NCBI GenBank assembly: GCA_003155465.1
Contig: PMCR01000194.1
Location: 1-30,469, forward strand
Reading direction: 5' to 3'
Source of the DNA: Myxococcales bacterium
GTDB lineage: Bacteria; Myxococcota; Polyangia; Fen-1088
DNA length: 30,469 bases
Under the pieces are notes generated by a model that was not told the origin of the DNA, did not search any database, and saw only the letters and a program-made list of their open reading frames with translations. A program made the translations under genes and the position numbers. Positions 1 through 30,469 of this stretch are shown one piece after another. Position 1 is the stretch's first letter, and each line of letters opens with the position of its first letter.

Positions 1-2
1 GG

Positions 3-371
3 CGCGACGTGAAGAACGTGCTGGAGTTGCATCCCTACGATCACGGCGAAGGGTACTTCCTGGGCGTGTTCCTGGCTGGTGCCTATCAGGAGATCCTGGG
101 CGACCTGCACAACCTTTTCGGCAACACCAACACCGTGCACGTGTCGCTGGCGCCGGGCGGCGGCTATCAGATCGAGCACGTGGTGACCGGCGACACGGTG
201 ACCGACGTGCTCAAGTACGTCAGCTACGCGCGCGAGGATCTGATGGCGCGCGTGCGTCGCTTTGCCGAGCAGGCGGTGCGCACCAACGGCATGAGCCTGG
301 AGGAGACGCGCTCGCTGCTGCGCATGTACGAGGAGGGTCTATCGGGCTACACCTACCTGGAAAGGGGATGA
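3..371 (+). CDS. speA: Biosynthetic arginine decarboxylase, C-terminal fragment (cut by window edge)
   Basis: This is the last ~120 residues of a PLP-dependent biosynthetic arginine decarboxylase, which converts arginine to agmatine plus CO2 at the head of a polyamine route. The frame is open to the left edge, reading R-D-V-K-N-V-L-E-L-H; the GTG at 9 is an internal Val, not a start. The run GVFLAGAYQEILGDLHNLFG followed by NTNTVHV is the hallmark C-terminal segment of SpeA, and the helical end (YAREDLMARVRRF) also fits. The full protein is usually about 630-660 residues, so most of the gene lies outside the window. The next gene is convergent, with only 22 bases between the stop codons. Confidence 0.92.
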   Translation, partial: RDVKNVLELHPYDHGEGYFLGVFLAGAYQEILGDLHNLFGNTNTVHVSLAPGGGYQIEHVVTGDTVTDVLKYVSYAREDLMARVRRFAEQAVRTNGMSLEETRSLLRMYEEGLSGYTYLERG

Positions 372-382
372 AGCGCCGGCTT

Positions 383-424
383 GCTCTGCCCTGTCATTCC
401 ACGATTATCTCCTCGGGGCAGAGC
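383..424. terminator. Perfect 9-bp inverted repeat between convergent genes, possible bidirectional terminator
   Basis: GCTCTGCCC (383-391) pairs exactly with GGGCAGAGC (416-424) around a 24-nt loop. It sits just past the speA stop and spans the stop of the opposing radical SAM gene (394-396). The position suits transcription termination for both genes. The loop is long and no T-run follows on either strand, so a classical intrinsic terminator is not proven. Confidence 0.35.
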
Positions 425-2850
425 TGGGAGTCGGCTAGGCAAGGGAAGGTCAGACCGCCGAGCACCGTAAGAATGCAGTTCAGGATCTGGGAGTTGCTGC
501 TACCATCCGCCCGGCTGCGCACGTCGACGACGGCGCCGTTGCTGTCGAGAACGATGGCATAGCCGACGGGATAGCCCGCGGCCCCACAACTCGAGATTGC
601 GTTTGCCAACTTCTCGTTGTCGGGGTTGGCAACAAAGGAACCGCGATAGAGGCTGCAGCCGCTGGGGTCGAGGCCTGCCAGCGAATCGGCGGCCTGCAGT
701 CCCAACTGGTTGAGTCGGTCTGAGGTGGCCTGGTCGCATCCGAGGACGGTTGGACCATAGCCCTGGGACAGGTAGAAACTTGCACAAAGCTTGGAACGAT
801 CGCTGCAACGGTCGACATAGCCTGAGAAACACGGTACGGCGGCCGCCATCCGGTCCTTCACCGTGCGATCGATATCGTCAGCGCAGGTATTGGGATTGAT
901 TTCAGCGGAATCGGGTTGAGCGTCAATGCTGACGTTGGTTCTTGCATCGGGTTGAGCGTCAACGCTGACACTCGTTCTTGCATCGGGTTGAGCGTCAACG
1001 CTGACGCTCGTTCTTGCATCGGGTTGGGCGTCAATGCCGACGCTCGCTCTTGCATCAGGTTGGGCGTCAATGCTGACGATCATTCTCGAATCAGGCTGAG
1101 TGTCCAGGCTGACGCTCGCTTCTGCAGCCGGTTGAACCTCGGTGCTGACGCCTGCCTCTGGCCGCGAAACCCCCATGGGATGCGAACCGCAGCTTGCCGA
1201 GGCGAAGAGAAAGATCAAACTCGATGCTGCTGCCGCTGCCATGGGCGAGAAGCGTCGCTCGGGCGCACCGAAGAGACGACCGACGTCGGCTTCGAAGCCG
1301 CTGATTTCAGCGCTGAACCCACGCGCTCCTTCGGCCAGGGCGTGGACGAGATCATCCCCACGCCTGTCATTTGGCATGTTCTGCGCCCCATCGAGTGTCT
1401 TGCGCAATGACTCGATGGCAAAGGCATTGAGGCGAGTCCGCAGATCGATAAGCGCGGTGTCCACGCCGGCAGCGGGCTGGTGCATATTCAGGCGGCGTGC
1501 CACGGCCAGCATCGTTTGGGTATCGTGAAGTCGCTGGGTCAGGCTGTGGTCGCCGAATGCCTCCATGCGAACCCGCGCCAGCAGTTCGGTGAATCGCTGG
1601 GCGACAGGATCGGCGAGCCGGTAATCCCAGCGCAGAGGATTGCCGCGCAGGCGCCCCTCGCGCAGCAAACGCTGGTAGAGATGGGTGCCGTGATAGGCCT
1701 TCATGCGGGTCACGTCGAAGAGGCCGTGCTCGATGCGGGCCAGGAAGCGTAGCCCTTCATCGATCGAGGCGACGGTCGAGCTCGGATGCACAAGCATCAG
1801 GTTGCTGATGCTTGCGACGCCGCACCTGTCCAGCTCCTGCAGAATCGAGAGCGCATGCTCGGGGTCGCACCGTCGGTGGAACCATCGCCCTTGCTCGGCA
1901 CTGGGAAACTCGATGCCAAGAAAACAACGCGCCAGCCCCACCTCGGAAAAGCGTCGCGCGATGGCCTGGGTGACTCGTTCTGCACGCAGCATGCACCCGA
2001 GAGCAAGCGTTGGAACCTTCGCGGCCTTGAGCTGGCTTTGCAGATGGGAAAGCCAAGTCAGGGCGTCCGCTTCGCGGTAGGGCAGGACGTGTTCGTCGAC
2101 AAAGTAGGCGTACCCATGGCCCGATCTCGCCAGCCCCGCCAGCTCGTCAGCCACGTCAGCCACCCGACGCCGACGAATTCCTCCCACGCCGAAGGCCGCC
2201 AGGAGCTTCCGCGAGTGACCTGCGCGCAGACCCTCATCGACCTCGGCGTCTTGCAGGGCCGCGGGGCCGCAGTAGCTGCACCGGCCGGCGCACCCTCGCG
2301 TGGCCGACATATGTGCCACCTTGCGGCCGAGCATCCGCATGCCCCCATGCCGGACGGGCACCAGCGTGGTGGGAAGCCGGCTAAGCACGTCGGCGGGAGG
2401 ACCATCGCCCGCGCGGGTTGACAAACCGGGCACGCAGGCAACCGACTCGCCCCGCACCAAGGCCCGAACCAAGGCGAGCAGGGGCACCTCGCCGGCAAAT
2501 CGCACCACGCTGTCCAGCCAAGCGTAGCGGCCGAGCAGCCACGTGCGCGCCAGGGTTGCGAATGGTCCACCGGCAGTGATATGGCCACGGTAGCCCAGCC
2601 GCCGGAGCAGCTCACCCAGCGCCAGCGGCAACACGGCCGAACCACCATCCTGCAAGGACAGGCCAACCACATGGGGCGGCTGCCTGCAGATGGACCGCGC
2701 GATGGGCAAGACGTTGTCGACATGGTTCAGCACGTGCCGGCTCGTGCGGACGGCTGCACCAGCCAAGGCCGCTTCGAGATAGCCGATGCCCAGATGGTCG
2801 TTGTGTTCCAGCCGGCGTCCGACCAATGCGACGGAAGCTCTGTTCTTCAT
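394..2850 (-). CDS. B12-binding-type radical SAM protein fused to a lipobox-like segment, 12-residue repeats and a Cys-rich domain
   Basis: An 818-residue protein with an unusual two-part build. Residues 1-170 look like a cobalamin-binding-type Rossmann domain (VVGLSLQDGG, ITAGGPFATLA). The radical SAM cluster motif is TRGCAGRCSYC with C187, C191 and C194, and the radical SAM barrel runs to about 490. After a ~45-residue linker comes a hydrophobic run (SSLIFLFASASC, C554) like a lipoprotein signal or membrane segment. Then come tandem 12-residue repeats of the type DAQPDARTSVSV (about 573-648) and a C-terminal domain with ten cysteines (656-818), whose end (LNCILTVLGGLTFPC) loosely recalls the AgmX/PglI C-terminal fold. 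The start ATG has a GAGGGGG Shine-Dalgarno. It lies 34 bp downstream of the YihY gene. The ATG for M492 has a GGGG stretch about 8 nt upstream, so a separate downstream gene with internal initiation is possible. Reaction and substrate are unknown. Confidence 0.8.
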   Translation of the reverse strand: MKNRASVALVGRRLEHNDHLGIGYLEAALAGAAVRTSRHVLNHVDNVLPIARSICRQPPHVVGLSLQDGGSAVLPLALGELLRRLGYRGHITAGGPFATLARTWLLGRYAWLDSVVRFAGEVPLLALVRALVRGESVACVPGLSTRAGDGPPADVLSRLPTTLVPVRHGGMRMLGRKVAHMSATRGCAGRCSYCGPAALQDAEVDEGLRAGHSRKLLAAFGVGGIRRRRVADVADELAGLARSGHGYAYFVDEHVLPYREADALTWLSHLQSQLKAAKVPTLALGCMLRAERVTQAIARRFSEVGLARCFLGIEFPSAEQGRWFHRRCDPEHALSILQELDRCGVASISNLMLVHPSSTVASIDEGLRFLARIEHGLFDVTRMKAYHGTHLYQRLLREGRLRGNPLRWDYRLADPVAQRFTELLARVRMEAFGDHSLTQRLHDTQTMLAVARRLNMHQPAAGVDTALIDLRTRLNAFAIESLRKTLDGAQNMPNDRRGDDLVHALAEGARGFSAEISGFEADVGRLFGAPERRFSPMAAAAASSLIFLFASASCGSHPMGVSRPEAGVSTEVQPAAEASVSLDTQPDSRMIVSIDAQPDARASVGIDAQPDARTSVSVDAQPDARTSVSVDAQPDARTNVSIDAQPDSAEINPNTCADDIDRTVKDRMAAAVPCFSGYVDRCSDRSKLCASFYLSQGYGPTVLGCDQATSDRLNQLGLQAADSLAGLDPSGCSLYRGSFVANPDNEKLANAISSCGAAGYPVGYAIVLDSNGAVVDVRSRADGSSNSQILNCILTVLGGLTFPCLADSQLCPEEIIVE
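916..1167. repeat. Tandem 36-bp in-frame repeats (about seven copies)
   Basis: Units begin at 916, 952, 988, 1024, 1060, 1096 and 1132 with an exact 36-bp period. The central copies differ at only a few bases; the ones near 1100-1167 are more diverged. On the minus strand they encode 12-residue units ending in DAQPD, forming an acidic, Pro-containing linker in the radical SAM fusion protein. The units are contiguous without spacers. Confidence 0.95.
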
Positions 2851-2884
2851 GAGCGCCCCCTCTGCGCCGCCATCATATCACGAA

Positions 2885-4216
2885 CTACTTCGGCATCAGC
2901 TCCGCGATCGTCGTCGCACCGATGCGAGCCAGGCGGGCTTCTTCCAAGTCCTTGATCAACGCGGCCAGAGCGGGAGAAGTGGCGCCTGGCGCGGTTTCCA
3001 GATCGCTTGAGCGAAACGCGGCCAGCACGTCCTGCAAGGTGATGGTGCCTGCGGCTCGACCCGGGATGAAGCCTTCCTTGTCGCCTTGCACTTCCGCCAA
3101 GAGTCCTTGACCTTTGAGCCGAGCTGCTATGCGATCGATGATCTCCACGGACAGGCCGAATTCGTGGCCGAGGAGGGTGCGCTCGATGCCCTTGCCTCCC
3201 CGTTCGTAGTCCGCGGCGACGAAAGCCAGGATCTGCGCGGCGACTAGGCCGTTTATGGGTTCGTCGTCGCGATGGCGTCGTTCTTCGGCCTCCAGCAAGC
3301 GCAGGTTCTGGATGGCGTTTGCGATCTCGGCGCCGCCCAGCACCACCCACCACGATATGTAGATCCACAAAAGGATAAGGGGCACGAGCGCCAGGGGGCC
3401 GTACACGCCGCTGTAGCTCGACAGCAGGACGCCCTTGGCAAAATGCACGAACCCCCATTTCAACCCTTCCAGCGCGAATCCCGTGACCAGGGTTCCGGCG
3501 AGGGCGGCGTACCAGCGCACGCGAATGTTGGGCAGCATCCAGTTGACCAGGAAGAGCCCGCCGAATTGAATCGACAGTGGCCCGAAGAAGCGCGCCGCCG
3601 ATCCTGAGCCAATAAGGCGCCCCGACCAGTAGAGGTAGGCGCCGGCCAGCACCGGCAGCAACGTGACCACCGGGTAGAAAATCAGGAACTTGCGAAACCA
3701 GGAACGCCGCACGGCCACGTGCCAGATGTCGTTGAAGGTGTTCTCGACGGTGTCATAGAGGAAGTAGCAGGTGGCCAGGGTGAAGGCCAGGCCCAGCCCG
3801 CCGGCAGCGCCAACCGCGACCTTTTCCGAAAACGACGCGAGTTCGCTGACTACGTCGCCCATGTCGGGCAGAACCTGGGTCGAGAGGAACTCCAGCAAGC
3901 GCGACTGGGCTTCGAGGCTGTGCGTCTGGCGCAGGGCTGCGAACACCAGCGCCGACAGCGGCACGAGGCCGAGGGTGGTTTGATAGGTCAGCGCCGCCGC
4001 CTGTTGCGGGCAGTGATCGCGCACCCATTGTTTGATGATGCGCAGGCCGAGGCGAGCCATGTACAAGACGGCGCGATCCGGCCGCGACAGCACAGCCGCC
4101 ATCTCGTGGGAGGGTGCCGTCATAGCGGCACGGATTTGGCTGAGCCAGAGACGCATGCCCAGAGATAGTTCATCACGTCGGGCGCGGATACAACCCGCCG
4201 TGCTCCGAAAATCCAT
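2885..4216 (-). CDS. YihY/BrkB-family inner membrane protein
   Basis: A 443-residue multi-spanning membrane protein of the YihY/BrkB (UPF0761) family. Family hallmarks are the early DHCPQQAAALTYQTTLGLVPL segment (about residues 66-88), the FLYDTVENTFNDIWHV helix region, and the late SSYSGVYGPLALVPLILLW stretch followed by YISWWVVLGGAEIANA. About six membrane helices are visible. A soluble C-terminal part (roughly 320-443) looks like a winged-helix or regulatory extension, common in longer members. The family's biochemical role is not settled; older annotation as ribonuclease BN is incorrect. The gene follows the radical SAM/SPASM gene by 55 bp and precedes the second radical SAM gene by 34 bp, so cotranscription is likely. 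The start is the first of several possible Met codons (M21, M32 and M39 are alternatives). Confidence 0.88.
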   Translation of the reverse strand: MDFRSTAGCIRARRDELSLGMRLWLSQIRAAMTAPSHEMAAVLSRPDRAVLYMARLGLRIIKQWVRDHCPQQAAALTYQTTLGLVPLSALVFAALRQTHSLEAQSRLLEFLSTQVLPDMGDVVSELASFSEKVAVGAAGGLGLAFTLATCYFLYDTVENTFNDIWHVAVRRSWFRKFLIFYPVVTLLPVLAGAYLYWSGRLIGSGSAARFFGPLSIQFGGLFLVNWMLPNIRVRWYAALAGTLVTGFALEGLKWGFVHFAKGVLLSSYSGVYGPLALVPLILLWIYISWWVVLGGAEIANAIQNLRLLEAEERRHRDDEPINGLVAAQILAFVAADYERGGKGIERTLLGHEFGLSVEIIDRIAARLKGQGLLAEVQGDKEGFIPGRAAGTITLQDVLAAFRSSDLETAPGATSPALAALIKDLEEARLARIGATTIAELMPK

Positions 4217-4271
4217 CGCTGGGCCTCACGCGGCTGCACGGTGGTAGCAATTGACAGCACTGGGCCGCCCG

Positions 4272-5825
4272 TCAAGCGTCGGCATAGCCGCCGGATTTGC
4301 CTCCTTTCTCGCCACCTACGGCCGGCTCGCCGCACGCCGGCCCCGGGTTGCTAGTGCACGCCGGAGACGTCGCGATGCCGCTTGGCCCCGGCCGTCGCCC
4401 GCTTCTCTTCGCGCGACTGGCGGGAGCGTGAGGCGGCACCAGGTCTTTGAAACAGAGGGGGTCGGAGCCCCGCAGGCTGCCGCAGAGGTGATAGGCCGAG
4501 GCGCGGCATCCTCCCCGGCAGTGCACCGGCGCATACTCGCAGGTCGCGCAGGGGCCACTCATGGCTTGTTTGTCCAACGTGCGCATCTCGTCGAGTATTG
4601 GCGACTCGTGCCAGACGCGGCTCATCGAGCGCTCGAGGAGGTTGCCGAGCGGGAATGACTGGAGAAACGGGCACGGGTAGGCGGTTCCGTCGGCTCCCAC
4701 GCTCAGCGTGTCGTAGCCGGCCGAGCAGATCATCATGCCGTTCTCCGCCGCGGGCGGGACCGGTGGATCCAGAAGAAAGGCATAGGTGGATTCCATCGAC
4801 ACTTGCAGCCGCCCCGCGTGCTTGCGGCCGGCTTCGGCGAGGATTCGGCTCAGTCGAAGTGAGCCTTCCTGATCCAACCGGAGGCTGCTTTCGCTGGCTT
4901 CACCGCGGCCGGCGGGGATGAACGGAATCGCTTTGTAGCCGGTGCAGCCCAGCGCGACGGCCAGGTCGACGATCTCCGTCAGACGGCCGATGTTGCGGGC
5001 GGTTGCGGTGGAACTGATGCTGGTGGCAATGCCCTCGCCTTTCAGGCGGCGGAGCGTATCGCAGGCGTTGGCGAAGGCCCCCTGCCGGCCGCGGAACGCA
5101 TCGTGCTCGGCGCCGACTCCGTCAATGCTCACCTGCACCTGGAACACCGGCAGGTCGCGCAGGGCGTGCAGGAGCCGGTCGGGCAGGCAGTGGCCGTTGG
5201 TGGCGATGTCCACCCTCATGCCGGTCGTCGCGATGTGGGTGAGCAGCTCGATGATGTCGGGCCGCAGGAATGGCTCGCCGCCGGAGAGGGACAGGTAGAG
5301 GACCTTGGCCGCGGCAAGTACGTCGATGAGAGCGTACGCTCCAGCGGTGTCGAGCTCGGTCGCCCGCTGTTTTCCCGAGGCGGTGAGACAGTGGGGGCAA
5401 TCCAGGTTGCAGGCATACGTGACGTCCCAGATCACGCTCTTGGGCGCCGAGAGCGCGGCGTTGCTCGATGCCGGCGAGGCCTGCGAGGGTGGCGGTGGCG
5501 CGTGCCCGGGCGGGGAGGTCTCGCCGAACTCGCCGAGCCGGACCGCGGCGATGCGGTTCAGCTCGGCGAGCGATTCCTGCACCTTGCGGCTCGCCTCCTC
5601 GCGGTCAAGACCGAAAGTGGTGCGGCATTCCTCGACGATTCGGTCGACAGTGTGCGCGCCGGTGCACCGCTCGGCCACCAGTGCGCCGAGTGCGCTGAAC
5701 TCCCTCTCCTCCGACAGGAAGGGATTGAAGATGAGTGCCCCGGAGCGCTCCCGCCTCAGCGTTATGAAGGAGAACAGGGCGGGCCGCAAGTCACCCGCCC
5801 CTCTCTCCTTCAAGGGAGTCGTCAC
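4272..5825 (-). CDS. Radical SAM/SPASM peptide-modifying enzyme with N-terminal PqqD-like domain
   Basis: A 517-residue enzyme of the PqqE/AlbA/mycofactocin-maturase type. Residues about 15-95 resemble a PqqD-like peptide-recognition (RRE) domain (LIFNPFLSEEREFSALGALV). A Pro/Ser linker leads to the radical SAM core with TYACNLDCPHC (C139, C143, C146) and the SGGEPFLRPD motif that contacts SAM. The SPASM region carries C367, C385, C426, C429, C436, C440, C448 and C458, enough for two auxiliary Fe-S clusters. The last ~55 residues are Gly/Pro/Ser-rich. Such enzymes install C-C or thioether bonds on ribosomal peptides. No small precursor gene is adjacent. Instead, the GTG start lies inside the stop of the C25 peptidase gene (GTGA overlap), whose product ends in a Cys-repeat tail; that tail is the obvious candidate substrate (inference). 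Confidence 0.9.
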   Translation of the reverse strand: MTTPLKERGAGDLRPALFSFITLRRERSGALIFNPFLSEEREFSALGALVAERCTGAHTVDRIVEECRTTFGLDREEASRKVQESLAELNRIAAVRLGEFGETSPPGHAPPPPSQASPASSNAALSAPKSVIWDVTYACNLDCPHCLTASGKQRATELDTAGAYALIDVLAAAKVLYLSLSGGEPFLRPDIIELLTHIATTGMRVDIATNGHCLPDRLLHALRDLPVFQVQVSIDGVGAEHDAFRGRQGAFANACDTLRRLKGEGIATSISSTATARNIGRLTEIVDLAVALGCTGYKAIPFIPAGRGEASESSLRLDQEGSLRLSRILAEAGRKHAGRLQVSMESTYAFLLDPPVPPAAENGMMICSAGYDTLSVGADGTAYPCPFLQSFPLGNLLERSMSRVWHESPILDEMRTLDKQAMSGPCATCEYAPVHCRGGCRASAYHLCGSLRGSDPLCFKDLVPPHAPASRAKRSGRRPGPSGIATSPACTSNPGPACGEPAVGGEKGGKSGGYADA

Positions 5826-8800
5826 TCGCTACCAACCCGCTTGAGCATGAGCAGGAGGGCCTTGCGGTTGGCCGGCTGGAGCCGCGCGAGGACCGCCTTC
5901 ACCTGCGGCGTGTCCACCTTCCGCGCGAGCTCATGGACGGTGCTTACGCCGCACTCCTTGAGAATGTCCACGAAGTCGTGGAAGTCAGGTGGGTCGATGG
6001 CCGGACAGCCGACGCCGACGCCCGCCATGCAGGAGATCCTGGCGCCACACTCGATCGCCATCGCGCACGACGTGATCTTCATGCCGCAGAGGATCTGCGA
6101 CTTGCACGTGACGCTCGCCGCGCAGTGGATGCTCGCGTTGCAGGTGACGTACGGCAGGCAGCCAACGGCGGTTTTGCAGATGATACTTGTCTTGCAGGAG
6201 ATGCTGGCTCCGCAGAGGACCTTCGGCATGCAGAGCGGCTTCGCCTTGACCGTGACGGCCCCGAAGTAGGGCACGCGGTCCTTGGCGGTTACGGTCACCT
6301 CCATGGTACCGGTGGCGGGTGGGGAGAAGTCGAAGTGCGCCGCGCCTGTCGCGTCGGTCTCGGCCGAGCGCATCCAGCTCTCCCCCATGGTCAGACAAAC
6401 CATCGCGTCCGGGAGGGCGAGGTCCGCGTCGGTCTTGACCTGAACGACGACATCCTGGTGCTCCTTTATGATCTCGGCCGGGTGGGTCACCTTCAGCGCC
6501 TTGGGCTTTCCCACCCAGACCGTCATCTCAGGGTCACCGAGCAGGTTCTGGGCGAAGATCGTCCACCGGTCCGAGAGGTCGAAGCGGGAGTCGTTGAGCA
6601 GGGCGATGTGACGGGTAGTCTCGAGCCGCGCGAAGAACTTGCGCGCGAAATCGTCGCCCGACCCGATCCACCCGAAGCGCGTGTAGCCGACGTAGGCCAC
6701 GGCACCGCCGGTGGCGTTCTGGAGCAACTTCTCGCTGGTAGCGTCGTTGGCGGTGAAGTCGGCGGTGAGACAGGACATAGCGTAGACGATGGGCTGGTGA
6801 AACCCGTTGCTGGCGGTCTGGGCCAGAACCCCGTCTACGTAGCAGCATCCGCCCTGGCTTCCATGCCCGCTCAAGCACAGGAAGTGGGGTCCCAGGTTGA
6901 GCGCGTCGCACACCCGGGCTTGCGTCACGTGCGCCAGCGGCGGCGAAGCGGCGTCGGCGGCGGGCAGGTCGACCTCGTCCTGGTACAGGCGTTTGACCAC
7001 ATCCACCCCGGGGAAGTCGGCGGCGATCTGCTTGCGCAGCGTTTCCTGGTCGGTCATCGACGAGTCGGCGCTGGTCCGGTCGAAGATGAAAAAGGGCGGC
7101 TCGTGCTCGTCCGACTCTCCGTAGACGACCACCCACGCCGTCGGCACCCCGATGTGGAAGACACTGCCGTAGATGACGACGATGTTCTCGCTCGGGCTAA
7201 GGTCGGTGTCGCTCTTGGCGAAGTACCAGCCACGGCCTGCGACCTCAGCCTCGGCGGTATACGGCATGATGCGCACGTCGGTGACGGTCACCTGCACGAA
7301 GAGACGCCACTCCAGGCTGTCGAAGACGTCTTTCAGGTGGATGAGCGAGTACGCGGCCCCGGCCCCGTGGTGGTACCTGTTGTCCTCGGGCGGGTTGCTC
7401 GCGGTCTTGCTCACCCAGGGCGCCCGGCCGAAGTTGGTGGACACCACGGTGAGCCGTCGCGGCCAGTTGAGATCGAGCGCGGTGCCGTCAGGCCGTTGCA
7501 GCTTCTCGTAGGCCAGTACCTTGTCGACGAACGCCCCCGCCTCGGCTACGGTGGCCACCGGCGCGCGGCCGAGGCCGACGTCGGCACCGAGCTTGACACC
7601 GTCCAGGTCGGTGCCGCCTGAGTGCTGGCCGTAGATCCCGTTGTCCACCAGGTCCCAGTCGTGAACACCGGGCAGACCGTAGCTCGAACCGACCAGGCTC
7701 GAGTAGTAGAGGTCCGTGGGGATGATATTCCAGGTGTAGAGCCAGCGCAGGTTGGCGTTCAGCAGCGCGGCTGATCCGTTCACCCGCACGAACTTGGTCG
7801 CGGCGACCGAGCGCGTGGCGTAGGTGTTGTCGGTCGTGAAGTACCAGCCGGGGTGCGTCGCATCCGAGGTCCCGGTTCCGTCGAACGGGATCACGGTTCC
7901 GTTGGCGGGATTGACCAGGGTCTCGTGGGTCGGATCGCCCGGCCACCAGATGTCAGGATTCCCCACCACGTACATCTTGAGGAATGCCCCCGTCCAGAAC
8001 GATCTGTTGTCCGCCGGGGGATCGACGGAAGCGATCCCGATGTCGCCACAGCCGTCGCCCGCGATTTGGCGTACGGGAATAATGTTGTCGTCGCCCCCGA
8101 GCAGAACCCAGGCAATGCCCCACTCGTCATAGGCCCATTTGAGGAAGTTGCGCAGAACCTCCTGCAGGTCACGGGTGCCGGTTCTGAAGTCGCCATGGAC
8201 GCCGTTTACGATGTCGGTGACCGTGACCACACGAGTGGAAAGGCCACGGCGCTTCTTCCATTCGCAGAGTCGCTTGAAGACGCCCACCATGTCGCCCACG
8301 CCGCTGGCCGAGCCCGGGATCGGCGTACTGGTGGCGGCGTCCCACGCCTGGTTGTCGGTGATGACCAGGTAGTCGACGAAAAAGGAAACCGGCCAGAGCG
8401 GTTCGAGATCCTGCACCCAGGCCGGGTTGACCACGTCGGCGCGGAGGATGTCCGTGATCCGGCGCGTCTCCGCCCGGTTGCGGGGCTGCCGGAAGTAGGC
8501 TCCTCCTCCCGCGGGGCGCGCGTCGGAGACGCCCATGTCCGGCTGGTAGCTCAACGTGATCGCCACCTCGGTCGCGAGCGTGATGATGCCTTTGCGGTTC
8601 TGGTTCACGGGGTGCATGTCGAGGCTGACGACCGTCGCGGCACCACGTTGCTCCACGGCAGCGACGCGGGCCACCGGCGGAGCCGAGGCCAGCACGCGCT
8701 CGTATTCCTCAAGCCGAGGCGGCGTAACACCCCGTCCCCGTGGAAGCTCGGACAGAACTCGCTCCTCCGCGACCGGTTTCGAGAACAGCGACGGTTTGAT

Positions 8801-9136
8801 CCGTCCCTTTCCCGGTCTGGCGGCGGCGACCGCCGGCTTGGGCTCTTGGACCGGGGCGATGAACACCGGCCCCTTCGTCATGTCGGCCTGCTTGACCACC
8901 TTGACCGCGAAGCGCTTCACGGCGGAGCCCGGCGGCAGGGCGACGCGCATGCGCTGCCACGGAATGGCGGGCGTGCCCGGCTCGCCGCGAGCGCGCGCGT
9001 CCTCGAGATCGAGCACAACCCCGAAGGGCGTCTCGGTCACCTTGAGTCCCGACGGCGAGTACTGCACCGTCAGAGTGAGCGTACCCTTCTGCCGCTTGGG
9101 GTCGCCCTTGACCTGTATCTTCCGGTTCATTGACAT
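5822..9136 (-). CDS. C25 (gingipain-type) cysteine peptidase with a 13-Cys C-x5-C repeat tail
   Basis: A 1104-residue clan CD cysteine peptidase. The N-terminal ~240 residues resemble a C25 propeptide (TPAIPWQRMRVALPPGSAV). The peptidase part includes DYLVITDNQAWD and WVLLGGDDNIIPVR. The catalytic dyad is visible: His758 in LSGHGSQGG and Cys789 in YAMSCLTADF. The core ends with NLLGDPEMTVWVG, followed by an Ig-like domain (about 885-965). Residues 969-1044 form a repeat in which 13 cysteines recur every six residues, with Ile or Val usually two before the next Cys. A helical end without repeats follows (about 1050-1104). Start choice: the ATG at 9136 has GGAGA six bases upstream; the open frame runs further to 9376 but reads as low-complexity, non-protein-like sequence. 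No Sec signal peptide is visible from this start. It is the first gene of the minus-strand cluster. Confidence 0.9.
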   Translation of the reverse strand: MSMNRKIQVKGDPKRQKGTLTLTVQYSPSGLKVTETPFGVVLDLEDARARGEPGTPAIPWQRMRVALPPGSAVKRFAVKVVKQADMTKGPVFIAPVQEPKPAVAAARPGKGRIKPSLFSKPVAEERVLSELPRGRGVTPPRLEEYERVLASAPPVARVAAVEQRGAATVVSLDMHPVNQNRKGIITLATEVAITLSYQPDMGVSDARPAGGGAYFRQPRNRAETRRITDILRADVVNPAWVQDLEPLWPVSFFVDYLVITDNQAWDAATSTPIPGSASGVGDMVGVFKRLCEWKKRRGLSTRVVTVTDIVNGVHGDFRTGTRDLQEVLRNFLKWAYDEWGIAWVLLGGDDNIIPVRQIAGDGCGDIGIASVDPPADNRSFWTGAFLKMYVVGNPDIWWPGDPTHETLVNPANGTVIPFDGTGTSDATHPGWYFTTDNTYATRSVAATKFVRVNGSAALLNANLRWLYTWNIIPTDLYYSSLVGSSYGLPGVHDWDLVDNGIYGQHSGGTDLDGVKLGADVGLGRAPVATVAEAGAFVDKVLAYEKLQRPDGTALDLNWPRRLTVVSTNFGRAPWVSKTASNPPEDNRYHHGAGAAYSLIHLKDVFDSLEWRLFVQVTVTDVRIMPYTAEAEVAGRGWYFAKSDTDLSPSENIVVIYGSVFHIGVPTAWVVVYGESDEHEPPFFIFDRTSADSSMTDQETLRKQIAADFPGVDVVKRLYQDEVDLPAADAASPPLAHVTQARVCDALNLGPHFLCLSGHGSQGGCCYVDGVLAQTASNGFHQPIVYAMSCLTADFTANDATSEKLLQNATGGAVAYVGYTRFGWIGSGDDFARKFFARLETTRHIALLNDSRFDLSDRWTIFAQNLLGDPEMTVWVGKPKALKVTHPAEIIKEHQDVVVQVKTDADLALPDAMVCLTMGESWMRSAETDATGAAHFDFSPPATGTMEVTVTAKDRVPYFGAVTVKAKPLCMPKVLCGASISCKTSIICKTAVGCLPYVTCNASIHCAASVTCKSQILCGMKITSCAMAIECGARISCMAGVGVGCPAIDPPDFHDFVDILKECGVSTVHELARKVDTPQVKAVLARLQPANRKALLLMLKRVGSE
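6005..6232 (-). repeat. Coding hexapeptide repeat, C-x5-C, 13 cysteines
   Basis: Encodes residues 969-1044 of the C25 peptidase. Cysteines fall at 969, 975, 981, 987, 993, 999, 1005, 1011, 1017, 1024, 1030, 1036 and 1044. Nine in a row are spaced exactly six apart, with single slips of one and two residues later. Typical units are CGASIS, CKTSII, CNASIH and CGARIS: small or polar residues at positions 2-4 and Ile/Val at position 5. The DNA units are diverged, so the spacing is conserved by selection on the protein rather than by recent duplication. Confidence 0.93.
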
Positions 9137-9475
9137 GTCTTTCTCCAGTTCTTCGTGCAGATCCGTCCGACCCAAGTCTGGCCGGCGCGCATAACCGCAC
9201 GCGCCGGCATTACGCCGAGAGTGGAAACGGTGTTCGAGACCAGGGACTGCGCTGACGTTCGGGAATGGTGGGTGGGAACAGTGGACGTCGAGTCGAGATG
9301 AACAGCTTGCCGGCTGGCGAGGCAGCGGAGCCCGAAGACCGTCCGCACCGCGCAGCGAGCCAAGTGAGTAGAACAAAGGGAGGTGAGAAGGTCAAGAACG
9401 GGCCAGAGGAGGCCCCTGCGTGCGCCCGCTCATGCGCCCGCTCGGCGATTGACATGCAAGGGGCGCCAGGCTCAA
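9137..9475. promoter_or_regulatory. Divergent intergenic region between C25 peptidase and TPR protein genes
   Basis: These 339 bases separate two genes that point away from each other, so promoters for both should lie here. The peptidase Shine-Dalgarno (GGAGA, minus strand) is at 9142-9146. Near the other end, ATTGACATGC at 9448-9457 is shared with a site at 12643 upstream of the large propeller lipoprotein. I could not assign convincing -35/-10 pairs. Open frames run across the region but have no protein-like composition. Confidence 0.5.
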
Positions 9476-10402
9476 ATGGCACGGTTGACTACGCCTGTTC
9501 ACTATGCCGCGACGCCGCTGGCTACTTGGCAGCGCCGGTCCGTGCGCGGGGTATTGGCGATGCCGACGGCCCTGGCATTGTTGCTGGCGAACACTCCGGC
9601 ACGCGCGCAGCAGGTGGATCCGCGCGAGACTCAGGCGCGCAGCGAGTGCCTGGCGGGGCGTTTTCAGGCGGGCGTGGATCTGCTGGCCCAGCTTTTCGCT
9701 GAAACCGCGAACGCGAACTACATCTACAACCAGGGCCGGTGTTACGAGCAGAACGGCAAGCCTGACGAGGCGGTCCTGCGTTTTCGTGAGTTCTTGCGCA
9801 AGGCCAAGATCCTGTCGGCCGAGGCAAAGGCCGAGGTGAATGGGCACATTGCCGAATGCCAGGCCATGAAGGCCGAGCAGGAGGGTAGGGCGGCGCCAGC
9901 CACAACTGTGCCTGTGCCGCCATCGTCACCCGGAACGCCGCCATCGACAGCCGAGGCCCAGCCCGAACCTCCCACGACCATCACGCCGGCACCTGACAAG
10001 CCGATAGCTACCCCGAGCTCGGCTGGCCTTGTTGAAACTGGCCGCCCATCCACCGACAGCAGAGGCGCGACCTTGCGAACCGCGGGAATCGTGGCTGCTT
10101 CCATAGGAGCTGCGGGCTTGATTGCCGGGGTGGCTTTCAGCATCGAGACCCACAGCATCTCCAGCGACGTCACGTCCAACGCCAGCCACCGCAGTTTCAG
10201 CCGAACCACCTATGACCGCGGCAGTCTGTTCTCGGATCTGCAGTGGGTGGGCTACGGCGTGGGCGCGCTTGCGCTCGCCTGCGGTGGGGTGCTGTACTAT
10301 TTCGGGTACAGGGCTGGTCACGCGCCCGCATCTGATTCCGTCAGCCTGGCTCCCATGTTGTTGCCAGGGGGAACCGGCGCAGTCGTGCACGGGAGTTTCT
10401 AG
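9476..10402 (+). CDS. Exported TPR-repeat membrane protein
   Basis: A 308-residue envelope protein from the ATG at 9476 (CCAGG five bases upstream). A longer frame to 9383 adds an implausible Arg/Pro-rich stretch before the signal. The N-terminus has a signal peptide (VLAMPTALALLLANTPARAQ). TPR-like helices follow (ANANYIYNQGRCYEQNGKPDEAVLRF), then a Pro/Thr-rich linker (about 135-190). Two hydrophobic segments follow (TAGIVAASIGAAGLIAGVAF and GYGVGALALACGGVLYYFG), then a short tail ending VHGSF. The C-terminal plan matches the PEGA proteins at 16379-17587 and 20464-21654, though no PEGA domain is seen here. The next gene starts three bases after its stop, so the two form an operon. Probably a periplasmic scaffold or partner of the lipoprotein (inference). 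Confidence 0.82.
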   Translation: MARLTTPVHYAATPLATWQRRSVRGVLAMPTALALLLANTPARAQQVDPRETQARSECLAGRFQAGVDLLAQLFAETANANYIYNQGRCYEQNGKPDEAVLRFREFLRKAKILSAEAKAEVNGHIAECQAMKAEQEGRAAPATTVPVPPSSPGTPPSTAEAQPEPPTTITPAPDKPIATPSSAGLVETGRPSTDSRGATLRTAGIVAASIGAAGLIAGVAFSIETHSISSDVTSNASHRSFSRTTYDRGSLFSDLQWVGYGVGALALACGGVLYYFGYRAGHAPASDSVSLAPMLLPGGTGAVVHGSF

Positions 10403-10405
10403 CCC

Positions 10406-12112
10406 ATGCAGCGTCGGAAGACTGTTCTGGCCGTATCAATACTCCTGCTTGCTGCCGCGTGCACGTTCAATCCCAAGGTCGACCCCAACAAACTGGACTG
10501 CATACACGACAATGGCTGTCCATCGGGATACCGTTGCGTGGACGTCACCGTCGAGAAATCCGGTTTCTGCTGCAACAACTCCGACCCAACCTTGTGCCGC
10601 CGACCAGGGACCACGTCTGCCGACGACGGGAGCGCTGCCGGCGATGCCAGGCCCACGGATGGGTTGTCAGATGGCATCGGCCGCACTGATGGCAGCACCA
10701 GCAGCGCCAGCGACGGCTCGGCCGAAAAGCCTGCATCCGACGCCAACGCCACCGATCGCGCGACATCCCCCGACTCCGGCCCGCCAGTTTTCGATGGCGC
10801 CACTGACCGCGCGGCCTCCCAGATGGATGGCCCCAGCAATTCCGACGCCGCTCAACCCGACGTTACGGGTGTATTCATCCAGCAGGACGCGGAGGCTCAG
10901 CAGGACACCGCCTCCCTGTCTGACTCGCTCATTCCCCTCCCGCCCGACGCCCTCGTTCAGCAGGACGCCGCTGCATTGTCGGACGGACTCGCCCCGAACG
11001 ACGCCCTGGCCGCCCAGGACGGCCCGCTTGACGTGCCTGTGGGCCCGATTCCAGACGCTGCCCCCGATCTCTCGTCGGACGCGCCCTTGGGCGCCGGTCC
11101 GCAGATCACCTCCATAGAAGGTACTGGCACTGCCGCCGCAGTGGCGCCGCGGACCGAGGATCTTACAGCATGGAACGCGCGCGTGGCTGACCGGCGGCCA
11201 GCATCGAAGCGAATCTCCAGCTCCGTTCCGGTGCTGGAGGTGACGGGAAACGGGTTGGGCGGCGTTACACAGGCGACGCTCAAGGGCCAATCTGGCCAAG
11301 GAGAACGTGTCATGAGTATCGGGGCAGCGAGCGCAACGAGACTGACATTGGGATGGCCATCCACCCTGGCGGCAGGCGGGCTATTCATTCTTTCCCTGAC
11401 CGCCCCAACCGGGACCGCCGAGGCCGAGGTGTTCTTCCTGCAGGGCGAAGCGGGGCTGCAGGGCACAACGGGACTGCAAGGCGCAAAAGGCGACAAGGGC
11501 GATCCAGGCGACTCACTCTTTTCATGCAGCGCCGGCACCTGCTCGACCAGCAACAACATCTCGGTCAGTGGCCTGTTCACCGTCACTGGAGGCCTGACCA
11601 ACGGCAGCGCCAGCCTCATACCCCCACCCAAGACTGTGGTGCTCACGACTTTGTCCGCGGCTGACCTTGCCGACACCACTATGTTCAGCGCCACCGGTCT
11701 GGGCGCTGGCGTCTACCTGGGCTGGGCGATCTGCAATGGCAACAACGCCACGACCAACCTGACTGCCAAGTTTCCTCGCATGATCGCGACGGGCGCAGGC
11801 GCCACGGGCGGCAGCGATGCGGCGCACACGCACACGATGGGGAACCACACCCACGACGCGCGCGGTACCATGTATGCCGCTATTGCTCCAAACACCAACG
11901 GAAGCGGACTCGTATTTCGAGGTGGCGCACCGACTGAAACCTTCACACCAAGCCACCGGTATACCGTGGTGACAGAGAATGAAAGCTACACCACGCTAAA
12001 CGGTATGGGTGTGCCCATCATCGGAGCCACGGCAGCGCCGAGCAGCAACACCACATCTGGCACCGACGGCCGACCGGCCTACTACGAACTGGTTCCGCTT
12101 TGTAAACTGTAA
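10406..12112 (+). CDS. Lipoprotein with Asp-rich linker, collagen-like triplets and a phage tail-collar-like domain
   Basis: A 568-residue lipoprotein: signal peptide with lipobox LLAAAC, then a small Cys-rich module (CIHDNGCPSGYRC ... GFCC), and about 170 residues of Asp/Ala/Ser-rich linker with QQDA-type repeats. An Ig-like (IPT/TIG-like) stretch follows (GPQITSIEG ... EVTGNGLGGVTQATLKG). Eight Gly-x-y triplets lie at 11444-11515 (GEAGLQGTTGLQGAKGDKGD and on). The C-terminal domain (about 440-568) has GWAICNGNNATTNLTAKFPR, an AHTHTMGNHTH His cluster and the closing GRPAYYELVPL, which match tail-fibre collar-type domains. It is likely a surface-displayed, trimerising binding protein (inference). 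Start spacing from GGGAG is ten bases. It forms an operon with the upstream TPR gene, and a hairpin terminator follows. Confidence 0.85.
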   Translation: MQRRKTVLAVSILLLAAACTFNPKVDPNKLDCIHDNGCPSGYRCVDVTVEKSGFCCNNSDPTLCRRPGTTSADDGSAAGDARPTDGLSDGIGRTDGSTSSASDGSAEKPASDANATDRATSPDSGPPVFDGATDRAASQMDGPSNSDAAQPDVTGVFIQQDAEAQQDTASLSDSLIPLPPDALVQQDAAALSDGLAPNDALAAQDGPLDVPVGPIPDAAPDLSSDAPLGAGPQITSIEGTGTAAAVAPRTEDLTAWNARVADRRPASKRISSSVPVLEVTGNGLGGVTQATLKGQSGQGERVMSIGAASATRLTLGWPSTLAAGGLFILSLTAPTGTAEAEVFFLQGEAGLQGTTGLQGAKGDKGDPGDSLFSCSAGTCSTSNNISVSGLFTVTGGLTNGSASLIPPPKTVVLTTLSAADLADTTMFSATGLGAGVYLGWAICNGNNATTNLTAKFPRMIATGAGATGGSDAAHTHTMGNHTHDARGTMYAAIAPNTNGSGLVFRGGAPTETFTPSHRYTVVTENESYTTLNGMGVPIIGATAAPSSNTTSGTDGRPAYYELVPLCKL

Positions 12113-12122
12113 GAGAGCAGCC

Positions 12123-12156
12123 GTCGGGATCCCCGACCTAGGTTGATTCCTTTTCT
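12123..12156 (+). terminator. Likely intrinsic terminator after the collar-domain lipoprotein gene
   Basis: GTCGGG (12123-12128) pairs with CCCGAC (12132-12137) around a three-base loop, ten bases past the stop codon. A T-rich stretch (CCTTTTCTT) comes about a dozen bases later rather than immediately, so strength is uncertain. Confidence 0.5.
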
Positions 12157-12281
12157 TGGACCGCCGTAGGCCACAAAAGAACGGTCGGCGCGCGGCGAGA
12201 AGCAGGCGCCGCTCCGTCAGAAGGTCGAGATGGGGTGGCCGCAAGGTCGTTTGTCATCACGAAAGGATCACCGGCCAGATC

Positions 12282-12590
12282 TCACTCGCCAGCGAAAACC
12301 TCAATGATATTGAGGGTGCCGCGGTTGCGAACGCAAATGTGTGGAAGGTCCTCGCTCACAGCTGCGCTGCCGCCGATGACAGGGCTGGCGCCTGTCGAGG
12401 CCCCCGCACCCGACTCGCTGGATCCGCCAGCTGGAACACCGCCGGTTCCGCCACCTGTACGGCCCTTCGTGTCCTCGATGGGCCCAGAGCCGCACCTGCT
12501 CAGCCCAAGAACGACGACCAGCACAGAAGCGACCAGCGGAATCCGACATTCGGTTCCCAGGAAGTTTCTCGTTCCCAGGGAGTTTCTCAT
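12282..12590 (-). CDS. Small exported Gly/Ser-rich protein, possible lipoprotein
   Basis: A 102-residue protein of unknown function. The start at 12590 is chosen because AGGAG lies seven to eight bases upstream on the minus strand; the frame stays open to 12791 but that part is not protein-like. A short basic N-terminus leads into a hydrophobic core (IPLVASVLVVVLGLSRC). The Cys after LSR could be lipidated, although Arg at -1 is atypical for a lipobox. The middle is a low-complexity Gly/Ser/Thr linker, and the end is a short conserved-looking segment (EDLPHICVRNRGTLNIIEVF). It is divergent from the large lipoprotein gene at 12833 and convergent with the one ending at 12112. Confidence 0.6.
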   Translation of the reverse strand: MRNSLGTRNFLGTECRIPLVASVLVVVLGLSRCGSGPIEDTKGRTGGGTGGVPAGGSSESGAGASTGASPVIGGSAAVSEDLPHICVRNRGTLNIIEVFAGE

Positions 12591-12636
12591 TGCAGATCTC
12601 CTACTGAGGTGAATTCGGGGTGAAGCGATGGGGTCC

Positions 12637-12722
12637 GTCCGATATTGACATGCTTTCTCGCCGTCGGAACGTAGCAACCTAGGTCCCACCCGCCATAGAG
12701 ACTCGTCCTGATATTGACAAGC
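12637..12722. repeat. Two direct repeats containing GATATTGACA in a divergent promoter region
   Basis: GTCCGATATTGACATGC (12637-12653) and GTCCTGATATTGACAAGC (12705-12722) are near-copies about 69 bases apart. They lie between divergent genes starting at 12590 (minus) and 12833 (plus). Each contains a TTGACA hexamer, but no good -10 box sits 16-18 bases downstream, so tandem regulator sites are as likely as promoters. Confidence 0.45.
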
Positions 12723-12783
12723 ACCCACGCCGCCGAACTGGGGAACATGATACTGGAATTCGGAAGGCGGCGAGTGGGCGTAT

Positions 12784-12811
12784 ACTGCCACCCAGAACTC
12801 AAAGTGGCAGT
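12784..12811. promoter_or_regulatory. 8-bp inverted repeat just upstream of the propeller lipoprotein gene
   Basis: ACTGCCAC (12784-12791) and GTGGCAGT (12804-12811) are exact inverted copies with a 12-base spacer, ending 21 bases before the ATG at 12833. It could be an operator or a hairpin in the mRNA leader. No T-run follows, which argues against termination. Confidence 0.4.
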
Positions 12812-12832
12812 CCTAACCTGAGGTCCCCTGGC

Positions 12833-15800
12833 ATGGCCGTCCGAATCAGATGCGTGTATGGCGTAGGCGTTCTGTCTGCTCTCGCGCTGCTGGCGGGGTG
12901 CTACAAGATGACCTTCAGCGAATACAAGGGGGGTGGCGGGCATGACGGTGGAGATGCCGCGGGACAGAGCCTACCCGACCGAGGCGATTCCGGGGCCCCG
13001 GTAGGCGACGAGGTAGGGAACAAACATGACGGGGCGGCCGTAATCGAGCAGCCGGTCGGGGCTGGGCCAGACGCCTTGAGCACAGCGCCGGACCTTCTGA
13101 CAGCAACCAGCGTCGATGCGCTGCCTGTCCCGACACCGCCGGTCGATGCGATCCCTGACACGATACTGCCGGTCGACACGGCGCTTGACGCGATCATCGA
13201 CCTGAGGCCTGACACGCCGATCGACATGCTCCCTGACAAGCTCGATGTCATGCCTGACAGGCCGGTCGACAGGCTCCCTGATGTGCCCCCCCTGCCCCCC
13301 CCATCTGCCCTACTGAGCACCGGGGGGATCGCGCTTCTTTCCTTCGGCCCGGTCGCCCTTGGCTCATCGAGCAGCGTGCAGAGTTTCACCATCACGAACA
13401 ACGGGGGAGGAACTAGCGGCCCCATAGTCCTGAACTCGACGACCAGCGAGTTCGCCATCCGGAGCGGCGACACTTTCGATTGCGTGTCAAACGCCACCGT
13501 CTTGGTAGCGGCTGCGTATTGCACGGTACGCATCGTCTTCACCCCGAGCTCCAGCGCGGTCAACCACGGCGGCACAATCACCTTCTCGGCCATTCCCGGG
13601 GGCGGCGGGACTGTCAGTCTGACCGGTACGGTGCCGTCGGCGGCATCGCTGACCTATGGCACAGTTTCCAGCCTATCCTTCGAGCCCACACCAACTGGCA
13701 CATCAAGCGCTGCTCGGGGTTTCACGATCACCAATGCCGGGCAGGCAATGAGCGGTGCGATCGCCCTGACCTCGACGAGTAGCGAGTTTGCGATCCAGAA
13801 CGGCGCTGCCGACGATTGCGTGTCCAGCGTCACCACCTTGCCCGCGGGTGCGTTTTGCACGGTCTACATCGTGTTTACCCCAGCCGGAACCGGTCCGCGC
13901 GGGGGCACCATCACCTACTCGGCATCGCCGGGCGGAAGCGGAAGCGTAACTGTGTCCGGTGTCGGCTTGGGACCCGCGAGTCTGAGCAGTGGAGGAACCA
14001 CCAGCCTTTACTTTGGCGCTGTCGCGTCCGGCTCGTCGAGTAGCCCGCAGGTCTTCGCCATCACGAACACCGGGGAACAGATGAGCGGCCCTGTCACCCT
14101 GACCTCGACGAACAGCGAGTTCACCATCCAGAGAGGCTCCGCAGGCGATTGCACGTCAGGCGTCACCACCTTGGGCGCAGGCGCGTCTTGCACGGCCTAC
14201 GTGGTGTTTTCCCCAGCCGGAACCGGTTCACGCGTGGGTACGATCCCCTACTCGGCGTCGCCGGGTGGTATTGGAAGCGTAACTGTATCCGGTATCGGCC
14301 TGGCACCCGCGAGTCTCAGCAGCGGAGGCATTACAAGCCTCACCTTCAGCCCGGTCCCGCCCGGCTCGTCGAGTAGCCCACTGACTTTCGCCATCACGAA
14401 CACCGGGGAACAGACCAGCGGCCCCGTCACCCTGACCGCGACGAGTGGCGAATTCACCATCCAGGGCGGCTCCGGTGGCGATTGCGTGTCAGGCGTCACC
14501 ACCTTGGCCGCGGGTGCGTCTTGCACGGTACGCATCATCTTCAACCCCGCTGCCAACGGGAATCGGAGCGGAACCGTCACCTTCTCGGCCACGCCAGGAG
14601 GGGCCGGGGGTGTTGCCCTCAGTGGCACCGGCGGCTGCCCCACGGACTATCTCGACGATGGAACAGGAAAGTGCGTAGCCATGGCAGGAGTAGAGTGGAC
14701 CCAGCGGGCTTCGTCCCGAAGCTGGCGCGGCGTCGCGTCGTCGTCCGATGGCTCGAAGCTGGTCGCAGCGGCCATCCGCGGATTCATCTACACTTCGATG
14801 GACTACGGTGTGACCTGGACCCAGCGAGGCTCCCAGCAGTCCTGGTGTTCAGTTGCGTCATCGTCCGATGGCTCCAAACTCGTCGCCGGCAGTAGCGGGT
14901 ACATCTACACGTCGACAGATTCTGGGGTGACCTGGACGCAGCGGAACGCGCAGCCGTCCTGGTGGTCGTCAGTGGCGTCGTCATCCGACGGGACCAAGCT
15001 GGTCGCCGTGGCCGAGGGCGGGTACATTCATACGTCGACAGATTGGGGGGTGACCTGGACGCAACGGGCCTCGTCGCAGCATTGGTATTCAGTCGCGTCG
15101 TCGTCCGATGGGACCAAGCTGGTCGCGGTCGTCCGCGGCGGCTACATCTACACCTCGACGGATTCCGGGGTGACTTGGACGCAACGGGGCTCGTCGCAGA
15201 ACTGGTATGCGGTGGCGTCGTCGTCCGACGGGACCACGCTGGCCGCCGTGGTCTCCTACGACTACATCTACACTTCGATGGATTCTGGGGTCACCTGGAC
15301 GCAGCGGGGTTCGTCACGAAACTGGCAGTCAGTGGCGTCGTCGTCCGACGGGACCAAACTCGTCGCTGCGGCCACCGACGGATCCATCTACACCTCAACG
15401 GACTCCGGGGTGGTATGGACGCAGCGAGGCTCGTACCAATGGTGGCAAGCAGTGGCATCGTCGTCCGATGGCTCGAACCTGGTAGCACTCGAGAGCCGTG
15501 GCGCCGTCTGGACGTCGACGGATTCCGGGGTCACCTGGACACAGCGAGACTCGTCACACTATTGGTCTTCGGTCGCTTCGTCGTCCGACGGGACTAAGCT
15601 CGTCGCCGTGGCCTACGGCGGCTACATCCACACCTCGACGGATTCCGGGGTGACCTGGACGCAACGGGGCGAGCAGCAGGGTTGGTATTCGGTCGCGTCG
15701 TCGTCCGACGGCTCCAAGCTCGTCGCCGGCGGTAGCGGCTACTCCTACACGTCGACAGATTCTGGCGTGACTTGGACCCAGATCGCCTCGCAGCAGGGCT

Positions 15801-16369
15801 GGATGTCTGTGGCCTCATCATCCGACGGGACCAAGCTAGTCGCCGTGGCCTACGGCGGCTACATCTATACATCGACAGATTCTGGCGTGACTTGGGCCCA
15901 GCGGGGCTCCCAGCAGGACTGGTACTCGGTCGCGTCGTCATCCGACGGGACCAAGCTAGTCGCCGTAGGCCGCGGCTACATCTACACGTCGACGGACTCA
16001 GGGGTGACCTGGACGGAGCGGGGCTCACCGCGGCTCCGCTTGTCAGTTGCGTCGTCATCTGACGGGACTAAGCTGGCCGCCGCGGTCTACGAAAGCGGCG
16101 GCTACATCTACACATCGACGGATTCAGGGGTGACTTGGACGCAGCGGGGCTCGCCCGAGTCCTGCTTGTCAGTGGCGTCGTCGTCCGACGGCTCCAAGCT
16201 CGTCGCCCTGGCCGGCTGCATCTACACATCAACGGATTCCGGCGTGACCTGGACGCAACGGGGACCGTTACAGTCCTTTTTGTCGGTCGCAACGTCGTCT
16301 GACGGCACGAAGCTAGTCGCCGTCGCCAACGACGGTTCTATCTACACCTCCTCCGGCCCGGTGCCCTGA
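12833..16369 (+). CDS. Large surface lipoprotein with four Ig-like repeats and fourteen Asp-box propeller repeats
   Basis: A 1178-residue lipoprotein. The signal ends in lipobox LLAGC, followed by the short motif YKMTFSEYKG and an Asp/Pro-rich linker (about 35-155). Four repeats of about 111 residues follow (13304-14640), each with a core like FAITNTGEQMSGPVTLTSTN and a Cys pair; these match choice-of-anchor D / ASH-type Ig-like domains. A short bridge (CPTDYLDDGTGKC) leads to fourteen 38-42-residue repeats (14690-16366), each with SVASSSDGTKLVA and YIYTSTDSGVTWTQR. S-T-D-S-G-x-T-W is the sialidase/BNR Asp-box, so this part should fold as beta-propellers; fourteen units would suit two seven-bladed ones. 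No catalytic signature is seen, so adhesion or ligand binding is likely. GAGG lies nine bases before the ATG. Its stop is nine bases from that of the convergent PEGA gene. Confidence 0.88.
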   Translation: MAVRIRCVYGVGVLSALALLAGCYKMTFSEYKGGGGHDGGDAAGQSLPDRGDSGAPVGDEVGNKHDGAAVIEQPVGAGPDALSTAPDLLTATSVDALPVPTPPVDAIPDTILPVDTALDAIIDLRPDTPIDMLPDKLDVMPDRPVDRLPDVPPLPPPSALLSTGGIALLSFGPVALGSSSSVQSFTITNNGGGTSGPIVLNSTTSEFAIRSGDTFDCVSNATVLVAAAYCTVRIVFTPSSSAVNHGGTITFSAIPGGGGTVSLTGTVPSAASLTYGTVSSLSFEPTPTGTSSAARGFTITNAGQAMSGAIALTSTSSEFAIQNGAADDCVSSVTTLPAGAFCTVYIVFTPAGTGPRGGTITYSASPGGSGSVTVSGVGLGPASLSSGGTTSLYFGAVASGSSSSPQVFAITNTGEQMSGPVTLTSTNSEFTIQRGSAGDCTSGVTTLGAGASCTAYVVFSPAGTGSRVGTIPYSASPGGIGSVTVSGIGLAPASLSSGGITSLTFSPVPPGSSSSPLTFAITNTGEQTSGPVTLTATSGEFTIQGGSGGDCVSGVTTLAAGASCTVRIIFNPAANGNRSGTVTFSATPGGAGGVALSGTGGCPTDYLDDGTGKCVAMAGVEWTQRASSRSWRGVASSSDGSKLVAAAIRGFIYTSMDYGVTWTQRGSQQSWCSVASSSDGSKLVAGSSGYIYTSTDSGVTWTQRNAQPSWWSSVASSSDGTKLVAVAEGGYIHTSTDWGVTWTQRASSQHWYSVASSSDGTKLVAVVRGGYIYTSTDSGVTWTQRGSSQNWYAVASSSDGTTLAAVVSYDYIYTSMDSGVTWTQRGSSRNWQSVASSSDGTKLVAAATDGSIYTSTDSGVVWTQRGSYQWWQAVASSSDGSNLVALESRGAVWTSTDSGVTWTQRDSSHYWSSVASSSDGTKLVAVAYGGYIHTSTDSGVTWTQRGEQQGWYSVASSSDGSKLVAGGSGYSYTSTDSGVTWTQIASQQGWMSVASSSDGTKLVAVAYGGYIYTSTDSGVTWAQRGSQQDWYSVASSSDGTKLVAVGRGYIYTSTDSGVTWTERGSPRLRLSVASSSDGTKLAAAVYESGGYIYTSTDSGVTWTQRGSPESCLSVASSSDGSKLVALAGCIYTSTDSGVTWTQRGPLQSFLSVATSSDGTKLVAVANDGSIYTSSGPVP
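13304..14640 (+). repeat. Four coding repeats of about 333 bp (Ig-like domains)
   Basis: The conserved TTCRCCATCACGAAC-type core recurs near 13384, 13721, 14052 and 14385, giving a period of 332-337 bases. Copies three and four are the most alike, suggesting the latest duplication. Each encodes one choice-of-anchor/ASH-like domain with two cysteines that could form an intradomain disulfide. Confidence 0.9.
14690..16366 (+). repeat. Fourteen coding repeats of about 120 bp (Asp-box propeller units)
   Basis: Units begin at each V-x-W-T-Q and run 38-42 residues. The DNA of SVASSSDGTKLVA and TSTDSGVTWTQR is strongly conserved between units, while the positions after TQR (ASSRSW, GSQQSW, GSSQNW, GSPRLR and so on) and before the Asp-box vary. 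The invariant parts are the blade scaffold; the variable residues would cluster on the loops. Confidence 0.93.
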
Positions 16370-16378
16370 GCGCGGCGG

Positions 16379-17587
16379 CTAGAAACTCACGTTCAGCCCG
16401 AGGGGCGACACGGACACGCGTACTGACTCGCCAGGTGCGTGCTTTACCGGGCCGAAGAAGTACGCGCCTATGGCCGTGACGGCAAAAACACCAGCTCCGA
16501 TTCCGCAGCCGACGGCCACGGCACCGTAGAGCGCGCTGCTATCGAAGGCGGCGCGGCGTTTCTGGTCGTCCAACTTGTCTCCAGTGGCTTCGTACTGCTT
16601 GTCATACTTGATCGACTCTTGGAACTTCGGGTCAGCAAACGCCTTCCAGAACACCAGGGCAGCGACCCCGCTTGCCACTGCCGCCGCAGCTGACGACCAG
16701 GCCACCACCCGCCAAAGCCGCGCGCGGGGCTGGCTCGGGCCGGTGGACGCGGTCAGGTCGACGGCTGGCGGCGCTGCCCTTTCCACCGGGGGCGCAGCCA
16801 CGGGCTTAGCCGCCTCGAAGGGAGGAAGGGTGACGTCCAGGACCTGGCTTTCGCCCGGCTTGATCTCGATCCGGCGTTCGGCTGGCAGGTGGCCTGGGGC
16901 GCGCAAGACGATCACGTGAGTTCCGGGTGGCAACGAGAGCGGCGCTGCCAACGGGGTCTGGCCAGCCTCCGCACCGTCTACCAGCACGGCCGCGCCAGCT
17001 ACGTCTGCGCGCAAGTCGACAAGGCCGGTTTCGGGCACAAGTTGCAAGACCTCGCTGCGACTCTCTCCCGCGGCCAGGCGCACGGCTCGGCGCAAGTTGC
17101 GATGGCCCCCGGCCGCGGCTTCCAGTTCGTGTTCGCCCGGCGTCAGCACCAGCGGGCCCAGGGCCGGGCCCGTACCCACGTCCCGGCCGTCGAGTTTCAC
17201 CCTCGCGTCTCCCGGTGTCGTCTGGATGGTCAGGCGTACCACGAGGTCATGAAGCTCCCGCTCATGTCGCTCCGTCGCCTCCTTGATCTCGGGCTTCAGC
17301 TTGTCGCCGAAGTCGCGCCGCAGCCGTGCCAGCGCTTCTAGCGCGTCGGGGTAGCGCTCCATGGCTTTGTAGCAGTTGGCCAGGTTGAAAAGGCCATTCT
17401 GTGTCGGGTAGAGCACGACTGAGCGCTCGAAAATGGCAGCCGCTGCCACAAAATCGTTCGCCTTCATCAGCTTGAGGCCGGATTCAAAAAGCTGCTTGGC
17501 TTCTTCTTTGCCACCCGCAACCGCCGCCGTCGGGACCTGCGCCAACAAGGCACCGAGCAGCAGCACACTGACCAACAACCTCTTCAT
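16379..17587 (-). CDS. Exported TPR/PEGA-domain membrane protein
   Basis: A 402-residue envelope protein. A Sec signal (LLVSVLLLGALLAQVPTAAVAG) precedes a TPR-like N-terminal domain (GKEEAKQLFESGLKLMKAND; LFNLANCYKAMERYPDALEA). Two PEGA-type beta domains follow, around 115-165 (GDARVKLDGRDVGTGP ... PGEHELEAAAGGH) and 185-255 (AAVLVDGAEAGQTPL ... PPGTHVIVLRAPGH). A Pro/Ala linker and two hydrophobic segments (about 290-312 and 347-372) follow, and it ends VSVSPLGLNVSF. It is a clear paralogue of the protein at 20464-21654; in the first ~70 mature residues about two thirds match by eye. PEGA domains bind envelope or surface partners. It lies 45 bp downstream of the small gene at 17633-17881, possibly cotranscribed. 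Its partner is probably the convergent propeller lipoprotein (inference). Confidence 0.87.
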   Translation of the reverse strand: MKRLLVSVLLLGALLAQVPTAAVAGGKEEAKQLFESGLKLMKANDFVAAAAIFERSVVLYPTQNGLFNLANCYKAMERYPDALEALARLRRDFGDKLKPEIKEATERHERELHDLVVRLTIQTTPGDARVKLDGRDVGTGPALGPLVLTPGEHELEAAAGGHRNLRRAVRLAAGESRSEVLQLVPETGLVDLRADVAGAAVLVDGAEAGQTPLAAPLSLPPGTHVIVLRAPGHLPAERRIEIKPGESQVLDVTLPPFEAAKPVAAPPVERAAPPAVDLTASTGPSQPRARLWRVVAWSSAAAAVASGVAALVFWKAFADPKFQESIKYDKQYEATGDKLDDQKRRAAFDSSALYGAVAVGCGIGAGVFAVTAIGAYFFGPVKHAPGESVRVSVSPLGLNVSF

Positions 17588-17632
17588 CTACCTACCCAGC
17601 CTAGTCCCCTTGGTACGACGCACGCACGGCGT

Positions 17633-17881
17633 TCAGGTCGCGTCGACTTCTGCCTCGGTGCCGTCTCCGTAGAAGACCTTGCACGCCCTGGCCGGGTAGC
17701 TGCGCTCGAACCGAAGCGCCTTCCACTCCGCTACGGTCGCCGTGCCCCGAAGTCTCCTGTCAAAGCCGTACGGAGGAAGGCCATCCGCGCACTCGTCGAC
17801 GCACTCGCCGTACATCACGACCTGCAAGTCGAAGCCTTCAAGGTTCGCGATCTCTCTCACCCGGGTGCGAAGGGTCGCCAT
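17633..17881 (-). CDS. Small cysteine-containing hypothetical protein
   Basis: An 82-residue soluble protein I do not recognise. The start at 17881 has a clear AAAGGAG Shine-Dalgarno seven bases upstream; the frame extends to 17962 without a better start. It opens with a helical-looking stretch (TLRTRVREIANLEG), then has MYGECVDECADGLPPYGF with two cysteines four apart, and a third in YPARACKVFYGDGTE. No signal peptide or membrane segment is present. The PEGA protein gene follows 45 bp downstream on the same strand. The acidic Cys-x3-Cys loop could bind metal or be redox active, but nothing in the sequence settles this. Confidence 0.65.
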   Translation of the reverse strand: MATLRTRVREIANLEGFDLQVVMYGECVDECADGLPPYGFDRRLRGTATVAEWKALRFERSYPARACKVFYGDGTEAEVDAT

Positions 17882-18945
17882 TTCAGTCTCCTTTGTTGGT
17901 CGCGCGGGAAGCCCGCCCGATTCGCGCTGCGTGGCAGCCAGTCTACCGCAGTTTTCTTCCAAGGTAGTCCGTCCCTTCGCTCGGCTGGGCGCGGGATTAC
18001 AGACTCAACTGACGGCTGGCTTGGCAAGGGCGCGAAGGGGTAAAGTGTCCCCTGTGCTCGCAAGGGCGTTCTCAGCAGACCGACACGGCGCCGAGACGCG
18101 TAGGCGAAACAAGCGGGGTCCTGCGGTAATCGGACGGTCCTTGGCGCCGCGCGCGCGGGCTACATTGAGCCTGGGCGGCGGGCTGGTGAAACGCTGGGGT
18201 CAGGGAAAACGCCACTTGAAGGCGGTAATCTACCCCCACAATTGGGACGTCTGGGCAGACGGGTGCCTACCTACCAGCCTGATGTGGCATGAGGCCGGGC
18301 CGGTTCATGCGTCGTAGAGTTCGGTCTGCGTCTGGGGCCTGTGGCGCAGCTCGCGGGGCGCATAGGCGAATCGAGGGGGTTTATGAGCGTCCGGAAACCC
18401 TCCCCACCGGCGCCTGCGCGACCTAGGAAGTTGGTGTTTTTCGAGCATTTCCAGCGTCGGGTTCACGGAGGCGCGATTGGAGGCGCCGAGCTGTCTATTC
18501 CGGTCCCCTCGCGGAAGCGGGAGAGGGGACCGGATCGGATGGCGGCCCCGAGCATCCCGTCGGCACGAAGCCGGAAATAGCGGACACAGCCAAGGGGAGT
18601 CCTGCACTCCACCGCGCCGGTCCCCGACCCGACCGCGTCGGGAACCGCCGTGACGAATCCTTCATCGTCCTCGGGTTGCACCTTCGCCTCTGGGCCTGGC
18701 GCGGGCCGCATGTCCTGGGCATTCGCATTCGCCTGCGGCCTTGCCTGGCTGATTCGCTCGCGACGACGACGCTAGTATCGGCCTGGCATGCCCCGAAAGA
18801 TGGCCGCTCCCAACTGGAGGCGAGCAGCCAGCCGTCGTCCAGCCTGACGATGCCGTCGAGCCCCTTTGGGCGGGGCGGTGTTTGGACAAGGCACAATCCA
18901 CCTGGCTTTTCCTGATAGTATGCTCCCCGTCCCGGGGATTGGACG
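17882..18945. other. Long intergenic region (about 1.06 kb) with no confident gene
   Basis: This stretch lies between divergent genes (17881 minus, 18946 plus) and is far longer than other gaps in the window. Frames are open by GC bias but read as Arg/Pro-rich noise. Two loosely similar segments, GTAGGCGAAACAAGCGGGG near 18100 and ATAGGCGAATCGAGGGGGT near 18362, may be an old duplication. On the minus strand around 18797-18875 the phrase GLDGIVRLDDGWLLASSWE is protein-like and recalls SMP-30/gluconolactonase-type sequence, but the flanks are not, so it may be a gene relic. I found no tRNA, no convincing structured RNA and no clear promoter for the kinase operon. Confidence 0.55.
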
Positions 18946-20454
18946 ATGTCAGGCAAGACCAGGACCTTCTCTCTGCCAGCCAAGCGGGCCAACAAGGCCG
19001 CGCAGGGAGATGCGCTTCTCGACGGGCGCTATCGGATCGTGCGCTTGCTGGGCGAGGGTGGCATGGGCTCGGTCTACCTGGCGTCTCACGTCGGGCTGGG
19101 CCGCGACGTGGCCATCAAGTTTCTGCACGCGGAACTGCTCAGCCGCGACGACGTGGTGGGGCGCTTCTATCGCGAAGCCCAGGCCGCGGCGGCCATTCGC
19201 CACAAGAACATCATCGAGGTGTTCGACGTCGGGATGTCCCCGCAGGGTGAGCCGTTCCTGGTCATGGAGTACCTCGAGGGCGAGAGCCTGGCCGGCCTGC
19301 TCAAGCGCGTGGGGCCGCTCAACCTGGGCGCGGTGTGCGCGGTGATGGAGCCGGCCCTGCAGGCGCTGCAAGCGGCCCACCGCAAGGGGATCGTCCACCG
19401 CGACCTCAAGCCGGACAACATCTTCCTTGCCTACCAGCAGGGCGAGCCGCCGGTGGTGAAGATCATCGACTTCGGCATCTCGAAGTTCACCCAAGGCGAG
19501 CTTGACAAGTGGCGCACCAAGACCGGATCGGTGATGGGAACGCCGGCCTACATGTCGCCCGAGCAGGCCCGCGGCAGCGCCGGACTCGATCATCGCACCG
19601 ACCTGTACTCGATGGGGACCATCCTTTTCGAGATGCTGACCGGAGCGCTGCCCTTTGCCGGCAACAACTTTGCCGAGTACCTGTCCGCGATGCTGATCGA
19701 TGACCCTAGAGCCCCGCAATCCCTGTGCGCGGGCTTCCCCTCCGACGCCGAGCCGATTGTACGTAAAGCCCTGGCCAAGAGTCCCGACCAGCGCTTCCAG
19801 AGCGCGACGGAAATGCTGGACGCGCTGGCGGCGCTGCCCAGCTACGACGCCCGGCAAGAACGTCTGACCTTGCTCGCGTCGACGGTCGAGGTCCGTGGTT
19901 TCGCCGCGGGCGATCTGGGGCAGGCGCTTTCCGGGCCCGGCCGATCGGCCGGCGGCAAGTCTGGTTCCACAAGGATTCTCGGCGCGTCCACGGTGCCGAC
20001 CGGCGCGCGGCCCTGGCGCTGGATCGGGTTGGGGCTGGCGCTGGCTGCAGTGGCGGCTGGCGCAGCCCTGTGGTTGCGGAAACCGACCAAGGCCCCTGCA
20101 CCGAGTGCGCCGATTGCGTCCCCCACCGTGCCCAGTCCGCCGGTCGCGCCCCCGCCCGCGCCCAGTCCGCCGGCCCCGGCGGCTGAGCTGCCCACTGCCG
20201 CGCCGACTCCGCCGAGCGAGACAGCGCTCTTGCCGAGCGCCGCCAGCGCACCGGCGTACAGCGACGCGATTGCGGGCGAGAAGAAATCCAAGAAGAGACA
20301 GCGGCCCGGGATTGCAGCGCGGCCGGCGGCCGGTGCCCTTCCGGGAGCCGCGGTCGACGTCCCGGCCGCGGTCGACCCGACCGCCGGCAAACGCGGGGAC
20401 AAGAAGCTGCGCAAGGGCGCCCGGGGCACCGAGATGTCCGAGGATTTTGAATAG
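18946..20454 (+). CDS. Transmembrane Ser/Thr protein kinase (Hanks/PknB type)
   Basis: A 502-residue kinase that phosphorylates Ser/Thr on protein partners from the cytoplasmic side of the membrane. All catalytic elements are present: glycine loop GEGGMG (36-41), Lys58 in VAIKF, Glu77, HRDLKPDN with D153 and N158, DFG at 175-177, SPE at 204-206 and the D219 region DLYSMG. The activation segment has several Thr/Ser (WRTKTGSVMGTPAY). After the kinase domain (about 28-300) comes a linker, one transmembrane helix (WRWIGLGLALAAVAAGAALW, about 360-382) and a Pro/Ala-rich extracytoplasmic tail ending in a basic, Lys-rich segment. No known sensor domain is visible. It heads an operon with the PEGA protein (9-bp gap) and the FGE-like lipoprotein, suggesting it controls or senses that envelope assembly (inference). 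Confidence 0.95.
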   Translation: MSGKTRTFSLPAKRANKAAQGDALLDGRYRIVRLLGEGGMGSVYLASHVGLGRDVAIKFLHAELLSRDDVVGRFYREAQAAAAIRHKNIIEVFDVGMSPQGEPFLVMEYLEGESLAGLLKRVGPLNLGAVCAVMEPALQALQAAHRKGIVHRDLKPDNIFLAYQQGEPPVVKIIDFGISKFTQGELDKWRTKTGSVMGTPAYMSPEQARGSAGLDHRTDLYSMGTILFEMLTGALPFAGNNFAEYLSAMLIDDPRAPQSLCAGFPSDAEPIVRKALAKSPDQRFQSATEMLDALAALPSYDARQERLTLLASTVEVRGFAAGDLGQALSGPGRSAGGKSGSTRILGASTVPTGARPWRWIGLGLALAAVAAGAALWLRKPTKAPAPSAPIASPTVPSPPVAPPPAPSPPAPAAELPTAAPTPPSETALLPSAASAPAYSDAIAGEKKSKKRQRPGIAARPAAGALPGAAVDVPAAVDPTAGKRGDKKLRKGARGTEMSEDFE

Positions 20455-20463
20455 GGAGATCCG

Positions 20464-21654
20464 ATGAGAAGACAGGTAGGCGCGCTTTGCCTGGCAGTCC
20501 TTTTGACTTGCGTGGCGTGGCCGGTGCTTGCGGGTGACAAGGAAGAAGCCAAGCAGCTTTTCGACGCCGGGCTGAAGCTCATGCGCCTGGACGACTTCGC
20601 CGGGGCGACCGCCAACTTCGAACGGTCGGTTGCGCTTTACCCGACGCAGAACAGCCTGTTCAACCTGGCCAACTGCTACAAGGCCATGCAGCGCTATGGC
20701 GACGCGATTGCAGTGGTCGAGCGCCTGAAACGGGATTTCGCCGACAAACTGAAACCCGAGATCAAGGAAGCAGTAGAACGCCACCAACAGGAGCTACAGT
20801 TGCTGGTGGCGCGCCTGACCCTAGAGACAGTGCCGGCGGACGCGACCATCAGGATCGACGGCAAGGAAGCGGGCACAGGGCCGACCCTGGGCCCCCTGCT
20901 GCTCGGGCCAGGTGAGCACGAGATCGAGGCTGCGCGGCCTGGCCATCACAGCCAGCGCCGTTCCGTGAAGCTGGTATCAGGCGCCGGGCGAACCGAGAAG
21001 TTCGTGCTGGAAGTCGAGGCGGGCCAGGTGGTCGTGCGCGCCAACATTGCGGGTGCGGCGGTGTTCGTGGACGGCCAGCAGGCTGGCACCACGCCGTTGA
21101 CCGAAGCCCTGCTATTGCCGCCGGGCACGCATGTGCTCGGCCTGCGCGCTGCCGATCACCAGTACACCGAGCGCGGGTTCGAGGTGCAGGCCGGCAGCAA
21201 TCAGGTTCTCGACATCGTCTTGACCGCGCAGGCCGCGCCGACGCCCGTGGCCGCGCTGGCAATCCCAGTGTCAGGAACGTCGCCATCCACGACAGAAAGC
21301 GGGCCAGCCCAGCCCAGGTCGCGCGTGCTGAGGATCGTGACCTGGGCCTCGGCGGCCGGGGCAGTGGCCGCGGGCGTTGTCGCGGGAACGTTTCTGATCA
21401 TCAGAAATGGCCAAGCGAACGATTTCCAGAAATACAACGACTTGGTCGAAAAGAACGGCGATCCGGCCGACAGGACAAGTCGACAGGACGCATACGACGG
21501 CATGAACCGCTCCAAGTGGATCGCAATCGGCAGCGGAATCGGCGCAGGCGCGCTGGCGGTCACCGCGCTGGTGACCTATCTTCTCGACGCCCGAGGGGAG
21601 GAGAGCAAGACAACAGTATCCCTGTCGCCCTTTGGTCTCGGCGTGAAGTTCTGA
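20464..21654 (+). CDS. Exported TPR/PEGA-domain membrane protein (paralogue)
   Basis: A 396-residue protein with a signal peptide (ALCLAVLLTCVAWPVLAG), TPR-like repeats (DKEEAKQLFDAGLKLMRLDD; LFNLANCYKAMQRYGDAIAV) and two PEGA-type domains (DATIRIDGKEAGTGP; AAVFVDGQQAGTTPL with PPGTHVLGLRAADH). A Pro/Thr linker and two hydrophobic segments (about 282-304 and 346-370) follow, and the C-terminus is TVSLSPFGLGVKF. Its architecture and much of its sequence match the protein at 16379-17587, so they are duplicates. GGGAG lies five bases before the ATG; the gene sits nine bases after the kinase and ten before the next lipoprotein gene. It is likely the envelope adaptor between kinase and lipoprotein (inference). 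Confidence 0.9.
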   Translation: MRRQVGALCLAVLLTCVAWPVLAGDKEEAKQLFDAGLKLMRLDDFAGATANFERSVALYPTQNSLFNLANCYKAMQRYGDAIAVVERLKRDFADKLKPEIKEAVERHQQELQLLVARLTLETVPADATIRIDGKEAGTGPTLGPLLLGPGEHEIEAARPGHHSQRRSVKLVSGAGRTEKFVLEVEAGQVVVRANIAGAAVFVDGQQAGTTPLTEALLLPPGTHVLGLRAADHQYTERGFEVQAGSNQVLDIVLTAQAAPTPVAALAIPVSGTSPSTTESGPAQPRSRVLRIVTWASAAGAVAAGVVAGTFLIIRNGQANDFQKYNDLVEKNGDPADRTSRQDAYDGMNRSKWIAIGSGIGAGALAVTALVTYLLDARGEESKTTVSLSPFGLGVKF

Positions 21655-21664
21655 GGGGGGTGCC

Positions 21665-23362
21665 ATGCGGAACCATTCGGTGCACTGGTTTTTGGGGCTG
21701 GCCGCGATTGGCCTACTGGCAGGCTGCTACGATTTGAAGTTCAAGGAATTCAAGGGCGCCGACGCGGGCGGGGATGCGGCGACATATGTTCCCGGGACAG
21801 GCGGAAATGCTGGGTTTGCCGGCGCCACCGCATCGGGTGGTGCAGGTGGGAGCAGCGGCGGCACCAGCGGCGGTGACTTGGGCGGCGGTGGCAGCGGCGG
21901 AGGTGATGCTCAGGTGCCCGACGTCCGCAGCGTCGGGATCGAACGGTTTCTGGATATAGGTGGCAGCGGCGGAGGTGATGCTCAGGTGCCCGACGTCCCT
22001 GGTGTTCAGCCGGATGTTGCGCGGGACGCGCCTGCCGAGGCGGCCGCCGAGCCCAGGCCCGAACCAGGACCAGATTCGGGGATCGACATTCCTGTGGGCA
22101 GCGGGACCGGGACTGGCACCGACACCGGAACTGGGACGGGCACTGGGACCGGCACCGGGACTGGCACTGGAACGCTCCTCACGCCGGCCGGGGCGCTCTG
22201 CGCCGCGAGCGGGGAGTGTCAGGTGGGACTGACATGTCTGGACGGCGTGTGTTGCACGCAAGCGAGCTGCCCGCAGTGCCAGAACTGCGGCGCTGCAGGC
22301 ACGTGCAGCATCACGGTTCACGACGCGAACGACCCGACCGGCGCGACCTGTTCGGGGGCAAGCACGTGCAACGCTGCCGGGGCGTGCAAGGCAAAGAACG
22401 GGGAGATGTGCACGGTTGCTGGCGACTGCGCGACGGGGATCTGCACCGGCAACGTCTGTGGCCCGATGGTGGCCATCAGGTGTAGTGGACTGGCCGCGAC
22501 ATGCGGGCCAACGGGGAATGGGGACTGCTGCGCGAGCCTGCCCGTTGTCGGGAATCTCCCAGGAGACAACTTCTACCGAAGCTACGACGGTGTGGACTTC
22601 ACGGACAAGAGCTACCCGGCAACGGTGGCTGACTTCTATCTCGACAAGTACGAGATCACGGTGGGGCGGTTCCGGCAGTTCGTGGATGCTGGCATGGGAA
22701 CGCAGGCGCGCCCGCCAGCGTCGGGCGCGGGCGTTCATCCGCTGCTCGAGGGCTCGGGCTGGAGCTCGGCGTGGAACACGAATCTGCGCGCGACCACGGA
22801 CGCGCTGAAGACCGCCCTGAAGTGCGATTCGACCTTTCAGACCTGGACGGATACGGCGGCAGGGGGCAACGAGAGTCGGCCGCAGAACTGCATCAATTGG
22901 TATGAGGCGTTTGCCTTCTGCGCGTGGGACGGGGGACGGCTGGCGACCGAGGCGGAGTGGAACTACGCGGCGGCCGGGGGAAGCGAGCAGCGGGAGTACC
23001 CGTGGGGGAGCGGCATCGATGCAAGCAGGGCGAGCTACTACGACGGCTCTGGTTGCACTGGGAACGGGAATCCCGATTGTGTGCTAAGTGACCTCATCGT
23101 TGTCGGCTCGAAGCCTGCGGGAAACGGTAAGTGGGGCCACTCCGACTTGGCCGGGAACGTGTGGGAGTGGACGCTGGATGGGTATGCGACATACCAGACT
23201 CCATGCAATAATTGTGCCGATCTGGCAGACGCCTCCGTCCGGGTGGTCCGGGGCGGCGACTTCAGCGACGGCGCCTCGGACCTCCGGTCGGCCCACCGCG
23301 GCGTCGGCCCCGTTTACCACAGCAGCGGCGTCGGGGCGCGTTGCGCCAGGACCAGTTTATGA
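21665..23362 (+). CDS. Lipoprotein with Cys-rich module and FGE/SUMF1-like domain
   Basis: A 565-residue lipoprotein: lipobox LLAGC followed by YDLKFKEFKGADAGGDAA, nearly the same opening as the propeller lipoprotein at 12833. A Gly-rich linker follows with a duplicated GGSGGGDAQVPDV unit and a (Gly-Thr)12 run. A Cys-rich module (about 178-275, more than a dozen cysteines, e.g. CLDGVCCTQASCPQCQNC) follows. Residues 290-565 form a formylglycine-generating-enzyme/SUMF1-like domain (DFYLDKYEITVGRFRQFVDA; GGRLATEAEWNYAAAGG; DLAGNVWEWTLDGY; RVVRGGDFSDGASDLRSAHR). The cysteines that active FGEs carry after RGGSF are missing here, so it is more likely a C-type-lectin-like binding or structural fold than an active FGE. 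It is the last gene of the kinase operon. Confidence 0.88.
   Translation: MRNHSVHWFLGLAAIGLLAGCYDLKFKEFKGADAGGDAATYVPGTGGNAGFAGATASGGAGGSSGGTSGGDLGGGGSGGGDAQVPDVRSVGIERFLDIGGSGGGDAQVPDVPGVQPDVARDAPAEAAAEPRPEPGPDSGIDIPVGSGTGTGTDTGTGTGTGTGTGTGTGTLLTPAGALCAASGECQVGLTCLDGVCCTQASCPQCQNCGAAGTCSITVHDANDPTGATCSGASTCNAAGACKAKNGEMCTVAGDCATGICTGNVCGPMVAIRCSGLAATCGPTGNGDCCASLPVVGNLPGDNFYRSYDGVDFTDKSYPATVADFYLDKYEITVGRFRQFVDAGMGTQARPPASGAGVHPLLEGSGWSSAWNTNLRATTDALKTALKCDSTFQTWTDTAAGGNESRPQNCINWYEAFAFCAWDGGRLATEAEWNYAAAGGSEQREYPWGSGIDASRASYYDGSGCTGNGNPDCVLSDLIVVGSKPAGNGKWGHSDLAGNVWEWTLDGYATYQTPCNNCADLADASVRVVRGGDFSDGASDLRSAHRGVGPVYHSSGVGARCARTSL
21887..21998 (+). repeat. Perfect 40-bp direct repeat within the FGE-like lipoprotein gene
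   Basis: The segment at 21887-21926 recurs unchanged at 21959-21998, 72 bases later and in frame, encoding the doubled GGSGGGDAQVPDV-type linker unit. Identity including third positions points to a recent duplication. Confidence 0.9.
22103..22174 (+). repeat. Hexanucleotide GGNACN array encoding a Gly-Thr linker
   Basis: Twelve hexamers encode (Gly-Thr)12 with one Asp-Thr variant. Such arrays change length easily by slippage, in multiples of two residues and without frameshift, and act as a flexible spacer between the lipid anchor and the Cys-rich module. Confidence 0.9.
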
Positions 23363-23401
23363 ACATCGGCATGAAGATTGCATAGAGTTAGATCATCGTA
23401 A

Positions 23402-23432
23402 CCCTTGAACCTTGACTCTTGAACCCTTGACC
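23402..23432. repeat. Short tandem CTTGAMC-type repeats in an intergenic gap
   Basis: CTTGAAC, CTTGACT, CTTGAAC and CCTTGACC follow one another with a seven- to eight-base period, about 40 bases after the kinase-operon stop. The rest of the gap to 23570 has no gene. The bases just before 23571 are AT-richer (TTGTGGTTGAAAATGGGTTTAG) and may hold the promoter of the antitoxin-like gene. Confidence 0.5.
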
Positions 23433-23570
23433 TCCGACGCCAGCCACAACGATGTGCGGCCCGCCACAACCAACGGGTGTTGGCGGTCAGCCTGAACGTG
23501 CGCCCGATGGGGGCCAGCTCCCAGGTTGAATTGTGGTTGAAAATGGGTTTAGAAATGGCATTCTACTCTC

Positions 23571-24311
23571 ATGCACATGCGCAAGGCACTCCTGCTCGAA
23601 AGCTCCTCGGCGTCTAGTTCTCTGGCGCAGTTGCTGGAAAGCGTGCAATTCGAGGTCGAACGCCCGACGAAGAAGACTTGGGGCATCGAGATCGCGGCCG
23701 GCAGAGCCCGATACGACTTGGTGCTGGTTGACCTGAACATGCCCCACACATCGGGCGTGGCGCTGCTCGAACAGCTCCGCGAGCACAGTGATGTCCCGGT
23801 GGTGTTCGCCGTGGATGGCGTGCGCTTCAAGAAGCATGAGAAGGATCTGGAGTTGCTGTTTGCACAACCGAGCGTCGACTGGGTCCGCACTCCGATTGAC
23901 GACACCGAGTTTCGATTTCGGATCAACCGGGCGACCGCGCGCGCACCGAAGGTAATCGAGACATGGAACGTCCCCGAACTGCGATCCGATGCTTCCGGAC
24001 GACTCGATGCCACTTTGGTCGCCGACTACTTCGGCTGGACGCTCACCAAGCTGAGCCGCGCGCTGGGCCGCTCGGTTCAGGCGGTGCACAAGACTCCGGA
24101 TGCGGTTGCCCTCCAGCAGCATCTGGAGAAACTGGAGCGCGCCGTTCTACTTGGCCGACGGCTGGTAAGTGCCGACCGGCCAGGGTTCCGCAAATGGCTG
24201 AACACACCCAGCCCGGACCTCGATGGGGAGAAGCCAGCGGAGTTGCTGCTCAAGCAGCCTGACGTGGTGGTGCAGTGGCTGGAGGACGCAGCTCTGGGGC
24301 ATCCGGCCTGA
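23571..24311 (+). CDS. Receiver-like domain fused to an Xre/MbcA/ParS-type antitoxin
   Basis: A 246-residue fusion. Residues 1-120 resemble a response-regulator receiver domain: RYDLVLVDLNMPHTSGVALLEQL carries the expected phosphoacceptor, D54. The usual acidic pair near the N-terminus is reduced to a single Glu (LLLESS) and the conserved Lys of the K-P motif is Arg (VRTPI), so phosphorylation is doubtful. Residues about 140-246 match antitoxins of RES-type toxins: a helix-turn-helix-like part (LVADYFGWTLTKLSRALGRS; VQAVHKTPDA) and the toxin-binding end (FRKWLNTPSPDLDGEKPAEL ... VVVQWLEDAALG). A RES toxin remnant follows directly, the usual gene order for this module. The start is MHMRKAL at 23571; the second Met at 23577 is equally possible, and no strong Shine-Dalgarno is seen. 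It could act as an antitoxin, a regulator, or both. Confidence 0.8.
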   Translation: MHMRKALLLESSSASSSLAQLLESVQFEVERPTKKTWGIEIAAGRARYDLVLVDLNMPHTSGVALLEQLREHSDVPVVFAVDGVRFKKHEKDLELLFAQPSVDWVRTPIDDTEFRFRINRATARAPKVIETWNVPELRSDASGRLDATLVADYFGWTLTKLSRALGRSVQAVHKTPDAVALQQHLEKLERAVLLGRRLVSADRPGFRKWLNTPSPDLDGEKPAELLLKQPDVVVQWLEDAALGHPA

Positions 24312-24327
24312 TGCACAAGACGGGAAG

Positions 24328-24543
24328 ATGCCCGCGACACAGAGGCTGGGCAGCGTCGCCGCGAACATGGGCGTTGAAGGCCTCATTTTTCAATCGACCA
24401 AAGGAGCGGGAGCTTCCCTGGTCGTCTTTATCGATAACCTCACCGCTGGCTCTCTGCTGGAGGTGAGCGACGGAAAGAACATTCTGGATCGGCTACCAGC
24501 TCGCGGGCCAGCGCCAGCGCGCAGCGCTCAGCATCCAGCATGA
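24328..24543 (+). pseudogene. RES-domain toxin remnant (C-terminal part only)
   Basis: The frame reads PATQRLGSVAANMGVEGLIF, then QSTKGAGASLVVFIDNL and EVSDGKNILDRLP, which fits the last third of a RES-family toxin (NAD-degrading partner of Xre/ParS antitoxins), including the conserved Ser after G-L-x-x. The earlier part with the conserved Arg and Glu is absent. An ATG overlapping the antitoxin stop (24311), where an intact toxin would be expected to start, is in a different frame. The gene therefore looks internally deleted and inactive. The ATG at 24328 gives 71 residues if translated at all. Its 3' end overlaps the opposing DUF5615 remnant. Confidence 0.65.
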
Positions 24544-24680
24544 AGCCGGCCACGTCCGGGCAGTATCAGGGGAGGTGCCTGAGACATATTCAGAACTGCT
24601 ATCCACAACACATCATGGCCGAGCGAACGCAGCGCCTCGACGGCAATGCGTGGAAGGTTCTCGTTTGCCAGAACCCGCAT
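24528..24680 (-). pseudogene. DUF5615 (PIN-like) toxin remnant, N-terminal part only
   Basis: A 50-codon frame starting eight bases after the DUF433 stop. It begins MRVLANENLPRIAVEALRSL and then GHDVLWIA, the standard opening of DUF5615 PIN-like proteins that pair with DUF433 antitoxins. After about 28 residues the frame departs from the family (VLNMSQAPPLILPG) and stops at 24528. Another frame over the same bases reads GTSPDTA, like the expected PGTSDEEV-type continuation, which points to a frameshift. Downstream sequence corresponding to the rest of the domain is missing. Intact members run about 110-120 residues. Probably inactive. Confidence 0.62.
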
Positions 24681-24688
24681 CGAGCGGC

Positions 24689-24919
24689 TCAGACAGCGAG
24701 TGGATAGACTCGCTCAGACTTGAGGGCCTCGGCAGCGCATGCGACACACGCCAGTATGTCGGCGTGGGTGAGACGTGGATAGTTGGACAGGACATCCTGC
24801 TCCGAGACGCCAGAGGCGATCATCTCCAAGACGAACTCGACAGCCAATCGTGTACCGCGAACAACTGGCTTCCCAACCAGCACTTCGGGGTCGAGTTCGA
24901 TTCGATCGCGCCAGCTCAT
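24689..24919 (-). CDS. DUF433 antitoxin-like protein
   Basis: A 76-residue DUF433 protein: RIELDPEVLVGKPVVRGTRL followed by AVEFVLEMIASGVSEQDVLS and YPRLTHADILACVACAAE, the standard three-helix DNA-binding-type fold. The ATG at 24919 is preferred because GGAGG lies five bases upstream; an in-frame GTG at 24934 would overlap that site. DUF433 proteins normally act as antitoxins for a following DUF5615 PIN-like toxin; here that toxin gene (24680 downwards) is broken, leaving an orphan antitoxin. Its promoter should lie in 24920-25159, shared divergently with the Phd/VapC operon. Confidence 0.88.
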   Translation of the reverse strand: MSWRDRIELDPEVLVGKPVVRGTRLAVEFVLEMIASGVSEQDVLSNYPRLTHADILACVACAAEALKSERVYPLAV

Positions 24920-25128
24920 CGGAACCTCCACCACGGGAAAGTTGGCTCAATCCCTTGCTGATTGCCACGTCCCAAATTTTGCGGAATGCCGGGGTGCCAA
25001 TCGGCATCACCACATGCCCAGATAAGGAATGTGTGGTCAGAACACGTCCCGCAAAGCGTACTGGAATCATCCGCCAGACCGAACGAGGAATTGTAGGTTA
25101 CAGTATCCTTCTTTCATTCGGCATTGCC

Positions 25129-25152
25129 TTAGTCCACATCTTAGTCCATCAT
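25129..25152. promoter_or_regulatory. Tandem TTAGTCCA sites just upstream of the Phd antitoxin gene
   Basis: TTAGTCCACATC (25129-25140) is followed at once by TTAGTCCATCAT (25141-25152), two direct copies one helical turn and a bit apart, ending seven bases before the GTG start. The position suits an operator for autoregulation by Phd or the Phd/VapC complex (inference). Confidence 0.4.
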
Positions 25153-25159
25153 TTCTGGT

Positions 25160-25405
25160 GTGAAGTCGGTCAACGTTCACGAGGCAAAGACACAGTTCTC
25201 CAAGCTGCTGGCCAAGGTCGAGCGGGGAGGGGCGGTGGTCATCGCACGGGCAGGCAAGCCAGTGGCCAAGCTGGTCGCGATCGACCTTGCCACGGCCGTA
25301 CCGACCCTGGGAGCCGACGCGGGCACGTTCGTGGTTCCCGAGGACTTCGACGCGCCCTTGCCCGCCGAAGTGCTGGATGAATTCGAGGGCGGCCGCCGCC
25401 GATGA
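25160..25405 (+). CDS. Phd/YefM-family antitoxin
   Basis: An 81-residue type II antitoxin. The N-terminal MKSVNVHEAKTQFSKLLAKV and the following RGGAVVIARAGKPVAKLVAI are the Phd/YefM DNA-binding fold; the acidic tail (about 55-81) is the toxin-binding part. The start is GTG; no strong Shine-Dalgarno is visible. The stop overlaps the toxin start by four bases (ATGA), the standard coupling of antitoxin and toxin. Confidence 0.92.
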   Translation: MKSVNVHEAKTQFSKLLAKVERGGAVVIARAGKPVAKLVAIDLATAVPTLGADAGTFVVPEDFDAPLPAEVLDEFEGGRRR

Positions 25406-25791
25406 AGCTGCTGGTTGACACCCAGTGCTGGCTCTGGATGAACGTCAGCCCTGGGAAGTTTTCGGACCGGACGCGCGCTCTTCTATTGGATCCGAAAACC
25501 GTGCGGATGCTGTCTGCGGCAAGCGTCTGGGAGATTGGGATCAAGTATCACTTGGGCAAGCTGCCCCTGCCGGTCGCGCCGACAGATTACGTTCCAGCCC
25601 GACTGGAACTGACCCAGACCGCGCCGCTCTCGATCTCCGTCGCCCATGCTTTGCGCGCCGGCGCCTTGCCGCTGCTCCATCGCGATCCTTTCGATCGGAT
25701 GATCGTTGCGCAGGCACTGGTCGAGGGCGTCCCCGTGCTCAGCTCCGACCGCCAACTCGACGCCTACGGCATTCGGCGCCTGGCCCCGTGA
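25402..25791 (+). CDS. vapC: VapC-type PIN-domain ribonuclease toxin
   Basis: A 129-residue PIN-domain RNase, expected to cut RNA (often tRNA) with a Mg2+ site of acidic residues. D6 (LLVDTQCWLW), E44 (SVWEIGIK), D98 (DPFDRMIVAQA) and D116 (LSSDRQLD) are all present, so the toxin looks intact. It is translationally coupled to the Phd antitoxin by an ATGA overlap. It is the only complete toxin in the 23.5-25.8 kb patch. The 209 bases after it, up to the convergent radical SAM gene, contain no gene I can support. Confidence 0.93.
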   Translation: MKLLVDTQCWLWMNVSPGKFSDRTRALLLDPKTVRMLSAASVWEIGIKYHLGKLPLPVAPTDYVPARLELTQTAPLSISVAHALRAGALPLLHRDPFDRMIVAQALVEGVPVLSSDRQLDAYGIRRLAP

Positions 25792-26000
25792 CCGCGTGAA
25801 CAGGAAATTGGCACCGCTCATCAGCGTAGCGCCAAATCTGGCGGCCCTGAGCGCGGGAGAGATTCGAGCACGCGGCGACTGAATCGGCATGACAAACGTG
25901 CCGCTACACCTGGTCACGATGGCTCTCCTGGCTGGCCTGCTCTGGCTGCCGGGATTTGCCATTGAGCGGGCGGCTTTTCGGAAGGTGAAGAACCTTCCAT

Positions 26001-27506
26001 TCAGGGGCCTGACCCGCTTGTGCCTTCCAGTGCCCGCTTCCATGCGGCGAAGCCGCCGCCGGCGCGGGCGGCCTGGGCGGCGGCCAGCCCCTCGGCGAAG
26101 CCCCCTTGGGCCAGCCGATGCTCGACCCATGCCCACTTGGGCGCGTCGCCGCTCAGGCGCACGCGTCCGCGAAGCTGCCGCCGCAAGAATTCCACCTTCT
26201 CGTCGAGACTTGCGATGTCCTCCAAGGGTTGATGGTCCAGCGGCGTGTTGCGCTTCGATACGAAGGGCGAGACGGTGAGCGACAGCTTGGGTGCGAGCGC
26301 CGCCAGGTCCAGGGCCAGGCGCGCCAGCTCGTCGATGTCGGCCGTGGTTTCCCCGGGCAGGCCGATCAACACGTAGAGCTTGAGCAGCGCCATGCCGTGG
26401 TCGCGGCACAGGCGGGCCGCGCGCAGCAGATCCTCGACCCGGGTGTGGCGGGCGACCTGGTCGCGCAGGCGTTGCGACGCTCCGTCGGCCGCAGTGGTCA
26501 GCGTGCGATAACCACCGCGTGCCAGCAGTCCCACCAGTTCGTCGTCGAGCCGATCGGCACGCAGACTGGACACACCCACTTCTCGGCCAGCGTCGACGAG
26601 AGAGCGCAGGATTTCCGGCAGGGCAGGGTGGTCAGTCACCGCAGCGCCCACCAGACCCACCCGCCGCGCTTCCACCGGGATGAGCGACAGAAGGCGCTCG
26701 GGCGAGACCGGACGCATGCCCTGGCCCGCCGACCGGCGCATCACGCAGTAGGCACAGCCTCGGCTGCACCCGCGCGTGGCCTCGATGAGAAACATGCCTG
26801 CCAGCTCGGTGTGCGGCGTGATGATTTGCGAGTAGGCGGGAAGACAGTTGTCATCCGCGACTGCGATCGGTGGCGGAGTCTCCCCGTGCGCCGATGGGAG
26901 GTAGAAGCCCGGCCTGCGCGCGAGATCGTGAAGCAGACTCTCGCGGTCAGGCTGGTCGCGCAGACTCTTCACCAAGATCGGCAGAAGCTCCTCGGCTTCG
27001 CCCATGACGATGACATCGGCAAAAGGTCCGACTGGCACCGGGTTGGAAAACGTCAGCGGTCCGCCCACCACGATCAAGGGGAAAGTCCGCGGGTGCGCGG
27101 CGCGCTCGGCGTGAAGCGCGGGGATCCCGGCGAGATCCAGGCAAGTCACCACCCCCGCCAGTTCCAGCTCCGACGCGAGCGAGAATGCAATCACGGGAAA
27201 GTCGCCGACGGGCCGGCCGGATTCGTAGGTGCAGAGATCCTCGGAAAGCCGGTGCGTCTCGGCTACGTCGTCGGGAAGGAAGGCGCGTTCTGCTGTGCAG
27301 CCGGCTAGGGCATGTAGCCCGCGGTAGATGCTTTGAAAACCCAGCGACGACATGCCCACGTGGTACGGGCTGGGGTAGCACAGGGCGAAGGCCAGGTCGG
27401 CTTGCCTGTACAGGGTCCCGGTCTCGTGCGCCAGTCGGCTGGCGCGGACTTCGCGAAATGGTGGCGCCGGGGCACGCGCGCCGGAGTCACTTGATGGGCG
27501 CGCCAT
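26001..27506 (-). CDS. B12-binding-type radical SAM protein
   Basis: A 501-residue radical SAM protein. The N-terminal ~180 residues are a cobalamin-binding-like domain (LAFALCYPSPYHVGMSSLGF; FPLIVVGGPLTFSNP; DVIVMGEAEELL), close to the N-terminal part of the radical SAM family often filed as TIGR03960. The cluster motif is ATRGCSRGCAYC with C247, C251 and C254. The barrel continues through LYVLIGLPGETTADIDELAR and ends with LDEKVEFLRRQLRGRVRLSG. Family members are uncharacterised. The start ATG at 27506 overlaps the end of the M16 peptidase gene by 20 bases; the frame stays open to 27806 but that part is a shadow of the M16 gene. Cotranscribed with the peptidase. Confidence 0.87.
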   Translation of the reverse strand: MARPSSDSGARAPAPPFREVRASRLAHETGTLYRQADLAFALCYPSPYHVGMSSLGFQSIYRGLHALAGCTAERAFLPDDVAETHRLSEDLCTYESGRPVGDFPVIAFSLASELELAGVVTCLDLAGIPALHAERAAHPRTFPLIVVGGPLTFSNPVPVGPFADVIVMGEAEELLPILVKSLRDQPDRESLLHDLARRPGFYLPSAHGETPPPIAVADDNCLPAYSQIITPHTELAGMFLIEATRGCSRGCAYCVMRRSAGQGMRPVSPERLLSLIPVEARRVGLVGAAVTDHPALPEILRSLVDAGREVGVSSLRADRLDDELVGLLARGGYRTLTTAADGASQRLRDQVARHTRVEDLLRAARLCRDHGMALLKLYVLIGLPGETTADIDELARLALDLAALAPKLSLTVSPFVSKRNTPLDHQPLEDIASLDEKVEFLRRQLRGRVRLSGDAPKWAWVEHRLAQGGFAEGLAAAQAARAGGGFAAWKRALEGTSGSGP

Positions 27507-30291
27507 CGAGATCCCGCAGTTCCACCCCGCCGATCCGACGCAGCGACGGTTCGACGCTGGCACGGTCTCCCACCACAACGATGACCAGGTTGTCGGGGTG
27601 CAGGTACTTCTGCGCCGTCTTGCGCACGTCCGCGGCGGTGACCGACACGATTCGGGCGGAGAAGGTTTGCAGTTCGTTGTTCGGCAGGTCGTAGACAGCC
27701 AGGGCCGCCATCTGCGCGGCCACCTGGTTGGCCGTGGCAAAGCGCGCCGGGAAGGCGCGAACGATCTCGTCTTTGGTGTCCTGCAGTTCCCGGTCGCCGA
27801 CCTCATCCGTGCGCAGGGCCGAAATCTCCTTCAGTATCTCGGCCACGGAATCGGCGGTGTGGTTGGCCACGAACTCGCCGCCCGCTGTCCATGGCCCGGG
27901 CGCGCGCCGCGCCTCGAACATGGAGGCAACGCCGTAGGTCCAGCCCTTGGTCTCGCGCAGGTTCAGCGTCAGACGCTTGAACGTCCCACCCAGGATCTGG
28001 TTCATGACTAGGGCGCGGCAGTAGTCGGGATTCTTGCGCTCGATGCCGACCAAACCCAATCTGATCGACGACTGGGGCGCGCCCGGCTTGTCGACCAGGA
28101 AAATGCTGGTTTTCTCGATCGACGGCGCCTTCGGGATCTTGACCGGCGGGACCGGCTTGGGCTTCCAACCGGCGAGAAGCCTTTCCACCTTGGCGCGCAG
28201 TTCGGTTTCTCGGATGTCACCCGCCACTAGCAGCACAGCGTTGTTGGGCCGATAGTATTTCCCGAAAAAGGCTTGAACATCTGCCCGCGTGATCCGGCGC
28301 ACTGACTCTTCCGTACCAACGGCGGGCCAACCGTAGGGATGGCTCTCGCCGTACAGAGCGCGAGCGAAGGTGAGGCCGGCAACCAGGGGCGGCGAGTCCT
28401 TGCGCCGGGCCAGCGTGGAGAGGAGATTTTCACGCTGGCGCGCCAGGTCGTCCTCGGCGAAAGCCGGCTGCAGCAGCACGTCCGCCCACACGTCGAGGGC
28501 GCGGTCGATGTTTTCGCTGAGGGCCGATACGGAGAGCGAAGATGCATCCCATGTGGAGTTGGACAGAAGCGTCGCTCCCAGTTGCGCGATCTCCTCGGCG
28601 ATGCCGGTGGCGCTGCGGGTGGCGGTTCCCTCGTCCAGCATGTCCGCCACCAGATTGGCCAGGCCGGCTTTGCCGGGTGGATTCGCGCCGTTCCCGGTGC
28701 GCATGACCATCTCGACCCCGACCAGTGGCAGCTTGTGCGATTCGGCCAGGATCACGCGCAGACCGTTCTTCAGGCGGAACCGCTTCACCTCCGGCACCTT
28801 GAACGGGGTCTTCTCGCCCGGGGCGGGAAGCTTGTGACGAAACTCGGCGTCCGATGTCTGGCGCGACGCGGGTTTTTCGGCGACGGGCGCGGCTGCGGCG
28901 GGTCGGTCCTGCCCGGAAGGTGGCGACACCAGACGGCCCATGATGGGTGCGCTGCTGTTGGGCTCGACGTCGATGGTCACTCGCGCCTTGCCGCGCAGGA
29001 TCTGGGTTGCCCATTCTTGCAGGGCCGCCGGCGTGGCCATTGCATATCGATCGAGGTCCCGGCCGAGGTACGCGGGATCGCCGGCGAACACGTCATAGCT
29101 GAGCAGGCGGCTGGCCAGCCCCTGCAGTGTCTCGAGGCCGCGCACCAGATCGGTCTTGGTTTCGTTGCGGGCCCGTTCCAACTCTGCGGCCTCGACCGGC
29201 CGGGCACGCAGCCTTTCCAATTCCTGGTTGATGACGGTTTCCAGCTCGGCCAGCGTGTGGCCCTGCAGGGGAACATAGGTAATCTCGAAAGTCCCACCCA
29301 AAAGCCGGCTGATGTGCACCGCGGACACCGACTGCGCAAGCTTCAGTTCAAGCACCAGGCGACGATAGAGGCGCGAACTCTTTCCGCCGCCGAGAACGCT
29401 GGAGAGCAGGTCCAGCTCGGCGTCCCCGGGCGCGAAGATGGGCACTGTGTTCCACGCCATCAGGCCACGTGCCAGGTTGACCTTGGCCTCCATCGCGATT
29501 TGGCGTTCGGCGGTGGGGGGAGGGATGGGGGGGACCGACGGCCGCTCGACCGGCGGTCCCGCCGGGATGGGCCCAAAATACTTTTCCACCAGGCCCTTGA
29601 CCCGGGCCACGTCGATGTCGCCCGCAATGAGCAATACGGCGTTGTTGGGCGCGTAGTGGCGGGTGAAGAACCCGCGGATGTCAGCCTCGCTCGCCGTGTC
29701 CAGGTCCTTCATCGAGCCCAGCACCTCGTGGCGGTAGGGGTGGCCGGGCGGAAACAATGCCTCCAATTCCACTTGGGCCACTCCCCCGAGGGGCGCGTTC
29801 TCGATGTGTTGCCGGCGCTCGTTCTTCACCACGTCGCGCTGGTTCTCGAAGGCTGCGCGAAACGAGGGCCGGTCGAGCAAGAAACCCATGCGCGAGCTCT
29901 CCAGCCACAGTCCCAACTCCAGCTCGCTTGCCGGCAGGGTCTCGAAGTAGTTGGTCCGGTCGGTGCTGGTCGAGCCGTTGCGTGCCGAGGCCCCGGCCTG
30001 GCCCAGGTACTTGAAGTAGGCATCCTCGGGGATGTGCTTTGTCCCCTGGAACATCATGTGCTCGAACAGGTGGGCGAACCCTGTCTTGCCTGGTGCCTCG
30101 TCCTTTGACCCGACCTTGTACCAGATCTCGACATGCACGATGGGCACGGCGTGGTCCACGTGCAAGATGACGTCGAGCCCGTTCTGCAGCCGGTATTTCT
30201 CGAAGGTCATCTCAGGAGGCGCGGCGTTGACCGGCGGCGCCAGACAGAGAAAAAGCGCTGCACTGGCCGCAATGCGTGAGAGAAGGGGCAT
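27487..30291 (-). CDS. Exported M16-family zinc metallopeptidase (two tandem M16 domains)
   Basis: A 934-residue pitrilysin/insulinase-type protease, secreted to the periplasm or beyond by a signal peptide (IAASAALFLCLAPPVNA). The first half is the active module: the inverted zinc motif H74-L-F-E77-H78 in GFAHLFEHMMFQGT, with the third ligand expected about 75 residues on, around ENAPLGGVAQVELEALF. The second half starts near residue 500 (FRLKNGLRVILAESHKLPLV) and has NLVADMLDEGT in place of HxxEH, so it is the inactive partner that closes the peptide chamber. An Ala/Pro-rich linker (about 465-495) joins the halves. This half-active two-domain build is usual for bacterial M16 proteins. A radical SAM gene overlaps its 3' end. 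The 178 bases upstream to the window edge hold its promoter region; no motif stands out. Confidence 0.94.
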   Translation of the reverse strand: MPLLSRIAASAALFLCLAPPVNAAPPEMTFEKYRLQNGLDVILHVDHAVPIVHVEIWYKVGSKDEAPGKTGFAHLFEHMMFQGTKHIPEDAYFKYLGQAGASARNGSTSTDRTNYFETLPASELELGLWLESSRMGFLLDRPSFRAAFENQRDVVKNERRQHIENAPLGGVAQVELEALFPPGHPYRHEVLGSMKDLDTASEADIRGFFTRHYAPNNAVLLIAGDIDVARVKGLVEKYFGPIPAGPPVERPSVPPIPPPTAERQIAMEAKVNLARGLMAWNTVPIFAPGDAELDLLSSVLGGGKSSRLYRRLVLELKLAQSVSAVHISRLLGGTFEITYVPLQGHTLAELETVINQELERLRARPVEAAELERARNETKTDLVRGLETLQGLASRLLSYDVFAGDPAYLGRDLDRYAMATPAALQEWATQILRGKARVTIDVEPNSSAPIMGRLVSPPSGQDRPAAAAPVAEKPASRQTSDAEFRHKLPAPGEKTPFKVPEVKRFRLKNGLRVILAESHKLPLVGVEMVMRTGNGANPPGKAGLANLVADMLDEGTATRSATGIAEEIAQLGATLLSNSTWDASSLSVSALSENIDRALDVWADVLLQPAFAEDDLARQRENLLSTLARRKDSPPLVAGLTFARALYGESHPYGWPAVGTEESVRRITRADVQAFFGKYYRPNNAVLLVAGDIRETELRAKVERLLAGWKPKPVPPVKIPKAPSIEKTSIFLVDKPGAPQSSIRLGLVGIERKNPDYCRALVMNQILGGTFKRLTLNLRETKGWTYGVASMFEARRAPGPWTAGGEFVANHTADSVAEILKEISALRTDEVGDRELQDTKDEIVRAFPARFATANQVAAQMAALAVYDLPNNELQTFSARIVSVTAADVRKTAQKYLHPDNLVIVVVGDRASVEPSLRRIGGVELRDLDGAPIK

Positions 30292-30469
30292 GGCGCGAGA
30301 CTATCGCAAAACTTCCCGCGGGCCATGCAGAGGCTGGCTGCTTTCCGGGTGCCGCAAGTGCCCGGCACGCCGGAACGGAGGTTATGTCCGAATTCCGACC
30401 GGAATAGGGGGTATAGGCATGTTGGCCCTTCTCCACTTGATAAGTCGGAGCACTTGGGACTAATTTCCG

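What the first reader, a model, noticed from the sequence alone, without database searches (positions are those of the whole stretch)
4272..9136. C25 peptidase with a C-x5-C cysteine tail, coupled to a radical SAM/SPASM enzyme: a possible new peptide-modification system
Seen: residues 969-1044 of the peptidase carry 13 cysteines, nine of them exactly six residues apart, with Ile/Val at position 5 of most units. The next gene overlaps its stop by four bases (GTGA) and encodes a SPASM enzyme with an N-terminal PqqD-like recognition domain and eight SPASM cysteines. Known: SPASM enzymes with PqqD/RRE domains install thioether or C-C links on ribosomal peptides, and Cys-repeat cores are typical substrates of the ranthipeptide/sactipeptide group. 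Inference: the tail of a 1104-residue protease, not a short precursor, is the modified core. This could yield a cross-linked beta-solenoid-like rod, or a tail that controls, anchors or is released by the protease. I do not recall this arrangement being described.
Basis: partly seen in the sequence, partly recalled or inferred. Interest (0 to 1): 0.92.

Follow-up and report, generated by a model that had tools for sequence, protein, structure and literature searches.

The report
Protease tail with dedicated radical enzyme
A bacterial protease ends in a string of cysteine units and is encoded together with its own radical enzyme of a type that cross-links peptides, so the tail of a very large protein, rather than a small peptide, is probably what gets chemically stapled.

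Summary
A C25 (gingipain-like) protease of 1104 residues carries 13 Cys at residues 969-1044; ten of the 12 gaps are exactly six. The next gene overlaps its stop by GTGA and encodes a 7-Cys SPASM radical SAM enzyme with an RRE-type N-terminal domain; the closest solved folds are SkfB and SuiB. The pairing is conserved: a tail lies directly upstream of the enzyme in 4 of 4 loci read, and 8 of 11 tailed homologues share a contig length with a listed enzyme. Two things sharpen the finding. (1) The conserved unit is C-x3-[I/L/V] (163 of 166 units); it survives where the six-residue period breaks down, so the likely cross-link partner is the aliphatic residue at Cys+4, the spacing of PapB's CX3D. 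(2) The tail ends in a conserved, helix-predicted ~60-residue follower, the likely enzyme handle, and tail plus follower also occur on at least one non-C25 protein. Best reading: a modular, C-terminal, multiply cross-linked protein tail and its dedicated maturase. That the tail is the substrate is well supported, but indirectly; chemistry and role are inferred. A beta-solenoid is not supported.

The parts
5822..9136 (-). C25 (gingipain-like) peptidase with C-terminal Cys tail, 1104 aa; no signal peptide apparent in a crude hydropathy scan
6521..8287 (-). Peptidase_C25 domain (residues 284-872); putative catalytic His758 (6863-6865) and Cys789 (6770-6772), invariant in the 13 aligned sequences and aligned with the gingipain R GHGS and C regions
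6263..6505 (-). Ig-like domain (Peptidase_C25_C, residues 878-958)
   Evidence: 22.7 bits, below the cut-off of 25; beta strands
6005..6232 (-). Cys tail, residues 969-1044: 12 units C-x3-[IV]-x(1-3) and a closing Cys; proposed modified core
5825..6004 (-). Conserved C-terminal follower (residues 1045-1104, PAIDP... then four predicted helices); proposed recognition element
4272..5825 (-). Radical SAM/SPASM maturase, 517 aa from GTG, 4-base overlap with the protease stop
5532..5789 (-). PqqD/RRE-like N-terminal domain of the maturase (about ORF residues 13-98)
   Evidence: PF05402, marginal; strands, then three helices; SkfB and SuiB alignments begin at model residues 7 and 2
5388..5411 (-). 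CX3CX2C motif for the SAM-binding 4Fe-4S cluster (ORF residues 139-146)
   Evidence: invariant in A1
4452..4727 (-). SPASM domain with seven conserved Cys (P0013 numbering 355, 373, 414, 417, 424, 428, 446)

Best explanation
This is a two-gene protein-modification cassette. The maturase is made in step with the protease through overlapping genes. Its N-terminal RRE binds the C-terminal follower, and the enzyme then works along the flexible Cys tail, joining each Cys sulphur to the aliphatic residue four positions later (C-x3-[I/V/L]) and making a string of small thioether-type rings. The product is a cytosolically matured protease with a covalently stapled tail, most likely a stiff, protease-resistant stalk or attachment element. 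Shown: the anatomy, the conserved pairing, the C-x3-[ILV] rule, the separate follower, and tail plus follower on a non-C25 protein. Inferred: that the tail is the substrate (about 0.8), RRE-follower binding (about 0.6), Cys-to-+4 thioether linkage (about 0.45), the stalk role (about 0.2).
Against: No product has been seen; sequence cannot tell thioether from epimerisation, another link, or no change. PapB's acceptors at this spacing are Asp or Glu (passages); none of the 166 units here has an acid at +4. A shared fold shows no reaction. Three of 11 tailed homologues have no listed enzyme of equal contig length. The G495 tail hit (E 6.9e-5) scores no better than the spurious hits (2.5e-5 to 8.7e-4) and is accepted for its place beside the enzyme. 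Genome searches cover few phyla and score only 4 to 11 candidates per genome for the enzyme; the window's own lineage could not be searched. The follower's helices come from a model of mean pLDDT 54.
Confidence: 0.5

Rival explanations
1. The tail is a Cys-rich metal-binding element (Zn, Cu or Fe-S) whose thiols stay free; the maturase modifies something else or only a few residues.
For: Many closely spaced Cys and a protein without an apparent signal peptide, so probably in a reducing cytosol.
Against: A strict aliphatic at Cys+4 in 163 of 166 units is not needed for metal binding, whereas Cys-Cys spacing, which metal sites usually fix, varies from 5 to 13. Conserved pairing with an RRE/SPASM enzyme.
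Confidence: 0.15
2. The tail is a Cys-lined beta-solenoid of hexapeptide repeats; the Cys/Ile pattern is a structural inward-facing rule and the enzyme is coupled for another reason.
For: Ten of 12 gaps are six in the window; positions 0, 2 and 4 are mostly small or hydrophobic.
Against: In two distant tails only 4 of 13 units are six long, yet 11 of 13 keep C-x3-[ILV]; Cys number changes by single units (9 to 13 in the C25 tails other than L064) rather than by turns of three; no strands predicted, pLDDT about 21-31, though that model is poor throughout and Cys chemistry is not modelled.
Confidence: 0.12
3. The cassette is a RiPP pathway whose precursor is fused to its own processing protease: after cross-linking, the C25 domain cuts off and releases the tail as a small product.
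For: The putative catalytic His and Cys are retained; gingipains cut after Lys or Arg (recalled), and Lys or Arg follows the Cys in 52 of 112 six-long units.
Against: P0136 carries the tail without C25 homology. No transporter or immunity gene was seen beside the pair in L064, where the flanking genes look like housekeeping genes by eye. Lys sits inside the proposed rings, not between tail and body.
Confidence: 0.15

Closest known systems
PapA/PapB (freyrasin) ranthipeptide system
   Same: Radical SAM/SPASM maturase; iterated Cys units with a Cys-to-acceptor spacing of +4 (CX3D)
   Different: The +4 residue here is Ile/Val/Leu; the substrate would be the tail of a ~1100-residue enzyme with a C-terminal follower; the enzyme scores 72.6 bits against a PapB cut-off of 340
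SkfB (sporulation killing factor, sactipeptide maturase)
   Same: Closest solved fold along nearly the whole enzyme, N-terminal domain included
   Different: Scores 105.7 bits against a cut-off of 300; SkfB acts on a short precursor with one thioether (recalled)
SuiB (Lys-Trp link) and PqqE
   Same: SuiB aligns over model residues 2-448, N-terminal domain included; PqqE over the core
   Different: Different substrates and no Cys repeat (recalled); PqqE model 128.8 bits against 381
Mycofactocin maturase MftC
   Same: Best-scoring NCBIfam model, 186.2 bits, residues 124-460
   Different: Below its cut-off of 265; a mycofactocin precursor was not looked for
Anaerobic sulfatase-maturating enzymes
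   Different: They act on one Cys in a C-x-[AP]-x-R motif (recalled); here Cys+4 is aliphatic
Gingipains and PorU (C25 peptidases)
   Same: Catalytic domain and, weakly, the Ig-like domain
   Different: No signal peptide apparent; PorU model 49.7 bits against 420; type IX secretion genes were not looked for

Membership tests
Peptidase family C25 | Catalytic domain with His/Cys dyad | tested here: met
   PF01364 156.6 bits, cut-off 23; H758 and C789 invariant in 13 sequences and aligned with the GHGS and C regions of gingipain R; activity not tested
Secreted type IX (gingipain/PorU) protease | Signal peptide; PorU model above cut-off | tested here: not met
   Highest 12-residue hydropathy in the first 60 residues 0.84-1.73 in 14 proteins, a crude scan; P0010 and P0011 start late and L064 was read from its open frame; PorU 49.7 of 420 bits for the window protein
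Radical SAM/SPASM enzyme | CX3CX2C and seven-Cys SPASM domain | tested here: met
   PF04055 and PF13186 above cut-off; all ten Cys invariant in the 25 rows of A1
RRE (PqqD-like) domain | Winged-helix domain of three strands and three helices at the N-terminus | tested here: met
   PF05402 23.5 bits at a cut-off of 23.4, so marginal by sequence; order of strands and helices in a confident model; structural alignment of this part rests on SkfB and SuiB; peptide binding not tested
Ranthipeptide, PapB subfamily | NF047865 score above 340 | tested here: not met
   72.6 bits
Ranthipeptide, PapB subfamily | Asp/Glu acceptor at Cys+4 | tested here: not met
   163 of 166 units have an aliphatic residue there; the three others are N, S and G
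Ranthipeptide/sactipeptide (as chemistry) | Thioether from Cys sulphur to a peptide carbon | not testable with these tools
   Needs mass spectrometry
SkfB sactipeptide maturase | TIGR04403 score above 300 | tested here: not met
   105.7 bits
Mycofactocin MftC | TIGR03962 score above 265 | tested here: not met
   186.2 bits
Left-handed beta-helix / hexapeptide repeat | Unbroken six-residue period and predicted coils | tested here: inconclusive
   Period broken in L064 and P0136; AF2 gives no strands but the whole model is weak
C-terminal membrane sorting signal (PEP-CTERM type) | C-terminal transmembrane helix | tested here: inconclusive
   Highest 19-residue hydropathy is 1.12-2.03 over 14 proteins; in the window protein it lies in the body (1.79 at residue 652), in P0002, P0006 and L001 in the Cys tail (1.69-1.81); none in the last 60 residues. 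A crude scan, near the usual guide value of about 1.6 (recalled)

The most novel reading that the evidence does not exclude
The tail-plus-follower is a transferable C-terminal module that lets one SPASM enzyme staple the ends of otherwise unrelated full-size proteins at Cys and an unactivated aliphatic residue four positions on: a genetically encoded, multi-ring covalent stalk on enzymes, with recognition from the C-terminal side.
Probability: 0.3. Interest if true: 0.9.

Novelty: new variant of a known kind. Interest (0 to 1): 0.74.

Why it matters
Radical SAM peptide maturases are mostly studied on short precursors (recalled). A dedicated maturase for the repeated tail of a 1100-residue protease would extend this chemistry to large proteins, give a follower-guided rather than leader-guided example, and, if the acceptor is an unactivated Ile/Val/Leu side chain, a useful new protein-stapling reaction. 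The system is small (two genes) and directly testable in E. coli.

Tried and rejected
Own genome: not held. Plasmids: no protease match; enzyme matches in 442 records, each below 60% identity and none covering 80%. Viral contigs: 3 weak enzyme relatives at 21-26% identity, not followed. Distant enzymes (L003-L036, archaeal, about 28-45% identical): a regular-expression scan for Cys runs in the 40 loci then held found tails only in L001/L039, and by design missed the cut L002 tail. Six weaker Geobacterales enzyme hits (E 1e-70 to 1e-74, radical SAM core and SPASM only): no Cys run in their loci of 3-4 kb. Tail-profile hits L068, L069 and L070 dropped: L068 looks like a methylmalonyl-CoA mutase-type protein, the other two are antisense of low-complexity repeats, all judged by eye. 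Tail against PDB sequences: nothing significant, best E 0.14. Families of tail proteins: none in NCBIfam, one insignificant MgtE_N match for P0134 in Pfam. P0136 N-terminal part: no Pfam or NCBIfam match and no significant PDB match, so its identity stays unknown. P0134 (180 aa) might be a small precursor or a frame or start artefact; undecided. Thermoplasmatota: 0 of 369 genomes, without a positive control. Phylum of G002: 1 of 42, G002 itself. Class of G001: 1 of 257, G001 itself. Literature: no paper in the held library has radical SAM + SPASM + 'peptidase C25' or + gingipain, or + quinohemoprotein + 'protein substrate' + cross-link; none has radical SAM + SPASM + peptidase + 'cysteine repeat' or Geomonas + radical SAM + RiPP. 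Searches listed 1, 1, 1, 5 and 7 papers; I saw the listings only, except passages of PMC9413430. Subscription papers are mostly not held.

Full report
What is there. On the minus strand, window 5822-9136 encodes a 1104-residue peptidase of family C25 (PF01364, residues 284-872) followed by an Ig-like domain, a Cys-rich stretch and a conserved end. The two putative catalytic residues, H758 and C789, are invariant in the 13 aligned sequences and align with the GHGS and C regions of gingipain R. A crude hydropathy scan of 14 proteins shows no signal-peptide-like N-terminus (highest 12-residue mean 0.84-1.73); P0010 and P0011 begin later than the others and L064 was read from its open frame, so their true N-termini are uncertain. 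The highest 19-residue means are 1.12-2.03, in three proteins within the Cys tail, so a membrane role of the tail is not excluded by this scan. The next gene, 4272-5825, overlaps the stop by GTGA and encodes a radical SAM enzyme with a seven-Cys SPASM domain.

The tail. Residues 969-1044 hold 13 Cys with gaps 6,6,6,6,6,6,6,6,7,6,6,8; the ten Cys pairs at +6 are reached by 0 of 200,000 shuffles. The units are diverged in DNA (mean identity 0.53 among the ten six-long units), so this is not a fresh tandem duplication. I collected 18 tails: 12 including the window, L001, L064, and four short proteins, of which P0135 is the L002 fragment. No tail was dropped. In 163 of 166 units the residue four after the Cys is aliphatic (I, L, V or M counted). 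Most of these tails are related, so the count is not one of independent events; nine divergent tails, chosen by me, give 75 of 78 against a within-unit shuffle mean of 25.3. In units that are not six long the +4 register holds in 52 of 54, while the -2 register to the next Cys holds in 16 of 54. In the two most irregular tails, L064 and P0136, only 4 of 13 units are six long, but 11 of 13 keep the rule. The invariant is therefore Cys plus an aliphatic residue at +4, not the six-residue period.

The follower. After the last Cys comes P-x-I-[DN]-P and about 55 residues, conserved in the 14 aligned tails (P0133, P0134 and P0136 were found later with that profile; in L064 the reading frame changes within this segment). 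It is predicted as four helices, block pLDDT 68-83 and 55 for the last four residues, within a model whose overall confidence is low (mean 54.4). The Cys stretch has block pLDDT of about 21-31 and no secondary structure; as much of the catalytic domain is also poorly modelled, this says little. P0136 (246 aa) has the tail and follower on a different N-terminal part: its match to the window protein starts at residue 129 and there is no C25 homology before it. P0134 may be a second such case or an artefact. The end of the protein thus behaves as a module.

The pairing. Tail and enzyme genes are adjacent in all four loci with a close enzyme that I could read: window, L001, L002 (tail end only) and L064. 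The enzyme of L064 is 99.8% identical to P0096, itself 48% identical to the window's, and its protease is about 30% identical to the window's over some 390 C-terminal residues, so the pairing spans a wide range. For 8 of 11 tailed homologues the longest-contig length equals that of a listed enzyme, an indirect sign of a shared contig; P0004, P0005 and P0009 have no such partner among the 120 of 444 enzymes listed. In 395 Desulfobacterota genomes the enzyme (E up to 1e-80) is found in one, which is G001, the centre of the search; in 141 Geobacterales it is found in one by a strong match (G495, 4e-194), with six further hits at 1e-70 to 1e-74 that match only the core and SPASM part and have no Cys run in their loci. 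These searches scored at most 4 and 11 candidates per genome. The tail profile marks those same two genomes and three places judged spurious; the G495 hit scores no better than those three and is accepted because it lies beside the enzyme. In Geobacterales, C25 hits occur in 6 of 141 genomes (4 over the cut-off) and the only strong one is the tailed one. G001 holds one other C25 match; G002 holds 17, none on the contig of its tail, some of them fragments or weak. Each genome has a single enzyme hit, next to the tail, and a single tail. Distances of protease body and enzyme correlate over 11 pairs (r = 0.915, 1 of 20,000 permutations), as expected for joint inheritance; eight of these pairs rest on contig length, and common descent of the species would also give part of the correlation.

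How it most likely works. From this anatomy I infer that the enzyme docks on the follower through its RRE and processes the flexible Cys units in the cytosol. The fixed C-x3-aliphatic spacing recalls PapB, which links Cys to Asp in CX3D motifs, makes six links in PapA, and tolerates other spacings in vitro (PMC9413430, passages seen). Here the acceptor would be an unactivated aliphatic side chain or its alpha carbon. The result would be a chain of five-residue rings that stiffens the tail and shields it from proteolysis, useful on a protease. The purpose of the tail is the weakest step; release of the tail by the protease itself is a serious rival.

What is and is not new. The parts are known kinds: C25 peptidase, RRE, SPASM maturase. 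The arrangement, with a repeated core at the C-terminus of a full-size enzyme, an aliphatic +4 rule and a C-terminal handle, was not found in the searches of the held open-access library (listings only) or as an NCBIfam model. I file it as a new variant of a known kind rather than a member of the ranthipeptide or sactipeptide families, whose defining bond cannot be tested here and whose specific models tested (PapB, SkfB) are not met.

Limits. The genome and lineage of the window are unknown to me; Myxococcota, where one relative is named (P0092, Polyangiaceae), could not be searched. Metagenome contigs could not be read. Helical follower and RRE pairing rest on models and position, not on binding data.

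Noticed in passing
window 394-2850 (-): B12-binding radical SAM enzyme of 818 aa downstream of the pair, beyond a YihY/BrkB membrane protein (2885-4216); matches no NCBIfam model above cut-off.
   Followed up: no
window 26001-27806 (-): A third radical SAM protein (Radical_SAM_N2 plus core) in the same 30 kb.
   Followed up: no
window 18946-23362 (+): Run of genes for a Ser/Thr kinase, a TPR/PEGA protein and an FGE-sulfatase-domain protein.
   Followed up: no
window 12833-16369 (+): 1178-aa protein with Cep192/HYDIN-type Ig domains and sortilin/BNR repeats.
   Followed up: no
L001 543-2885 (+): A protein with a Peptidase_M66 match lies just upstream of the tailed C25 in the Desulfocapsa MAG; no such gene lies upstream of the C25 in the window.
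   Followed up: partly
L064 5400-5480 (-): In the Geobacterales genome the follower continues in another frame after a run of seven G: a frameshift or an assembly error.
   Followed up: partly
G438 (genome of L004, Thermoplasmatales MAG) and G002: 41 and 17 Peptidase_C25 matches in genomes of 2.0 and 3.1 Mb, some of them partial: large C25 families of unknown role.
   Followed up: no
P0014, P0036, P0058 and others: Public annotation names several of these enzymes mycofactocin MftC although the window enzyme is below that model's cut-off: probable mis-annotation.
   Followed up: partly
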